Below are positions 1-64,000 of a DNA stretch of 64,000 nucleotides, in pieces. How positions within the stretch are numbered: the first letter of the stretch is position 1; every line of letters starts with the position of its first letter. The notes under the pieces are model-generated. The model ran no database searches and had not been told where the DNA came from. It worked only from the letters and a program-made list of their open reading frames with translations. The DNA comes from Gemmatimonadota bacterium (GTDB lineage: Bacteria > Gemmatimonadota > Gemmatimonadetes > Gemmatimonadales > Gemmatimonadaceae). A program made the position numbers and the translations under genes. The stretch lies in assembly GCA_027307165.1 (NCBI GenBank), contig DAHUXM010000004.1:186001-250000 (forward strand), given 5' to 3'.

Positions 1-242
1 GCGCCGTGTCGGCCTCCGCTCCTGCGACCCTCGCAGCCGTCGCAGCCGTCGTCGCGGTCGTCGCGGCATGGCGCGAAGGGGCCGGCGTTCCCGACGCAGC
101 CTGCTCGCAGGCAAGCGTCGGAATAAGAAGAAGAGCGAGAAGGCGCATGCGGTAGAGTGTGGCGCGAGACAGGCGCGAGACGGGAGGGGGAGCGGCTCGG
201 GAAATCTACGGCGCGGACGGCGCTCAGAGTATATTCAGCGCG
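1..242. other. Low-complexity GC-rich leader, no gene assigned
   Basis: The first 90 bases are built from repeated GTCGCAGCC/GTCGTCGCGG-like triplets. Several frames are open here, but none has a recognisable protein. One plus-strand frame is arginine/lysine-rich and one minus-strand frame is alanine/threonine-rich. This may be the low-complexity end of a gene lying outside the window, but neither strand can be preferred. No promoter or terminator is evident before the lipoprotein gene that starts at 243. Confidence 0.4.
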
Positions 243-1172
243 ATGTTACGGCACGCACGCATTCGCTCCCTCCGGCCCGGATCGGCCGTATTTCCCATTC
301 TCGCGCTGGCGCTGGCGGCGGGACTCATGGGCTGCGAAGCGCACGCGCCGGATCCGCCTGATGCCGAATTTCTGGTTGCAACAGCGGATTCGACTTTCTG
401 GGTACACAGCGGCGCGACGGGAATCCACGTCAAGGCCGTGCCCATGACCCTCGCGCACTTTGGCGGGCGCTTCCACGAGGTGTTCATAACCGATGTCGAC
501 CGATCGTTCGACGACGCTGTCTTCACCGGCGAGCGCGTCTACGTGCGCGACCTCCAGTCGAACGACTCGACACTGGTGTACGACGATACGGCCATCGTGA
601 CGATGGCGGCCCATCACGCTCGCGTATATCCCGATGCTACTCCGCTCGGGCCTCAGGACGACACGCCGCAGGACCCCTCCATCTCCGCTTCAGGCGAAAC
701 GGACGTGCTGGAAGTGCGCGGCCCGTATGCGCTCCTGGAGCACCGCACGTTCTACGAGATGCCCGCGGGTGATATGCATGACACCGTACATACCGCAGTC
801 GATCTCCGGACCGGTGCCGCAGCAACTCCCGCTGACATGCAGCGCGATTCAGCGGCCGAAGATTCCAACGTCGTTCGTTCGGTGCCGCACAGCTGGATTC
901 GCAAGGACTACGCGCTTTACGCTCGTGGCGTCGCCGATGGATCGGTATCGATCTCCCTGCGCGACAGGTCACAACGCTCCTGGCCGCTATTTACAGTCAG
1001 TGCGCATCCGCGCATCTACTGGCTGGACAATCCGCCGATCGACGCCGCCACGCGTCGCGCTCTCGTTCGCGCGTTCAACTCGGCAGCGGCTTACGACGAG
1101 ACAGTGAAATACGTGCGATATGTGCACCCCGCGCGTCCTGCGTCGCGAGCCAGGACTCTCCGTCATGTCTGA
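243..1172 (+). CDS. Predicted lipoprotein of unknown function
   Basis: The protein is 309 residues from the ATG at 243. This start was chosen because it begins a clear lipoprotein signal peptide: basic MLRHARIRSLRPG, then a hydrophobic stretch, then a lipobox ending LMGC. The frame is open further upstream to 159, but that would put 28 residues ahead of the signal. The mature part is rich in Asp and Thr, with no motif I recognise. It is probably anchored to a membrane and exposed to the periplasm. Its end overlaps the start of the next gene by 8 bases, so the two are probably co-transcribed. Function unknown. Confidence 0.65.
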   Translation: MLRHARIRSLRPGSAVFPILALALAAGLMGCEAHAPDPPDAEFLVATADSTFWVHSGATGIHVKAVPMTLAHFGGRFHEVFITDVDRSFDDAVFTGERVYVRDLQSNDSTLVYDDTAIVTMAAHHARVYPDATPLGPQDDTPQDPSISASGETDVLEVRGPYALLEHRTFYEMPAGDMHDTVHTAVDLRTGAAATPADMQRDSAAEDSNVVRSVPHSWIRKDYALYARGVADGSVSISLRDRSQRSWPLFTVSAHPRIYWLDNPPIDAATRRALVRAFNSAAAYDETVKYVRYVHPARPASRARTLRHV

Positions 1173-1692
1173 TGGCTCGGGCGTCGCGATTCAGGCTGCA
1201 CCATCAACAAACGGAAGACAGATGAAGGGGAAGACCCCGCGCGAATCCGAAGCGATCATCGCGGACCTGATGATGCCGAGCCAGGCAAACGGTCTGCGCA
1301 CGCCATCGATCTTTGGAGGAGTGGTGATGAGCATGGTCGACAAGTGTGCTGCGCTGTCGGCGATGAAACACTCCGGCGGGCAGGCGACGACGCTGTCGGT
1401 CGAGCGGATTCTGTTCAAGGAGCCGATTCTGGTCGGCGATCTGGTCGAGATCCGGTCCCACGTCGCTCACGTCGGCCGAACGTCGATGTCAGTCGTGGCA
1501 GATGTGTACGCCGAGGATTTGAGAACCGGCGGCCGCCGCCACACCAACGAATGCTGGCTGACCTTCGTCCATCTGGGCGATGACGGCAAACCGGCCCCGG
1601 TTCCGCCCCTGATTCTGGAGACCGAGGCCGATCATCACCTGCACGGCATCGCGGCAAGGCGCCGGGAGCAGATGCTGGCGGAACGGAACTAG
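1165..1692 (+). CDS. Acyl-CoA thioesterase, hotdog fold
   Basis: A 175-residue protein that probably hydrolyses acyl-CoA thioesters in the cytoplasm (YciA/ACOT family). The single hotdog domain shows the expected order: a helix with GGVVMSMVDKCAA, where the Asp fits the catalytic acid of the family; then TTLSVERILFKEPILVGD; then HVGRTSMSVV. The C-terminal tail (EADHHLHGIAARRREQML) also fits YciA-type enzymes. The ATG at 1165 overlaps the upstream lipoprotein gene. An alternative ATG at 1222 has GGAAG seven bases ahead and would remove a poorly conserved N-terminus. The substrate chain length cannot be read from the sequence. Confidence 0.85.
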   Translation: MSDGSGVAIQAAPSTNGRQMKGKTPRESEAIIADLMMPSQANGLRTPSIFGGVVMSMVDKCAALSAMKHSGGQATTLSVERILFKEPILVGDLVEIRSHVAHVGRTSMSVVADVYAEDLRTGGRRHTNECWLTFVHLGDDGKPAPVPPLILETEADHHLHGIAARRREQMLAERN

Positions 1693-1717
1693 GGAGAGCC
1701 GGGCCGTTTTGGAAGTG

Positions 1718-1819
1718 GTCATTCCCGCGAAAGCGGGAACCCATGCTATCGATCTTCAGCTGCGATGATAGCCGCCGGCACCTCCGCAGCAGGTGGATCG
1801 CCGCTTTCGCGGGGATGAC
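1718..1819. repeat. Inverted-repeat element, copy 1
   Basis: A 102-bp element with ends GTCATTCCCGCGAAAGCGGG and an imperfect reverse complement, CCGCTTTCGCGGGGATGAC. Each end is itself a hairpin (CCCGCGAAAGCGGG). Related copies lie at 9207-9307 and 24932-25033. It sits between the thioesterase stop and the promoter of the histidine kinase gene. This looks like a REP/MITE-type element, and no transposase gene is inside it. Confidence 0.85.
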
Positions 1820-1880
1820 GGCTTTTGCGGGATCACGACGAGAGCCAGGGTCAGACATTTCTCCAACCATATTTGTGACT

Positions 1881-1908
1881 TTGCCGTAGGCCTCACCGGT
1901 TATATAAT
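1881..1908 (+). promoter_or_regulatory. Candidate sigma-70 promoter for the kinase operon
   Basis: TTGCCG (1881-1886) and a perfect TATAAT (1903-1908) are separated by 16 bases. The ATG of the histidine kinase follows at 1952, with GAGG just ahead of it. AT content rises sharply here against a very GC-rich background. Confidence 0.55.
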
Positions 1909-1951
1909 ACCGAGAGAATTGTTCGGGTAAGTTTTCTCTCAGTCGAGGTCG

Positions 1952-3772
1952 ATGATCCAGAGTTGGTCGCCGGAGTCCAGCCCAGCATTTGCCGCAGCAG
2001 GCGCCGAACTGGCGGCCGTGCTATTGCAGATTTCGGTCACACTCGGGCTCATGGTGGTCTGCGCATGGCAGTACCGCGAGTACCGCAAGCCGGTGTTCGC
2101 GTGGTGGTCCCTTGCGTGGGGACTGTATGTCGTGCGACTGGCGGCGATCGGCGCGTTCATCTTCACGCGCGAGTCGGTACTGCTCTACTGGCATCAGGTC
2201 TTCACTGGATGGACGGCGCTCGCCGTGCTCGCGACCGCGCTGGTATTCTCGGGCAGATTCCGGCGACGACGCTGGCACATAATCGCGGTTCTGTTCCCAC
2301 CTGTCTGGTCCTACTTCGCAGTCTACCATCTCGGAGCGTACACGCTCGCTTCTGTCCCGATGGTGTTGTTCCTGTCGTGCGCGACGCTGTGGACTGGAGT
2401 CGTGTTCTATCGCTACGCACGCAGCACCCGCTCGACCGGAGCGACCGTACTCGCCGCGGCGTTTTTCGTCTGGGGCGTACATCATCTCGACTATCCCGTG
2501 CTGCGCGCGTACGGCGCGTGGTTGCCGTGGGGATACTACGTCGACGTGCTCCTCACGATCACAGTCGGTGCGGGGATTCTTCTGCTCGTCACAGACGACC
2601 TGCGTCGCGGTGTCGGTACACTCGGCACTCTCTCGTCCGATCTGATGTCGGCCGCATCATCGTCGCGTGAGCGCGTGGTCGCGACGGTTCTTCAGCGGAT
2701 CGTTTCGGTACCGGCGGTGAGCGGTGCGGCGGTATTCCGACTCGACCCGGTACGTGACGGATATTTCGAGCTCGGCGTCGGTGCGTGCGAGGGTTGGAGT
2801 GGAACGACGCCAACGGGGTCGCAGGCCGAGCTGCTGTCGCGTGTCGCGGCTGGTTCGCAACGCGCGTTCATCGCGCCGGAGTGGAGCGCTGCGGCGGACG
2901 CAATCGGCGACGGGCTCGCCTTTCCATTTGCAGCAGTGCTGCCGGTGGAGGAGCGCGGCTCGGAAGGCGGCGGCAGCGCGCTCGTGATTGTCGCGGAAGA
3001 TCACGTTCCATTCGCAGCGCTCGACGCGACCTTTCTCACCGCGCTCGGCCGCCAGATGAGCGGCACTCTCGAAAATTCGCGCCTGTACGGCGCGCTGCAG
3101 CAGCGCACCGCTGATCTCGAGCGCCTCTCGACACGAATGGTGTTGCAGCAGGAAGATGAACGGCGCAGGCTGTCGCGCGAGCTGCACGATGAAACCGCGC
3201 AGCTGCTGTCCGCCGTGAAGATGGAGCTCGCGATTCTCCGCGACGTCGTTCCCGCGTCCGACGCAGGACGCGTTGACGAAGCACTCGCGCTGACCGATGC
3301 CGGCATCCGCAGCATCCGCGCGGTGATTCACGATCTCCGACCATCGCTGCTCGACGATCTGGGGCTGGTGCCCGCGCTGCGATCGGTCGCGACGGCATTC
3401 GCGCAACGATCCGGCACGGAAGTGCGTCTCGATCTTCCACCAGCTCAGGAGTTTCCTGCGCTCGAAGACGGTGCGGATCTCGCGTTCTATCGCGCCCTTC
3501 AGGAGGCGTTGTCGAACATCGGCCGTCACGCTGGCGCATCGGTCGTCCACATAGCTCTTCGTTGCAACGACGGCAGCGTCAGGCTGACAGTCATCGACGA
3601 TGGATGCGGACTTCCATCCGAGCGCGGCGGTGCGGTACACTCCGGCATGGGACTCATCGGAATGCGGGAGCGATTCGCGTCGCTTGGCGGTTCCGTCGAG
3701 CTCTGCGACAATCCAGGCGGAGGCGCCCGGCTCGCCGCGAGTCTGCCGCTGGACGTGGGTGTCATCGCGTGA
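1952..3772 (+). CDS. Membrane sensor histidine kinase (HisKA_3 type)
   Basis: A 606-residue kinase of the NarL-partner class. About seven membrane segments fill residues 15-220. A GAF-like domain follows (about 235-370), then a coiled stretch with the HisKA_3 dimerisation helix LSRELHDETAQLL, whose phospho-acceptor is His412. The HATPase domain carries the N box (EALSNIGRHA), the G1 box DDGCGL and GMGLIGMRER. It should autophosphorylate His412 and pass the phosphate to the response regulator encoded by the next gene, whose GTG overlaps this stop codon. The signal is unknown. The FTR1 permease gene overlapping the regulator gene hints at iron or redox sensing (inference). Confidence 0.93.
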   Translation: MIQSWSPESSPAFAAAGAELAAVLLQISVTLGLMVVCAWQYREYRKPVFAWWSLAWGLYVVRLAAIGAFIFTRESVLLYWHQVFTGWTALAVLATALVFSGRFRRRRWHIIAVLFPPVWSYFAVYHLGAYTLASVPMVLFLSCATLWTGVVFYRYARSTRSTGATVLAAAFFVWGVHHLDYPVLRAYGAWLPWGYYVDVLLTITVGAGILLLVTDDLRRGVGTLGTLSSDLMSAASSSRERVVATVLQRIVSVPAVSGAAVFRLDPVRDGYFELGVGACEGWSGTTPTGSQAELLSRVAAGSQRAFIAPEWSAAADAIGDGLAFPFAAVLPVEERGSEGGGSALVIVAEDHVPFAALDATFLTALGRQMSGTLENSRLYGALQQRTADLERLSTRMVLQQEDERRRLSRELHDETAQLLSAVKMELAILRDVVPASDAGRVDEALALTDAGIRSIRAVIHDLRPSLLDDLGLVPALRSVATAFAQRSGTEVRLDLPPAQEFPALEDGADLAFYRALQEALSNIGRHAGASVVHIALRCNDGSVRLTVIDDGCGLPSERGGAVHSGMGLIGMRERFASLGGSVELCDNPGGGARLAASLPLDVGVIA

Positions 3773-4407
3773 CCGCAGTGACGCAGGAGATAACGGTTCT
3801 CGTAGCCGACGATCACGCCGTGGTCCGCGCGGGGATCAGGCACATCCTCGAGTCGATGCCTGGTGTCGCGGTGGTCGCCGAGGCCACTGATGGACCGTCC
3901 GCGTTGCGGCTTGCACGAGAGCAACGTCCCGATGTGATAATACTCGACGTTTCCATGCCCGGTGGATCAGGGCTTGGAGTGCTCGCCGAATTGCGGCGCG
4001 ATCTGGAGAACACGCGCATTCTGATGTTGAGCATGCACGACGATGCGGAATACATTGCAGAGAGCGTGCGCGCCGGTACTCACGGCTACCTGTTGAAGGA
4101 CAGCGCAGCGACGGATCTGCGCGCCGCAGTTCGCGCCGTGATGGCTGGTGAGACGTTCTTCAGTCCCGAGCTGGCGCGGCCGCGTGTTACACCCATTGAA
4201 CAACCCGAATCGCCAATTACCAGGCGCGAGCGGCAGGTGCTCGTGCGTGTCGCCGCTGGCGGTACCAACAAGGAGATCGCGGCGGATCTCGGAATCAGCC
4301 ACCGAACGGTCGAGACCCACCGCGAGAGCATCGCGCGCAAGCTGGGCATCTCGTCGGTCGCCGGCCAGACACGTTACGTGATAGAGCACCATCTCACAGA
4401 TGATTGA
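3769..4407 (+). CDS. NarL/FixJ-family response regulator
   Basis: A 212-residue DNA-binding regulator. The receiver domain (about residues 8-125) has the acidic pocket VADDHA, the phosphorylatable Asp in VIILDVSMP and the conserved Lys in LLKDSA. A LuxR-type helix-turn-helix follows, with TRRERQVLVRVAAG and NKEIAADLGISHRTVETHR. The start is the GTG at 3769, which overlaps the kinase TGA (GTGA). A second in-frame GTG at 3778 is possible. Its ATG-proximal neighbour, the FTR1 gene, begins inside its last codons, so all three genes are probably translated from one mRNA. Confidence 0.93.
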   Translation: MTAVTQEITVLVADDHAVVRAGIRHILESMPGVAVVAEATDGPSALRLAREQRPDVIILDVSMPGGSGLGVLAELRRDLENTRILMLSMHDDAEYIAESVRAGTHGYLLKDSAATDLRAAVRAVMAGETFFSPELARPRVTPIEQPESPITRRERQVLVRVAAGGTNKEIAADLGISHRTVETHRESIARKLGISSVAGQTRYVIEHHLTDD

Positions 4408-5437
4408 ACGTTCAGAGGAATCCACTCTTCCGGCGCGGCACATCGGACCCCGCATTGCCTGGATCGCCGGCGCTCTTGCCGTCATTGCCTTGCTGATCTG
4501 GCAGGGCGTGAGTCGGGGAGGGAATCCGAACCCTTCGCTCGACCACAGCTCGACCGCGGCGTCGATCGACATCGCGGTGCTCGTCTTCCGCGAGGGTCTC
4601 GAATGCATTCTCGTGCTCTCCGCGATAACTGCGAGCATGGTGGGCGACAGCAAGTTGTATCGAAGGCCCATAACACTCGGCGCCGCGGTCGCGTTCGTCG
4701 CGACGTTGCTGACGTGGCGAATCGTCGTCGGCATTCTCGACAGCATCGAGGATAATGTGCCGGCGCTCGACCTGCAGGCGGCAACTGGACTGATCGCGAT
4801 AATCGTGCTTCTCATCGTGATGAACTGGTTCTTTCACAAGTTCTACTGGTCCGGCTGGATCTCGCTGCATACCAAGAAGAAGCGCGCGTTGCTCAAGAGC
4901 GCCGATCGCGGCGAATCGCGCGCGCGTGTTGCGTGGGGCCTTGCGGCGCTTGGATTCACGTCGCTGTATCGCGAGGGCTTCGAGGTGGTTCTCTTCCTGC
5001 AGAACTACCGGCTCAAGCTGGGCGGTCACGCGGTGCTGAACGGAGTGATCGTCGGTCTCATCTTCGCCAGCATCGTGGCGGTGCTGACGTTCGTCGCGCA
5101 CCGCAAGCTGCCGTACAAGCGCATGCTTGTGCTCACTGGCGCGCTGCTTGGAGTCGTGCTGCTCGTCATGGTTGGCGAGCAGGCGCAGGAGATGCAATTG
5201 GCGCACTGGATCGGGACGACTCCGATTCCAGCTCTCGATGGAATCATTCGTCCGTGGATGGGCCTGTGGTTCGCCATCTTCCCGACGGTCGAGACGCTCG
5301 TCGCGCAGGCAATTGCCGCGGTTCTGGTATTGGGTTCGTACGCGGTTGTCGAGGTCCAGCTCTCGCGGCAGCGCACTGCAGCGGTGCAACACGACGTCAG
5401 CCTCGGCTTGCTACAACCCCACAACACCGCCGATTAG
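4400..5437 (+). CDS. FTR1-family high-affinity iron permease
   Basis: A 345-residue inner-membrane protein with about seven membrane segments. It has the two signature iron-binding motifs of the FTR1/EfeU family, REGLE at residues 64-68 and REGFE at 191-195. Family members move Fe(II)/Fe(III) across the membrane, often with a periplasmic ferroxidase partner; no partner gene is seen here. An extra N-terminal helix (residues 17-37) makes it longer than a typical EfeU. Its ATG lies inside the end of the response-regulator gene, so it should be part of the two-component operon. Confidence 0.9.
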   Translation: MIERSEESTLPARHIGPRIAWIAGALAVIALLIWQGVSRGGNPNPSLDHSSTAASIDIAVLVFREGLECILVLSAITASMVGDSKLYRRPITLGAAVAFVATLLTWRIVVGILDSIEDNVPALDLQAATGLIAIIVLLIVMNWFFHKFYWSGWISLHTKKKRALLKSADRGESRARVAWGLAALGFTSLYREGFEVVLFLQNYRLKLGGHAVLNGVIVGLIFASIVAVLTFVAHRKLPYKRMLVLTGALLGVVLLVMVGEQAQEMQLAHWIGTTPIPALDGIIRPWMGLWFAIFPTVETLVAQAIAAVLVLGSYAVVEVQLSRQRTAAVQHDVSLGLLQPHNTAD

Positions 5438-5446
5438 ATTCGGCAA

Positions 5447-5725
5447 ATGGATTGGGGGCCACTACTCGATGCGCGACATCCGTCGTTTCCCATGGTTCGA
5501 GAGATCGTGGCTGACCTTCGCCGCGATTTATCGATCTGGCGGGACAAGGTGCGCGAGTTCGAGTTCGCATCGGTGAACAGCACGGCGGCGGAGCCGGGTG
5601 CGGCGGCGGCGGAACTCGAAGCCGAGGTGCGCGCGCTGGCCGTGGACATCGAGAGCTACGTCGCCGAGATCAATTATCTTGGCGTCGAGCTGGACGTGCA
5701 GCAACTCTTCGAGGAGGGACCGTGA
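5447..5725 (+). CDS. Small helical protein, resembles DUF2203 N-terminus
   Basis: A 92-residue, highly charged, mostly helical protein. The start of the protein (PMVREIVADLRRDL) and its end (EINYLGVELD) resemble the coiled N-terminal half of DUF2203 proteins. The C-terminal half of that family, including the usual W-rich segment, is absent. It starts nine bases after the FTR1 gene and its stop overlaps the GTG of the next gene. No function can be assigned. The DUF2203 resemblance is from memory of the motif and is tentative. Confidence 0.55.
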   Translation: MDWGPLLDARHPSFPMVREIVADLRRDLSIWRDKVREFEFASVNSTAAEPGAAAAELEAEVRALAVDIESYVAEINYLGVELDVQQLFEEGP

Positions 5726-6015
5726 GCATCAAGAATATGAAGCCCTTTCAGACTGCGGACGGCACGCTTTGGGGTGTCGAGGTCCAGCTTCCGGGCCATA
5801 GCAGCGCGAACATCATTTTCCATCATCCGGACCCCAGCACGTCGCGCAAGGACCGGTATGCCCGATTCGACTGGCGCGGGGCGGGCGCCTCGGTCGTTAC
5901 CGAGCGGGTTCCGGTCTCGAAGATCCAGGCGGCGCTGACCGATTCGGCGATCGCCGATCTCTTCAAGCGGTCGATGCCGATCGGGTTCGGGGCGCCGGCC
6001 TTCGCGCCGGCGTAG
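5722..6015 (+). CDS. Hypothetical protein
   Basis: A 97-residue protein starting at a GTG that overlaps the previous stop (GTGA), which supports translational coupling. The N-terminal half (ADGTLWGVEVQLPG, NIIFHHPD) looks like a small beta-sheet domain. The end is Ala/Pro-rich (GFGAPAFAPA). No signal peptide or membrane segment is visible, and I do not recognise the family. It is the last gene of the run that begins at 1952. Confidence 0.55.
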   Translation: MSIKNMKPFQTADGTLWGVEVQLPGHSSANIIFHHPDPSTSRKDRYARFDWRGAGASVVTERVPVSKIQAALTDSAIADLFKRSMPIGFGAPAFAPA

Positions 6016-6038
6016 ATATAGCGCGGTAGGGCCTCGTC

Positions 6039-6160
6039 GTACTGAGGGCAGGCACAGGGGCCTGCCCGTACAGGCCCGGCTCCCATCCGTGGTGGGAGGC
6101 ATGAGCGCCTCTGTCCGTACACCGCCTGCTCCCATTCGTAAGGGCGGGCCCCTGTGTCCG
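6039..6160. repeat. Degenerate GC-rich palindromic repeats
   Basis: Three loosely repeated units are spread over this stretch. They share a core like GGCAGGCACAGGGGCCTGCCCGTACA, which reappears shortened as GCGCCTCTGTCCGTACA and GGGCCCCTGTGTCCGCC. Each unit can fold into a short hairpin. It lies between the end of the 5722-6015 gene and the tRNA-Ala terminator. It does not code for a recognisable protein. Confidence 0.5.
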
Positions 6161-6162
6161 CC

Positions 6163-6194
6163 CAATAAAAAACCCCAGGAGTTATCCCGGGGTT
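6163..6194 (-). terminator. Rho-independent terminator of tRNA-Ala
   Basis: Read on the minus strand, AACCCC-GGGA pairs with TCC-GGGGTT around a four-base loop (6171-6194) with one mismatch, and the stem is followed at once by TTTTTTATT. It lies about 110 bases downstream of the minus-strand tRNA-Ala gene, with no other minus-strand gene between them. Confidence 0.85.
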
Positions 6195-6301
6195 AGGCTG
6201 CCACGCACGCCGTCATTGGAACTCTACGTCCTACCGATCGGCGGCGGGCAATACAATATCTATTTACAAGACGCAGGCCGAAGCCTGTCGTAACATCAAA
6301 G

Positions 6302-6374
6302 TGGAGCTGAGGGGAATCGAACCCCTGACCTCTGCAGTGCGATTGCAGCGCTCTACCAACTGAGCTACAGCCCC
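6302..6374 (-). tRNA. tRNA-Ala, anticodon CGC
   Basis: A 73-base cloverleaf on the minus strand. The acceptor stem GGGGCTG/CAGCTCC has one G-U pair. The D arm is GCTCAGTTGGTAGAGC, and the anticodon stem CTGCA/TGCAG encloses the loop ATCGCAC, with anticodon CGC at 6339-6341 reading GCG. The T arm contains GGTTCGATTCC. The discriminator is A, and the 3' CCA is not encoded. It is divergent from rnz, whose product matures tRNA 3' ends. Confidence 0.97.
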
Positions 6375-6485
6375 GCGACCGTGAATTCTGGTTGCGACAA
6401 AGGCGTAGCTACCCGTCGCACACGGGTGGTACTCCACCAATTATAGGCCGGAACGACCCAAAAGTCAACTTCGATATATTGGGCC

Positions 6486-7421
6486 ATGGATCTGAGCGTT
6501 CGGTTTTTAGGAACATCTGCTTCTCGGCCCACCGTCGAGCGCAACGTCACCTCGCTGGCGATCCGCCGGGGGGGCGAGACGTTTCTCTTCGACTGCGGTG
6601 AAGGGACCCAGCGTCAAATGATGCGCTACGGCGTCTCATTCAACGTCGGTGACATCTTTTTCACCCACATGCACGCTGACCACATTCTCGGGGTTACGGG
6701 ACTCATACGCACCATGGCGCTGCAAGGGCGGGCCGAACCCATGAGGCTCTTCGGGCCGCCCAAATCAGAGCGGCTCCTGCGCCAGGCTGTGACGCTCGGA
6801 AGCGACAAACAGCACTTTCCTATCATCTACACCGAGATGACACCCGGTGAGCCGCTCCAGCGTGATGGCTACTCCATACTCCCGTTCGGTGTCGAGCACG
6901 GCGGTGCGCTGGCGCTGGGCCTGGCGATCGTGGAGAACCCACGACTGGGCCGGTTCAACCCCGATCTTGCGCGGTCAATGGGAATTCCAGAGGGCCCGCT
7001 CTGGGGTCAGATCCATAAAGGGCACGAGATAACGCTGGCAGACGGGACGGTCGTGCATCCATCGGAGCTCGTGGGACCGACGCGTGCCGGACGGAAGCTC
7101 GTCTTCACGGGCGACGCTCGTCCGTCGGACACAACGGTCGATATCGCCACTGGCGCCGATCTCCTGATTCACGAGGCGACGTTCGCAGACGAGGAAGCGG
7201 CGCTCGCGATCGAGACCGGTCACAGTACCGCTCGCGAGGCCGCAACTGTTGCGGAAAAGGCTGCGGTGAAGCGATTGGTGCTCACGCACATATCATCGCG
7301 ATACTCCCGTGACGTGCAGGAGCTGGCCGCGGAAGCGAGGTCGGTGTTTCCGTCCGCTGTCGTCGCGCGGGACGGGATGGAGGTCGTGATCCCGTTCGAT
7401 GACGAGGAAGCTGCGATCTAG
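6486..7421 (+). CDS. rnz: Ribonuclease Z
   Basis: A 311-residue tRNA 3'-processing endonuclease of the metallo-beta-lactamase superfamily. It cuts after the discriminator base of precursor tRNAs. The zinc-binding motif HMHADH is at residues 61-66. Further ligands are in FTGDA and in THISSRYS near the C-terminus, and a flexible arm-like insert lies around 150-185. Its length is normal for the bacterial enzyme. Because the two tRNA genes in this window lack an encoded CCA, 3' maturation by this type of enzyme makes sense. Its stop codon overlaps the stop of the convergent lipoprotein gene (CTAG at 7418-7421). Confidence 0.95.
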   Translation: MDLSVRFLGTSASRPTVERNVTSLAIRRGGETFLFDCGEGTQRQMMRYGVSFNVGDIFFTHMHADHILGVTGLIRTMALQGRAEPMRLFGPPKSERLLRQAVTLGSDKQHFPIIYTEMTPGEPLQRDGYSILPFGVEHGGALALGLAIVENPRLGRFNPDLARSMGIPEGPLWGQIHKGHEITLADGTVVHPSELVGPTRAGRKLVFTGDARPSDTTVDIATGADLLIHEATFADEEAALAIETGHSTAREAATVAEKAAVKRLVLTHISSRYSRDVQELAAEARSVFPSAVVARDGMEVVIPFDDEEAAI

Positions 7422-8728
7422 CGAAGCGCTGAATCCACGTCCGCTTTCAGTGCGCTGTACAACACGACATTGAAGCGATTCTCCTCGGGTTCCGCCTTGT
7501 CCACGAAATCGCCCATCGCAGTGCCCCCCAGCCTGCCGATGAAGCGAAGGATTGCACTCTCGCGGACGGTCGTGGAGCCGCGGCGGCTCATGAGCGTGGG
7601 TCCGCCGGGCTGGTCGTGGATGGTGAAGCGGAATTGCGTGCCGTTTCCCTCGAACGGGCGGCGCAGTGGCGATTTGATGAGAAGCCCGACGATCGGGGGA
7701 AGCACCCAGCCTGGCTCCTTTGTGAAGCGGAGAGCCCAGCCGCGATCGTGCTCGGTGTGGATGTTGACCCACTCCCCGGTCATGTGCTCGACGCCGATCG
7801 TGAACAGCTTGATCTTCGCGGTCAGATCCACCCGCATTGCGAGTGTATCGGGCATGGGGCGGATGGAGCCGTCGAGTGGAGCGAAATGTCCGTCACGTGA
7901 GCGCAGATGGAGTGTGATGTATCCATCGCGGGACGTCACGTCGAGCCAGCTCGATCCGCGCGAGTCCTGCAGCGTGAAGTGAAGCTTCACCTTGTCTGCA
8001 TACTTTGCCATGTAGGCCGCGTACGCCGGATAAATCCTGCGAATTCCCTCGGGCGTGATGTGTACTACTGCATAAAGACTGTTGGCGCCATCTACATCGC
8101 GCGTTGAAGTCAGCGTGTCGAGCGAGTAAAGTCTGCCCAGCGCGTCAGTGGTTCGTGGAAACTGCGTGCGATATGCGGCGCGCAGCTCTGCTCCGCTGTG
8201 TCCTTCACTCGCCGCCAGCCACCGTGTAATGACGTTCCCGAACTCGTCTGCCTTGATGGTTCCAGCAACGAAATCAACGCCGGTGAACCAGTCGTAATCG
8301 TCGTCGTTGAGCTTGTGAAGGCGCATGATGTGGCGCCCTTCTCCAAGCTCCTGTACGGGATCATCCGTGACGGTATTGCTGAAGATGTAGCGACCATCCT
8401 GGAACGTGGCGTTGCCGAACAGCGTGCGATATCCGTCGGGCCCGGACGATGTCCAGAGGGACGTGTCGCCATACACCCGGGACGGTGTGAGCGCATTGTG
8501 CACCAACATTTCTCTCGCGCGAGCGTAGCGCGGCGTACGCTCGACGTTCGTGAATCGCTTGACGAACGCTCCGAACAGTCCATCGGCGTTCGCCTTCGCC
8601 TGCGCGGGCGTGGGTCCGAACGCAGCTGGGACGTCGGCGCATGCCGCGATCGTCGTCGCGATAGTGACGAAGGTCGCTGCGCGCGCGATCGATCGGAGGG
8701 TCTGCGCTATTCTGGAACGCTTGATCAA
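7418..8728 (-). CDS. Predicted lipoprotein of unknown function
   Basis: The protein is 436 residues and appears to start at a TTG (8728), because only that start gives a sensible lipoprotein signal: basic MIKRSRIAQ, a hydrophobic stretch, then ATTIAAC. No upstream ribosome-binding site is obvious. The mature part is soluble, with alternating beta-rich segments (VYGDTSLWTSSG, YIFSNTVTDD, GYITLHLRSRDG). I do not recognise the family. It converges on rnz with a four-base overlap at the stop codons. Confidence 0.65.
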   Translation of the reverse strand: MIKRSRIAQTLRSIARAATFVTIATTIAACADVPAAFGPTPAQAKANADGLFGAFVKRFTNVERTPRYARAREMLVHNALTPSRVYGDTSLWTSSGPDGYRTLFGNATFQDGRYIFSNTVTDDPVQELGEGRHIMRLHKLNDDDYDWFTGVDFVAGTIKADEFGNVITRWLAASEGHSGAELRAAYRTQFPRTTDALGRLYSLDTLTSTRDVDGANSLYAVVHITPEGIRRIYPAYAAYMAKYADKVKLHFTLQDSRGSSWLDVTSRDGYITLHLRSRDGHFAPLDGSIRPMPDTLAMRVDLTAKIKLFTIGVEHMTGEWVNIHTEHDRGWALRFTKEPGWVLPPIVGLLIKSPLRRPFEGNGTQFRFTIHDQPGGPTLMSRRGSTTVRESAILRFIGRLGGTAMGDFVDKAEPEENRFNVVLYSALKADVDSALR

Positions 8729-8886
8729 GGTGTGATATGAGGGTCAGTGCAGGAGCATACAAAGATATTCTCCGGAGAGCGCAACCCCAACATGTGCGTC
8801 TGATGAGTACAGAGGGTTTGAGCGCTACTCGGCATGCCGCTTGCCTCGGGTAGGACTATCATCGTGCAAATACGGAGGTTGAGCAC

Positions 8887-9123
8887 ATGGGAGACATGAA
8901 CAAGAAGGGTGCCGCAAACGAGGCAAAGGGAGCGATCAGGGAAACCGCCGGCAAAGTCAAGGGCGACGTCGGCGACGCGCTCGATGATTCGAGCATGCAC
9001 GCCGAAGGTCGTGGCGAGCAGCTGAAGGGCAAGATTCAGAAGAACTTTGGCAAGGCCGAGCGTGCGCTGGACCCGGATACGCATCGGGATTCGACCGATT
9101 CAGAGAGGAACCGTCGGGAGTAA
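8887..9123 (+). CDS. CsbD-like stress protein
   Basis: A 78-residue, lysine- and glutamate-rich small protein with the repeated CsbD signature (NEAKGAIRETAGKVKGDVGD, then EGRGEQLKGKIQKNFGKAE). CsbD family members are abundant under general stress in many bacteria, but their biochemical role is unknown. GGAGG at 8874-8878, eight bases before the ATG, supports this start. It is a stand-alone gene, followed by a strong terminator at 9161-9197. Confidence 0.9.
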   Translation: MGDMNKKGAANEAKGAIRETAGKVKGDVGDALDDSSMHAEGRGEQLKGKIQKNFGKAERALDPDTHRDSTDSERNRRE

Positions 9124-9160
9124 TCGCCGATCCTTACTGGATCGTAGCAGACAGGCTTGA

Positions 9161-9197
9161 ACAAAGCGGGGCCGGCGTAATGCCGGCCCCGCTTTGT
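9161..9197. terminator. Strong bidirectional terminator hairpin
   Basis: A perfect 16-bp stem (9161-9176 with 9182-9197) closes a five-base loop. It is flanked by A and T residues on either side (ACAAAG / CTTTGTTCTTAATT). It lies between two converging genes, the CsbD-like gene and the TonB-dependent receptor, and could stop transcription from both. Confidence 0.85.
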
Positions 9198-9206
9198 TCT
9201 TAATTC

Positions 9207-9307
9207 GTCATTCCCGCGAAAGCGGGAATCCATGTTATCGGTCTTCGGTGGGATTGCGATAGAGAGCCAATCGGCAGCAGATGGATTCCCGCTTTCGCGG
9301 GAATGAC
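9207..9307. repeat. Inverted-repeat element, copy 2
   Basis: A 101-bp copy of the element seen at 1718-1819 and 24932-25033. The two ends are perfect inverted repeats of about 26 bp (GTCATTCCCGCGAAAGCGGG ... and its complement ...CCCGCTTTCGCGGGAATGAC). The roughly 50-bp centre differs between copies. It is inserted between a terminator and the end of the convergent TonB receptor gene. Confidence 0.9.
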
Positions 9308-9321
9308 GAGTCCTGGCAGCG

Positions 9322-11652
9322 TCAGAACGTGTAGCGCAGCGTGAGGTTTCCGTAGACCGTCGCCTTGTACGGTCCGGGGATGATGTATCCGTCACCGTGG
9401 CCGCCGTCCGGTGCCTGTGCGAGACCGGCGTAGTTCGGGCCAACGAACAGGAAGCTGTAGTACGTGCTGCCGAGCAGGTTGTCGCCGCCCAGGGACGCAT
9501 CGAGCGACCAGTGCCTGTCCATCTTCGTTTTGTAGCCGATCTTGGCGCCGAGCAGATCGTACGACTTGACGTAGGTCGAGTTGTCCAAGGTGACAGGGAC
9601 CTTGTCGACGTACTGATAGGTGCTGTTGAGGTAGATCCGCTGGTTGCTGCTCAGGTCGAGTCCGCCGTTGAACATGTTGCGCGGAACGCGTGGCACCGCC
9701 CTGTCCGAGAAATCGACGGTGGCAGCGGTGTTGTTGTTATCGCTCTTGAAGTCGATGAATCTGGAATCGTTGTACGTGTACGATGCCCACGGACGTACCA
9801 GCGACACGAGTTGCGTGGGGTCGTCGATCACGAGATAGCTGAGTGATGCTTCCGCACCGCGGTCGCGCTGTTTGCCTGCGTTGGTCGTGTACGTTATCGA
9901 GTTCGCCGTCTGGGATACCAGCTTGTCGGTGTTCTCGACGTCGAACAGCGCGACCTGGCCGTTGAGCCGGTTCGCGAAGAGGCTCCCCTGCGCACCGACT
10001 TCATACTGCACGGCGCGCTCGGGCTTGAGCGAGAGATCGACGGCACCGGTGTTGTCGATGGTGTTGCTCAGCAGCGGTGGTGTGTAACCGGAGCTGACGC
10101 TCGCGTACACCGACGCGTTGCTGCCAAACCCCTTGGTCAGTGCGACGCGCGGCGCGATCACTGCGTCGAACGACCTGACCTGAGTCGTAGTGGTGTCGAA
10201 TACCTGACCGTTCTTCAGCATGTTGCGGATGCCGAATTCGTTCTTGTTGAGGCTCGCACCAACCGTCAGCGTAACCTGGCTCGGCATGGCGAAGTTCCAT
10301 TCCGTGAACAGCGACGCGATGGTGGCGTAGTTCTCCTGATCCGTGGGCCGCTGGGGGTATGGTGGCGCCGGAACGATGAACACGCCATTGGTCGAGATGT
10401 TGGTGCGCTCGAGCATTCCGCCAAGTGTGCCGGTCACATCGACAACACCCCACTGCCCCGAGTAGCCGAAGGCCGAGCGCGCACCGAAGGTGAACTGGTT
10501 CGCGTCTGTGAAGCCGTGAGCGAATGGCTGGCCGTAAGTACGACCCGTGCCGAACACCGTGGTCTTGTTGGTGATGTCGTCGGTCAGCCGATAATTGTCG
10601 GTCAGGCCGGTGATGAAGCTGGTGATCTGGATGTGCGAGTCGTTGGCGAGGTAGGCTGCGTTGCTCACCCGGCGACGCGCGTAGAAGTCGGCGCTGTCGA
10701 TCTCGCCCGCGAGCTCCTCGAACGACCGGTTGTAGGCGAAATACGCGGACAGGGTCTGGTTGTCGCTGACCGTGTAATCACCCGTCGCGCTGAGGTAATC
10801 CTTGAGAGACCCGCTGTGTGGACGGAATGAATCGTAGGTCTGATGGCCGTAGTTCAACACCAGGTCGGACGAGCTCGTCGCGGTCTGGAAACTGGTGTTG
10901 CTGCGGAGCAGCCCGTAGCTCCCGCTCGTCAGCTGCTGACTGAGGCTGGTCTCGTTCGGCGTCGGGCGCGCAGTGGTGAATCTCACCGTACCACCTATCT
11001 GGCTGCCATACTGGCTCGATGCTGGCCCCTTGATGACTTCAACATTGCCGAGTGTTGAATAGTCGATGTCGTCGAGAATGGTCGCACCGGAGGCATCGGT
11101 AACCGGGATGTCGTTCAGAAATACGTTGTATCCCAGGCCGTTGGAGTTCGGGCTGTTGCCACTCGTGCTCGGGTAGTAGCCGCGGATCGTAATGCGGGCA
11201 CCGCCCCAGGGTGTGCGCGACTGCATGAAGACGCCGGGAACGGTATTGATCGAGTTCTCGAGGTTCAGTCCGCTCGCGCGATCGAGATCCTGCTGCGTGA
11301 GGACCGCGGTGGATGGCGTCGGCTTGTTGGCGACAATCTGCACACCGGGAAGCTTGGTCTGGGACGGCGTGAGTCTGATGCGCAGCGCAACACTCGCATC
11401 GGTCACGGGGATTTCCGCAGCCGCATAGCCTGCGCTCGTCACCGTGAGACTCGTGACGCTGCGGTCGGTGATGATGTTGAAGCCGCCCGCGTCGTTGGTG
11501 ATGGCGCCGACCGTCGTACCTGTGATCACGACCGACGCTCCGACGATGGGCGTCCCCGTCTGTTGATCGACAACTGTTCCGTGCACGGATGCCTGTGCGT
11601 GAACCATCGCAGGCATCACCAGTAGCAGAAGAATGGAGAACAACCTGTTCAT
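9322..11652 (-). CDS. TonB-dependent outer-membrane receptor
   Basis: A 776-residue beta-barrel receptor. A signal peptide (MNRLFSILLLLVMPAMVHAQ) is followed by a carboxypeptidase-regulatory-like domain (about 22-100), a plug domain (about 110-235) with TIRGYYPS and IEVIKGPASSQYG-like strands, and a 22-strand barrel that ends in LTLRYTF with the terminal Phe typical of outer-membrane proteins. The ATG at 11652 was chosen over a TTG one codon upstream. It imports an unidentified ligand, perhaps a siderophore or other chelate, using TonB energy. It has no SusD partner, unlike the receptor at 42700. Confidence 0.92.
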   Translation of the reverse strand: MNRLFSILLLLVMPAMVHAQASVHGTVVDQQTGTPIVGASVVITGTTVGAITNDAGGFNIITDRSVTSLTVTSAGYAAAEIPVTDASVALRIRLTPSQTKLPGVQIVANKPTPSTAVLTQQDLDRASGLNLENSINTVPGVFMQSRTPWGGARITIRGYYPSTSGNSPNSNGLGYNVFLNDIPVTDASGATILDDIDYSTLGNVEVIKGPASSQYGSQIGGTVRFTTARPTPNETSLSQQLTSGSYGLLRSNTSFQTATSSSDLVLNYGHQTYDSFRPHSGSLKDYLSATGDYTVSDNQTLSAYFAYNRSFEELAGEIDSADFYARRRVSNAAYLANDSHIQITSFITGLTDNYRLTDDITNKTTVFGTGRTYGQPFAHGFTDANQFTFGARSAFGYSGQWGVVDVTGTLGGMLERTNISTNGVFIVPAPPYPQRPTDQENYATIASLFTEWNFAMPSQVTLTVGASLNKNEFGIRNMLKNGQVFDTTTTQVRSFDAVIAPRVALTKGFGSNASVYASVSSGYTPPLLSNTIDNTGAVDLSLKPERAVQYEVGAQGSLFANRLNGQVALFDVENTDKLVSQTANSITYTTNAGKQRDRGAEASLSYLVIDDPTQLVSLVRPWASYTYNDSRFIDFKSDNNNTAATVDFSDRAVPRVPRNMFNGGLDLSSNQRIYLNSTYQYVDKVPVTLDNSTYVKSYDLLGAKIGYKTKMDRHWSLDASLGGDNLLGSTYYSFLFVGPNYAGLAQAPDGGHGDGYIIPGPYKATVYGNLTLRYTF

Positions 11653-11805
11653 CAAAAATTTTCCAAAACGGTGGAGAGCGGGAAGGAATCAGACGGCTGC
11701 TGGCCCCGTCAACCTTACAGGAAGCGGGCAAGACGACGACTAAACTGGTACGCCCAAACGCGCGGCCACGTTGCGGCAGGCTACAGGGAGAAGCGCACCA
11801 TCTCA

Positions 11806-11850
11806 ATAAAAGAAGGCGCGAACGAGAGTTCTGTTCGCGCCTTCTTTTAT
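11806..11850. terminator. Strong terminator downstream of M28 peptidase
   Basis: An 18-bp perfect stem (11806-11823 with 11833-11850) has a nine-base loop and A/T-rich stem bases. Read on the minus strand it ends in CTTTTATTG. It lies 20 bases after the stop of the minus-strand M28 peptidase gene and about 150 bases upstream of the TonB receptor start, so it separates the two transcripts. Confidence 0.85.
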
Positions 11851-11869
11851 CAGAAAGCTTGCAGCGATG

Positions 11870-13591
11870 CTACTGCTTGCAGCTTCCGTGCGGGTCCATG
11901 TGCGGGCCGTCCACAACCGGACGGTGGTCCATGTTAGCGACGTGCATGGCAAGGTCTTCGATGAAGTTATCGACGCGCGCCATGTGGTCATAGTCGATGT
12001 ACTGCGGTTCGTCCGTCACCTGGTGGTAATCGGAGTGCAGGCCGGTCGTGAAGAAGATGATCGGAATATTGTACCGCGCGTACTCGTAGTGATCGCTGCG
12101 GCAGTAGATGTTGTCCGGGTGACCGTTGGCATCCATCGAGTAGTCGAACACCAGGCCGTGCTTGTCATCCTTGTTTACCGACTCTGCCATGTTGCCGAGC
12201 TCGGTCGACAAGCGACGAGAGCCGACGAGCTGCAGGTAGTTCGGGCTGCCGCGCAGGATGGCACCGTCCTTCGACTTGCCAGTGATGTCGTACGCGTCGC
12301 CGCGGCCGACCATGTCCATGTTGAGCTGTGCAACTATGGAATCACGAGGGACGGTCGGGTGATCGGTGAAGTAGGTCGAGCCGAGCAGACCCTTCTCCTC
12401 GCCGACGTGCCAGACGAAGATGATGGAGCGCTTGGGTTTGGCCGACACCATTTTCTGAGCGATCTCGAGAACGCTCACGGAGCCTGAGCCGTCGTCATCG
12501 GCGCCGTTGGAGATCGAATCGGGGCGCGAAGAGTTGGGATGTGCCGCGCGATATTCGGCGAGCACCTTGTTCACCTCAGCCTGCTGCTCCGGGGTCGCCT
12601 GCTTCGCGCCATCCTCGGCGCCACCGGGCCGCACGATGTGGTTGAAGAAGCGCAGCGAATCGTGATCCACAGGGCGGTTGTTGAAGCCGATGTGGTCGTT
12701 GTGCGCGCCCATCGCGACGTACTCTCCCGCGAGCTTGGGATCGCTGCCGCGGATGATTCCGACGACGTTACGGGCGGGATAGGGTACCGGCTCGACGGAA
12801 AGCTTGAGGTCGAGCTTGCCTGGAGCGCCTCCCAGAGTTGCGCCGGGCGCAGGGCTACCCTGGATCAGTTTGCCGGCAGCAGCGTGCGAGATGAGGAGGG
12901 TGGGCGGCGGCGTCTCGGCCGGCTCGTTGCTCGGATCGTCGACGAAGGTCTGCGGCCGAGTGAAGAACGGCATGAACTGGTCGAGCCCGATGATGCCGAC
13001 CGCGACCGCGCCTTCGACTGCCCGAGCGGCGCTGCGCATTGCGCGTGGCGATGTGCCTGGAGGCATGGTGAAGACGACGATCTTTCCGGCGCCCTCGCCG
13101 GCCTTGATCATCTGCGTGGTGTCGCCGAGGATGCCGCCGTAGATGATCTGCACGTTGCTTGCGTCGACTGATTTGGATCCTGTCGCAACCCAGTCGCTTC
13201 CGTAAGCGAGGTTGGCGTCGCCGACGGTGAAGGTCGAGCCATTGTCGATCGAGCGAACCTTGAGCGGAATCGTCTGGAAGTAGCCACCGTTATCGCCGGC
13301 GGGAATGAGGCCGATCTTTTTCGCCTCTGCCGCGATGTAATCGGTGCCCTTGAAGTTGCCGATGGTGCCGGCTTCGCGGCCCTGCATGGAGTCGTCGGCA
13401 AAGATATAGAGCCGCGTCATGAGGTCCTGCGCGGTGATCGCCGAGGTCGTCGGCTGCGCAGCGTGCTTGAGCGGGAGCGTCGTCGGCGGGTACGGGACGA
13501 TGGTCGGCGGTGCTTCGGTTGCGGGTGCCTGCTGGGCTCCAAGGAGCGCAGGCGCGAGCATGGAAGCCGCGATAATGGAGAAGCGTTTCAT
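11870..13591 (-). CDS. Exported M28-family metallopeptidase
   Basis: A 573-residue zinc aminopeptidase-type enzyme. The ATG at 13591 starts a signal peptide (MKRFSIIAASMLAPALLGAQ). An upstream in-frame start is open but would place 18 residues before it. A PA-like domain (about residues 130-290) is inserted ahead of the catalytic core. The core has the M28 zinc ligands in AMGAHNDHIGF, NGADDDGSGS, HVGEEKGLLGS, LNMDMVGR and LHSDYHQVTDE, in that order. It probably releases amino acids from peptides in the periplasm. The gene is isolated, with a terminator at 11806-11850. Confidence 0.93.
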   Translation of the reverse strand: MKRFSIIAASMLAPALLGAQQAPATEAPPTIVPYPPTTLPLKHAAQPTTSAITAQDLMTRLYIFADDSMQGREAGTIGNFKGTDYIAAEAKKIGLIPAGDNGGYFQTIPLKVRSIDNGSTFTVGDANLAYGSDWVATGSKSVDASNVQIIYGGILGDTTQMIKAGEGAGKIVVFTMPPGTSPRAMRSAARAVEGAVAVGIIGLDQFMPFFTRPQTFVDDPSNEPAETPPPTLLISHAAAGKLIQGSPAPGATLGGAPGKLDLKLSVEPVPYPARNVVGIIRGSDPKLAGEYVAMGAHNDHIGFNNRPVDHDSLRFFNHIVRPGGAEDGAKQATPEQQAEVNKVLAEYRAAHPNSSRPDSISNGADDDGSGSVSVLEIAQKMVSAKPKRSIIFVWHVGEEKGLLGSTYFTDHPTVPRDSIVAQLNMDMVGRGDAYDITGKSKDGAILRGSPNYLQLVGSRRLSTELGNMAESVNKDDKHGLVFDYSMDANGHPDNIYCRSDHYEYARYNIPIIFFTTGLHSDYHQVTDEPQYIDYDHMARVDNFIEDLAMHVANMDHRPVVDGPHMDPHGSCKQ

Positions 13592-13798
13592 GGCTAGTGG
13601 CGATGGGTAATCGGCCGGATAACGCAGGCGCGGGAATAGACCCATGCCCAGTCGGTCGTTTCCGGTTGCACAGTATATAGATACGCGCGACGGGGCGCGA
13701 GGGTTGTTTGTGACCGAGAGGGGTGGGCTGACCGGGGTTGATGGGGGTGTGGTGCGGGTTTAGCTTTGGTGGATCTGCCGGGTGAGGAATCCGGCCGA

Positions 13799-13871
13799 TG
13801 CCCCTTGGTGTAACTGGCAACACGTCCGCCTCTGGAGCGGAAGAGTCCTGGTTCGACCCCAGGAGGGGCAA
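13799..13871 (+). tRNA. tRNA-Gln, anticodon CTG
   Basis: A 73-base cloverleaf. The acceptor stem TGCCCCT/AGGGGCA starts with the U typical of tRNA-Gln. The anticodon stem TCCGC/GCGGA encloses loop CTCTGGA, with CTG at 13832-13834 reading CAG. The T arm contains GGTTCGACCCC. The 3' CCA is not encoded. It is alone, on the opposite strand to both flanking genes. Confidence 0.96.
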
Positions 13872-13888
13872 TTGGAAGCCCGCAGGGA

Positions 13889-13905
13889 CAATTGTTCGAC
13901 AATTG
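13889..13905. repeat. Small perfect hairpin after tRNA-Gln
   Basis: CAATTGT-TCG-ACAATTG is a perfect 7-bp stem with a three-base loop, 17 bases after the tRNA. The tRNA 3' end itself reads GCAATTGG and the hairpin ends ACAATTGG, so the short word is duplicated here. It has no T-run, so terminator function is doubtful. Confidence 0.45.
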
Positions 13906-13980
13906 GATCAAGGGAGGCACTGCTTCAGTGATGGGGCGGTGCCATTGTGCTATCAGCTCTGTCCGTAGTCGATAATGACG

Positions 13981-14400
13981 TTACGCAGAGCCTCGTCGCC
14001 ACGGTCGCTCGTGCCGCACCGGGATGTGTTTCGCGATCCGGGTAAAGTCCGAAGCGTTGCTCGTAATGAGAGTGACGCCCATGCGTGCGCAGCTGGCGGC
14101 GAGCAGCAAATCATTCCAGAAAGATCTGCGCTGACTGGTGCGCGGCGCCATGCTCGTCCACGCGAGCGCTGCTGTCTGCCAGTCGTCCGCGTTGGGCGTG
14201 AGTGATCCGGCGACGTCGATCTGATTTCGCAGATTGCGAAGGAGGCGAGATCTGCTCCTGGAATCGACCGCCAGGAGTAGCTCGGCGACTACGACGCTAC
14301 TCACAATGACAGCATTCTGCGCAACGAACACGCTGCCAGCGGACGCGAACTTCGCGTCATTCTCGACGTCCACGTAGACGTTCGTATCGAGCGCGAACAC
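13981..14400 (-). CDS. vapC: PIN-domain ribonuclease toxin (VapC type)
   Basis: A 139-residue PIN domain. The acidic residues expected for Mg2+-dependent RNA cleavage are in ALDTNVYVD, the AELLLA helix, WNDLLLAA and TSNASDF. The GTG at 14400 starts the protein exactly at the first beta strand and lies seven bases after the antitoxin stop. A TTG at 14433 would overlap the antitoxin gene and is the alternative. As part of a type II toxin-antitoxin pair, it should be held inactive by the VapB-like protein encoded just upstream. The RNA target is unknown; known VapCs cut tRNA or rRNA. Confidence 0.85.
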   Translation of the reverse strand: MFALDTNVYVDVENDAKFASAGSVFVAQNAVIVSSVVVAELLLAVDSRSRSRLLRNLRNQIDVAGSLTPNADDWQTAALAWTSMAPRTSQRRSFWNDLLLAASCARMGVTLITSNASDFTRIAKHIPVRHERPWRRGSA

Positions 14401-14407
14401 GCGAGCT

Positions 14408-14608
14408 TCAGTCCTCGATGCGGGTGACGTCAAGAGGACCTATGCCGTGGAATTCGTGGATGAGATCTGCCATCCGCAACTGCCGTTGCATTTGCTCGAG
14501 TGAGCGAGTCACGGCTTCGCGCTCGGTACGAACGCCTAGTCGAACACGGACGTCTTCGAGGAGACCAGGGTCTATATCCAATGTTTTGCGTGCTCTTTTG
14601 ATCGTCAT
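14408..14608 (-). CDS. vapB: VapB-like antitoxin
   Basis: A 66-residue protein with a short N-terminal strand and helix pattern (KRARKTLDIDPGLLEDVRVRLG, then TEREAVTRSLEQM) typical of ribbon-helix-helix VapB antitoxins of the 'VDIDEELL...' kind. The C-terminal tail (ADLIHEFHGIGPLDVTRIED) would wrap the toxin. It is upstream of and nearly touching the PIN toxin gene, which is the usual order. The pair probably represses its own promoter. Confidence 0.8.
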   Translation of the reverse strand: MTIKRARKTLDIDPGLLEDVRVRLGVRTEREAVTRSLEQMQRQLRMADLIHEFHGIGPLDVTRIED

Positions 14609-14894
14609 GGTGATGGCGGCAGATACAGCACTTTAATACATCTTTGCTGTAAAGATAATCCGGAAATGTTTCTGCCGCCACGGGTAGTCTCAGTACAATA
14701 GGCCGGTGTGGGGGTTGTGCGTTGGAGCTACCGCGATCGTGTCGTATCGAATCCCGATGCCTTGGAAACGCGAAACCATTGGCAGTAGCCAGTAGATGTA
14801 GTTGCATGATCGGGAAGTAGACGCGGACAACCACCCATCGGAAAATCACCTGCCGATACTCCTACCCACAGGCTTCAGCCGGAGGGTACGCGCA

Positions 14895-15620
14895 ATGGTC
14901 AAACCCAATGTTCGCGCTTCACTCACGAGGGATGATGCTCAGCTCGCGCTTCACGTAATTGCTTCGGGTCGCATCGCGGATCTGGAGGAAGGCGAGCGGC
15001 GGCTCGCGCACGATGGTGTCGATGTTCTGCTCGACGACCCGCGCTTGCTCATTGGCTTACTGAGGACGGGCCGCGGTGTCATCGCATCCTATGCCCTTCT
15101 GACGTATGTGGTGATGCGCCATGCGCTCACTCGCATCGGTGAGCGCGACCGCGTTCTGGCGGACTTCCTCGCATCGCTCTTCATGGAGTTCGGTGTACGA
15201 GACCGCGCACAACGCATCAGCCGATTCGATGACGAGACCTACGACACGCTCGGCGCAATCCTCGCCGCAGCTGACAGCTCGGATCCCAAGCGGAGCTTTC
15301 TGGCGCGCGAACATCTTGGCAATTACGCCCTTTGGCTCAGTGGGGTGTTCCCCGATCACATCGAGGAGCGACGCTGGCGGAGGGGCGGGCCGGATCTCGA
15401 ATATTATGAATCGATGGGCAGGCGAGGCTACGAGCTCGCCGCGAATCACAAGCTCGCGCAGGAAGCGGGGATAAGCGAGTTCTACGCGCTCGCTGCCGAT
15501 CGCTTTCGCGTGATGCGCATCGCTCTGACTTCGGTGAGCGATGCGCTGCTGTTTCCAAACTCCAACTCGCCGACGAGCATCATCAGACGCGTCGAGGATG
15601 ACTTTCGCCTGATGTCGTAG
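14895..15620 (+). CDS. Hypothetical cytoplasmic protein
   Basis: A 241-residue, largely helical protein. The ATG at 14895 was chosen because GGAGG lies nine bases upstream (14881-14885); the frame is open to 14802 but has no binding site there. The protein has no signal peptide or membrane segment. It contains several Arg/Asp-rich helices (ALTRIGERDRVLADFLASLFMEFG, HLGNYALWLSGVFPD) and an EERRWRRGGPDLEYYESMGRRGYELA stretch. I do not recognise it. It is a single gene between the VapBC pair and a hairpin-rich gap. Confidence 0.7.
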   Translation: MVKPNVRASLTRDDAQLALHVIASGRIADLEEGERRLAHDGVDVLLDDPRLLIGLLRTGRGVIASYALLTYVVMRHALTRIGERDRVLADFLASLFMEFGVRDRAQRISRFDDETYDTLGAILAAADSSDPKRSFLAREHLGNYALWLSGVFPDHIEERRWRRGGPDLEYYESMGRRGYELAANHKLAQEAGISEFYALAADRFRVMRIALTSVSDALLFPNSNSPTSIIRRVEDDFRLMS

Positions 15621-15681
15621 CGCGGCTCAGGAAATACGATGCAGTCGGAGTGATCGGGGCCCGATTGCATCTGGAATGACA

Positions 15682-15731
15682 GGCACGGACACGTCCGTGC
15701 CCCACCTTCGCGGAACATCGTTGCGGTGGGG
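15682..15731. repeat. Nested hairpins between convergent genes
   Basis: GGCACGGAC-AC-GTCCGTGCC (15682-15701) is a perfect 20-bp palindrome. It overlaps a second inverted repeat, CCCCACC ... GGTGGGG (15700-15706 and 15725-15731). It lies between the converging genes ending at 15620 and 15760, so it may act as a two-way transcription barrier, although no T-run follows. The first palindrome resembles the small repeats near 6039 and 38336. Confidence 0.5.
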
Positions 15732-15759
15732 CGTGGCGTCGGGATCGGGCGGATTGATC

Positions 15760-16926
15760 CTATCCGACGGGTTTTACGCGTATCATGACGACGGCGTGGG
15801 CGGCGACGGTTGTTGCGTATTCATTCTTGAATGTGCCGAGATCCGCGTGGGCCCACAGATCGCGCACGCTTGCTGATCCAACGTGAAGTCCGGCACGCCA
15901 GAAGTTTGCGGAGATCTTCGCGGGGGCTGTCGAGCGGTTGAGCAGCGCAACTGCGATCGAGCCGTCGTGCAGACGTTTGGACCACACCTGCAGCTCGGGT
16001 GTCGGCTCCCACACTATCACACCCTGTGCGCCGAGGGAGTCCTGATCGACGGCGATGACTTCGGGGTTGAGAAGAATTGCCTTCGTCGCGGCTGACATCG
16101 TGCGTACGTCGTTGCCAGCCAGCAACGGCGCAGCCATCATTGCCCACATGCTGAAGTGCGCGCGATACTCGCCATCGGTCATTCCGCCGTTGCCGACTTC
16201 CAGCATGTCGGGATCATTCCACGCACCAGGGCCGGCGATCTTTGAGTGCTGCGCCGAGATGTCGAGATTCGTGAGCATCGACGGCCACTTGTCTTCGATA
16301 TCCTCAGTCGTGCGCCAGAGATTGCCGGTTTTCGGTGCCCAGTCCCACGGCTGATTGTGTCCCCACTCACAGATGCTGAAAACGATCTTGCGGCCGGAAT
16401 GCGCGAGCGCGTCGCGGAACTTTGCATACTGTGTTGGTGCATCCAGTCCGCTCGCGTTGCACCAGTCTTCCTTCACGTAGTCGACGTGCCACGCGGCATA
16501 CGTGCGCGCATCCTGCACTTCATGTCCGTAGGTACCCGGTCGTCCCTGGCAGGTTTTCGTTCCTGCATCCGTGTAGATGCCGAATTTGAGTCCCTTGCTA
16601 TGGACGTAGTCGGCGAGTGCCGCGATGCCATGCGGGAAGCGCGTGGAGTCCGCAATGATGGTTCCGTCCGCGGCGCGTGCCACCTGCCAGCAGTCGTCGA
16701 TCACAACGTACTTGTATCCGGCATCGCGCATTCCGTTCGCTGCCATCGAATCAGCGGTCTCCCGGATCAACGACTCGCTCACGTTGCAACCGAAATGGTT
16801 CCAGCTGTTCCATCCCATCGGTGGCGTCAGTGCGAGTCCATTGTCGAGATACACACTGTGAGACTGGGGGGCGCTCGCACCGACGAGTGCGAGCGACAGT
16901 GCGGCAATACCAATGCGTATTTTCAT
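15760..16926 (-). CDS. Exported GH27 alpha-galactosidase
   Basis: A 388-residue enzyme that removes terminal alpha-galactosyl residues. After a signal peptide (to about residue 19) comes the GH27 barrel: TPPMGWNSWNHFGC (residues 34-47), VIDDCW (75-80), YVKEDWC with nucleophile Asp154, SICEWG, RTTEDIEDKW with the acid/base at Asp209, and AGPGAWNDPDMLEVG. A C-terminal beta domain follows. The start ATG at 16924-16926 overlaps the stop of the S9 peptidase (ATGA), so the two exported hydrolases are translationally coupled, an odd pairing. Its product, galactose, could feed the locus at 34-42 kb. Confidence 0.94.
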   Translation of the reverse strand: MKIRIGIAALSLALVGASAPQSHSVYLDNGLALTPPMGWNSWNHFGCNVSESLIRETADSMAANGMRDAGYKYVVIDDCWQVARAADGTIIADSTRFPHGIAALADYVHSKGLKFGIYTDAGTKTCQGRPGTYGHEVQDARTYAAWHVDYVKEDWCNASGLDAPTQYAKFRDALAHSGRKIVFSICEWGHNQPWDWAPKTGNLWRTTEDIEDKWPSMLTNLDISAQHSKIAGPGAWNDPDMLEVGNGGMTDGEYRAHFSMWAMMAAPLLAGNDVRTMSAATKAILLNPEVIAVDQDSLGAQGVIVWEPTPELQVWSKRLHDGSIAVALLNRSTAPAKISANFWRAGLHVGSASVRDLWAHADLGTFKNEYATTVAAHAVVMIRVKPVG

Positions 16927-19082
16927 GTGGACCTGAGCCAGTGCGAGAACCACTGGCGGATGCGGCCGAGTCTGTCTACCAGGAGCCAAGGCTCGCCTGA
17001 ACGCGACAGCTCGTGCGTCGACCGTGGATATCGCACGAACTCAGCCGGAACTCCCTGCTTCTTGAGAGCAAGATACCACAACTCGGCGTCGCCCATCGGT
17101 GCGCGGAAGTCGTTCTCGCTCTGCACCAGCAGCGTCGGCGTCCGGACCCTGGTCACGTGGCGGATCGGCGAGAGTGAATCGTACATCGCGAAATTATCCC
17201 ACGGCTTTCCGTAGAATTCGAATTCGGTGAGACCCTGGGCGTCGCTCGCTCCGTACCAGTAGGTCCAGTCGCTGATCATGCGATCCGTCTGCGCTGCCTT
17301 GAAGCGATCGGTTTTCGTTTCGATCCATGCAGTCATGTATCCGCCGTAGGAACCGCCGGTGACGCCCATCCGCGTGGAGTCGACGTCGGGTCGCGCGGCG
17401 GCAATGTCGACCGCCTTCATCAGATCGGTGTAATCTTCCGCGCCCCATCGGCCGCGCGTGGAATACGTGAAGTGCGCGCCGTAGCCGGACGATCCGCGCG
17501 GGTTCGTGAACAACACCATCATTCCGGCGCCGGCGAGATTCTGAAATTCGTCGAACCATCCCTCGTCGTACTGCGAGTGCGGGCCACCGTGGATGTAGAG
17601 GACGAGCGGGTACTTCTTTCCGGCCTGATATCCGTACGGCTTCATCAGCCATCCTTCGATCTCGAGTCCGCCGACGGAATTGTAGGTGAAGCGCTCGCCG
17701 TCGGCAAATGCGATCTCGGAGTTCACCCGGTCGTTGAAGCCGGTAAGCTTGCGTTCATGTGCTCCGGTTGCGTCAGCGATGAACAGCTCCGTGGGGTGCG
17801 TCATGTCGGTTGCGATGAACGCAATCTGCCCGTGCTGCGCGTTGATATCCCATCCGCGCAGTGCGCGACGTCCACTGAGGATCTCCCTGACCGCTTTGGT
17901 CTTCGGATTCACGGTGAAGAGCGCACCACGCCCTCCGACCGCGGCACTCATCACGATCTCGCCCTTCGGAGTCCACTGATATTTCTGCGGCTCGTACTTG
18001 AAGTCGCCCAGCACGTTCTGCGGGTTGCCGTCCGCGATGTTGGCAACATAGATGCGCTGTGACATCACCCGCGATGGCGCGCTTGTAAAAGATATCGACC
18101 TGGAATCGGGCGACCACTGGAGCGACCGCTTGATACCGGCGAAGCGCGTTACGCGACGCGGTGCGCCGCTGCCATCACTGGGCATGACGAACACGTCGAC
18201 GTCGTCGCGCGTGCGCTCGTCACGCACCGAGTCGTACGGCAGCTTTGCGAGTGAATCACGCTCCGCTTCGACAACCGAGTCGGGGCGCAGCTCGGCATCG
18301 GCGATGAACGCGATCGATCTGCCATCCGGCGATATGACGACTTCTCGATGGGAGTACGCCGTATTCGTCAACATCTTCTTCGGTGTGCCGTCGTACGACT
18401 GAATCCAGATCTGCGACGCGGAATAACGGCGCGGCTCGCTGCGACTCGCGACGAAGCCGGCGTCGTTGCTCTTGAATCGCATGTCGGTGAACTGCATTCC
18501 GTCGAAGCGCTTGGGGTCGATTGGCTTTGTGATCGCGTCGAATGGCGGACGTGACAGCTTGCCCATCGCTGCGTAAGGACCCGCGGCGTGCTTGCTCGTG
18601 TCGCTCGCCGGCGCGTCGACCGTGTCGGCCCAGACGCCGATGCGGTGATCCGCCGAGACGGAGGTCGAGTTGGGGTAGTCATCCATCTGGAATGCCTCGC
18701 CGCCGGGTACATCCATTCGAAGAGCCCAGCGTGCACCCTTTCCTTCGGGACGGCGAGAGGTGAAAAAGAGATACTTGCCATCGGGCGAGAAGTGCGGGTT
18801 GCTGCTCTCGAAGCCGGACGACGTGTAGCGTGTGGGCGCGCCGCTCGTGGTTGGCACCACCCAGACCTCGGAATGGCGCTTGTTGTCCTTCTCCTTGACC
18901 GTGGTCACGGTGAAGGCGACCAGCTTGCCGTCCGGCGAGATTTCCGGGGCTGCGAGGTCGGTGATCTTGTAGTAGTCTGTCGGCGTAAACGCCCGTTTAC
19001 CACTCGGGGCCTGCTGGGCGGCGGAGGATCCGGCGAGGGTGGCGAGGAGGAAGGCAGTCGCGAGTGGGGCGGAACGATGCAT
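16923..19082 (-). CDS. Exported S9 prolyl-oligopeptidase-family peptidase
   Basis: A 719-residue serine peptidase. A signal peptide (ATAFLLATLAGSSAAQ) precedes a WD/propeller-like N-terminal domain (about 25-450) and a C-terminal alpha/beta hydrolase domain. The nucleophile Ser578 is in TGGSYGGYM, the Asp is in VQSENDFRAPMGDAE, and the His is in YPRSTHELSRSG. The overall pattern (HGGPHSQYDEGWFDEFQ) fits the acylaminoacyl-peptidase/DAP branch. It probably trims short peptides in the periplasm. It is the first gene of a two-gene unit with the alpha-galactosidase and is divergent from trpS. Confidence 0.93.
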   Translation of the reverse strand: MHRSAPLATAFLLATLAGSSAAQQAPSGKRAFTPTDYYKITDLAAPEISPDGKLVAFTVTTVKEKDNKRHSEVWVVPTTSGAPTRYTSSGFESSNPHFSPDGKYLFFTSRRPEGKGARWALRMDVPGGEAFQMDDYPNSTSVSADHRIGVWADTVDAPASDTSKHAAGPYAAMGKLSRPPFDAITKPIDPKRFDGMQFTDMRFKSNDAGFVASRSEPRRYSASQIWIQSYDGTPKKMLTNTAYSHREVVISPDGRSIAFIADAELRPDSVVEAERDSLAKLPYDSVRDERTRDDVDVFVMPSDGSGAPRRVTRFAGIKRSLQWSPDSRSISFTSAPSRVMSQRIYVANIADGNPQNVLGDFKYEPQKYQWTPKGEIVMSAAVGGRGALFTVNPKTKAVREILSGRRALRGWDINAQHGQIAFIATDMTHPTELFIADATGAHERKLTGFNDRVNSEIAFADGERFTYNSVGGLEIEGWLMKPYGYQAGKKYPLVLYIHGGPHSQYDEGWFDEFQNLAGAGMMVLFTNPRGSSGYGAHFTYSTRGRWGAEDYTDLMKAVDIAAARPDVDSTRMGVTGGSYGGYMTAWIETKTDRFKAAQTDRMISDWTYWYGASDAQGLTEFEFYGKPWDNFAMYDSLSPIRHVTRVRTPTLLVQSENDFRAPMGDAELWYLALKKQGVPAEFVRYPRSTHELSRSGEPWLLVDRLGRIRQWFSHWLRST

Positions 19083-19242
19083 GGTCGTCTCGTTGGGGGC
19101 GGAAAGCGGGCGAACTCTGCTCCGGAGCTATACGTCTGAAAGCGCACGGACGCTAGACCCCGAGTAATTGGCGGCGTGCGTGTCGAGCGACGTCGTCAGC
19201 CTTTCCGGCTCGCCGGCTCGACGTTATGGTGTTCAGTTGTCC

Positions 19243-20310
19243 ATGTCTTCCCCCGCCGAAGCTGGCGCCACCGCGCCGGCCCAACCCACCGATGCACCCC
19301 TCCCCGGAGACGTGGTCCTTACAGGGGACCGTCCAACGGGCCCGCTCCACCTGGGCCACTACGCCGGGTCGCTCTCGACGCGCGTCGCACTTCAGGGCCG
19401 CTGTGTCCAGACGTTGCTCATCGCCGATCTTCAGGCCCTGACAGACGCGAGCAACAGGGCGGCCTCCGGGGGACCGGCGTACGTTGCCACGCAGGTCGAG
19501 GAAGTCGCGCTCGATTATCTCGCCGCCGGCATCGATCCGGCGCTCACTACCATCGCCGTGCAGTCGCGGCTGCCGGCGCTGGCCGAGCTGACGGTGCTGT
19601 ACCTCAACCTGGTCACGGTCGCGCGGCTGGAGCGTAACCCGACCGTGAAGGCCGAAATCGAGCTGCGCGGCTTCGCCCGCGACATCCCGGCCGGGTTCCT
19701 GTGCTATCCGGTGAGCCAGGCCGCGGACATCACCGGGTTCCGGGCCACGCTCGTTCCGGTGGGCGACGATCAGCTACCGATGATCGAACAGACGAACGAG
19801 ATCGTGCGCCGGGTGAATCGGCTGGCCGAAGCGCCAATCGTTCCGGAGTGCCGCGCACTCCTTTCTGCGACCCCACGATTGCCGGGCGTCGATGGCCGCA
19901 AGGCGAGCAAGTCGCTTGGCAACGCCGTCCCGATCAATGCCACGGCAGACGAGATTCGCCAGCTCGTGCGGGCGATGTACACCGACCCGGGACACCTCAG
20001 GGCGAGCGATCCCGGCTGCGTCGAGGGGAACGTCGTCTTTGCGTACCTGGACGCCTTCGACCCGGATGCGGCAGCGGTCGCTGAGCTCAAGCGCCGCTAT
20101 CGGCACGGCGGACTGGGCGACGCGGTACTCAAGCGGCGTCTCGTGGACCTGCTGGAGCAGGTGGTCGCGCCGATACGCGAGCGGCGGGCGGCGCTGGCGG
20201 GCGACCGTTCCTTCCTGCGCGACGTCCTCCGCGATGGTACGGAGCGCGCCGACGATGTCACTCGGGGGGTGCTCCGCACCGTTCGGCAGGCGTTCGCCCT
20301 CAGCGTGTGA
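19243..20310 (+). CDS. trpS: Tryptophanyl-tRNA synthetase
   Basis: A 355-residue class I aminoacyl-tRNA synthetase that charges tRNA-Trp. The HIGH signature is HLGH (residues 36-39, within [12 protein letters not shown]). The KMSKS signature is KASKS (220-224, within [10 protein letters not shown]). The specificity stretch YPVSQAADI and the [14 protein letters not shown] segment are typical of TrpRS. The ATG at 19243 was chosen because the protein then begins with a short disordered tail. No good ribosome-binding site is visible. No T-box or tryptophan leader is evident in the 160 bases between this gene and the divergent S9 gene. Confidence 0.93.
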
Positions 20311-20366
20311 GCGGCTAGGGCAAATCCGGGGGTGGCGGATAGCGATCAGCTGCCGATACTCGGGGC

Positions 20367-21461
20367 ATGTCGCCCATTTCCCGCGTTCACGCGATGGGGG
20401 CCGCTGCGTTGTGCCTGTTGCTTGGTGCCGTTGCGATCCCCGCATTCGCGCGTGGGGACGGTCGGAAGGCCACCGCGGCAAAGAGTAAAAGCACTGCAGT
20501 TGCGGCGCGACTTCCACGCGACGACTCACGAGCCGAGCCCCCAGCCGCGCCAGACGGGTTGTCCGTGGTGCCGCTCGCGGAGCGCGGCGACACCAGCACC
20601 GGTGCGAGTGGGCGTCTCCGCATTCATCTCCTCGCAGCGGGGAGCGCACCGAGCGGAGTGTACGCGATTCCGAACGGGGTTGGCGGACATCCGTTTGCGT
20701 TCATCGGCGTCGTCCCTTTCGCGGCGAAGCGTGGTGAGTTCATCGACGACTACCGCATGGGCTTCTGGCCCGCGGAGATACACGCGGTGCAATCGGATGC
20801 GTATGAGAATCCGGCCGGCTTCGTCGAAGTAACGGCGGAGAATGCCAGCACCCCGGTCTCCGATCACTTCACACTCGGCGATTTCGTGACGCACGATGGT
20901 GCGCCGTTTCCGAAGTACATCGTGCTGCGTGAGGCGTTGCTCGACAAGGTGGAACTGGTGCTCACAGATCTGGAGATGCACGGCGTTTCCACTGAACACG
21001 TGCGCGTGCTATCCGGATTCCGCACACCGTCATACAATTTTGCGCTCGGCGATGCGAGCGGTCGCGCACGCGAGAGCCGGCATCAGTATGGCGATGCCGT
21101 CGACATGATAATCGATTCCGACGGGGACGGCCGTATGGACGACCTCAATCATGACGGCCGCGTGGATGCGGGCGACGTACGCGTGATCGAAGCAGCGGTC
21201 GATCGCGTGGAGCTGGCGCATCCCGAGCTCGCGGGCGGTCTCGGGCTGTATCGAGAGATGGGACCCAGTGGGCCATTTGCGCACATCGACGTGCGCGGGA
21301 CGCGTGCCAGATGGGGTACCGCCGACCAGCACGTGTATGCGAGCGGAGTGTCATCCTACTCGGCCTCGTACGGAAGGCGTGAGACATCCGCATCCCGCAG
21401 TCACTGTCAGGCCGAAGGTGCGTCCGCGGTGTTGTGCCAGGGGTTTCGACACACGCGCTGA
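20367..21461 (+). CDS. Exported M15-like peptidase with Ca-loop insert
   Basis: A 364-residue exported protein. A signal peptide (AALCLLLGAVAIPAFA) and a disordered linker precede a beta-rich domain and a C-terminal D,D-peptidase-like domain of the M15/DUF882 (YcbK) group. Its predicted zinc ligands are His239 and Asp246 (SRHQYGDAVD) and His306 (AHIDVRG), preceded by LSGFRTPSYN. Inserted between them, residues 250-270 (DSDGDGRMDD, NHDGRVDAGD) make two DxDxDG-type calcium-binding loops, as in dockerin or EF-hand proteins. A role in peptidoglycan trimming is likely. The last 40 residues are Ser-rich and contain two Cys. Confidence 0.8.
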   Translation: MSPISRVHAMGAAALCLLLGAVAIPAFARGDGRKATAAKSKSTAVAARLPRDDSRAEPPAAPDGLSVVPLAERGDTSTGASGRLRIHLLAAGSAPSGVYAIPNGVGGHPFAFIGVVPFAAKRGEFIDDYRMGFWPAEIHAVQSDAYENPAGFVEVTAENASTPVSDHFTLGDFVTHDGAPFPKYIVLREALLDKVELVLTDLEMHGVSTEHVRVLSGFRTPSYNFALGDASGRARESRHQYGDAVDMIIDSDGDGRMDDLNHDGRVDAGDVRVIEAAVDRVELAHPELAGGLGLYREMGPSGPFAHIDVRGTRARWGTADQHVYASGVSSYSASYGRRETSASRSHCQAEGASAVLCQGFRHTR

Positions 21462-21561
21462 CGCGGAGTTGTCAGCTACACACGAAGTCGCAGCCGATTT
21501 CGGAACCTGAGACCAGATGCCGGGCGAAGCTCACCGGTGCTACATGGAACGCTCCCGGCAA

Positions 21562-21969
21562 TCATTCGTCCAGTTCAGGAAGCGAATAGTCGAAGCCGTA
21601 GGAGTGATTTCCGGCATCGATGTCGATCGTCATCGTACCTGTGAGGCCGGCCAGCTGACCGGTGCCTGAGTCGGGTACTACCTTGACCGACAGTTGCGGT
21701 TTACCGCGGTCCATCGTGCCGATGTGGTAGAGGGCAAAGGCGCCCTGGCGGCCCGCAATAGTGCCCGTCACGCGTTCGATGGCAACGTATGCGCCGGAGC
21801 CAACAGCACGGTCCATGGAACTGAGCATCTCTCCCTTGCTGGTCGCCTCGAGTGCTCCGTGAAATTGCTTGTCGATGGACATTCGTCCCATGAACGCGTC
21901 ATCGGAGTTGTAACTCGTGAGTGGGGCAACTTTTACGTCGAACGTCCCCGCTGCTCGATCGGCTCGCAT
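21562..21969 (-). CDS. DUF3224 family protein
   Basis: A 135-residue beta-barrel-like cytoplasmic protein. The DUF3224 pattern is present: GTFDVKVAPL, then MGRMSIDKQFHGALEATSKGEML, then a GAYVAIERVTGTIAGRQGAFALYH core, and G-T-G-x-L-x-GLTGTMTIDI near the end. Its length is normal for the family. The biochemical role of the family is unknown. It is divergently arranged with the M14 peptidase gene, with 112 bases between the starts. Confidence 0.88.
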   Translation of the reverse strand: MRADRAAGTFDVKVAPLTSYNSDDAFMGRMSIDKQFHGALEATSKGEMLSSMDRAVGSGAYVAIERVTGTIAGRQGAFALYHIGTMDRGKPQLSVKVVPDSGTGQLAGLTGTMTIDIDAGNHSYGFDYSLPELDE

Positions 21970-22081
21970 GATAGCTCCTGTTGGATTCGCGGATACTGGA
22001 TTTCATCACTCGGCCCCTCCACCGCGTATTTTCGGCAGGGCGCCTCGCGCGCTCTCGTCACCTTCCCATCCCGCCTACCTG

Positions 22082-24898
22082 ATGATGAAGATATCCAGGC
22101 AGTCCCTGCGCCGAGCGTTGCTGGGCGCCGCAATCGTACTGGCGCCGGCCGGTACAGTCGTAATCCCGTCCCTCGCGCGAGCGCAGCAGTCCGCGGACAC
22201 ATCGATAAACGTATCGATCACGACGCCAAAACAGCAGTTTGGCCACAACATCGGTGACGATTACTGGCTCGCGAATTACGATCAGTTCTCGGCGTACTGG
22301 CACAAGCTGGCTGGCGAATCCGATCGGATGAAGCTGGTGGATATCGGGAAGACGGAAGAGGGACGCACTCAGCTCATGGCGATCATATCATCGCCGGAGA
22401 ACATGAAGCATCTGGATCGCTACAAGGAAATCTCCGCGCGGCTCGCGCACGCAGAGGGGCTGACTGACGCGCAGGCACGCGCGCTGGCGGAGGAAGGGAA
22501 GGCTGTAGTCTGGATCGACGGCGGACTGCACGCGAGCGAGGTGCTCGGTGCGCACCAGCTGATGCAGACGGTATACGACCTGTTGAGTCGCAACGATCCA
22601 GAGACGAAGCGCATCCTCAACGACTGCATAATTCTCGCGGTGCACGCCAATCCTGACGGAATGCAGCTGGTGTCGAACTGGTACATGAAGGATGCCGACA
22701 CGCTGAAGCGCAACGAGAATGTACCGCGTCTATGGCAGAAGTACACGGGACACGACAACAACCGTGACTTCTACATGTCGAATCAGGCTGAGACGAAGAA
22801 CATCAATCACGTGCTGTACTGGGAGTGGTTTCCACAGATCGTTTACAACCACCACCAGACCGGCCCTGCTGGCGCCGTGATGTTCTCACCGCCATTCAGA
22901 GATCCGTTCAACTACAACTACGACCCGATGATCGCGACAGACCTGGATCTCATCGGCGCGGCGATGCACGACAGGTTCAATCGAGAGCACAAGCCAGGAG
23001 TCGTAACGCGCTCCGCGGCGAACTATTCGACGTGGTGGAATGGCGGACTGCGTACGACACCGTACTTCCACAACATGATCGGCTTGCTGACCGAAGCGAT
23101 CGGCAATCCGACGCCGGAGAGGATTCCGTTCGTACCGGAGATGCAACTTCCGCGTGGCGACGTGCCGTATCCGATCGCGCCTCAGGAATGGCACTTCAAG
23201 CAGTCGATCGACTACGAAGTCACTGCGAACTACGCGGTGCTGGATCTCGCGTCGCGGCAGAAGGATGAATTTTTGTACGACCTGTACGCGATGGGACGCA
23301 ACTCGATCGACAAGGGGAATCGCGACACGTGGACGATCTCGGGAGACCGGATCGCTGCAGTGGATTCGGCTGTTGCGGCAGATCAGAGTGGAGCACGCAG
23401 CGCGCGCGCCGCGGCCGGCCGTTCGCGTGGCGTGGATGACAAGTATTACGCCAGTGTGCTGCACGATCCGGCAAAGCGTGATCCACGCGGCTACATAATC
23501 AGTACTGATCAGCCAGACTTTCTCACGGCGGTGAAGTTCGTCAACACACTGCGGCACAATGGCATTACGGTTCAGCGGGCGACGACGGCGTTCGCCGTGA
23601 ATGGGAAGCAGTATCCCGCCGGATCCTTCGTCGTGAAGACGGCGCAGGCATTCCGCCCGTACGTGATGGACATGTTCGAGCCACAGGATTATCCGAACGA
23701 CTTTCCGTATCCCGGCGGTCCGCCGACGCGGCCGTACGACAACACCGGCTACACGCTCGCCTACATGATGGGCGTGCACTTCGATCGCATCCTGGACGCG
23801 TTCAACGGCCCGTTCGAGACGGTGAACGGACTTGCAAGTCCACCGGCTGGCACCGTGGCGGATGCAGGTGGAGCAGCGGGATTCCTGTTCTCGCATGCAG
23901 AGAACGACGCGTTCACCGTAGTGAATCGTCTGCTCAGGAATCACGCTGACGTGTACTGGCTCAAGGAGCCGGTGAGTGCTCACGGGAAGACCTATCCGGC
24001 CGGAACGTTCTACGTCTCCGCTGCATCGGCGGCCATGCCTGTGATCACGAAGGCCGCGAAGGAACTCGGAGTGAGCTTCCAGGGAACGAGCACACGCGCG
24101 ACGGCAAACGACACCAAGCTCAAGCAGGAGCGGGTTGCGCTGTGGGATACGTACGGTGGATCGATGCCATCGGGTCAGATTCGCTGGATGCTGGAGCAGT
24201 TCGAGTTTCCGTACACGCTGGTGTATCCGCAGGACATCGACGGTGGCAAGCTCGATGGGAAGTTCGATGCATTGATTCTTCCATCCGGCGCGCTGAGTGA
24301 TGCAGCTGCGCGCGGATTCGGTGGTGCGTCGCGCGAAAGCGACATTCCGCAGGAATATCAACACATGACTGGGCGACTTACTGCCGAGAAGAGCGCGCCG
24401 ATGCTCAAGAAGTTCATGGAGCAGGGCGGTAACGTGCTCACGATCGGCGCATCGACGTCGCTGGCGTCAATGATTGGACTTCCGGTGGGCAACGCGCTGG
24501 TCGAGCAATCGCCGAACGGGAAGACGCGTCCGCTGCCGGGCGACAAGTTCTACGTGCCGGGCTCGGTTCTGAGCATGGCTGTGAACAACAACCTTGGCAT
24601 TGCCGCGGGTGCTCCGTCGCGCATGGATGTCTTCTTCGACAACAGTCCCGCGTTCCGTCTAGCCCCCGATGCCGCTCTCAAGGGCGTTCATCCGGTGGCG
24701 TGGTTCGATTCGGATCACCCGCTTCGCAGCGGTTGGGCATGGGGCCAGAATTATCTGGATGGCGCGGTCGCGATTGCGGAAGCGAAGGTTGGACAGGGAC
24801 AGCTCTTCATGTTCGGCCCGGAAATTACCTTCCGTGCGCAGCCGCACGGGACGTTCCGCTTTCTCTTCAACGGGATCTACGGAGGCGGGGCGAAGTAG
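22082..24898 (+). CDS. Exported M14-family metallocarboxypeptidase
   Basis: A 938-residue protein. The start at 22082 (or the adjacent ATG at 22085) precedes a signal peptide ending ARAQQ; the frame is open upstream to 21917 but would add about 55 residues. The M14 domain (about 60-400) has the zinc motif GGLHASEVLG (His150, Glu153) and the later ligand in VYNHHQTGPAG, with NPDGMQLVSNWYM between. A long C-terminal part (about 500-930) holds beta-rich and glutamine-amidotransferase-like folds (LILPSGALSD, MGGNVLTIGAS-like). It probably degrades peptides in the periplasm. It is an isolated gene, followed by a repeat element. Confidence 0.9.
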   Translation: MMKISRQSLRRALLGAAIVLAPAGTVVIPSLARAQQSADTSINVSITTPKQQFGHNIGDDYWLANYDQFSAYWHKLAGESDRMKLVDIGKTEEGRTQLMAIISSPENMKHLDRYKEISARLAHAEGLTDAQARALAEEGKAVVWIDGGLHASEVLGAHQLMQTVYDLLSRNDPETKRILNDCIILAVHANPDGMQLVSNWYMKDADTLKRNENVPRLWQKYTGHDNNRDFYMSNQAETKNINHVLYWEWFPQIVYNHHQTGPAGAVMFSPPFRDPFNYNYDPMIATDLDLIGAAMHDRFNREHKPGVVTRSAANYSTWWNGGLRTTPYFHNMIGLLTEAIGNPTPERIPFVPEMQLPRGDVPYPIAPQEWHFKQSIDYEVTANYAVLDLASRQKDEFLYDLYAMGRNSIDKGNRDTWTISGDRIAAVDSAVAADQSGARSARAAAGRSRGVDDKYYASVLHDPAKRDPRGYIISTDQPDFLTAVKFVNTLRHNGITVQRATTAFAVNGKQYPAGSFVVKTAQAFRPYVMDMFEPQDYPNDFPYPGGPPTRPYDNTGYTLAYMMGVHFDRILDAFNGPFETVNGLASPPAGTVADAGGAAGFLFSHAENDAFTVVNRLLRNHADVYWLKEPVSAHGKTYPAGTFYVSAASAAMPVITKAAKELGVSFQGTSTRATANDTKLKQERVALWDTYGGSMPSGQIRWMLEQFEFPYTLVYPQDIDGGKLDGKFDALILPSGALSDAAARGFGGASRESDIPQEYQHMTGRLTAEKSAPMLKKFMEQGGNVLTIGASTSLASMIGLPVGNALVEQSPNGKTRPLPGDKFYVPGSVLSMAVNNNLGIAAGAPSRMDVFFDNSPAFRLAPDAALKGVHPVAWFDSDHPLRSGWAWGQNYLDGAVAIAEAKVGQGQLFMFGPEITFRAQPHGTFRFLFNGIYGGGAK

Positions 24899-24931
24899 GT
24901 CTCACAAACTGAAACTGGCTCGTTAGAACTC

Positions 24932-25066
24932 GTCATTCCCGCGAAAGCGGGAATCCATCTGTTGCCGACCCTCTTCGTTCTGTCATAACACTCAAGGATC
25001 GATAACATGGATTCCCGCTTTCGCGGGAATGACGTTTTCTGACACGCTTTCGCGGGAATGATGGTC
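24932..25066. repeat. Inverted-repeat element, copy 3, plus extra half-end
   Basis: 24932-25033 is a 102-bp copy of the element at 1718-1819 and 9207-9307, with perfect ends GTCATTCCCGCGAAAGCGGG and its complement. Eleven bases later a second partial end (CGCTTTCGCGGGAATGATGG, 25045-25064) is repeated, as if a further copy had been truncated. It lies between the M14 peptidase and the D-aminoacylase-like gene, which are transcribed in the same direction. Confidence 0.9.
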
Positions 25067-25141
25067 ATCAATCCCCGCTTGCATCTTGCACTCTAGATGA
25101 ACTGGCGTCTATGTTTTGCGCGTCATTCTTCGGGGTGTGAA

Positions 25142-26881
25142 ATGCACAACGTTCGGTGTGGTGCCGCGTGGCTGGCGACAATGCTGCTCCTTGGCGGTTG
25201 CGCCCGGGCTGGCACGGGCAGCACTTCCACGCCTACCGATTTCTCCGGTCCGTTCGACGTCATCATCGCCAACGGCCGAGTGGTGGATGGGACCGGTAAT
25301 CCGTGGTACTACGCCGATGTGGCAATTCGCGGTGACCGGATCGCCGTCGTGGCGCCGCCACACGCGCTCGACTCCGCGAAGGCGACGCGTCGCATCGACG
25401 CGAAGGGCCTCGTGGTCACGCCCGGCTTCATCGACATGCAGGGCCAGTCTGCCGACGCATTCGTGAACGGGGACAGCCGTGCGATCAGCAAGATCACGCA
25501 GGGTGTCACATCCGAAATACTCGGCGAAGGCAGCACGCCGGCGCCGGCGAACGAAAAGATACTGGCGTTGGATTCCGCAGCGGCGTCGCCATCGGATACC
25601 GCGATGATACGCGCGATGCACGGATTCACGGGCGAGCACGGGTTCGGCACGTGGCTCGATGCGATGGAGCGTCACGGCGTTGCGGTGAACGTAGGTTCGT
25701 ATCTCGGCGCGGCGACCGTGCGCACGTACGCGATGGGAGCGGCGCCTGGAGCGCCGTCCGCGGCGCAGCTCGATACGATGCGCAGAGTCGTTCGCGACGC
25801 GATGCGCGACGGCGCGTTCGGGGTTGCGAGCGCGCTGATCTATCCGCCGGGCTCATACGCGGGCACGCCGGAGCTGATAGAGATCGCGCGCGCGATGTCG
25901 CCGTTTCACGGAACCTACATCACGCACATGCGCTCGGAGGATGACTCACTTCTCGAAGCGACCGATGAAGCGATGCGGATCGGGCGTGAGGGTGGGGTAC
26001 CAGTGATTCTCTATCATCTGAAGGCGGCAGGGCCCAGGAACTGGTTCAAGGAACCTGCGCTGCTTGCGAAGATCGATTCGGCGCGCGCGGCGGGACAGGA
26101 CGTGACGGCGACGATGTATCCGTATCCTGCATCGTCCAACGGATTGGCTTCCTGCATTCCGCCCTATGCATCAGCAAATGGAAAGCTGCTGGAGAATCTG
26201 CGTGATTCGACGAAGAGTGCGCGCATCGAGCGCGAGATGGCCGACGCGTCGCTTGGCGTCACCGCCGATTGCCAGGGAATCGCACCGGATCAGATAATGG
26301 TGGTCGGCTTCACGAAGCCCCAATTCAAGCAGTACGAGGGTAAGCGACTGTCGGAGATCGCGAAGTCGATGGGCACGACCTGGCAGCACGCAGTGGTAGA
26401 GATAACGCTCGCGGGAGATACGCCAGGTCGCGTGACGTTCTCGATGAACGAATCCAACGTTGCGATGCAGATGCAGAAGCCGTGGATGATGTTCGGTACC
26501 GATGCCGAAGCATGGAATCCTGCGGACTCGCTAAAGGGACTCACGCATCCACGTGCGTACGGGAGCTTCCCGCGCATACTCGGGCGATACGTTCGCGAGC
26601 AGAAGCTGCTCACGCTGGAGGATGCGGTTCGGAAGATGACGTCGTTGCCGGCTGACAGGCTTGGACTGCGCGAGCGCGGGCAGCTTCGCACTGGTTTCTT
26701 CGCGGATGTCGTGGTGCTCGATCCGGAGACGGTGATCGACCGTGCGACGTACGACAGGCCGCACCAGTTGTCTGAGGGAATACAGGATGTATTCGTGAAC
26801 GGGACCGCCGTCGTGAGCAACGGTGCGGTGACGAACGCGAAGCCGGGAAGGGCGGTGAGAGGGGCGGGGTGGAAGCAGTGA
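25142..26881 (+). CDS. N-acyl-D-amino-acid deacylase-like lipoprotein
   Basis: A 579-residue amidohydrolase-superfamily protein. The ATG at 25142 begins a lipoprotein signal (MHNVRCGAAWLATMLLLGGC, Cys20). The fold is recognisable from NGRVVDGTGNPWYYADVAI, GFIDMQGQ and THMRSEDD, from VILYHLKAAG, and from the late FGTDAEAW. The metal site differs from the classic enzyme: the expected HxH is Gln100-Gly-Gln102, and the bridging Cys after GVTSEILGE is not seen. It may hydrolyse N-acyl amino acids or dipeptides with altered metal use, or it may be inactive. Confidence 0.85.
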   Translation: MHNVRCGAAWLATMLLLGGCARAGTGSTSTPTDFSGPFDVIIANGRVVDGTGNPWYYADVAIRGDRIAVVAPPHALDSAKATRRIDAKGLVVTPGFIDMQGQSADAFVNGDSRAISKITQGVTSEILGEGSTPAPANEKILALDSAAASPSDTAMIRAMHGFTGEHGFGTWLDAMERHGVAVNVGSYLGAATVRTYAMGAAPGAPSAAQLDTMRRVVRDAMRDGAFGVASALIYPPGSYAGTPELIEIARAMSPFHGTYITHMRSEDDSLLEATDEAMRIGREGGVPVILYHLKAAGPRNWFKEPALLAKIDSARAAGQDVTATMYPYPASSNGLASCIPPYASANGKLLENLRDSTKSARIEREMADASLGVTADCQGIAPDQIMVVGFTKPQFKQYEGKRLSEIAKSMGTTWQHAVVEITLAGDTPGRVTFSMNESNVAMQMQKPWMMFGTDAEAWNPADSLKGLTHPRAYGSFPRILGRYVREQKLLTLEDAVRKMTSLPADRLGLRERGQLRTGFFADVVVLDPETVIDRATYDRPHQLSEGIQDVFVNGTAVVSNGAVTNAKPGRAVRGAGWKQ

Positions 26882-26917
26882 GAATCGAGTGTGAGTAGCG
26901 CCGGTGGGGCGCGCGAT

Positions 26918-27361
26918 TCAGCGCGTCGTGGTCGTCACGACTTCCCACGCGGCTATCTCTCCGTCGATCACATCGAACATGGGATGCGGGCGCGGGTTCT
27001 GCACGTTGCCGAGCTCCTCGCGCCAGGCGGGAGCGCGTGTCGCGAGCTTGCGGCACAGGTGCAACCACTCGTAGTCCAGCTGACCGCGCGTCACTAGCAA
27101 CTGCTTGGCTTCCTCGGGCGCGCCGAGCTTTGATGAGTCGAAGTTGTAGTTCCGGCGTGTGGCTTCGGCGTGCACGGCGCGCAGATATGCAGCGATCTGC
27201 GCGCCCGGATTCTCCACTTCGAGGAAACGGCTCAGCTGGGGATGCCTGGTGTAGCCGCGCGTTCTCCCATTGATCACAGCCTGCGCGAGCAGTCCCTCGC
27301 GCCACAGCGCAACAAGCCCCTTCTGATCGAGATATTCCGGGTGAAGAGACCAGAGTCGCAT
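26918..27361 (-). CDS. Pyrimidine dimer DNA glycosylase (Pyr_excise family)
   Basis: A 147-residue small DNA-repair protein. The start MRLWSLHPEYLDQKGLVALWREGLLAQAV, then GYTRHPQLSRF, is characteristic of the bacterial T4-endonuclease-V-like family. These enzymes cut the N-glycosyl bond of UV-induced cyclobutane dimers. The gene begins two bases after the stop of an SRPBCC protein gene and is co-directional with it, so the two form a small operon. The AddB-like gene is divergent from that unit, which keeps the DNA-repair genes together. Confidence 0.85.
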   Translation of the reverse strand: MRLWSLHPEYLDQKGLVALWREGLLAQAVINGRTRGYTRHPQLSRFLEVENPGAQIAAYLRAVHAEATRRNYNFDSSKLGAPEEAKQLLVTRGQLDYEWLHLCRKLATRAPAWREELGNVQNPRPHPMFDVIDGEIAAWEVVTTTTR

Positions 27362-27363
27362 GA

Positions 27364-27843
27364 CTACCGGACGGCCGGTACGCCGGGTGCGCCGAGGAGT
27401 TTCGCGATGGCGTGCGCGCGGAAGGCGAAGATGCGATTCAGTTGCATCGCGACGAGCGGGTGCGCGAGTTCACCGAACGGGTAGAGCGGTAGGCGGTAGC
27501 GGACAACGTCCGTCATCTCCGTACCTCCGTCCACCTCACGAAACGAGTGGGTGTGGATCCACTCGGCGTACGGGCCCGCGAGCTGTTCATCGACGAAGCT
27601 GCTGTCAGGGGTCCACTCCACGATTCGCGTTTTCCAGTAGATGGGAACTGCGAACAGCCGCAGGTGATACTCGATGATCGCGCCGGCGCGCATCCGTATC
27701 GGCGTGGGAGTGATCATCGCGAAGTGGAGTTGCGGTGGCGTGATCTGTTCGAGGTTTTCGGCGTTGGAGAAGAACGCGAATACCTCGCTGCGCGGTCTGG
27801 AGACGAAGGTCCGGGTCGATAGAACGTGCTGTCCGTGCGCCAT
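27364..27843 (-). CDS. SRPBCC (START/cyclase-like) protein
   Basis: A 159-residue soluble protein with the SRPBCC ligand-binding fold. The start (VLSTRTFVSRPRSEVFAFFSNAENLEQITPP) is typical, followed by hydrophobic-pocket strands (AGAIIEYHLRLFAVPIYWKTRIVEWTP) and a long C-terminal helix. Family members next to photolyase-type genes are often called 'cell division inhibitors'; that name has little biochemical support. The upstream frame is open to 28092, but it overlaps the divergent AddB-like gene, so the ATG at 27843 is used. It is in an operon with the pyrimidine-dimer glycosylase. Confidence 0.8.
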   Translation of the reverse strand: MAHGQHVLSTRTFVSRPRSEVFAFFSNAENLEQITPPQLHFAMITPTPIRMRAGAIIEYHLRLFAVPIYWKTRIVEWTPDSSFVDEQLAGPYAEWIHTHSFREVDGGTEMTDVVRYRLPLYPFGELAHPLVAMQLNRIFAFRAHAIAKLLGAPGVPAVR

Positions 27844-27926
27844 CACGGAAGCTAGCACGGGGTTGGCGGATTCATCAGACCGGTCGAGATGTAACCGGAG
27901 CGGCAGTTTCGCGGTACATTGGCGGC

Positions 27927-30900
27927 ATGGACGAACCTCCGGTAAGCACGAACGCGATGAAGCCAGGACGAGGAGAGTTGCAGGAATCGGCGTTGCTGCG
28001 ATCGCTGCGACTGGAGACCGAAGCATATCCGTACGAACCCAAGCGGCTGATCGGGCCTGACGTGTATTACGGGCGGGAGCTGCTCGCCGCACTCGCGCAA
28101 CGGACCGGTGGCTGGATCGGATGGACGGCGACGAGCCTGCGACGGCTCGCCGACGAGGTTGCGTTCGTGCCTCTTCACGCGGCCGGGATCCGCATCGGCA
28201 GCGACATCAGCATTCGTGTCCTCGTGAATCGGGCACTGGAGGGTGTGATCCAGCGTGATCTGGTCAGCCGGGAATTCGCGCGGCTCGGCCGGAGCGTCGG
28301 ATTCCGGCAGGCACTGCTGGACTCGGTGCTGGAGTTGCGCGTCGGCGGCATCACACCGGACGCGTTGCACGCTGTGACGGCGACGGGATCACCCGCCCGC
28401 GGGGTCGCGGCGGTTCTCGGGGAATACGAGGCGTTGCTGCAGAAGCATCGCACCGCCGATCCTGCCGGCGTATTCGAAGCAGCGCTCGCGAATTTCGACG
28501 ACCAGGCGCCGTACTGCCTGGACGGACGGCTGCTGCTCGCGCCGTCGATTGTGGAGCGCGGGCTGCCGGGCGCGTTTCTCGAGCGCCTGGTGTCGTTTGG
28601 AGCGCAGCGCCTGGATTGCGATAAGGAAGGCGTGAATGCCACACATGTAGACATGTTCGTGGCCACGTCGCCAGCCGACGAGTTGCGCGAGGTGTTCCGC
28701 AGGGTGGTCGCGGAAGGGCTGCGCTGGGACGAGGTCGAAATCGTATCAACAAATGTTGATACGTACGGAGTGTCGCTGGATGTGCTGTGTCAGCAGACCG
28801 GCATTGGCGGAACGATGACGCGTGGTATCCCGCTCGCGCGTACTCGTTTCGGGCGTATACTGGAACGTTGTTTCACGTGGCTTGGCGACGGTCTGCCAGC
28901 GGACGTGCTGCGCGAGGCGCTGGAAGCCGGTGAGATCGGCGCGAACGTCGAGGTGCAGCCGGTGCTGCTTGCGCGCAAGCTTCGCAAACTGCACATCGGA
29001 TGGGGACGCGGGCGCTACACGAACGCCGTGGATCACCTGAACGAGCGGGATGCGGAGTCGCATCTCCGCCGTTACGACGACGAGTCGGAGGATGAATTCC
29101 GCGTGCGCGTGGCATTCGAAGCCACGTGCGCCGATGCACTGCGAACCGTGCTGCAGGAACTGCTCGTATCGACACCTCCCGTTCCGGAGCGCGGCGATGA
29201 CACGGTAATCAGGTCATCGGTATCGAAGCTCGCGACGGCCACTCTCGGATGGATCTCTCTCGCGTACGTACACGGGCCAGCCGAGTCTCAGACGCGTGAG
29301 CGTGTCTGCAATCGCTTGCGCGATCTCGTCGAGGTCGATGACGCGGAGACGACGTTCGGCGCTGCACTAGCGACACTGCGCGACGCGTTGAGCGACATGC
29401 GCGCGTGGCCGCTCATGACGAGCGAAGCGAAGCCGTGGGCCGCAAGCGGTGGCATGGTGCACCTGACCGACGTGGCACACGCTGGAACGACGGGTCGCGC
29501 TCGGGCATTTCTGGTAGGATTGGATGCCGATGCGACCGCCGGTCCGTCGCGCCAGGATCCGTTGATCGCCGACCCGGTACGCGCGGCGCTCCAGCACAAC
29601 GCGCTGTCGACGAGCGCTCAGCGGCGCCAGGATCGTGCCGAGCAGATCGCGAGCGCACTGGCGTCTGCACGTGGACGCATCACGCTGTCGTACGCCGCCG
29701 CGCGATCAGCCGATGCCGGCGAGGCGAGGCCTGCACCCGAGCTGCTGCAACTCAGGCGTACGCTCGACTGTGAAAGCAATCTGTCGTACGCAGAGTTGCG
29801 GGCGCGACTGGGAGCGCCGGCCTGCGCGGTACCTTCAGATACAAGCGGCGGCTCCGCGTCGCTCGATGCGAGAGATGTATGGTTCGGGGCTCTGAGTGAC
29901 GGAACGATGCTGCTGGATGGCGAGTCGCTGGTGCGAGCGTACTTCAAGGGTCTCGACAGCGGAATGCGCGCGGCGGTCGAGATGAGACGCGCGGAGCTGA
30001 CGCAGTTCAACGGATTGGTGAGGCGTGCCGCGGGAGAACTGGATCCGCGAGATCGTCTCGACAGGCCGATCTCACCTTCGTCGCTCGAGCTGCTCGCAAA
30101 GTGTCCGCTGGCGTGGTTCTATCGTTACGGACTGTGGCTGCGTGCTCCGGAAGATCCGGAGTACGATCCGGAAGCGTGGCTCGATTCGAGGCAGCGAGGT
30201 GCGCTCCTGCACCAGATCTTCGAGCAATTCGGCGTTCGCTTCGCCGATCGCATGGAGGCCATCGCAACGCCTGCGGCATCCAGAGAGATGGACGCGATCG
30301 TTGATGAGATCATCGCACAATGGCAAGTCGACGTACCGCCGCCCGGCGGGCTGGTTCTGGCGCAGGAGATCGACGAGCTGAGGCGCGCCGCGGCTTCGTT
30401 CCATCGGATGGAAAGCGACGCGCGTGCGGACGGAGACACCGCCACGTGGCGGCATCTCGAATATGCATTCGGAGAGGACGGCCAGAGCGTGCACTACACG
30501 CTCACCGACGGCAGCTCACTTCCCGTGCGCGGCCGCGTCGATCGAATCGACGCGCTGACGGACGGGTCATTCCGGGTCGTCGATTACAAGGCCGGCAGGC
30601 CGGATCGCTTCAGGAGCGTATCGAAGATGGGCCGGTTCAACGGCGGCAGGCAGTTGCAGCCGGCGATCTATGCGGGTGCATTGCAGGATCTGCTTGGCGG
30701 CGACGTTTCACGGTTCGAGTACCGGTTTCCCACCGAGAGAGGCCACAACGAGACCATAGCATACGACTCCACGGAGCTCGCTGGTGCGCGGCCGGTCGTG
30801 ACGCAGTTGCTGGAGCACGTTCGCGACGGAGAGTTCATTCCGACTACCGACATGAACGATTGCAGATACTGCGACGCGCGAACGATCTGTCGGACGCGCG

Positions 30901-31016
30901 AGGACAACTACGGGATGGTAAGGGAGTCGCCACGTGCGGAATGGGCGAAAGCCAATTCGGGGCTCGACGCGTTCCGGGGAATGCGGGAACGGCGTGGCAT
31001 CGGGGAGAGTGAATGA
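27927..31016 (+). CDS. AddB-like PD-(D/E)XK nuclease
   Basis: A 1029-residue protein, the likely nuclease/scaffold subunit of a double-strand-break repair helicase-nuclease. The C-terminal nuclease has VRGRVDRIDAL and VVDYKAG, giving the D...DxK motif. The cysteines that hold a 4Fe-4S cluster in AddB are present in the right order: Cys726 (LAKCPLAW), then Cys979, Cys982 and Cys988 (CRYCDARTIC). No Walker A motif is visible in the N-terminal helicase-like half, so this half is probably structural. The gene overlaps its partner helicase (ATGA at 31013-31016). An alternative ATG at 27957 is possible. Confidence 0.88.
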   Translation: MDEPPVSTNAMKPGRGELQESALLRSLRLETEAYPYEPKRLIGPDVYYGRELLAALAQRTGGWIGWTATSLRRLADEVAFVPLHAAGIRIGSDISIRVLVNRALEGVIQRDLVSREFARLGRSVGFRQALLDSVLELRVGGITPDALHAVTATGSPARGVAAVLGEYEALLQKHRTADPAGVFEAALANFDDQAPYCLDGRLLLAPSIVERGLPGAFLERLVSFGAQRLDCDKEGVNATHVDMFVATSPADELREVFRRVVAEGLRWDEVEIVSTNVDTYGVSLDVLCQQTGIGGTMTRGIPLARTRFGRILERCFTWLGDGLPADVLREALEAGEIGANVEVQPVLLARKLRKLHIGWGRGRYTNAVDHLNERDAESHLRRYDDESEDEFRVRVAFEATCADALRTVLQELLVSTPPVPERGDDTVIRSSVSKLATATLGWISLAYVHGPAESQTRERVCNRLRDLVEVDDAETTFGAALATLRDALSDMRAWPLMTSEAKPWAASGGMVHLTDVAHAGTTGRARAFLVGLDADATAGPSRQDPLIADPVRAALQHNALSTSAQRRQDRAEQIASALASARGRITLSYAAARSADAGEARPAPELLQLRRTLDCESNLSYAELRARLGAPACAVPSDTSGGSASLDARDVWFGALSDGTMLLDGESLVRAYFKGLDSGMRAAVEMRRAELTQFNGLVRRAAGELDPRDRLDRPISPSSLELLAKCPLAWFYRYGLWLRAPEDPEYDPEAWLDSRQRGALLHQIFEQFGVRFADRMEAIATPAASREMDAIVDEIIAQWQVDVPPPGGLVLAQEIDELRRAAASFHRMESDARADGDTATWRHLEYAFGEDGQSVHYTLTDGSSLPVRGRVDRIDALTDGSFRVVDYKAGRPDRFRSVSKMGRFNGGRQLQPAIYAGALQDLLGGDVSRFEYRFPTERGHNETIAYDSTELAGARPVVTQLLEHVRDGEFIPTTDMNDCRYCDARTICRTREDNYGMVRESPRAEWAKANSGLDAFRGMRERRGIGESE

Positions 31017-34000
31017 GCGCCGCAACGGATGCCGGAAACGACCATGCGGCGTGGGAGGGCGATGCTGCTGCCCGCGAGCGGATTCGCACCGATCTTGACT
31101 GCAACATGCTCGTGGAAGCCGGTGCCGGCTCGGGGAAGACGACCTCTCTGGTAGGCCGGATGTGCTCGCTAGTCATGCGGGGCGAGCCCGTCGAGAGCAT
31201 CGCGGCGGTGACATTCACGAGGAAGGCAGCCAACGAACTGAGGGAGCGGTTTCAGAACGAACTGGAGAAGCACCGCGCGGAATCGGAAGTGGGCAGCGAA
31301 CCGTGGCTGCGTTGCGAGCGCGCGCTGCGTGATATCGATCGTGCATTTCTGGGCACGATCCACTCGTTCTGCGCGCGAATTCTGCGGGAGCATCCGCTCG
31401 AAATTTCTCTCGACCCCAACTTTGTCGAGGTGAGCGAGAACGGTTGGGAGGAGCTGTGCAGAAGGTTCTGGAACCGGTGGCTGGAGCGTTGCAAGTCCAA
31501 CGGCGACGCGATGCTGGCCGGCCTTGCCGGCATGGGCGTCGATCCACAGGCGCTGTACAGGAGTTTCACGCGCGTGCTGCAGTACATGGACGTGGACTTT
31601 CCACTCGTGGAAACGGTATTGCCCGAGACGACGGCATGCCGGGGCAAGCTCGAGGCACTGCTTGCGCGCGCGCGTGAGATGATGCCGAAGATGGAGCCGG
31701 ATGGCGGGCGCGATGAGTTGATGAAGCTGGTCAATCGCCTCGAATACGCCCGGCGAAGCGATGACTGGCGCGACGCCGCAACATTCTGCGCAACACTGGA
31801 GCAGATCACAGCAACTTCCTGCGCTGTCACGCTGAACCGCTGGGGCAGCGACAATGCGACGAGAAGCGCGGCGAAGAACCTGGGGGCTGATTTCGTCCGG
31901 TTGCTCGGGGGTGAGATAGCGGAGGTTCTCGGTTGCTGGTACGAGTTCCGTTATCCACCTGTGATGCGCTTCCTCAAGCGTGCGTCCCAGGACTTCGCGC
32001 GCGAACGGCACGAGACGGGCCAGCTCGGCTTCGAGGATCTGCTGATGCTCTCGGCAACGCTGTTGCGCGAGCATCCTCGCGTACGTGATGCGCTTGGGAT
32101 GCGCTACAGGCGGCTGCTCGTTGATGAATTTCAGGATACTGATCCTGTGCAGGCCGAAGTGTGCTTTCTGCTCGCATCCGAGTCGTCGGAGGGGAACGAC
32201 TGGCGCAACGTGAAGCCGCGTGCAGGTGCAATATTTCTTGTCGGCGACCCCAAGCAGAGCATCTATCGGTTCCGCCGCGCGGATATTCAGGTGTACGAAT
32301 TCGCGAAGGAGCGCGTGGCGGCGCACGGTGTCGTGCTCGCGCTGACGCGCAACTTCCGCTCGGTGACGCCGATCGCCGAGTTCGTCGATCGCTACTTTCA
32401 GGACGTGTTCGGTGCGACCGCGTCGGATGTCCAGGCCGCGTTCACGCCGATGCACGCGACGCATGACGGCGGCGCGACGGACGGGGTGAAGGCGTACACG
32501 GTCACGCCGGCGAAGCGCGACATCGGCTCGATCGTCGACGCGGACTGTGCGCTGGTGGCATCGTGGATCGCGCAGCGGGTGGCGAGTGGTGAATGTGAGC
32601 CCGGAGACTTTCTCATACTGACCGCGAAACGCGATCCCGTCGCCAGCTATGCGCGTGCGCTCGCCGAACGCAATATCCCGGTCACGACTGCCGGGGCGAA
32701 GATCCCGCGCGAGCTGGAGTTGTCCGAGCTGCTGCTGGTGTTGCACGCGATCGCCGATCCTGACAATGCCATTGCCGTGGCCGCCGCGCTGGAGGGATTG
32801 TTCTTCGGCTGCGGACCGGCGGATCTCTACGACGCCCACGCCGATGGAATTCGCTTCCGGGTAACGAGCTCCCCGGGCACCGGCGAAGGGATCGTGGTGC
32901 GAGCGCTGCGCCAGTTGCACGAATGGTGGACGGCATCGCAGCGGCAGTCGGCGGACGTGCTGCTGGAACGGATACTGGACGACACGGGTCTTCTGTACTT
33001 CGCCGCGAGCCAGACGCTGGGTGATGTTCGCGCCGGTGCACTGATGCGTGTCATCGAAACGCTTCGTGAAATATCATTGACCGGGGCGTCGGGAACTGCG
33101 GACGCGATCGATCGCATCGAGCTCCTGCTGGGCCAGGATTCCGACGACGCGACGCTAATGGGTGGCGGATCCGGTGCGGTTCGCGTGATGAACCTGCACA
33201 AGGCGAAAGGACTGGAAGCAAAGGTAGTGATACTTGCAGCACCGATCCCGGACGGGGAGCATCCACCCAAGGTGCACATCACACGTGACGCCTCCGGGCC
33301 CGTTACCAGCGGGATCGTTCTGGAGAACGAGAGGAAGGCCATTGCGCGGCCCACGGGTTGGGCAGCGATGGCAGCTGAGGAGCGTGGCTTCGCCGAAGCA
33401 GAGAAGGAGCGGCTTCGCTACGTTGCCGCCACGCGCGCGGCCAGGGAACTGGTGATTGCGCGCTGCAAATATCCTCCGCTGAAAACCTCTACCGGCGACA
33501 AGCCGGATATGTCGGCGTGGGCACCGTTCGGAGCGGTGCTGAGCGCCGTCGGTGGAGAGGCTGAGATGCAGGTCACGCCCGTGCCCGGCCGGCAGACTTC
33601 GAAACGGGCTCTATCGGAGGTGCTCGATGGGATCACCGCTGCGAATAGGCGCGTGATGACGGCAGCCGCGTCGTCGCTCATACGTCGTACGGTTACGGAG
33701 TCGGCACGCGATGAACGCGAGACGGCGCGTGCGTACGATCTGCCGCGCGCCTCCGGACGCGGAGTGGCGTGGGGCCGCGCGGTTCACCGTTGCATCGAGG
33801 CGGCGGGACGCGGGAGAAGTGGTGCGGCGCTGAGTGCATTCGCCGCCGCAGTAGTCGCGGACGAAGAACTGAACGAGGAGTGCGCCGCCGAGCTGTTCAC
33901 GCTGATCTGCGAATTGCAACGGTCGGACGTCTGGAAGCAATTGATGCGCGGTGAGAATGCACGGTTCGAACTCCCGCTCATGCACGTCAGCGACCATGAT

Positions 34001-34225
34001 GGTCGTGCGCTGCTGACCGAAGGCGTCATCGACGCCGCTGCATTGACGGATGGTGAATGGCTGATTGTGGACTGGAAGACCGACGCAGCGAGCGGCGATG
34101 AATGGGCAGCGCGCAAGTCCAGATATGACAAGCAGATTGGTGCGTACGAGGCGATACTTGGAGCGCTATCGCAGCATCGTGCGACGGGTGAAATTCATCG
34201 CATAGGCTCGGACGTGGCGGAGTAA
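31013..34225 (+). CDS. AddA-like UvrD helicase-nuclease
   Basis: A 1070-residue protein with a full SF1 helicase set: Walker A at residues 36-43 (EAGAGSGKT, Lys42), TFTRKAANELRERF, the DEFQDTDPVQ Walker B, GDPKQSIYRFRRAD, LTRNFRSV, MNLHKAKGLEAKV and YVAATRAARE. The C-terminal nuclease part carries HRCIEAAGR, EGVIDAAAL and IVDWKTD. Together with the upstream AddB-like protein it should unwind and resect broken DNA ends for RecA-dependent repair. The start codon overlaps the upstream stop. The C-terminus converges on the galactokinase-like gene. Confidence 0.93.
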   Translation: MSAATDAGNDHAAWEGDAAARERIRTDLDCNMLVEAGAGSGKTTSLVGRMCSLVMRGEPVESIAAVTFTRKAANELRERFQNELEKHRAESEVGSEPWLRCERALRDIDRAFLGTIHSFCARILREHPLEISLDPNFVEVSENGWEELCRRFWNRWLERCKSNGDAMLAGLAGMGVDPQALYRSFTRVLQYMDVDFPLVETVLPETTACRGKLEALLARAREMMPKMEPDGGRDELMKLVNRLEYARRSDDWRDAATFCATLEQITATSCAVTLNRWGSDNATRSAAKNLGADFVRLLGGEIAEVLGCWYEFRYPPVMRFLKRASQDFARERHETGQLGFEDLLMLSATLLREHPRVRDALGMRYRRLLVDEFQDTDPVQAEVCFLLASESSEGNDWRNVKPRAGAIFLVGDPKQSIYRFRRADIQVYEFAKERVAAHGVVLALTRNFRSVTPIAEFVDRYFQDVFGATASDVQAAFTPMHATHDGGATDGVKAYTVTPAKRDIGSIVDADCALVASWIAQRVASGECEPGDFLILTAKRDPVASYARALAERNIPVTTAGAKIPRELELSELLLVLHAIADPDNAIAVAAALEGLFFGCGPADLYDAHADGIRFRVTSSPGTGEGIVVRALRQLHEWWTASQRQSADVLLERILDDTGLLYFAASQTLGDVRAGALMRVIETLREISLTGASGTADAIDRIELLLGQDSDDATLMGGGSGAVRVMNLHKAKGLEAKVVILAAPIPDGEHPPKVHITRDASGPVTSGIVLENERKAIARPTGWAAMAAEERGFAEAEKERLRYVAATRAARELVIARCKYPPLKTSTGDKPDMSAWAPFGAVLSAVGGEAEMQVTPVPGRQTSKRALSEVLDGITAANRRVMTAAASSLIRRTVTESARDERETARAYDLPRASGRGVAWGRAVHRCIEAAGRGRSGAALSAFAAAVVADEELNEECAAELFTLICELQRSDVWKQLMRGENARFELPLMHVSDHDGRALLTEGVIDAAALTDGEWLIVDWKTDAASGDEWAARKSRYDKQIGAYEAILGALSQHRATGEIHRIGSDVAE

Positions 34226-34265
34226 CTGGGCGTCGTAGGTGCGGCGAACGCAGGAAGCGCCGACG

Positions 34266-35606
34266 TTATAGCGCCGTAGCCGCTGGGCCGGCGCGCGTGG
34301 TGAAGAAATCCGATCGGTCTGCGCGTTCGGGGAACGCCATATGATAGCGCTGTATCCATTCGCGCCGAAAATCCTCGACGGACGATGAATCGACCAGTGC
34401 CCACACACTTCCGCCGAAACCTGCCCCAAACGCCGACGCGGCGACGGCGCCTATCGCGCGAGCACGACGCACCAGCGCGACAGTCTCCGGAATCTGATTC
34501 TCCAGCCCGCGCTCCGCACCGCGCTGAGATTCAGCCACCTGACTGCCAAACGCAGCGACGTCTCCACGAGCGAGCGCGTCTGCCGCTGCAGGAATGATCT
34601 CGTTCGCCTCGGTATCGAACTGGTCGAATCTTCGTAGTAGCGACTCCGGCGCATAAGCCGCGTCGGTAGTTGTGCGAAGCACTTCCCGGATCTGCATACG
34701 GGCATCCGGCGACGACGCGATGGCCGCGCCCATCGACACGTCAGTCCGGCCAGTCGCTCGGTTCCACGATTCGAGTCCCACGCTCAGGCGGCGTGATACG
34801 CGATTGTAAAGCTCCAGCGCAGAGCCGGTCTTCTCAGCGAGTACGCCGCTCGCCGCGATCACGAATGTAAGATCGTTCGGCACAGCGATCGCGCGCTCGA
34901 ATCTCACCGGACAGAACGAATACTGTACCAGAGCGTTCGGTCGTGCGCAGAGAATCGCCGTCTGATCCTCGCTCCCACCGAACGTTCCGACCCCTGCACG
35001 ACCGTGCAGTGATTTGAAATCGAGTCCATTCTCAACGCACCCAAGGTAGCCGGCCAGGTCTTCCGGCGTCTGAATGCTGTCGCGATACTCCTGTCGCGCA
35101 GGCAGATCGTTGATTGCGGAGAGCGCCAGGAAGAACGCGACAACGAGAGCGCTCGAGCTGCTCACACCGGCAGCGGGCGGTAGATCGCTCGTGAATGCGA
35201 TGTCCGCGCCACGCATCTCACCGGGAAAGTTCATCGCGATGCGGCGCGCAACGGTGATCGCGTAGTTGGACCAGTGCCCGGGCGTCGACTCGACATCGGG
35301 CGAAAGTTCCAACTCCGCGACGTCGCCAGAGCGTGCGTCGAGTATGCGCACAGTGCTCGCAGTGCTCGTGGACGCTGCATGCCCCGGCCGTGCGCTGGCT
35401 ACGATGCAGATTCCGCGTTCCACGGCACACAACAGACTGCGGCCGCCGCCGTAATCGGTGTGCTTGCCCAGAACCTCGATTCGTCCCGGCACCCAGAAGG
35501 CCACCGGATTGTCGGCAGGGGCTGGCACATCACCGCGGAGCCGTGCGAGGTCACGCGCGAGCTGCGCGATGCGTCGGGCCTTGACCTCTGATTCCGCGAT
35601 ACTCAT
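34266..35606 (-). CDS. galK: GHMP-family galactokinase-like sugar kinase
   Basis: A 446-residue cytoplasmic kinase that transfers phosphate from ATP to C1 of galactose or a related sugar. The motifs are PGRIEVLGKHTDYGGG (residues 40-55), the ATP loop LPPAAGVSSSSAL, and FGAGFGGSVWAL near the C-terminus. The canonical GEHTDY becomes GKHTDY, with Lys48 in place of Glu, so the exact sugar specificity is uncertain; galactose is favoured by neighbouring galactosidases. It lies 32 bases after the symporter-nucleotidyltransferase gene and is co-directional with it. No galT or galE is present in this window. Confidence 0.82.
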   Translation of the reverse strand: MSIAESEVKARRIAQLARDLARLRGDVPAPADNPVAFWVPGRIEVLGKHTDYGGGRSLLCAVERGICIVASARPGHAASTSTASTVRILDARSGDVAELELSPDVESTPGHWSNYAITVARRIAMNFPGEMRGADIAFTSDLPPAAGVSSSSALVVAFFLALSAINDLPARQEYRDSIQTPEDLAGYLGCVENGLDFKSLHGRAGVGTFGGSEDQTAILCARPNALVQYSFCPVRFERAIAVPNDLTFVIAASGVLAEKTGSALELYNRVSRRLSVGLESWNRATGRTDVSMGAAIASSPDARMQIREVLRTTTDAAYAPESLLRRFDQFDTEANEIIPAAADALARGDVAAFGSQVAESQRGAERGLENQIPETVALVRRARAIGAVAASAFGAGFGGSVWALVDSSSVEDFRREWIQRYHMAFPERADRSDFFTTRAGPAATAL

Positions 35607-35638
35607 TCCCGCCGCGTTGAGACGGGCCGCTACATCGG

Positions 35639-38254
35639 TCAGAGTGATACCTCAGTCCCCGAGAGCAGCGCCGCGACGCGCGGGATATCCGCTCGTCTGG
35701 AGAGGTCGAGCACAGCTTCGTTCACTGGAATGACCTTGAAGCGCATCCCGAGAATGTCGATTGCATACTGTACCGCGAGCGGAAGCTCCAGCTCGCCGCG
35801 CGGCGACGGTTGCACGTCTCTGCATGCACGGAAGAACTGGGACGTGAGGCGCCAGCAATTCATGCTCACGTCGACGTCGTCGCCCAGCGCAGCGAGCGAT
35901 GCTGCGTCTGGCTTCTCGGATATTTTGCGTAGCGTGCCATCCGGCGCGACGTCGAGCAAGGCAAATGCCGCGACGCGCTCGGCGGGAATGTTGCCGCGCA
36001 ACAGCCCCGCGTGGGAGAACCCGAGCGTTGCCGGTCCATTGGCAAGGCGGAGACGCGTGAGCGGAGCAGACGGGTAGTAGTTATCCGAATTCAGAACGAC
36101 AAACGGCTCGCCCGCAGTGAACTCCTCGGCGGCCAGCACAGCGTCGGCGGTACCGATCGCAGCGGACTGAACGGCGAACGAGATGCGCAGTCGTTTCGGG
36201 ATGGCGGTGTTGGTGTAGTAGCTCTCCATCTCCGCATGATCCGGCGCGACGACGATGCAGACGTCGGTAAACCCGGCGTCGGCGAGCGAGCTCAGCACGT
36301 AATCAAGGAAGGGCCGGCCGATGGGAATCATCCCCTTGACGCCGGACTCGGCGGCTGCGGCCTGGGCCGGATCGAGGGCGGCGCTGGCGTCGGCTTCGCG
36401 CATGCGCTTGCCAAGACCGCGGGCCAGAATCACAGCCTTGGTGCACGACCGGTTAGCGGCAATCGCAGATGTGTCGTCGCTGCGCACCGGCTCGTCCGCC
36501 GACCAGATGCGTCGCACGACCTGCATGAGAACAACACCGCTTACGATGAACGCCACAAACCATATCGACGCCTGGAACGTACGGCCGTAGATGATGCTGC
36601 CGGTTCCGAACAGGCCTGCGTAAACGAACATGACACCGGACGTCCAGCCGAGCAGCATCTGTGGCAGACTGTCAGGCGAGGCAGCTATTTTGGACTCCGC
36701 GCGAATCGCCTTCCATCCCGGGCCGGCGGGACGCGTGAGCTCGTAGAAGCGAAGCAGCGTCGCGTGATCGGCAGGGCTCGTGAACACGGTGACGGAAACC
36801 CAGACCACGGTAGTTACAGCAACGGTAACGAGAAGCGGCATCGGCTCCGGGGCCGCGTGACCCATCTTCTCAGCCACGAAGAATCCAATCGCGACGATGA
36901 ACGACGATGCCATCGCCGATATCTCGCTCCAGGCATTTATGCGCCACCAGAACCAGCGAAGCAGATAGATGAGTCCCGTTCCGGCGCCGACCGACAGCAG
37001 CAACTGAAATGCGTCACTGGCGGTCGATAGAAACAGAGTGAATGCACCCGCGGCAATCATCAGGACAGCAGTGAGCGAACGCGAGATCCATAGATAGTGA
37101 CGCTCGCTCTTTCCCGGCGCGAGAAAGCGCTGGTAGAAATCGATCACCAGATAGGATGATCCCCAGTTGAGATGCGTTTCCATGGTCGATCTGTACGCCG
37201 CGAACAGCGCGGCGATGATCAGTCCCTTCATTCCGACCGGCAGCAACGTGAGCATCGCCGGATAGGCGAGATCGTTGCCGATGAGCTTCGGATCGACGTT
37301 TGGCAATGCACGGTGAATGTCGCCAAGCGTCGGGAAGACCAGCATGGAACAGAGCGCGACGATTATCCAAGGCCAGGGGCGCAAAGCGTAGTTCGCAACG
37401 TTGAACCAGAGGGTCGCGCCGAGAGCGTGACGCTCGTTCCTGGATGCGAGGATGCGCTGCGCGACGTAGCTACCGCCCCCTGGCTCCGAACCCGGGTACC
37501 AGACCGACCACCATTGGATTGTGAGCGGGATGACGAGAACGGTGAGAGTGAGCGAAGTGTCGTTGAAATCCGGAAGGAGCGACAGCGTCTTGGGGTCGAT
37601 CTTCGAGAGCATTCCGGCGAGGCCGCCGACGGCCGGCTGATCCAGCGAGACATACGCGGCAGCGATCACGCCGATCATCGCGAGCGCGAACTGAACCATG
37701 TCGGTCGCGAGTACACCCCACAGGCCCGATATCGAGGCAAATAGAACGCACGCCGTTCCGGCGATGACGATCGTTTCGAGACGGCCCCAGCCGAGCATCA
37801 CGTTTGCGATCTTGACGGCGGCGAGCGTTACCGTCGACATGATCATGATGTTGAAGAAGAAGCCGAGGTACACAGCCCGGAATCCGCGCACGAGCGCAGC
37901 GGGGCGGCCGGAGTAGCGCAGCTCGTAGAACTCGAGATCGGTGAGAACGCCTGAGCGACGCCACAGCTGAGCGTAGAAGAAGACCGTGGCCATTCCCGTG
38001 AGCAGGAATGCCCACCAAACCCAGTTGTAGGAGACGCCGTGCGAGCGGACGAAGTCCGTTACCAGGTTCGGCGTGTCCGTGCTGAACGTCGTCGCCACCA
38101 TCGACGTTCCGACCAGCCACCACGGCGCCGACTGGCCGGATGTAAAGAACTCCGCGACGCTCGACTGCGAGCGGCGGATGTAGAACAATGCCGGCAGATA
38201 GCAGAGAAAGAGGCTTACCGCGACGATCACCCAATCAAGCGACGTCAGCTGCAT
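35639..38254 (-). CDS. Na+/solute symporter fused to sugar nucleotidyltransferase
   Basis: An 871-residue two-domain protein in one uninterrupted frame. Residues 1 to about 595 form an SSS-family (SLC5/PutP-like) transporter with about 14 membrane helices, including the GLIIAALFAAYRSTMETHLNWGSSY stretch near helix 8-9. Residues 605-871 form a cytoplasmic NTP-transferase domain with AVILARGLGKRM, KGMIPIGRPFLDYVL, VLNSDNYYP and ISEKPD, the signatures of sugar-1-phosphate nucleotidyltransferases. The linker between them is about ten residues. With the galactokinase-like gene 32 bases downstream, import, phosphorylation and nucleotidyl transfer may be coupled. The sugar is inferred from the neighbours. 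Confidence 0.87.
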   Translation of the reverse strand: MQLTSLDWVIVAVSLFLCYLPALFYIRRSQSSVAEFFTSGQSAPWWLVGTSMVATTFSTDTPNLVTDFVRSHGVSYNWVWWAFLLTGMATVFFYAQLWRRSGVLTDLEFYELRYSGRPAALVRGFRAVYLGFFFNIMIMSTVTLAAVKIANVMLGWGRLETIVIAGTACVLFASISGLWGVLATDMVQFALAMIGVIAAAYVSLDQPAVGGLAGMLSKIDPKTLSLLPDFNDTSLTLTVLVIPLTIQWWSVWYPGSEPGGGSYVAQRILASRNERHALGATLWFNVANYALRPWPWIIVALCSMLVFPTLGDIHRALPNVDPKLIGNDLAYPAMLTLLPVGMKGLIIAALFAAYRSTMETHLNWGSSYLVIDFYQRFLAPGKSERHYLWISRSLTAVLMIAAGAFTLFLSTASDAFQLLLSVGAGTGLIYLLRWFWWRINAWSEISAMASSFIVAIGFFVAEKMGHAAPEPMPLLVTVAVTTVVWVSVTVFTSPADHATLLRFYELTRPAGPGWKAIRAESKIAASPDSLPQMLLGWTSGVMFVYAGLFGTGSIIYGRTFQASIWFVAFIVSGVVLMQVVRRIWSADEPVRSDDTSAIAANRSCTKAVILARGLGKRMREADASAALDPAQAAAAESGVKGMIPIGRPFLDYVLSSLADAGFTDVCIVVAPDHAEMESYYTNTAIPKRLRISFAVQSAAIGTADAVLAAEEFTAGEPFVVLNSDNYYPSAPLTRLRLANGPATLGFSHAGLLRGNIPAERVAAFALLDVAPDGTLRKISEKPDAASLAALGDDVDVSMNCWRLTSQFFRACRDVQPSPRGELELPLAVQYAIDILGMRFKVIPVNEAVLDLSRRADIPRVAALLSGTEVSL

Positions 38255-38335
38255 TCGGTTGTACCCTGTTGGCTGTGTAGGTGTAGGTGCGGTAACGTCA
38301 CGGGCGCGCGAGCGCGGGCAATGCGTGGTGCGGGA

Positions 38336-38410
38336 GGATGCACGGACGCATCCGCGGTAGCGATATAAATAACTGCGTGGTGCCAGAGAAGGCGCGGATG
38401 CATCCGCGCC
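38336..38410. repeat. Paired palindromes between glycosidase and symporter genes
   Basis: GGATGC-ACGGAC-GCATCC (38336-38353) is followed at 38391-38410 by the perfect 20-bp palindrome GGCGCGGATGCATCCGCGCC, then CTAC. The second word recurs at 60255-60274. It lies within the 156-base gap between two co-directional minus-strand genes and could shape their mRNA. The next base, 38411, is the last base of the glycosidase stop codon. Confidence 0.6.
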
Positions 38411-40513
38411 CTACACAGCGATCATTTCGAGTGTCAGCACCTCGAACGGTTCCAGTCGGACCTTGCGCTCTTCGCCGGCGCGAAAACGAATCGGGGCCTT
38501 TCCGTGATACTGCGCCCACGGACTCCTGGCAGAATACTGGCGCGGCGCCGAGTGCGGAAGCTCGAACAAGCGCTCGGGATCGATCGCGATGTTCTGTGCG
38601 ACGTTGCTCGGATTGCGGAGCGTGAGAATTCCCGTGCGAGGCGACCACGACGCCCAGCCATAGGGCTCGAGTCGTTGCGGATCACCACCCACCCAGTGCG
38701 TGTCGACCAGAGTCTGAGCGTTGTTGCGGGACCACTTTGCGCATTCGGCGATCGTATCCCAGTTCGCCTGTGAGAGCAGCGAAGGGGTGATGTACATCTC
38801 CTGCAGCTGAGTCCCCGTGCCGAAGTAGTCGCGAACTTCGGATGTGAAGTCGTTGCCCGGATCGGTCATCAGATTGTGCGCCTGCCTGGCATAGATCATT
38901 CCATGCAGCATCAACGAATTGATCGGGAAGAGGGCGCCTGCACGGACGACGTGCTCGTACGTATCGGCGTCGCGATACGTGATCCACCGCTGTCTGCTCG
39001 TGCCGATTCCCGCGAAGTCGTGGTCGTCTCCGCCGCGCCAGATCGAATCGGCGTAGCGCAGCCAGAACGGTGACGGATACGTGCCGGTCGTGAGGTTCAC
39101 GTACAGATCCGGCTTCTCGGCGCGCAGTTCGCCAATGAGATGGATCGCTGCGTCAAAGTCGCTGTCGAATGGACTGCCGGGATAGGTGCTCGCATAGTTC
39201 CCCGTTCCGTCGAACTTGAACTGATTCACGCCGTACTTCCGGATCATGTCGATGCATGTATCGCGGAAGTGCTTGTAGTAGACGGGACCGGAAAGCGCGA
39301 ACCCGTCCTTGTTGGTCTCGTAGCCCTGCGCCGTTCCGTACTCGATGCGTTCCTTGTGCGGCTGTCCGTATCCGCCCCACGGCGACATCCAGACTCCGGG
39401 CGCGGCGCCGTATTTGTGAGTTGCAGCTTCTACGTTGGTGAATCCGTTGGGGAATCCCGAATTGAAGTGCCACAATGTCTTCGAGTCGTCCCAGCCGTCG
39501 TCGAAGAGAAACGAATCGAGCGTCACGCCACGCTTCTCGTGAAGCTCCGTTCCGAATGCCGCTATGGCGCCGAGTGCATCGGCCTCGGTGTACTTGTTGA
39601 AGTACCCGATGTCATACCATGAGTTGTAGTGCAGAAAAGTGCGATACGGATGGGCACGCTCCCGCTCGACGTACTTGAGAAAATCCCGTCGCAGTTGACC
39701 CGGGTGCGTGACGCCGACGACAGAGCTGAAGTCGATGGCGGTGCCGGGCCGGAGCGGCAACGTGCGTGACATCCGGCAACGCACGCGGTCGCCATCCACT
39801 GCGTTGTTGGCGAGAGGATGCTCGAATGCGAAGTACGCGTCTCCAACGACGATCGGCGTGCCGGGTACGGTTCCGGGCGCCATGGCGTTGCGCGCGTTGA
39901 AGTCGAGCAGGGCAATCTCGTGCACCGGTACCTCTCCACCGAGCGCGCGCAACGTGATTTCCTGGCGAACGTAGCTCGATCCATCGCGCAGTATTCCACG
40001 CCACACCGCTTCGATACGGCCGGCCGGGTCCTGAAGCGTCATCGTCACCTGATGGCCCGCGAGCCGCTCGACCATGCGGGACGCGCTGGCATTCGGGGAC
40101 AGTACTTCTGTTCGCGGCGCGGATGTGATGCGCATCTCGCTCGCCTGGATCGTGGACTTGTCCGCGAGCGTCAGGGTGAATGCCTGTGCGGATACGGGGA
40201 GCGTCGCGTTATTGAGCACGTCGGTCAGCCGAACCGGACGAAACGAGCCGCCGGCGGTGGTCCAGATCGCAGTAATGGCATCATTACCGAGTGTGAAATC
40301 ATCTGCCGACACGGCGGCTCGACTCGCGAGCGGTGCGCCGGCTCCGCCGAGCAGGCTGAGTCCTTCTGCGAAGCCAGTGGGGCCCAAGCCGAGCTGCAGC
40401 GCGCCGAGTCCGACGGCGATCCGGCCCGTGCGGTCGAGGAAATCGCGCCGACTGAGCCCGGAACGGGACGTGGGTGGGGGCGATGAATTGGAACGATCCC
40501 GGCTATCCGCCAC
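38411..40513 (-). CDS. Tat-exported clan-D-like glycoside hydrolase
   Basis: A 700-residue protein. A GTG at 40513 is the preferred start: AAGGAG lies nine bases upstream, and the twin-arginine signal (SRRDFLDRTGRIAVGLGAL) then sits close to the N-terminus. The catalytic part carries YNSWYD, FLFDDGWDD, KFDGTGN and GGDDHDF, which look like the (W)NSW, DDGW and KFDG elements of GH27/GH36-type alpha-galactosidases. Upstream is a beta-sandwich domain. It probably acts on galactosides or N-acetylgalactosaminides in the periplasm. The family assignment is tentative; similar proteins are sometimes misnamed 'enterotoxin'. It is divergent from the GH35 gene. Confidence 0.72.
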   Translation of the reverse strand: MADSRDRSNSSPPPTSRSGLSRRDFLDRTGRIAVGLGALQLGLGPTGFAEGLSLLGGAGAPLASRAAVSADDFTLGNDAITAIWTTAGGSFRPVRLTDVLNNATLPVSAQAFTLTLADKSTIQASEMRITSAPRTEVLSPNASASRMVERLAGHQVTMTLQDPAGRIEAVWRGILRDGSSYVRQEITLRALGGEVPVHEIALLDFNARNAMAPGTVPGTPIVVGDAYFAFEHPLANNAVDGDRVRCRMSRTLPLRPGTAIDFSSVVGVTHPGQLRRDFLKYVERERAHPYRTFLHYNSWYDIGYFNKYTEADALGAIAAFGTELHEKRGVTLDSFLFDDGWDDSKTLWHFNSGFPNGFTNVEAATHKYGAAPGVWMSPWGGYGQPHKERIEYGTAQGYETNKDGFALSGPVYYKHFRDTCIDMIRKYGVNQFKFDGTGNYASTYPGSPFDSDFDAAIHLIGELRAEKPDLYVNLTTGTYPSPFWLRYADSIWRGGDDHDFAGIGTSRQRWITYRDADTYEHVVRAGALFPINSLMLHGMIYARQAHNLMTDPGNDFTSEVRDYFGTGTQLQEMYITPSLLSQANWDTIAECAKWSRNNAQTLVDTHWVGGDPQRLEPYGWASWSPRTGILTLRNPSNVAQNIAIDPERLFELPHSAPRQYSARSPWAQYHGKAPIRFRAGEERKVRLEPFEVLTLEMIAV

Positions 40514-40674
40514 AGGTCCGTGCTCCTTATATATGCGTGTTGCGAGCGGATCGGAATCGATCGCCGTGGTGGCGAGATTATCGCCTGGGTGGGCGCCGGT
40601 CAAGGACAGGCAGCACCTTATTCGTGCCTCTGGCCGGTCGCAGACGGCAGCGCAAATTCTCCAGGATGAATCAC

Positions 40675-42546
40675 ATGCGACTATCTGACGCCTTTGGACG
40701 TTTCTGGATCGTGATGGCGTGCCTCGTCGGAATGGCGCAGCCGTCCGTAGCTCAGAAACCAGCCACGCATTCGTTCCAGATCGCGAAGGGCGCGTTTCTG
40801 CTCGACGGAAAGCCGCTCCAGATCATATCGGGCGAGTTGCACTATGCACGCATTCCTCGCGAGTACTGGCGCCATCGCCTCAGGATGGCAAGGGCGATGG
40901 GTCTCAACACCATCGCCACCTACGTGTTCTGGAACTATCACGAAGTGCGGCCCGGCGTGTTCGATTTTCACACCGGGAATCGCGACCTCGGCGAGTTCAT
41001 CAGGATCGCGCAGGAGGAAGGCTTGTGGGTGATTCTGCGTCCGGGACCGTACGTCTGCGCCGAATGGGACTTCGGAGGATTGCCATCGTATCTGCTCAAG
41101 ACGCCGGCGGTGGCTGTACGCAGCAACGATCCTCGCTACATGAAAGCCGCGCGACGGTACATCGACGCGATGGCGAAGGAGATACGGCCATTACTGGTGA
41201 CGCACGGGGGCCCGATTCTCATGGTGCAGGTAGAGAACGAGTACGGCTCATTCGGCTCGGACTCCAGCTACAAGGAAGCGACTCGCAGAATGCTGATTCA
41301 CGCCGGCATCGATGTGCCACTGTTCACAGCCGATGGTGACTGGCTGTTTCAGAAGGGCGGAATTCCTGGCGTGTTCGCGGCTGCGAACGGTGAGATGAAT
41401 TACGACAGTCTCACCAAGCGAGTCGACGCATTCAACAAGGGCACCGGTCCGTACATGGTTGCGGAGTTGTATCCCGGATGGCTCACGCACTGGGCGGAGC
41501 CGTTTCCCGTCACGCCTGTCGACAGTTTTCTGCCCGCGTACGACAGTCTGCTGAAGCGGGGGGTGAGCATCAATCTGTACATGTTTCACGGCGGCACCAA
41601 CTTCGGTTTTACATCCGGCGCCAACTATACAAAGGCGATGCCGATCGAGCCGAGTATGACGAGTTATGATTACGACGCCCCGCTGTCCGAGGCTGGATGG
41701 GCGACTCCCAAGTATTACGCGTTGCGCGACGTGATACGGCGGAACGTGTCATACGCGATTCCGGATGTGCCGGATGCATTGCCTGTGATCGCTGTGCCGC
41801 CAGTTCATCTCACTGCTGTGACTGATCTCTTCGGCATCGTCGATCGTATCACACCGGTGAATTCCAGTCAGCCGATGTCGTTCGAGGATCTCGATCAGTC
41901 CAGTGGATACGTGCTGTATCGCCACCGATCTGCGAGTGCAATGCACGCCGTTCTGAGCGTGCCCGGGCTGCGCGATTACGCAGCAGTATTCGTGGATGGG
42001 CGTCGCGTTGCGACACTGGATCGCCGCACGAAGAATTTCTCCTGCGCCGTGGATATTCCTGCGGGTGGCCGGCTGGACATTCTGGTCGAGAACATGGGGC
42101 GGATCAACTATGGCTCGGCACTCGTGAGTGATCGGAAGGGGATAGTTCAGCCCGTGACGATTGCGAGTGCGGAGATCACCGGCTGGTCGATGTATCGGCT
42201 ACCGTTCGCCAGCGTACCAAGCGGGGGAACTACCAAACGAGTGGTGAGTGCAGCAGCGGGAACGCCGACTTTGTATAGGGGCAGCTTCACGCTCGATCGC
42301 ACTGGCGACACGTTTCTCGACATGCGGGCGTGGAACAAGGGAATCGTTTTTGTGAACGGCATCAACATCGGCAGATACTGGAATTCCGGTCCGCAGCAGA
42401 CTTTGTACCTTCCGGGTGCATGGCTCCGGCGTGGGCGAAACGACGTCGTTGTGTTCGAGCTGAACGGTCACAATGGCGCGTCTGAAATCGCCGGGCTGAC
42501 GCGGCCAATTCTCGCGCAGCTGAACGCGGAATCACATCCTCAATAG
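40675..42546 (+). CDS. Exported GH35 beta-galactosidase
   Basis: A 623-residue enzyme releasing terminal beta-linked galactose. The ATG at 40675 has AGGA eight bases upstream and starts a signal peptide ending QPSVAQ; an ATG at 40666 is the alternative. The GH35 barrel shows ISGELHYARIPREYWRHRL, VLRPGPYVCAEWDFGGLPSYL, MVQVENEYGSF with acid/base Glu189, and VAELYPGW with nucleophile Glu264, followed by FHGGTNFGFTSG. Beta-sandwich domains fill the C-terminal 270 residues. It is divergent from the clan-D-like glycosidase, and both should supply sugar to the adjacent symporter. Confidence 0.95.
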   Translation: MRLSDAFGRFWIVMACLVGMAQPSVAQKPATHSFQIAKGAFLLDGKPLQIISGELHYARIPREYWRHRLRMARAMGLNTIATYVFWNYHEVRPGVFDFHTGNRDLGEFIRIAQEEGLWVILRPGPYVCAEWDFGGLPSYLLKTPAVAVRSNDPRYMKAARRYIDAMAKEIRPLLVTHGGPILMVQVENEYGSFGSDSSYKEATRRMLIHAGIDVPLFTADGDWLFQKGGIPGVFAAANGEMNYDSLTKRVDAFNKGTGPYMVAELYPGWLTHWAEPFPVTPVDSFLPAYDSLLKRGVSINLYMFHGGTNFGFTSGANYTKAMPIEPSMTSYDYDAPLSEAGWATPKYYALRDVIRRNVSYAIPDVPDALPVIAVPPVHLTAVTDLFGIVDRITPVNSSQPMSFEDLDQSSGYVLYRHRSASAMHAVLSVPGLRDYAAVFVDGRRVATLDRRTKNFSCAVDIPAGGRLDILVENMGRINYGSALVSDRKGIVQPVTIASAEITGWSMYRLPFASVPSGGTTKRVVSAAAGTPTLYRGSFTLDRTGDTFLDMRAWNKGIVFVNGINIGRYWNSGPQQTLYLPGAWLRRGRNDVVVFELNGHNGASEIAGLTRPILAQLNAESHPQ

Positions 42547-42570
42547 CCTGCGCCGCCGGAAAAGGCGTGC

Positions 42571-42599
42571 TTGCGCAATCCAAAATGGGATACTATATC
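42571..42599 (+). promoter_or_regulatory. Candidate promoter of the susCD unit
   Basis: TTGCGC (42571-42576) and TATATC (42594-42599) are separated by 17 bases. The -10 falls inside the GGATA-N3-TATCC palindrome at 42588-42600, so a bound regulator would block it. The SusC start codon is 100 bases downstream. Confidence 0.45.
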
Positions 42600-42600
42600 C
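42588..42600. promoter_or_regulatory. Candidate GntR operator upstream of susC
   Basis: The 13-bp palindrome GGATA-CTA-TATCC lies in the 153-base gap ahead of the SusC gene and is matched by GGATA-TTG-TATCC at 50749-50761, ahead of the gntR gene. Both are AT-rich islands in GC-rich DNA, and both sit about 100 bases before a start codon. This is consistent with a shared operator for the GntR-family regulator encoded at 50859. Confidence 0.7.
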
Positions 42601-42699
42601 TGCCAGTCCTCGGCGGAGGGCGCCGGAGTCCCGGGTGGGCGGCGCCCGTCTGCTTTCACATTTCTGCCGCACTTTGCTGCGTGCGGTCGGAGAGGAGTC

Positions 42700-45600
42700 A
42701 TGAGAGCTACGGTATGGTTGGTGTTGCCGCTCTGTATCGGCGCGGAGATCGCGCCCCAGCGCGCAGCCGCGCAGCAAACTGGAACCACGATCGTCGGCGT
42801 GGTCACGACAGACAAGGGCGTGCCGCTTCAGGCTGCGGAAGTCGTGGTACAGACGATGGGGCTCGGCGCCGCGACGCGCGCTGACGGTCATTACACCATA
42901 ACCGTGTCCGCCGCCCGATCGCTCGGGCAGAAGGTCACGCTCACTGCGCGACTCATCGGGTTCGCACCGAAATCGGTCCAGATCACACTCAACCCCGGGA
43001 CTGTAACGCAGAACTTCAGTCTTGCGAGCAATCCACTGCGTCTTGGCGAGGTGGTCGTCACCGGCGCCGGCACGAGCAGCACGCGCGAGAAGCTGGGCAA
43101 CGTGATCAACTCCGTCGACTCGACAGCCATTGCCAAGAGCAACGAGTCGAATGTGGTCAACGCACTTGCAGCCAAGGCGCCGGGTGTGTCGGTGGTATCC
43201 GAATCGGGCGTTCCCGGATCGTCGGCGTACATCCGCATTCGCGGTATCAAGTCGCTATCGGGTGACGGACAGCCGCTGTTCGTGGTCGATGGAGTGCCGA
43301 TCGACAACACGACCAACGTCAATGGCAGCAACCTCACGGGCTCGAACACGCCGAACCGTGCGTCGGATATCAACCCCGACGACATCGCGTCGGTCGACAT
43401 ACTCAAGGGCGCCGCAGCGGCCGCCATCTACGGCGCGCGCGCATCCAACGGTGTCGTGCTCATCACAACGAAATCGGGACAGGCAGGCCCGACGCGTTAC
43501 ACGCTGAATTCGAGCTATTCCGTGGACGACGTCAGCCACAGCATCCCGTTGCAGACCAAGTATGGCCAGGGCAGCAATGGCAACCCCGGTGCATGCTCGA
43601 CGCCAGACTGCTCCGCGGCGAGCGGTTCGTGGGGGCCGGCGCTCTCGGGAGTCCCAACGTACGATCACTTCAGCGAGCTGTTCCACACCGGTCATACGAC
43701 GAACAACCACATCACGATTTCGGGCGGAAACGAGCGCACCACGTTCTTCGCATCCGGCGGGCGCGATGCGCAGAACGGCGTGATCATCGGCCCGAACAAT
43801 TACTACGACAGAACCGACGTGCGCCTCAAGGCGACGCACCAGGTCTTCGACAACCTCAAGATTGGCGGCAACATCTCGTTCGCGGACGACCGCGGTGCGT
43901 CGATCCTGCGCGGCGGGTCGGTGTCCGGTCTGATGCTGGGCGCATTGCGGACGCCGCCGGACTTCAACCAGTTCCCATATCTCTCGCCCACGACGGGGCT
44001 GCAGCGCTCATATCGCTTTCCCGACCCATCGCCGGCATCGCTCACGCGGTCGCGCGGTTATGACAACCCGCTGTTCGCCGTGTACGAGAATCCGAGCACG
44101 GAAGAGACGAACCGAACGATCGCCAATCTCAATGCCGACTGGCAACCGAAGAGCTGGCTGCGCCTGGCGGAGAATCTGGGCGGCGACTACTTCGGCGACA
44201 CTCAGCTCACGGGCGAGTCGTTCACCGCGAGCGAATCACCACTCGGTCTCGTCAGACGCGCAGATCTGATGCACCTCCAGATCGACCAGAATCTCATCGC
44301 AACCGCTACGCACACCTTCAATTCCAACGTGAGCGGCACGTTGACTGTTGGGAACAACGTCAACAGCCGGCGGGGACGCGAAGTGGATGCGACCGGCAAC
44401 GGGCTGATCGCACCGTCACCGTTCTCGCTGAACAACACGGTGACGCAGCTCGCGACGGAATATGACTACGTGATCCACGCACTGTCGTATTTCGGCGAGG
44501 CGACTGTCGATCTCTACAATCAGTTGTATCTCACCGGCGCCGTTCGAAACGACGGGTTCTCGACGTTCGGCGCAAGCAATCCGCGTGCGTCGTACCCCAA
44601 GGGGAGCCTCGCCTGGACGTTCACGAATGCACTGGGCAATACCGACCATCGCGGGCTTCTCAGCTATGGAAAGCTGCGCGCGTCGTACGGCGAGACGGGC
44701 AAGGAGCCGAACGTCTACTCCACCCTTTCGACACTCGGCCGAGCGATCTTCGGCAGCGGCTACACCGATCAACTGTCATCGACGCAGGGTGGCTACGGCG
44801 GTCTGGTCACCTCTGGCACACAGGGCAACAACAACCTCAGGCCCGAGCGCCAGAAGGAGTTCGAGACAGGTCTCGATGTTGGTCTGTTCAATCAGATGGC
44901 GGACGCGGGCATCACGTATTATCGCGACAACTCGACGGACGTCATCCTGAGTGTGCCGCGTCCATCGACGACGGGCTTCTCGGCGCAGCTTCTCAATGGA
45001 GCGGCGATCCTCAACCGCGGTTGGGAGGCGACACTGAACGTGCGGCCGATAACGACGCAGAAGCTGGCGTGGGAAATTGGTGGTCAGTGGGCGCAGAATG
45101 AAACTCGCGTTCTCAGCCTCAACGGTGCGACGTACATTGGCGCTGGTGGCGGAACGTTCTCCGAAGCACAGCCGTCAGCAACAGTCGGTGGAACATTCGC
45201 GTTCCGCGGGCTGGGCTACGTTCGCTGTGGCGTCACCAAGAGCACCAATCTGAAGGATCCCGCCGGTCATCCGGTAGACCTCGCGTCAGCGTGCGCGGGT
45301 GCGCCGCGAGGCGCGTTGTACATCGCAGCGTCCGGCTTCCCGGTGAACGATCCTGTGAATCGCGTAATCGGCGATCCCAATCCGCACTGGACCGGCAACG
45401 TGCACACGACCGTCCACTTCGGAAGCTGGGCGCTGTCGGCGCTGCTCGACCACAAGCAGGGTGGTATGGTCGCCAACATGACCAAGGGTGCACTCAACAA
45501 CTTCGGGACGTCCATTGAAACAGAGCAGCGCGACGTCACCCGCACCTTCGGAGTGGACTTCATGCCGGGAGCAACGGTGGGACCGGGCAAGGGCACTCCT

Positions 45601-45921
45601 GTTCAGATCGGGCAGTCATGGTACACGGGGCTCGGGAGCATCTACTCCGGAATTGGCGAGCCGTTCATGGAGGATGGCACGTACACCAAGCTGCGCGAGT
45701 TGTCGGTGACGTACTCGCTCACCGGCGCATTCGTGCGCCATGCCGGGTTCAGCAGCGCCGACCTTCGGATTTCCGGGCGCAATCTGCACACGTGGACGAA
45801 GTACTCGGGCATCGATCCCGAAACCAATCTCGCTGGAGCAGACGCGCTGGTGCAGGGCTATGACTTCTTCAACATGCCGCAGACGCGATCGTTCGTGTTT
45901 TCAGTCGCTCTGAACCGCTGA
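42700..45921 (+). CDS. SusC/RagA-family TonB-linked receptor
   Basis: A 1073-residue outer-membrane importer. The ATG at 42700 follows GGAGAGGAG and starts a signal peptide ending ...APQRAAAQ. A carboxypeptidase-regulatory-like domain comes next, then the plug with [25 protein letters not shown] and [28 protein letters not shown], all signatures of SusC proteins, then the barrel ending [10 protein letters not shown]. It works with the SusD lipoprotein encoded 19 bases downstream to move oligomers across the outer membrane. Context with the hydroxyproline genes suggests a peptide ligand (inference). Confidence 0.95.
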
Positions 45922-45940
45922 TCCCAAAGGAGATCCATCC

Positions 45941-47314
45941 GTGAAGCGATACATCAGGAGTGCGGCACTGGCAGCGGCGATTCCAGTCGTCGTTGCGAGC
46001 TGCGGCGACAACTATCTCAAGTGCGCCGACTGCATAACCAGTCCAAACGCGCCGACCGCAGCAACTTCCACGCAGCGTCTCGTCGCTGTGCAGGCGAAGC
46101 TCACACAGTTTCTCAACGGCAACCTGCCACGCGTGATATCCATGTGGATGCAGCAGATGGCGGGGACGCAGCTGCAGTATCAGGTGCAGGATCTGTACGT
46201 TCTGGACGGCGGAAGTGGCGACTTCAGCATGCCGTACACCGGCGGCGGTCTGATCGACATCCGCTCGATCGAGGCAAACTCGGCTGCGTCCGGGGACAAG
46301 ATATTTCTTGGCATAGCGCAGACGCTCAAGGCATGGGAGATTGGAACGCTCGCCGACGTCTGGGGCGACGTGCCGTACAGCCAGGCTGCCAAGGCCGATT
46401 CGTTCCCGACGCCAAAGTACGATCCGCAGCAGGTCGTGTACGACAGTGTGCTGGCAACGCTGGATCAGGCGATCGCGAATCTCAGTGCTGCTACGGGAGT
46501 GGGGCCGGGCGCTGCGGAGATCGTCTACAAGGGGAATCCAGCTCTCTGGTTGCAGCTTGCGCACACGCTCAAGGCCCGCTTCTATCTGCATCTGGCGGAG
46601 CGGGATCCGACCAACTATGCAAAGGCGCTGACCGAGGCCAATCTGGGCATCTCGAGCAACGCGGCTGACTACATCACCTACCAGACGAGCAACGCGAACG
46701 AGCAGAATGACTGGTATCAGTTCATGCTTACCGGAACGCGTACCGGCTTCATGCGCGCCGGCAAGTATCAGGTAGACCTGCTCAAGAGCATCGGTGATCC
46801 ACGGTTGGCCGAATATTACCAGATTGCGGCTGGCGCGACAGATTACATCGGCGCGTCGCCGGGACAGGGGCTCGCTGGAAACATGTCTACGATCAGCGCG
46901 AAGCGACTTGCGCCTGATTATCGCCAACCGCTCGTCACATACAACGAGAATCTGTTGATCAAGGCGGAGGCGTTGTTCCAGCTGGGTAACACTCAGGCAG
47001 CGCTCGATACGCTCAACCGTGAGCGTGCCGCATGGGCGACCGCGACACCGTGGCACTCGGCGTTGACGCTTCCGGCGATAGCGGGGCCTGCATCGCTCGC
47101 CAGCATCATGCAGGAGAAGTACATCACTCTGTTCCAGAACGTAGAGGCATGGAACGACTACAAGCGCACGTGCCTGCCAGCGCTCGTACCGGCGAATGGT
47201 GCGGCGTCGCTGCCTGGCCGAATGCTGTACACGAATTCCGAGCGTCAGACGAATCCGAACGTCCCTGCGGATCCGACGCTCAACTGGAACGATCCGCACG
47301 CGTGCGGCGCCTGA
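45941..47314 (+). CDS. SusD/RagB-like substrate-binding lipoprotein
   Basis: A 457-residue outer-membrane lipoprotein. It starts at GTG 45941, with AAAGGAG about eight bases upstream. The lipobox is VVVASC, with the acylated Cys at residue 21. The helical SusD pattern includes LAKTLKAWEIGTLADVWGDVPYSQA-type TPR helices (IAQTLKAWEIGTLADVWGDV), the ANYAKALTEANLGI-like helix, and the C-terminal IMQEKYITLFQNVEAWNDYKRT motif. It lies between SusC and the Asp-box protein. It should cap the SusC barrel and select the ligand. Confidence 0.93.
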   Translation: MKRYIRSAALAAAIPVVVASCGDNYLKCADCITSPNAPTAATSTQRLVAVQAKLTQFLNGNLPRVISMWMQQMAGTQLQYQVQDLYVLDGGSGDFSMPYTGGGLIDIRSIEANSAASGDKIFLGIAQTLKAWEIGTLADVWGDVPYSQAAKADSFPTPKYDPQQVVYDSVLATLDQAIANLSAATGVGPGAAEIVYKGNPALWLQLAHTLKARFYLHLAERDPTNYAKALTEANLGISSNAADYITYQTSNANEQNDWYQFMLTGTRTGFMRAGKYQVDLLKSIGDPRLAEYYQIAAGATDYIGASPGQGLAGNMSTISAKRLAPDYRQPLVTYNENLLIKAEALFQLGNTQAALDTLNRERAAWATATPWHSALTLPAIAGPASLASIMQEKYITLFQNVEAWNDYKRTCLPALVPANGAASLPGRMLYTNSERQTNPNVPADPTLNWNDPHACGA

Positions 47315-47335
47315 TAACAACACACCGGGATTTCA

Positions 47336-50300
47336 ATGCACAATCGCTCGATTTTCCTGATCGCCGCAACTATCGCAATAGCGACAACGCTTGGCCCTGC
47401 GTCCGCTGTTGCGCAGCGTACGGGTCCGCCAAATCGCGGGCTTGAAACGGAACCGTTTGCTTTCGAGTACATGGGGCCGGCGAACGGTGGTCGCATCGCT
47501 TCGGTGTCGGGCGTCGCGGGTGATCCGCGTACGTGGTACATGGGCTCGGCGTCGGGCGGTGTGTGGAAGTCGAGCGATAGCGGGCGCACCTTCGTGCCAG
47601 TGTTTGACAGTATGGACGTTCAGGCGATCGGTGCGCTCGCCACTGCTCCGTCGGAACCCGGTACCGTATGGGCCGGGACCGGCGAGGCGTGGGCGATTCG
47701 GGATGCGGACGTCATGGGCGATGGGATTTACAAGTCCACGGATGCAGGCAAGACGTGGAAGAACATGGGCTTGCGCGAGACGGGGCGAATTGGCCGGATC
47801 ATAGTCAATCCGACCAACGCGAACATCGTATTCGTCTGCGCGCTCGGGCGCACGACCGGCCCGCAGCAGGAGCGCGGAGTGTATCGCACGACTGATGGGG
47901 GCAAGTCGTGGACACGCGTGCTGTTTGTCGACGATGGCACGGGATGCTCCGGGTTGTCGATGGATGCGCACGATCCGAACGTTGTATTCGCGGGAATGTG
48001 GCAGGTCGTGATGCACACCTGGGTAATGTTGGGCGGTGGTCCATCGAGCGGACTCTACGTCACGCGCGATGGCGGCAATACGTGGAGCAAGCTCACCGAT
48101 CCAGGTCTTCCCAAGTCACCGCTTGGCAAGATCGATGTCGCCGTTGCGCCGACGAATTCGAATCGCGTCTATGCACTGATACAGACCGCTGATCAGGGAT
48201 CCGTGTGGCGATCCGATGACGCCGGACGCACGTGGAAGAACGTGAACTGGCAGCGAACACTGATAGGCCGCGCGGGCTACTACATCAACATCAAGGTGTC
48301 CAGCGGGGACGCGGATGAGATACTGATTGCCAACAGCAGCTTCTGGCAATCGAAGGACGGCGGGAAGACGTTCAAGGCAGTGCCGTGGGGCGGCGATACG
48401 CACGACATCTGGATCGATCCGAAGAACCCGGACAGCTTTGCGCTGACGGATGACGCTGGTGCGCACATCACGCTCAATCACGGGAAGAGCTTCACGCAGG
48501 TATCGCTTCCCAACGGACAGATGTACCACGTCGCCGTCGATGACAGGGTGCCGTACTGGATCTACTCCAACCGGCAGGACAACAGCTTTCCGATGCGCGG
48601 CGCAAGCGACGCACCGATTCGCAACTTCGAGCGCCGCCGTCCGGAGCCGCCAGCCGACACAGTCCACGCCGACAGCATGCGAAGGGATTCGACGATCCGG
48701 CGCGGGGCGGCTCGTGACACGGCAGCGGGCGAGGGGCGCCGTCGCGCGCCGGCTGCGGGTGAGAATCCGGAATTTCCGCCGCAGAGCTTTGGCAATGTGT
48801 ACAGCCGCACGCCGTGGGAAAATGGACTTGGCGGATGCGAGTCGGGCTTCACGCTGCCGGACAAGGCAAACACCGACATAGTGTGGGCGAGCTGCTACGG
48901 AAACGAGGTCACTCGTTACGATGCACGCACCAAACTTGCGCACTCGGTGAGTCCGTGGGTTCACACACTCGATTCTCCGCCCGACAAGACGAAGTATCGC
49001 TGTCACTGGACGCCGCCGCTCGCAATCGATCCATTCGATACCAAGACCGTGTACTACGGCTGCCAGGTGATATTCCGCACGTCGGATGCGGGACAGCACT
49101 GGACTGTGATCAGTCCGGATCTCTCGACGCGCGACCCTTCGCGCATCGTATCGTCCGGCGGAATCGTGGCCGACAACCTCGGGCAGTTCTACGGCGAGGT
49201 TGTATTCGCAATTGCTCCGTCGGAGATCAAGCGTGGCCTGATCTGGGCTGGTACGAACGACGGGCAGGTATGGTACACATCCGATGCTGGCGGTCACTGG
49301 AACAACGTCACGGCCAACATGAAGGGGTTGCCGCCGTGGGGAACGATCCGGAGGATCGAGCCGTCGCACTTCGATCCCGCGACGGCATACGTGGCGATCG
49401 ATTTCCACATCATGGACAACCGCAAGCCGTACATCTACAAGACGACCGATTACGGACACACGTGGACCAACATCACCTCGGATCTCCCGAACGATCACCC
49501 GCTCGCGTACGTGATGACGATCGCGGAGAATCCGGACAGGAAGGGGATGTTGTTTGCGGGAACGGGGAACGCGTTCTACTACTCGGTGAACGACGGCGCG
49601 CACTGGACGAGGTTCAACGCCGGTCTCCCGGCGGCGCCGGTGACGTGGATAGCCGTTCCGAAGAAATGGAACGACGTCGTGGTGTCGACGTATGGACGTG
49701 GGCTGTACATTCTGCGCGACGTCACGGCGCTCGAGCAGGGAGCGTCCGCGACGCCAGCGGCGCCACGTCTCTTCGCGCCGCATCTGGCATTCCGCCAGTC
49801 GCGGTCGGGCCGCGCCGACTTCACCTTCGAGTTGCCACAGGCGCAGGACAGCGTGGGCGTCGAAGTGCTGGATGCATCCGGCACGCCGATTCGCACCTTC
49901 CATCTCAGAGCTCGCGCAGGACTCAATCGTGTGCCGTGGGATCTGCGCTACGAAGCGGCGCCGCAGGTCGTGCTGCGCACGGTCGCTCCTGACAATCCGC
50001 ACATCTTTGCCGATCCGCGATTCGCCGGGAGCTCGACTCGTCCCGTGTTGCACTGGGGAATCGAAGCTCCTGTGCGGACTGGCCCGATCGCATCGCCGGG
50101 CAAGTATTCCGTGCGGCTCACGGCGTCGGGAAAGAGCTGGACTCAGCCGTTCGAAGTGATTCGCGACCCGGACATGCCGTCGCCGACAGCGGACCTCGTT
50201 GCATCGACCGAGACTCAGCTTCGGATTCGCAACGACATGACAGAGGCGGTGAACATGATCAACCACATCGAGTCGATGCGGAAGACCATCGCCGACGAGC

Positions 50301-50683
50301 GCGCCGCCAATGCGGGCAAATCGGACGTTGTTGAGGCGCTGGATCGTCTGAACGACCAGATGCTCGGCGTCGAGCTGCAATTATTGACGCGCTCGGACAT
50401 GGAGAGCGATGACAAGTATTACGTCGAGCAGTTCAAGGTATACATGAACCTGGTCTGGCTCTCGGGCGAGGTGGGTAGCGGTGCTGGCGACGTTGCCGGC
50501 GGGGCGGATTATCGGCCCACATCGCAGTCGCTCGAGGTGCTGAGCGGGATCGAGCGGGATCTGGCCGCGGCGCGGGCCAGCTATACGACCCTGGTCGATC
50601 GCGCCGTACCGGCGTTCAACAGCCGGATGCAGGGAAAAGTGGGGGCGATCCCCACGTCGTTCGGCAGCGGCGGCCGCCGGTAG
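47336..50683 (+). CDS. Exported Asp-box propeller protein (VPS10/sortilin-like)
   Basis: A 1115-residue secreted protein. A signal peptide (to about residue 27) is followed by about ten Asp-box (BNR) repeats, such as SSDSGRTF, STDAGKTW, TTDGGKSW, TRDGGNTW, SDDAGRTW, SKDGGKTF, TSDAGQHW, TSDAGGHW and TTDYGHTW. These build one or two beta-propellers, as in sortilins and GH74-type proteins. A charged linker (about 435-490, rich in Arg/Ala/Asp) interrupts the repeats. A C-terminal beta and helical region follows. No catalytic residues can be assigned. It begins 21 bases after susD, so it belongs to that unit. A binding or processing role is likely. Confidence 0.87.
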   Translation: MHNRSIFLIAATIAIATTLGPASAVAQRTGPPNRGLETEPFAFEYMGPANGGRIASVSGVAGDPRTWYMGSASGGVWKSSDSGRTFVPVFDSMDVQAIGALATAPSEPGTVWAGTGEAWAIRDADVMGDGIYKSTDAGKTWKNMGLRETGRIGRIIVNPTNANIVFVCALGRTTGPQQERGVYRTTDGGKSWTRVLFVDDGTGCSGLSMDAHDPNVVFAGMWQVVMHTWVMLGGGPSSGLYVTRDGGNTWSKLTDPGLPKSPLGKIDVAVAPTNSNRVYALIQTADQGSVWRSDDAGRTWKNVNWQRTLIGRAGYYINIKVSSGDADEILIANSSFWQSKDGGKTFKAVPWGGDTHDIWIDPKNPDSFALTDDAGAHITLNHGKSFTQVSLPNGQMYHVAVDDRVPYWIYSNRQDNSFPMRGASDAPIRNFERRRPEPPADTVHADSMRRDSTIRRGAARDTAAGEGRRRAPAAGENPEFPPQSFGNVYSRTPWENGLGGCESGFTLPDKANTDIVWASCYGNEVTRYDARTKLAHSVSPWVHTLDSPPDKTKYRCHWTPPLAIDPFDTKTVYYGCQVIFRTSDAGQHWTVISPDLSTRDPSRIVSSGGIVADNLGQFYGEVVFAIAPSEIKRGLIWAGTNDGQVWYTSDAGGHWNNVTANMKGLPPWGTIRRIEPSHFDPATAYVAIDFHIMDNRKPYIYKTTDYGHTWTNITSDLPNDHPLAYVMTIAENPDRKGMLFAGTGNAFYYSVNDGAHWTRFNAGLPAAPVTWIAVPKKWNDVVVSTYGRGLYILRDVTALEQGASATPAAPRLFAPHLAFRQSRSGRADFTFELPQAQDSVGVEVLDASGTPIRTFHLRARAGLNRVPWDLRYEAAPQVVLRTVAPDNPHIFADPRFAGSSTRPVLHWGIEAPVRTGPIASPGKYSVRLTASGKSWTQPFEVIRDPDMPSPTADLVASTETQLRIRNDMTEAVNMINHIESMRKTIADERAANAGKSDVVEALDRLNDQMLGVELQLLTRSDMESDDKYYVEQFKVYMNLVWLSGEVGSGAGDVAGGADYRPTSQSLEVLSGIERDLAAARASYTTLVDRAVPAFNSRMQGKVGAIPTSFGSGGRR

Positions 50684-50728
50684 TTGTCGAGGAACTGGTG
50701 CCGCCGCTGCCGCGGCGGCACTCCGCAC

Positions 50729-50757
50729 TTGCCGCGCGTCGAAAAATAGGATATTGT
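50729..50757 (+). promoter_or_regulatory. Candidate promoter of the gntR-hydroxyproline unit
   Basis: TTGCCG (50729-50734) and TATTGT (50752-50757) are separated by 17 bases. The -10 is covered by the palindrome at 50749-50761. The gap between the Asp-box gene (ends 50683) and gntR (starts 50859) is 175 bases, which leaves room for an independent promoter. Confidence 0.45.
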
Positions 50758-50761
50758 ATCC
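50749..50761. promoter_or_regulatory. Candidate GntR operator upstream of gntR
   Basis: The palindrome GGATA-TTG-TATCC shares its two half-sites exactly with the site at 42588-42600. Position and spacing suggest autoregulation by the GntR protein whose start lies 98 bases downstream. Confidence 0.7.
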
Positions 50762-50858
50762 AATCCACCAGCGCTGCTGGCGAGTCGCGGCAAGTCGGCT
50801 TATCTCTACGGATTGCTTGGCCCAGAAGGCCACATCCCAACTCCGGAGAACATAGCAA

Positions 50859-51629
50859 ATGGGTCGCACCCTCGGTTCATCCAACAAGGCCGTCAAGGCC
50901 GTCGGCAAGAGTTCGAACGAGACGAAGATGATGGTAGTGCCGATCACGCGCCAGACCGTCACGCACCAGGCGACGGAGGCGTTGCGCGAGAGGATCCTGC
51001 GCGGGGTTTACGCCGACGACACGCCGCTTCGACAGGACGCGCTTGCCGCCGAATTGGGCGTGAGTCGAATCCCGATTCGCGAAGCACTTCGTCAGCTGGA
51101 AGCAGAAGGACTCGTCGTATTCAATCCGCATCGCGGCGCGGTGGTTTCGTCGCTCTCCGTGGATGAGATCAACGAGCTGTTCGAGCTGCGCGCGCAGATC
51201 GAGGGTGACCTGGTCCGCCGCGCAATCATGCGGACAACGGTGGAAAGCATCTCCCGCGCCAAGGACATACTCAAGGCCTACGAGGCGGCGTTCCGCGCTG
51301 GTGAGGTCGCGGAGTGGGGCAAGTTGAACTGGGAATTCCACTCGACCCTCTATGCGGCCGCCGATCGCCCATTCACCATGGCGATCATTCAGCGATTGCA
51401 CCAGCAGAGCGATCGGTATCTGCGTATGCAACTGGTGCTCACGCACGGTGAATCGCGCGCGATCGACGAGCATCGCGCCATTCTTGCGGCCGTCGCGGCA
51501 CAGGATGTCAAGCAGGCTTGCTCGCTCATGCGGCAACACATACTCGGCGCCGGCCGTCAGCTCGTCAGGTACGTCAGTGCGGAGCGAGAGGCTGAAGAAG
51601 GGCGACCAACAAAGGAACGAAGATCATGA
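50859..51629 (+). CDS. GntR-family regulator, FCD (FadR) subfamily
   Basis: A 256-residue transcription factor. After a basic N-terminal tail (about 30 residues), the winged helix spans about 35-100, with RERILRGVYADDTPLRQDALAAELGVSRIPIREALRQLEAEGLV. A helical FCD ligand-binding domain follows (about 105-235), containing FELRAQIEGDLVRRA, NWEFHSTLYAAA and EHRAILAAVAAQD, whose Asp/His residues often bind metal and a carboxylate effector. It is the first gene of the hydroxyproline catabolic run and overlaps the aldehyde dehydrogenase start. It probably binds the palindromes at 42588 and 50749 and responds to a hydroxyproline pathway intermediate (inference). Confidence 0.93.
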   Translation: MGRTLGSSNKAVKAVGKSSNETKMMVVPITRQTVTHQATEALRERILRGVYADDTPLRQDALAAELGVSRIPIREALRQLEAEGLVVFNPHRGAVVSSLSVDEINELFELRAQIEGDLVRRAIMRTTVESISRAKDILKAYEAAFRAGEVAEWGKLNWEFHSTLYAAADRPFTMAIIQRLHQQSDRYLRMQLVLTHGESRAIDEHRAILAAVAAQDVKQACSLMRQHILGAGRQLVRYVSAEREAEEGRPTKERRS

Positions 51630-53080
51630 CAGGTAGTACTGCCAGACGACTGCAGCACTTCATCGATAATGGCTGGCGTGACAGCGAGACAGATGGATGG
51701 ATAGATGATGTAAACCCTTCGGACGTGCGCGACGTCATCGCACTCGTGCCGAAGGGTTCGACGAACGACGCGCATGCTGCGGCAAGTGCCGCTGCGCGGG
51801 CGTTCCCGGCGTGGCGCGCCCTCACGGGTCCCGCACGCGCCGAGCATCTTTACAAATGGGCCGCGGCGATCGGCGACCGGGCCGAAGAGCTGGCGCAGGT
51901 CATGGCGCGCGAGGTCGGAAAGCCGATCGGCGAGGCGCGGGGCGAGGTATCCCGCTGCGTTGTGATTCTGCGGTACTACGCCGGTGACGCGGTGCGCCAG
52001 ATCGGCGAAGTGATTCCAGCACAATCTCCAGGCGCCCTTCAATTCAGTCTGCGCGAGCCGCTCGGTGTGGTGGCGATGATCACGCCGTGGAATTTTCCAC
52101 TCGCGATTCCGCTATGGAAAGTCGCGCCTGCGCTCGCATTCGGTAACACCGTCGTACTCAAGCCAGCGGAGTCGTCGTCGTACCTCGCGGCGTTGCTTGC
52201 CGAGACTGCTTCTGCAGCTGGCATTCCTGCCGGCGTGTTCAACGTTCTGTTCGGTGCCGGCGCCACAGTTGGCGCGGCACTACTCGAGGCACCGGAAGTT
52301 CGCGCCGTCAGCTTCACGGGATCCGGCGCCGTTGGGGCACGCGTGGCTACGACCGCGGCGGCGCGCAATATACGGTATCAGACCGAGATGGGCGGCAAGA
52401 ACGTCGTCATCGTCATGCCGGATGCCGACATTGCAAAGGCTGCATCACTTACGGCGGCGGGCGCAATGCGCTACGCCGGCCAGAAGTGCACTGCAACGAG
52501 CAGGGTAGTCGTCGCCCGCAGCGTCGAGAATGAGTTTCTGAGCCAGCTTCGCTCGCAGGTCGAATCGCTTCCCATCGGCCCGGTCACGGACGCGAAGGCC
52601 GCAGTGGGTCCACTGATCAGTCGAGTGTCGCACGATTCGATAACCGAGGCGCTCAGGGATGCGAAGGCCGAGGCGCTGTTTTCGGTCCCCATACCGGGGT
52701 CTACCGAGTTCAGCAACGGCAACTTCTTTCCGCCGACAGTCGTGCGTGGAGGCGATCCGGATGGATTGCTCGCGCAGCGCGAACTGTTCGGTCCGGTACT
52801 GGCCGAATTCACCGCAGAGGACGCAGACCACGCAATCGAGCTGGCGAATCACACGTCCTATGGTCTGAGCGCATCGATCTTCACGCGCGATCTGACGACT
52901 GCGCTGGATTACATCAATCGCATTCACGTCGGCCTGGTGCGCGTGAATGGAGACACCACTGGTGTCGACCCGCATGCGCCCTTTGGCGGAATGAAGGGCT
53001 CGAGTTCCGGTAGTCGCGAGCAGGGACCTGCTGCGCGCGAGTTCTACACCGAGATCAAGACCGTACAGGTGAATCCGTGA
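51626..53080 (+). CDS. 2-oxoglutarate semialdehyde dehydrogenase
   Basis: A 484-residue NAD(P)-dependent aldehyde dehydrogenase. The catalytic Cys288 (GQKCTATSR) and Glu254 (QTEMGGKN) are present, as are the PWNFPLAIP and cofactor-binding FTGSGAVG motifs. In this gene set it should oxidise 2-oxoglutarate semialdehyde (2,5-dioxopentanoate) to 2-oxoglutarate, the last step of hydroxyproline breakdown; this role is inferred from the neighbours. The ATG overlaps the gntR stop (ATGA), and its own stop overlaps the GTG of the epimerase gene. Confidence 0.9.
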   Translation: MTGSTARRLQHFIDNGWRDSETDGWIDDVNPSDVRDVIALVPKGSTNDAHAAASAAARAFPAWRALTGPARAEHLYKWAAAIGDRAEELAQVMAREVGKPIGEARGEVSRCVVILRYYAGDAVRQIGEVIPAQSPGALQFSLREPLGVVAMITPWNFPLAIPLWKVAPALAFGNTVVLKPAESSSYLAALLAETASAAGIPAGVFNVLFGAGATVGAALLEAPEVRAVSFTGSGAVGARVATTAAARNIRYQTEMGGKNVVIVMPDADIAKAASLTAAGAMRYAGQKCTATSRVVVARSVENEFLSQLRSQVESLPIGPVTDAKAAVGPLISRVSHDSITEALRDAKAEALFSVPIPGSTEFSNGNFFPPTVVRGGDPDGLLAQRELFGPVLAEFTAEDADHAIELANHTSYGLSASIFTRDLTTALDYINRIHVGLVRVNGDTTGVDPHAPFGGMKGSSSGSREQGPAAREFYTEIKTVQVNP

Positions 53081-54084
53081 CAGACGGCACCGCCACCATG
53101 GAGTCGGGTGTGATGGCAGAAGAACCGACTGCGACCTTTCCCGCGAAGATTCACGTTGTCGATTCGCACACCGAGGGCGAGCCCACGCGCGTGGTGCTGG
53201 ATGGATGGCCACAGCCGCGCGGCGCTACGATGGCGGAACGGAGCGACGATATGCGCACGCACTTCGATCATCTGCGGCGTGCAGTGGTGTGCGAGCCGCG
53301 CGGCAACGACGCGATTGTCGGTGCGCTGCTGACGCCGCCCGTGAATCCGGATTCGACGACCGGTGTGATCTTCTTCAACAACGGAACGTATCTGGGGATG
53401 TGCGGGCATGGCGCGATCGGTGTCGTGCGCACGCTGCAGCACCTCGGCCGCGTGCAACCAGGCACAATCCGTCTGGACACGCCAGTCGGAACAGTGTCGG
53501 CCGAGCTGAGTGTCGATGGCAGCGTGACGATCGAGAACGTCCCGTCGTTCTGTCATGCGCGCAACGTCGAGGTTCAGGTTCCAGGCATTGGTCTCGTAGT
53601 TGGCGACGTCGCGTGGGGCGGCAACTGGTTCTTCATCACGCATAGCACGCCTATCCCGGTAGTCGCCTCGAACGCGAAGGAATTGACCCGCGTGACGCAG
53701 GCGATTCAGGATGCGATCAACGCCGCCGGCATCACCGGCGCGAACGGGGAGCCGATCGATCACATCGAGATCTCGGCGGCGCCCACGCGCGCCGATGCGG
53801 ATTGCAGGAACTTCGTGCTGTGCTCTGGCGGTGAATACGACCGCTCTCCGTGTGGCACCGGAACGTCCGCCAAGCTTGCCGTACTCTATGCCAAGGGCGA
53901 GATCACGCTCGGGACTCGGTGGCGCCAGGAGAGCATCAGCGGAAGCCTTTTCACGGGTTGGCTCACGACGAACGAGCGCGGTGAGCTGATTCCGCACATT
54001 CGCGGCACGGCTTACGTGACTGCGGAGGCGACGCTGCTATTCGACCCGACGGACCCGTTCCGCGGTGGAATTCCTTCGGCGTGA
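53077..54084 (+). CDS. 4-hydroxyproline 2-epimerase (proline racemase family)
   Basis: A 335-residue cofactor-independent epimerase. Both catalytic cysteines are present: Cys109 in GMCGHGAIG and Cys259 in SPCGTGTSA. This favours racemase/epimerase activity over the Cys/Thr dehydratase type. The reaction is trans-4-hydroxy-L-proline to cis-4-hydroxy-D-proline. Substrate choice is inferred from the surrounding dehydrogenase, deaminase and aldehyde dehydrogenase genes, which rule out a simple proline racemase role. It starts at a GTG overlapping the aldehyde dehydrogenase stop; a later ATG at residue 8 or 13 is possible. It corresponds to LhpA/HypRE in described pathways. Confidence 0.9.
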   Translation: MTDGTATMESGVMAEEPTATFPAKIHVVDSHTEGEPTRVVLDGWPQPRGATMAERSDDMRTHFDHLRRAVVCEPRGNDAIVGALLTPPVNPDSTTGVIFFNNGTYLGMCGHGAIGVVRTLQHLGRVQPGTIRLDTPVGTVSAELSVDGSVTIENVPSFCHARNVEVQVPGIGLVVGDVAWGGNWFFITHSTPIPVVASNAKELTRVTQAIQDAINAAGITGANGEPIDHIEISAAPTRADADCRNFVLCSGGEYDRSPCGTGTSAKLAVLYAKGEITLGTRWRQESISGSLFTGWLTTNERGELIPHIRGTAYVTAEATLLFDPTDPFRGGIPSA

Positions 54085-54121
54085 TCCGCACTGCATTGGT
54101 GCTGCACGTGGACGGGACACG

Positions 54122-55246
54122 GTGACTGCGCACCACGACGCTGTGGTTGTCGGCGCGGGGATCGTCGGTGCAGCGTGCGCTGAGGCGCTGTCCCGGTCGG
54201 GGATGAGTGTGCTCGTGCTGGACGCGAGCTTCGCCGGAAGCGGTACGACGGCGGCTGGCATGGGTCATCTCGTTGTGATGGATGACTCGCCTGCGCAGCT
54301 CGCTCTCACCGCGTATTCCGGACGGCTGTGGGCCGCACTGGCGCCAGAGCTGCCGCGTAACGTCGAGCATGAGGCGTGCGGCACCCTCTGGGTTGCCGAA
54401 GATGATGAGCAGCTCGAAGCAGTGCGCGCAAAACAAAGTGTCTATGCCGATAGCGGCGTCGCGACTGAGATACTGTCCCCAGCGCAGCTTGCCGAAGCCG
54501 AACCTCATCTGCGACCCGGGCTGGCTGGCGCCCTGCTCGTGCGCGGCGATGCGGTCATCTATCCGCCGAACGGTGCGCGTGCGCTGCTGCAGCGCGCGAT
54601 CACCAACGGGGCCAGCGTGCGGGAGGGCGTTCGTGTCAACGCAATCGGCGCGCGTGAAGTGATTGCCGGCAACGAACGGATCTCATGCGACTGTGTGATC
54701 AACGCAGCAGGTGCGCTGGCGCCGGAGCTCACTCCCGGCATTCCCATCGTACCACGCAAGGGGCATCTCGTCATCACCGACCGGTATCCGGGATTCTGCC
54801 GGCACCAGCTGGTCGAGCTTGGCTATCTGACGAGTGCTCACACAATGACGACGGAATCAGTTGCGTTCAACGTTCAGCCGCGGGCTACCGGCCAGATGTT
54901 GATCGGGTCATCGCGCGAGCTCGTCGGATGGGACGGATCGATCAATCGGTCCATCGTGCGCAGGATGCTCGATCGCGCACTCGACTTCATGCCGGGACTG
55001 GCGCTCGCATCGGCAATCCGGACGTGGACCGGCTTTCGTCCGACGACCCCGGACAAGCTTCCCCTCATCGGCTCATGGGACGAGATGCCGGGATTATGGA
55101 TCGCGGCCGGTCACGAGGGGTTGGGCATTACGACATCGGTTGGAACGGGACAGCTGCTTGCCGATCTCATCACTGGGCGCGCGCCCGCGATCGATCCAGC
55201 GCCATTCGCTCCGTCGCGAGTGCTCGCCGGCGTTGGAGAGCACTGA
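54122..55246 (+). CDS. D-hydroxyproline dehydrogenase, FAD (DAO-type) subunit
   Basis: A 374-residue FAD-dependent amine oxidoreductase of the D-amino-acid oxidase/GlyDH fold. The N-terminal dinucleotide motif is VVVGAGIVGAACA. Conserved C-terminal segments are IRTWTGFRPTTPDKLPLIG and AAGHEGLGITTSVGTG. A GTG at 54122 gives the natural start just before the Rossmann strand; an earlier GTG at 54065 would overlap the epimerase gene. It should oxidise cis-4-hydroxy-D-proline to 1-pyrroline-4-hydroxy-2-carboxylate, passing electrons through the next two gene products rather than to oxygen. The stop overlaps the following ATG (TGATG). Confidence 0.87.
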   Translation: MTAHHDAVVVGAGIVGAACAEALSRSGMSVLVLDASFAGSGTTAAGMGHLVVMDDSPAQLALTAYSGRLWAALAPELPRNVEHEACGTLWVAEDDEQLEAVRAKQSVYADSGVATEILSPAQLAEAEPHLRPGLAGALLVRGDAVIYPPNGARALLQRAITNGASVREGVRVNAIGAREVIAGNERISCDCVINAAGALAPELTPGIPIVPRKGHLVITDRYPGFCRHQLVELGYLTSAHTMTTESVAFNVQPRATGQMLIGSSRELVGWDGSINRSIVRRMLDRALDFMPGLALASAIRTWTGFRPTTPDKLPLIGSWDEMPGLWIAAGHEGLGITTSVGTGQLLADLITGRAPAIDPAPFAPSRVLAGVGEH

Positions 55247-55515
55247 TGGCAATCAACGGCGCCGCGGCGGAGCTGAACATCGTCGTTGACGACCAGCGCA
55301 TTCGTGTAGCTGCCGGCACGACAGTGGCTGCCGCGCTGTTCAATCTTGGAACCGCGGCTTTTCGTACATCGGTTTCAGGCGAGCCGCGCGGCCCGGTCTG
55401 TGGGATGGGCGTCTGCTTCGAGTGCAGAGTGACGATCGACAGCAGACCACATCAGCGTGCGTGTCTGATCGCTGTCGCTGACGGAATGCACATTCGCACG
55501 GCCACCGAAGCATGA
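55246..55515 (+). CDS. D-hydroxyproline dehydrogenase, [2Fe-2S] subunit
   Basis: An 89-residue ferredoxin-like protein. The four cysteines Cys52, Cys57, Cys60 and Cys73 (VCGMGVCFEC, then RACL) follow the CX4CX2CX12C plant-type [2Fe-2S] pattern. It should relay electrons between the two flavoprotein subunits. The ATG overlaps the stop of the FAD subunit, and its stop overlaps the next ATG, so the three subunits are tightly coupled. Small subunits of this kind are typical of three-component D-hydroxyproline or opine/octopine oxidase-type dehydrogenases. Confidence 0.9.
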   Translation: MAINGAAAELNIVVDDQRIRVAAGTTVAAALFNLGTAAFRTSVSGEPRGPVCGMGVCFECRVTIDSRPHQRACLIAVADGMHIRTATEA

Positions 55516-56858
55516 TGGCGCCGCTCGCTGGCACTGATGCGACGCTCATCGTAGCGGACGTCGCGGTCATCGGTGCAGGGCCGGCCGGAATCGCCGCCGC
55601 CACCCGCGCGGCGGAGTCAGGTTTGCGTGTTGTCGTGCTCGATCGCGGACTGGAGACCGGTGGACAGATCTGGCGTCACATGAGTGGCGGCCCGGTTCCG
55701 CGAATGGCGCAGCGCTGGATTGCACAGCTATCGCGCTCCGGTGCGCAGGTGATTCACGGTACATCAGTAGTAGATGTGCAGCACGAAGATGCAGAATTCG
55801 AGATTCTGGCGGATTCGTCCGGAAGTGCGCTGCGCGTACGTGCAGGCAGGATCATACTCGCGACCGGTGCGCGCGAACTGTTCATCCCGTTCGACGGATG
55901 GACGCTCCCCGGTGTAATGGGCATCGGCGGTGCCCAGGCATTGCTCAAGTCCGGTGCATCATTCGCCGGCAAGCGCGTGATCGTTGCCGGGTCGGGGCCG
56001 CTCATGCTCCCAGTCGCGGCATCACTCGCGAACTCGGGTGCGAAGCTGATACTCGTCGCCGAGCAGGCCCGGCGCAGCGCGGTGATGCGCTTTGCAGCCG
56101 GCTTGTGGCGAGCGCCTGCCCTGGTCGTGCAGGCGGCTCGCTATCGCGCACGCTTTCTGTCTACATCATACTCGACCGGCACGTGGGTGACCGCGGCGCA
56201 CGGCGCCGATCGGTTGGAGAGCGTGACGGTAACCAATGGTCGCCGGACGTGGCGTGAGGCAGTCGACGTGCTCTGCACCGGCTACGGCCTCGTACCGAAC
56301 ATCGAGCTCGCACGACTGCTTGGCTGCGACACGCGAGACGCGGTCATTGTAGTGGATGCTCAACAACGCACCACCGTTGCCAACGTGCTCGCAGTGGGTG
56401 AAGCGACGGGTATTGGCGGAGAACCATTGTCGTTGATCGAAGGCGAGATCGCAGGGTCGGTTGTCTCACCACGGGCCCGTATCTCCGATGCATTGCTGCG
56501 AAAGCGAGCTGCGCTCGAGATCGCCGCTAGACGCATGCTCGATGCCTTCGCACTTCGCCAGGAACTGCGGTCGCTTCCTACCGGCGGAACGATCGTGTGC
56601 CGGTGCGAGGATGTGTCGTACGGCGCCGTGAAGGATGCGGTCTGCGCGCGCCAGGCCAAGTTGTACACACGTGTTGGCATGGGTCCTTGCCAGGGCCGCA
56701 CGTGCATGCCAGGGCTGGATTTTCTTCTCGCCTGGCAGCCGGACACGGTTCGACCGCCAATCGAACCGGCGCTGGTGTCAGTTCTGTCGTCGGAGCTCGC
56801 GGATGACGCGGCTGCTTCGATCCTTTTCAATTCCTCTGTCGGAGAAGCGTACCAATGA
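55512..56858 (+). CDS. D-hydroxyproline dehydrogenase, large flavin/Fe-S subunit
   Basis: A 448-residue pyridine-nucleotide-disulfide-type flavoprotein. It has an N-terminal FAD motif (DVAVIGAGPAGIAAATRAAE), a second dinucleotide motif (VIVAGSGPLMLPVA) and, at the C-terminus, a BFD-like iron-sulfur domain with Cys363, Cys365, Cys393 and Cys398 (CRCEDV, GPCQGRTC). In known three-component complexes this subunit bridges the electron path. It overlaps both the [2Fe-2S] subunit gene and the deaminase gene by four bases. The final electron acceptor cannot be told from the sequence. Confidence 0.88.
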   Translation: MMAPLAGTDATLIVADVAVIGAGPAGIAAATRAAESGLRVVVLDRGLETGGQIWRHMSGGPVPRMAQRWIAQLSRSGAQVIHGTSVVDVQHEDAEFEILADSSGSALRVRAGRIILATGARELFIPFDGWTLPGVMGIGGAQALLKSGASFAGKRVIVAGSGPLMLPVAASLANSGAKLILVAEQARRSAVMRFAAGLWRAPALVVQAARYRARFLSTSYSTGTWVTAAHGADRLESVTVTNGRRTWREAVDVLCTGYGLVPNIELARLLGCDTRDAVIVVDAQQRTTVANVLAVGEATGIGGEPLSLIEGEIAGSVVSPRARISDALLRKRAALEIAARRMLDAFALRQELRSLPTGGTIVCRCEDVSYGAVKDAVCARQAKLYTRVGMGPCQGRTCMPGLDFLLAWQPDTVRPPIEPALVSVLSSELADDAAASILFNSSVGEAYQ

Positions 56859-57790
56859 AGAAGGCGCAATGGACGGGTGTGTTCCCCGCGATCACAACGC
56901 CGTTCAAGCAGGATCTGACTGTCGATCACGAATTCGTGGCGCGCCATGTTTCGTGGCTCGTAGATCACGGCTGCACCGGTATCGTTGCGCTCGGGTCGCT
57001 TGGTGAAAGTGCAACGCTCGACTTCGACGAAAAGGTCGAGGTACTTCGAACCTGCGTGAGCTCGGTCGGCAAGCGTGTTCCGGTCGTCGCCGGCATCGCG
57101 GGCCTTCAGACCGCCGAATGTGTCGTGCTCGCCAAACGAGCGGCGCAGGCGGGATGCGAAGGCCTCATGGTGCTTCCTCCCTACGTGTACAAGGGCACGT
57201 GGCCCGAAATGCGCGCACACTTCAGTGCCGTGATCGAGGCGACGGATCTTTCGTGCATGCTATACAACAATCCGATCGCCTACGGTACGGACGTCACGCC
57301 GGAACAGGTGGCTGAACTGACGATGCATCCGAATCTCCATGCGGTGAAGGAATCCAGTGGCGACGTACGCCGCGTGACCGCGGTCGTCGCGCGAGTGGGC
57401 GACAGGCTCAACGTATTCGCCGGCCTGGACGACATGATCGTCGAATCAATCGTCATGGGCGCCAGCGGATGGGTCGCCGGCCTGGTCAACGCATTTCCCG
57501 CCGAATCCGTGGAGCTGGTGCGGCTGGCCAGCGCGGGCAAGATCAAGGAAGCGCGAGCGATCTACGACTGGTTCCTGCCGCTGCTACGCCTCGATACCGT
57601 GCCGGAGTTCGTTCAGTACATCAAGTTAGTTCAGCAGGAGATGGGTTGCGGGACGGCGTCCGTCCGTGCACCGCGTCTCGAGCTGCCGCCTGCTGCAGCC
57701 GCGGAAACCAGAGCGCTGCTTCGGGATCACCTGGCGCGTCGTCCCGCCATCAAGTCCACACCGATGACGACCACGGCGTCCGCTGCCTGA
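56855..57790 (+). CDS. 1-pyrroline-4-hydroxy-2-carboxylate deaminase (DHDPS family)
   Basis: A 311-residue TIM-barrel lyase of the dihydrodipicolinate synthase superfamily. The Schiff-base Lys165 is in HAVKESSGD and the proton-relay Tyr137 is in LYNNPIAYG. It should convert 1-pyrroline-4-hydroxy-2-carboxylate to 2-oxoglutarate semialdehyde with loss of ammonia. A role as DapA in lysine biosynthesis is unlikely because of the gene context and because the usual GTTGE motif is GSLGE. It overlaps the upstream gene (ATGA). It corresponds to LhpC/HypD in described pathways. Confidence 0.9.
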   Translation: MKKAQWTGVFPAITTPFKQDLTVDHEFVARHVSWLVDHGCTGIVALGSLGESATLDFDEKVEVLRTCVSSVGKRVPVVAGIAGLQTAECVVLAKRAAQAGCEGLMVLPPYVYKGTWPEMRAHFSAVIEATDLSCMLYNNPIAYGTDVTPEQVAELTMHPNLHAVKESSGDVRRVTAVVARVGDRLNVFAGLDDMIVESIVMGASGWVAGLVNAFPAESVELVRLASAGKIKEARAIYDWFLPLLRLDTVPEFVQYIKLVQQEMGCGTASVRAPRLELPPAAAAETRALLRDHLARRPAIKSTPMTTTASAA

Positions 57791-57817
57791 TCGACTAACC
57801 TCTTCACGGCAACTGTC

Positions 57818-60115
57818 ATGAATCTTCATTCGAGCTGCGCCGTACGGTCTGAAATGCTTCAACGTCTGGCGTACGTCGCGGCAGCAGCGACCATCGTGTC
57901 GGTTGTTCCGGTACAGCTGCACGCGCAGCTACCCGCGCATGTCGATTCATCGTTACACCGGATCTTCGATTCAAGAGCCTACGTCGGCGATCGGGCCGCC
58001 CCCGCACGCTGGCGTCATGACGGGATTCACTACACCACGCTCGAGCCTTCGAAGGATGTCGCGGGCGGCACCGACATCGTGCAGTACGCGGCGGGGACTG
58101 GCGCGCGAGAGGTTCTGGTCTCGGCACGACTGCTCCGTCCATCGACTTCCGCAAACCCGCTCGAAGTCGATAACTACGCGTGGTCGCAGGATGGAAGCCA
58201 TCTGCTCATCTTCACGAACACCCAGAAGGTGTGGCGCCAGAACACACGTGGTGACTACTGGGTGCTCGATACGCGTTCCGGTGCGCTGCATCGCGTGGGT
58301 GCCAGCACTGAGCCAAGCGCGCTCATGTTTGCCAAGTTCTCCCCGGACGGGTCGCACGTTGCGTACGTCTACAAGGGCGACCTGTACGTCGAGCCGACTG
58401 CTGGTGGTGCCGTAACGAGATTGACGAGCGATGCGACACGCACGCTCGTCAACGGCATGAGCGACTGGGTATACGAAGAGGAATTCGATCTGCGCGATGG
58501 ATTCAGATGGAGTCCCGACTCGCGACACATTGCGTTCTGGCAATTCGACATGTCCGGCGTCCGTGACTTCACGCTCATCAATGATACGGACTCGTTGTAT
58601 CCCGTAACGAAGGAAATTCAGTACCCCAAGGCAGGAACGACCAATTCGGCCGTTCGGGTCGGTGTCGTCGATGCCACCGGCGGCCCCGTGGTCTGGGCCA
58701 AGCTCACCGGTGATCCGCGCAACAACTACGTCCCCTGGATGGAATGGGCCGACTCGAACAACGTAGTCATCCAGCGGATGAACCGGCTCCAGAACACTGA
58801 CAATCTCGTCCTCGCGAGTGTGAGCACCGGTGACGTTCATCATCTGCTCACGGAACAGGATACCACCTGGGTCGACATGCGTGAGCAGGACTTTCAGTGG
58901 TTGAACGGCGGCAAGGAATTTCTCTGGCCGAGCGAGCGCGACGGGTGGCGCCATATATATGTAGGCAGTCGTGCGACAGGCGAATTGCGGCTTGTCACAC
59001 CCGGTGCATACGACGTGATCTCCGTCGCCGGCATCGACCAGAAGCGTGGCTGGCTCTACGTCATCGCGTCGCCGACGAACGCCACGCAACGGTATCTCTA
59101 CCGAGTATCGTACCGGTCGCCAGGTCCGCCCGAGCGCATAACTCCCGCAAATCTCACTGGCACGAACAGCTATTCGATATCGCCGAATGCACAGTGGGCA
59201 GTCCACACGTATTCGACGTTCGACACGCCGCCAGTTACCGACATCGTCGAGCTGCCGGCGCACCGCACCGCGCGCACGCTCGTCAGCAACGCGGCACTCA
59301 AGGCCGCAGTCGCGCCTCTGATCCAGCCTCCTGTCGAGTTCTTCCAGGTTCAAATCAGCGACGGCGCCACACTCGATGGCTGGATGCTGCGCCCACACAA
59401 TTTCGATCCGAAGAAGAAATATCCAGTGCTCGTCCAGGTATATGGCGAGCCGGCCGCGCAGACGGTGGTGGACCGCTGGGGCGGCCCCGGAATGTTGTGG
59501 CATCGCATGCTGGCCGACCTGGGCTACATAGTTGTGAGCTTCGACACGCGCGGGACACCGGCGCCAAAGGGCCGCGCATGGCGTCACGTCATCTACGGCG
59601 CGATCGGTCCGCTTTCGAGCCAGGAAGAGGCCGATGCGGTACGCACCTTCGCCCGCACCAGGTCGTACGCCGATAGCAATCGCGTCGCGATATGGGGATG
59701 GAGCGGTGGTGGATCGAGCACGCTCAACGCAATGTTCCGTTATCCCGATGTATACAAGCTCGGCATGGCTGTGGCGCCAGTTGCGGATCAACGGTTGTAC
59801 GACACGATTTACGAGGAACGCTACGTCGGCCTGCCATCCACCAATGCGCACGGCTATGATGTCGGATCGCCGATCAACTTCGCGCAGGGGTTGCGCGGCA
59901 AGTTGCTGGTGGTGCACGGCTCGGGTGATGACAACGTTCACTATCAGGGCACCGAGCGTCTCGTCAATCGCCTCGTGTCACTCGGCAAGGAGTTCGACAT
60001 GATGGTGTATCCCAATCGCACTCACTGCATCTGTGAGGGCGCGGGAACCACGCTTCACGTCTACTCGTTGTTGACGCGGTATCTGCTGACCAACCTGCCG
60101 CCGGGCAAACCCTGA
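57818..60115 (+). CDS. Exported DPP-IV-like S9 peptidase
   Basis: A 765-residue dipeptidyl-peptidase of family S9B. A signal peptide ends at LHAQ; an ATG at 57854 is an alternative start. The propeller domain carries the Glu-Glu pair (YEEEF, Glu220-221) that holds the peptide N-terminus in DPP-IV. The hydrolase domain has nucleophile Ser629 in GWSGGGSST (canonical GWSYGGY is changed), the Asp in HGSGDDNVH and the His in PNRTHC. Such enzymes cut after X-Pro, which suits collagen peptides with Gly-Pro-Hyp repeats. It begins 27 bases after the deaminase gene and probably ends the operon. Confidence 0.9.
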   Translation: MNLHSSCAVRSEMLQRLAYVAAAATIVSVVPVQLHAQLPAHVDSSLHRIFDSRAYVGDRAAPARWRHDGIHYTTLEPSKDVAGGTDIVQYAAGTGAREVLVSARLLRPSTSANPLEVDNYAWSQDGSHLLIFTNTQKVWRQNTRGDYWVLDTRSGALHRVGASTEPSALMFAKFSPDGSHVAYVYKGDLYVEPTAGGAVTRLTSDATRTLVNGMSDWVYEEEFDLRDGFRWSPDSRHIAFWQFDMSGVRDFTLINDTDSLYPVTKEIQYPKAGTTNSAVRVGVVDATGGPVVWAKLTGDPRNNYVPWMEWADSNNVVIQRMNRLQNTDNLVLASVSTGDVHHLLTEQDTTWVDMREQDFQWLNGGKEFLWPSERDGWRHIYVGSRATGELRLVTPGAYDVISVAGIDQKRGWLYVIASPTNATQRYLYRVSYRSPGPPERITPANLTGTNSYSISPNAQWAVHTYSTFDTPPVTDIVELPAHRTARTLVSNAALKAAVAPLIQPPVEFFQVQISDGATLDGWMLRPHNFDPKKKYPVLVQVYGEPAAQTVVDRWGGPGMLWHRMLADLGYIVVSFDTRGTPAPKGRAWRHVIYGAIGPLSSQEEADAVRTFARTRSYADSNRVAIWGWSGGGSSTLNAMFRYPDVYKLGMAVAPVADQRLYDTIYEERYVGLPSTNAHGYDVGSPINFAQGLRGKLLVVHGSGDDNVHYQGTERLVNRLVSLGKEFDMMVYPNRTHCICEGAGTTLHVYSLLTRYLLTNLPPGKP

Positions 60116-60192
60116 CGTGCGATCACGCGTAAATCGATTGGGCGCGTGATGTGACGGGATCAACGGGGTGTTCATCCAAATCAGATCAGGCC

Positions 60193-60274
60193 TAAATGGG
60201 CCAGGCGCGGATGAATCCCACGAACATCCAATTCCGATACCACGTAAATGGGCCAGGCGCGGATGAATCCGCGC
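60193..60274. repeat. 26-bp direct repeat with palindromic core
   Basis: A 26-bp word (TAAATGGGCCAGGCGCGGAT followed by GAATCC) occurs twice, at 60193-60218 and 60245-60270. The second copy extends into the near-palindrome GGCGCGGATGAATCCGCGCC (60255-60274) followed by CTACGCG, nearly the same as 38391-38410 (one base different). It lies between the DPP-IV-like gene and the convergent histidine kinase gene. Confidence 0.75.
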
Positions 60275-60314
60275 CCTACGCGGGACTACCAATTCGGCGC
60301 GTATGGGAAAACGT

Positions 60315-61823
60315 TTACGCAACCCTTACCGGCGCGTTGTGTTTTCCTGCCTGATCCGCTGGCAGCCATAGCGTGAACACGGATCCGCCCTCGAACCAGT
60401 CAGTCACCGTGATATCGCCGCCAAGGAGGCGCGCGAAGCGACGACTGATTGCGAGTCCGACACCCGAGCCGGCGATCCCTTCGTTCTCCGGCAACCGGAA
60501 GAACTCTTCGAAGATGCGCTCCTGAAACGGTGCCGGTATGCCGGGGCCCGTATCCCGCACGTCGATCGCGATCCGCGGATCGCTAGTGCTCGGTCCGCGT
60601 ATCGACAGTCGCACGCGGCCGCCGGCTGGCGTGTACTTGATCGCATTCGAAACGAGATTGCCAAGAATCTGGCGTACGCGCGCCGGATCGGTGCTCGCAA
60701 GAATGGAAGAATTGCCAGCGGAGCGCGGCTCATCCGATTTCAGCCGCGTGTCGCTGTCGAACGCGAGGTCCAGACTGGACTGCTGCGCTTCAGCCATGAA
60801 ATCCGCTACTACGATTCGCGCCAGACTTTCCACTTCGGTCGGCACTCGCTGCAGTTGCAGACCTTCGGAGCCGTCGCGATACAGTTCCAGCAGGTCATTC
60901 ACGGTAGTCACGGATAGTGTGACGAGTCCCTTGATTCTGCCGAGCATTTCGCGCTGCTCTCTGGAAACCGGCCCCACCATGTTGTCTTCGAGCAGCTCCG
61001 CATAACCGTAGGCTGCGCCGAGTGGATTCTTGAGGTCGTGTGTAAGGCCGCGAACGAGCGTGGCCTTGGATAACATCGCACGCGCAAGCGCTGCTCTGTC
61101 GTGCTCGGCGGCGTGCGCGAAGAACAGAGTGCGCCGTCCTGTCCAGAAGAGCACCAGTGCCGCGGCAAGTGCCAGTGGCGCGAGTATGACGGCCGATATC
61201 AGGTTGACACGCTCGAGGCGTCGAATACGCTCGCGTTGCTGCAGCCCCAGCCTCTGGAAATAATTGTCCAGCGACTCAGCGGAGTTGAGCACCTGTTGCC
61301 CGGTTATGCTGAGACCTTTCGTGAGTCTCGCCGCCGCAACTCCAGACGTGGCCACCTCCGAATCCATCCGGTCGTGCCAAGATTGTGCAAGCGTGCGCAG
61401 TTCCACGAATTGCTCGACGGCATCCGGCCCCACACGTCGTGCAACCGAATCGAGCGCCAATTCGTCCACCCGCTCACGCAACTTGGCGACCGAATCACCC
61501 GACGCACTGGCGGCTGGCGTGCCGGCGGCATTCTCACCTTCATGGATCAGTAGCTGTGTCGCGAACGCTACTTCGAGATCGTTGACGATCACGCGTCCCG
61601 CGCCGCTGCCATCGGTAAGCTGATCGCGCAGCCGGCGCACGCGATAACTCACCAGCACCGGAGTCGCGGTCAGAACGGCAAGCACGACGGCGACGAATGC
61701 GAGAGGCGCCCACCATGCAGTTCGTCGCGTCGCCGCAGCGGAATGATCAATACTTCCGGCGCTATATCCTCGCGCAGGCGTCGCCCAACGCGTCAGGCTG
61801 GATTGAGTTGGCCCGCCTGTCAT
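60315..61823 (-). CDS. Membrane sensor histidine kinase (HisKA type)
   Basis: A 502-residue kinase. GAGGA lies seven bases before the ATG at 61823. Two membrane helices (about 37-60 and 208-230) bracket a periplasmic, mostly helical domain. The cytoplasmic part has the H box GLTHDLKNPLGAAYGYAELL, the N box LGNLVSNAIKYTP, and the G boxes DTGPGIP and GSGVGLAISRRFA. It differs from the HisKA_3 kinase at 1952. No response regulator gene is beside it, so its partner is elsewhere. It is co-directional with the copper protein gene upstream. The signal is unknown. Confidence 0.92.
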   Translation of the reverse strand: MTGGPTQSSLTRWATPARGYSAGSIDHSAAATRRTAWWAPLAFVAVVLAVLTATPVLVSYRVRRLRDQLTDGSGAGRVIVNDLEVAFATQLLIHEGENAAGTPAASASGDSVAKLRERVDELALDSVARRVGPDAVEQFVELRTLAQSWHDRMDSEVATSGVAAARLTKGLSITGQQVLNSAESLDNYFQRLGLQQRERIRRLERVNLISAVILAPLALAAALVLFWTGRRTLFFAHAAEHDRAALARAMLSKATLVRGLTHDLKNPLGAAYGYAELLEDNMVGPVSREQREMLGRIKGLVTLSVTTVNDLLELYRDGSEGLQLQRVPTEVESLARIVVADFMAEAQQSSLDLAFDSDTRLKSDEPRSAGNSSILASTDPARVRQILGNLVSNAIKYTPAGGRVRLSIRGPSTSDPRIAIDVRDTGPGIPAPFQERIFEEFFRLPENEGIAGSGVGLAISRRFARLLGGDITVTDWFEGGSVFTLWLPADQAGKHNAPVRVA

Positions 61824-61988
61824 GCCGAGTTCCTCGATCGTTGACGTCGCGAACGGGGCGCATCGTGGCGCGGATCAGCGTCCGGTCACGTCACCAGAAG
61901 CGATATCATACCCGGCGATCGGCAGCATGGTCCCGGGTCGCCCCGGAGACAAACGAGTATTTCTGCTACGAAATGAGAGCTCAGCGGT

Positions 61989-63434
61989 TCAACGCACGGG
62001 CGGCTGGGTCGCCACGAGGACGGCCGTTGCCGCGATCACGAGCACTCCAGCCGTGAGCTCGATCCACACCGAGCGCCGGAAGCCGCCGACTGCAGATCCA
62101 CCGGTTTCCCGATGAGCGAGCGCTCCACGCATCCGCAGCCAGTTGAACGCACCGCCCGCGAATACCAGCATCACGAACCCCAGCTTTACGAGGAGCACCG
62201 TACCGTACGTCGAATGGAACAGCGCCGCAAAAGATCCGACACGCATCCACGCGGCAAGCACTCCGCTGGCGACGACGAATCCCGCAGACACCAGCGCCAG
62301 CGGACTGAACGCATTCACCAGTCTTGCAACCAATGGCACCCGTCCTGTCGCGCGCGCATGCGTGTCGATGGAATTCCCTATCGAGAGCGCCGCAGGCACG
62401 CCAACCACTGCGAGGGTCAGCAAGCCACCCAGCCATGCGCCGGCCGCAACTACGTGAATGACGTCGATGGCAATGGAGAGACTTCTGTTTCCGGGCGCTG
62501 CCATGGCGTGTCCGGCGAATGCGGGCGTCGCAGCAAGCGCCACTGAAACAAACGCCACAACGAGCCATGGCGTTCCTCGGCGATGCGCGCCACGAGCCGA
62601 TGCAAAGGCGATGCACACGATCGCCGTGATGACGAACTGCGTGATCCAGACTCGCCCCCAGAACATGCCCAGGAGCGACCCCATCGCCACGTTTCCGCCG
62701 ACTACGGCGTGCTCCGCGTACAGCCGGCATACCGAGGCTACGAGAAAGACGATTCCGGCGGCAAGCCCGAGCCTGGCCGCCTGCCTCGTCGCGCGATCGT
62801 CGAAAGCGCCGACAGTGTCTGCGTCGCCCTCCGAGCGCACCCTCGACAGTACCAGCAGTACGAACGCTGCCACGCCCACTACCGTTATAAGTGCGACGAA
62901 GGTCAGCCAGCGCGCCAGCACGTAGACCGGTGCTTCGACATCCATTCCCTGCACGGGAGCGGGAGATGTCCTGGCGGTCGCGGTCCCGGCGCTATCGTGC
63001 TGGATTGCACCGGTGGATGCACTGCCGGCACCTGTCGTCGTACCGGCTGCGCTATCGACCACGAAGGTGAAGCTGCCTCTGGAGGGGTGCCCATCATCCT
63101 TCGCGACCGTACGCCAGGCCACCGTGTACTGTCCCGGCCGAAGAGGTGAATCGATCGTCGCAAGCAGGTGCAGCGGATTGGCAGGGTCGACCTTCGCCGG
63201 CCCGACTGCTGTGCGGCTGCCACCTGGTCCGGTTATGGAGATTGTGGTCAGCGTCGCTTCAGCGGCTTCACTGTACCACAGCTCGATCCCGGTCGGCGCG
63301 ACGGCCATGTGAGATCCCGCCGACGGCGCGCTCCTGAGCAGGTGTGCGTGGGCCCACGCGGTTCGGGGAGCGGCGAGGGTCAACGTGGCCACGATGATTG
63401 CGGTGATCCATCTCGCAGCGCGCGTCGCAATCAC
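61989..63434 (-). CDS. CopC-CopD fusion, copper transport/resistance protein
   Basis: A 481-residue two-part protein. After an N-terminal signal sequence (start GTG 63434, chosen because it begins ...TLTLAAPRTAWA; an upstream frame is open to 63650), the mature protein begins AHAHLLRSAPSAGS, the metal-binding start of the CopC beta-sandwich domain (to about residue 130). A Ser/Thr/Ala-rich linker follows, then about eight membrane helices of the CopD/YcnJ type. Such proteins take part in copper uptake across the inner membrane or in copper tolerance. It lies upstream of, and in the same direction as, the kinase gene, with a 165-base gap. Confidence 0.88.
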   Translation of the reverse strand: MIATRAARWITAIIVATLTLAAPRTAWAHAHLLRSAPSAGSHMAVAPTGIELWYSEAAEATLTTISITGPGGSRTAVGPAKVDPANPLHLLATIDSPLRPGQYTVAWRTVAKDDGHPSRGSFTFVVDSAAGTTTGAGSASTGAIQHDSAGTATARTSPAPVQGMDVEAPVYVLARWLTFVALITVVGVAAFVLLVLSRVRSEGDADTVGAFDDRATRQAARLGLAAGIVFLVASVCRLYAEHAVVGGNVAMGSLLGMFWGRVWITQFVITAIVCIAFASARGAHRRGTPWLVVAFVSVALAATPAFAGHAMAAPGNRSLSIAIDVIHVVAAGAWLGGLLTLAVVGVPAALSIGNSIDTHARATGRVPLVARLVNAFSPLALVSAGFVVASGVLAAWMRVGSFAALFHSTYGTVLLVKLGFVMLVFAGGAFNWLRMRGALAHRETGGSAVGGFRRSVWIELTAGVLVIAATAVLVATQPPVR

Positions 63435-63850
63435 CGGCGAGCGCGTCGCCGTCGGCCGCCGTCCAAATGGAGCAGCTGGCAGGTCGCCATTGTCGCTATG
63501 GGGGGTCGAATGCCTTGCTTCGATCTCGCGTCGACCGGGGATTCTGTGAGCAGCCAAAATTTCCCTGTTCCCCGATTCAGAGCTCCGCCGACGTGGCTCG
63601 AGCCCATTTTTTTGCGCTATCAAAACCGAAAATGGGAGGTGCCGGTTCAACGCGCCTCACGAGGCTGTTTCATAGGGGAAACATACAGTCTTGCACGCAC
63701 GGCGCTCGACCATATCCGAGGTCAACGGCATGATAAACATATGATTATCAGTCTGGCGCGATACTGGCAGACATTCACTCGAACGGCAGTCCGGAATATG
63801 CCCTCTGCGGATGCAGCGGCGCATGTAACCACTATGGGAGATCAGCATAT
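63435..63850. other. Gene-free gap between copper protein and last lipoprotein gene
   Basis: This 416-base stretch shows no recognisable protein; the open frames in it look accidental. It contains the inverted repeat at 63731-63750 and an AT-rich segment (63725-63755), consistent with divergent promoters for the copper gene and the lipoprotein gene. No tRNA or terminator hairpin was seen. Confidence 0.5.
63731..63750. promoter_or_regulatory. Inverted repeat TGATAA-N8-TTATCA
   Basis: TGATAA (63731-63736) and TTATCA (63745-63750) are perfect inverted arms eight bases apart, in an AT-rich patch between divergent genes. It might be an operator. No other copy was seen in this window, so the binding protein cannot be named. 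Confidence 0.35.
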
Positions 63851-64000
63851 ATGAGTCGTGCCGCAAGATGGATATCACCAGCTGTCCTGCTGGCGATTAC
63901 GCTCGCCGCTTGCCAGAAGGGTGAAAAGGGCACGAGTGCGGGAGCGACAACGTCAGCCAGCAACGCCACGGCGCCGGCTACCGATTCCACAACCGTGTCC
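63851..64000 (+). CDS. Predicted lipoprotein, 3'-truncated by window end
   Basis: The ATG at 63851 follows GGGAG and starts a lipoprotein signal: MSRAARWISPAVLLAITLAAC, with the acylated Cys at residue 21. After that come 29 residues rich in Ser, Thr, Ala and Lys, a flexible tether. The frame stays open to the window end. Its function cannot be told from this fragment; a periplasmic tethered domain is expected downstream. Confidence 0.75.
   Translation, partial: MSRAARWISPAVLLAITLAACQKGEKGTSAGATTSASNATAPATDSTTVS

Follow-up and report, generated by a model that had tools for sequence, protein, structure and literature searches.

The window analysed here, a 64,000-nucleotide stretch of a Gemmatimonadota genome, holds on its minus strand one open reading frame (35639-38254) in which 871 amino acids, uninterrupted by any stop codon, carry a transporter of the sodium/solute symporter (SSS) family followed by a sugar-1-phosphate nucleotidyltransferase (NT). 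A GHMP kinase gene and two glycosidase-like genes flank this fusion (Table 1). Both halves score above their Pfam cut-offs: the SSF profile (PF00474) matches residues 36-441 (E 1.5e-19, 70.6 bits vs a cut-off of 22.8) and the NTP_transferase profile (PF00483) matches residues 641-831 (E 5.5e-12, 46.2 bits vs 21.2), the latter domain being widened to about residues 606-860 by NCBIfam profiles. A first-pass annotation, made from the sequence alone, had described this continuous architecture, a kinase gene next to it, and the motifs LARGLGKRM, NSDN and SEKP; all of these hold, with the motifs lying in the NT domain at residues 610-618, 722-725 and 779-782.

Table 1. Fusion domains and flanking genes, with window coordinates and the evidence for each.
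Feature	Coordinates	Strand	Evidence and remarks
SSS (SLC5/TC 2.A.21) transporter domain	36500..38254	-	residues 1-585; PF00474, vSGLT 2xq2, AF2/Foldseek
Linker	36443..36499	-	residues 586-604; pLDDT and junction comparison
Sugar-1-phosphate nucleotidyltransferase domain	35639..36442	-	residues 605-871 plus stop; PF00483, NCBIfam profiles, fold match
GHMP sugar 1-kinase, 'GKH' subfamily	34266..35606	-	32 bp downstream of fusion; PF10509, PF00288, PF08544
Tat-signal GH36-like glycosidase	38411..40603	-	upstream of fusion; fold match only, weak model
GH35 beta-galactosidase-like gene	40474..42546	+	divergent; PF01301 E 3.7e-109

The AF2 model of the fusion (pLDDT 82) contains two folded domains, one a bundle like that of SGLT and the other compact and alpha/beta in fold, and within the linker, residues 588-598 fall below a pLDDT of 50. 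vSGLT (2xq2) matches the transporter half with an E of 8e-21, and Foldseek pairs the same half with SGLT2 (E 7e-19), SiaT (TMt 0.82) and vSGLT, all of which have the LeuT/SGLT fold; the NT half is paired with a UDP-glucose pyrophosphorylase (8b6d) and RmlA. The transporter domain has 15 predicted transmembrane helices. In the SSS family the N-terminus lies outside, and if this is taken to apply here, it places the basic loops on the inner side, and the C-terminus with its NT domain is predicted to be cytoplasmic. The NT domain has the full catalytic signature (GxGxRM...K, Q...GTA, SDN, EKP and a second Asp), with G613, G615, R617, K640, Q696, G701, T702, D724, E780, K781, P782 and D850 invariant in seven fused sequences. 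Its closest NCBIfam profile is Arch_glmU (69.6 bits), followed by AglF (67.9 bits); it reaches no equivalog cut-off among these profiles and stays well under that of MurU (28.1 bits vs 250). A separate NT product from an internal start in the linker seems less likely: GTG 590 is the only candidate near the junction, and no ribosome site is evident.

The adjoining kinase belongs to the galactokinase/GalNAc-kinase superfamily and misses the galactokinase equivalog TIGR00131 (93.7 bits vs a cut-off of 226.65; protein P0002). All GHMP kinases of the cassette clade have GKH (GKHTDY), with a strictly conserved Lys where galactokinases have Glu (GEH), and the galactokinase-type kinases that adjoin GH109 or NT' genes in relatives keep GEH or GDH. 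Both types share EK[ST]G-like motifs and GTxGG..D[QH], which reads GVxGG in some cases, and these motifs are nearer to GALK2 than to the canonical GalK of locus L157. For one kinase of the Glu type, encoded in L065 with the same transporter and NT set, the closest PDB entry is that of human GalNAc kinase (2a2c, 198.8 bits vs 183 for galactokinase). The Glu of galactokinases presumably faces C6 of the sugar; we found nothing on the role of this Glu in the literature searched.

The galactosidases that the first-pass annotation had placed around the fusion are borne out in part. The GH35 beta-galactosidase assignment stands, with a true start that is probably later than 40474, and the second gene is GH36-like by fold only: Pfam and NCBIfam searches with its product gave no match and thus no place in the GH36 sequence family. 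Foldseek relates this protein to GH36 (4fnq, E 5.9e-18) and to FpGalactosaminidase (8x1b, E 1e-16) from an AF2 model (pLDDT 62, TM 0.26) that is too weak for inferring a substrate. An alignment of nine sequences shows its twin-arginine motif, SRRDFL. The gene adjoins the fusion in all fused loci with enough flank, in the position that GH109 occupies in relatives. As a constant partner of the cassette it was rejected; in other families it is often located elsewhere, and although its family is mostly confined to Gemmatimonadota, it also occurs in genomes G174, G169, G171, G165 and G149. Independently of the fusion, this Tat-exported family is possibly an undescribed glycosidase family. Elsewhere in the window, a TonB-dependent receptor with a plug domain and then a SusD-like protein (PF12771) are encoded next to the GH35 gene (42571-47314), a PUL-like layout outside Bacteroidota; consecutive genes for an aldehyde dehydrogenase, a proline racemase family protein, a DAO-type oxidase and an FAD oxidoreductase with a BFD domain (51626-56858) look like a hydroxyproline degradation cluster; and CopC and CopD domains (PF04234 and PF05425) share one frame at 61989-63650.

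The same fusion, present once in the source genome, is one stop-free reading frame in 11 genomes of the family Gemmatimonadaceae (L001-L011), at 60-99% identity. The genomes compared are mostly metagenome-assembled, and an assembly artefact had been named beforehand as what might undo the finding; because the one-frame form recurs in 11 genomes, we exclude this. A twelfth fusion, in the closely related genome G055 (L033:8001-9744 and L017), has a frameshift in the transporter half near residues 315-332, which points either to a sequencing error or to a pseudogene, and no further fusions were found among the 288 genomes of the order searched. In the majority of unfused relatives the transporter and NT genes are separate neighbours, and the linker of the fusion lies at the point where the transporter stops and the NT starts in these relatives. 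In three loci (L012, L014 and L032) the two are split by one in-frame stop codon, so loss of that stop would create the fusion.

On trees of the SSS transporter the fused genes form two clades, one with the window fusion and genera g1, g22, g15 and g5, the other with genomes G046 and G020, and the two groups persist after the nearest unfused sisters are added. Forcing the fused genes to one origin is rejected on the SSS domain (AU p=0.0005), which makes it seem that the fusion arose twice. On the NT domain alone a single origin is not rejected (p 0.078), so it is also possible that there was a single fusion whose transporter half was swapped afterwards. Whatever the sugar, the fusion could be without a function of its own, the product of neutral stop-codon loss between co-translated genes, and we consider this a serious alternative at somewhat less than even chances. 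The loci with a single stop at the junction fit it, as does the fact that joining importer to NT skips the kinase step; against it stand the two clades, the retention of the fusion across the stated range of identity, and the intact state of all catalytic residues.

To understand which sugar is handled, we examined the wider cassette of transporter, NT and GHMP kinase in relatives. In unfused cassettes the usual neighbour of the transporter is GH109 (PF21252; PDB 6t2b, E 2e-115, and 2ixa, E 9e-80), an alpha-N-acetylgalactosaminidase family. It is present in 78 of 148 genomes of the family and lies within 6 kb of a kinase of the window type in 66 of these 78; its co-occurrence with the NT has a Fisher p of 1.6e-8, a value not corrected for kinship. 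GH109 is absent from the window and from every fused genome. In other relatives with the same transporter, an NT and often GH109, the GHMP kinase is swapped for a homologue of the N-acetylhexosamine 1-kinase NahK (4ocu, E 1e-59). Loci L122, L123, L161, L091, L104, L054 and L055 have a parallel cassette of NahK-type kinase, distant NT and SSS transporter, often with GH109, which spans Gemmatimonadota, Planctomycetota and Bacteroidota. Among unfused transporters, those closest to that of the window (L159, L160 and L161, 76-78% identity) have two kinds of neighbourhood: in L159 and L160 the NT, the kinase and a GH20 hexosaminidase stand in a row beside the transporter, and in L161 its neighbours are GH109, NahK and NT'. 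More distant SSS relatives adjoin nagB, nagX (NagX-like) or GH20. The common denominator of these partners is N-acetylhexosamine, and GH109 together with the galacto-type kinases points to N-acetylgalactosamine (GalNAc).

We propose that this is probably a salvage cassette for GalNAc whose importer and uridylyltransferase have been fused. The sugar would be freed by an exported glycosidase, which is GH109 in relatives and probably the GH36-like enzyme in the window; the SSS domain would import GalNAc with sodium; the separate GHMP kinase would phosphorylate it at C1 to GalNAc-1-phosphate; the C-terminal domain, at the inner face of the membrane, would convert GalNAc-1-phosphate and UTP to UDP-GalNAc; and a GalE-like 4-epimerase, encoded elsewhere in the genome, would link UDP-GalNAc to UDP-GlcNAc. 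In this scheme we infer the sugar, the nucleotide, the cytoplasmic placement and the direction of flux, and no residue that would read the N-acetyl group was identified in the cassette proteins. The sequence of import, 1-kinase and pyrophosphorylase is that of the first-pass annotation and is kept.

The fusion itself couples the first and third steps, and the kinase of the second step stays a separate protein, so that activation at the import site requires an extra assumption. The kinase may dock on the complex, the fusion may provide membrane placement or a fixed stoichiometry, or it may be neutral. In a more ambitious version, which we regard as rather unlikely, importer and UDP-sugar synthase would work as a single unit in the membrane, with the GHMP kinase recruited between them, and the imported amino sugar would leave this unit as UDP-GalNAc; two separate origins would then reflect a benefit from channelling or from control of UDP-sugar by import.

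The substrate had originally been taken to be galactose, which the GHMP kinase would phosphorylate after import and the fused domain would convert to UDP-galactose without GalT, in the manner of an Isselbacher-type route. We consider this unlikely, although several observations favour it. As had been claimed, galT and galE are absent from the window; the check for galT, a member of the Leloir pathway (galK-galT-galE), elsewhere, using PF02744, extends its absence to the entire source genome (G000), where it is unlikely to have been missed by the assembly, given 98% completeness and other genomes as controls. The GHMP kinase is also the only galactokinase-like gene of this genome, so the cassette could serve galactose as well. 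A galE-like epimerase gene is found outside the window (C11:5697-6632; 4zrm and 2p5u, E below 1e-70), scoring 199 bits vs a galE cut-off of 262.3. The local glycosidases, GH36-like and GH35, are both compatible with galactose and in this respect argue against the GalNAc reading, and because the GH36-like enzyme replaces GH109 in the window, galactose keeps some claim as the substrate here. The Lys that the cassette kinases keep in place of Glu is a further point for which the GalNAc reading offers no account. However, the partners conserved across relatives (GH109, NahK, GH20, nagB and nagX) handle N-acetylhexosamines, those next to orthologous cassettes (GH109, NahK or GH20) are not galactosidases, and the kinase is far below the galactokinase cut-off. 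Nor is the idea of a GalT replacement well supported: the fusion carriers G046 and G020 keep galT, and the cassette NT is present in 10 of 22 galT-bearing genomes, so the cassette is not simply a GalT substitute.

Salvage of GlcNAc or another HexNAc to UDP-GlcNAc, by a shortcut like that of AmgK/MurU and with the sugar supplied by GH20-type hexosaminidases, seems improbable. GH20 and NahK would fit GlcNAc as well as GalNAc, GH20 lies beside the nearest unfused sisters, nagB and NagX-like genes adjoin the wider transporter relatives, and Arch_glmU is the profile closest to the NT. On the other hand, the most frequent partner, GH109, acts on alpha-linked GalNAc, galacto-configured sugars are the usual substrates of galactokinase-family kinases, and the MurU score is far short of its cut-off. 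Least likely of all is activation of a uronate or other C6-charged sugar such as galacturonate, with the kinase Lys that replaces the galactokinase Glu binding the carboxylate: the strict conservation of this Lys and the zebrafish glucuronokinase/pyrophosphorylase, which pairs kinase with pyrophosphorylase for glucuronate (PMC3938481), speak for it, but no uronate enzymes were seen among the conserved cassette neighbours, and the GH109, NahK and GH20 context does not suit it.

The GalNAc reading can be set against several known systems. Bifidobacterial NahK and the AmgK-MurU pair have in common with it the two steps from amino sugar to sugar-1-phosphate to UDP-sugar; they differ in having no transporter fusion and in their kinase, which is of the APH family. 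The zebrafish enzyme and FKP, like the fusion, combine salvage steps and an NTP-transferase domain in a single polypeptide, but there kinase and NT are joined, whereas in the window the transporter and the NT are joined and the kinase is free. To our knowledge, known SSS fusions are sensor kinases. The SLC5-STAC-histidine kinase transceptors CbrA and CrbS (PMC7096432, PMC7918813) combine an SSS transporter with signalling domains and so share with the window fusion a C-terminal cytoplasmic domain; theirs serves signalling, in contrast to the metabolic enzyme predicted here. The literature searched yielded no SSS transporter fused to such a nucleotidyltransferase. The fusion thus appears undescribed, although its domains and the kinase-uridylyltransferase logic are already known, and it is a compact system for asking whether uptake and activation can couple physically.

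The closest parallel is operon 1 of the BT4240-50 locus of Bacteroides thetaiotaomicron, in which a GalNAc 1-kinase (BT4240), needed for growth on GalNAc, is encoded with GH109 and an inner-membrane transporter (PMC11992087). We see in it an experimental precedent for the proposed GalNAc cassette. The shared logic is an exported alpha-GalNAcase, an importer and an anomeric kinase, and homologues of both GH109 and NahK occur among the SSS and NT relatives of the window; judged as a GH109-NahK cassette of the BT4240 type, the fused genomes lack GH109 and most unfused relatives have it. The window differs from the Bacteroides locus, which has an MFS transporter and no described uridylyltransferase, in the fusion of SSS transporter to uridylyltransferase, in its GHMP-type kinase and in the replacement of GH109. 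The distribution of the wider cassette suggests that many Gemmatimonadota and Acidobacteriota may salvage GalNAc via UDP-GalNAc, and the cassette NT could perform the uridylyltransferase step, which the account of the B. thetaiotaomicron GalNAc locus leaves undescribed.
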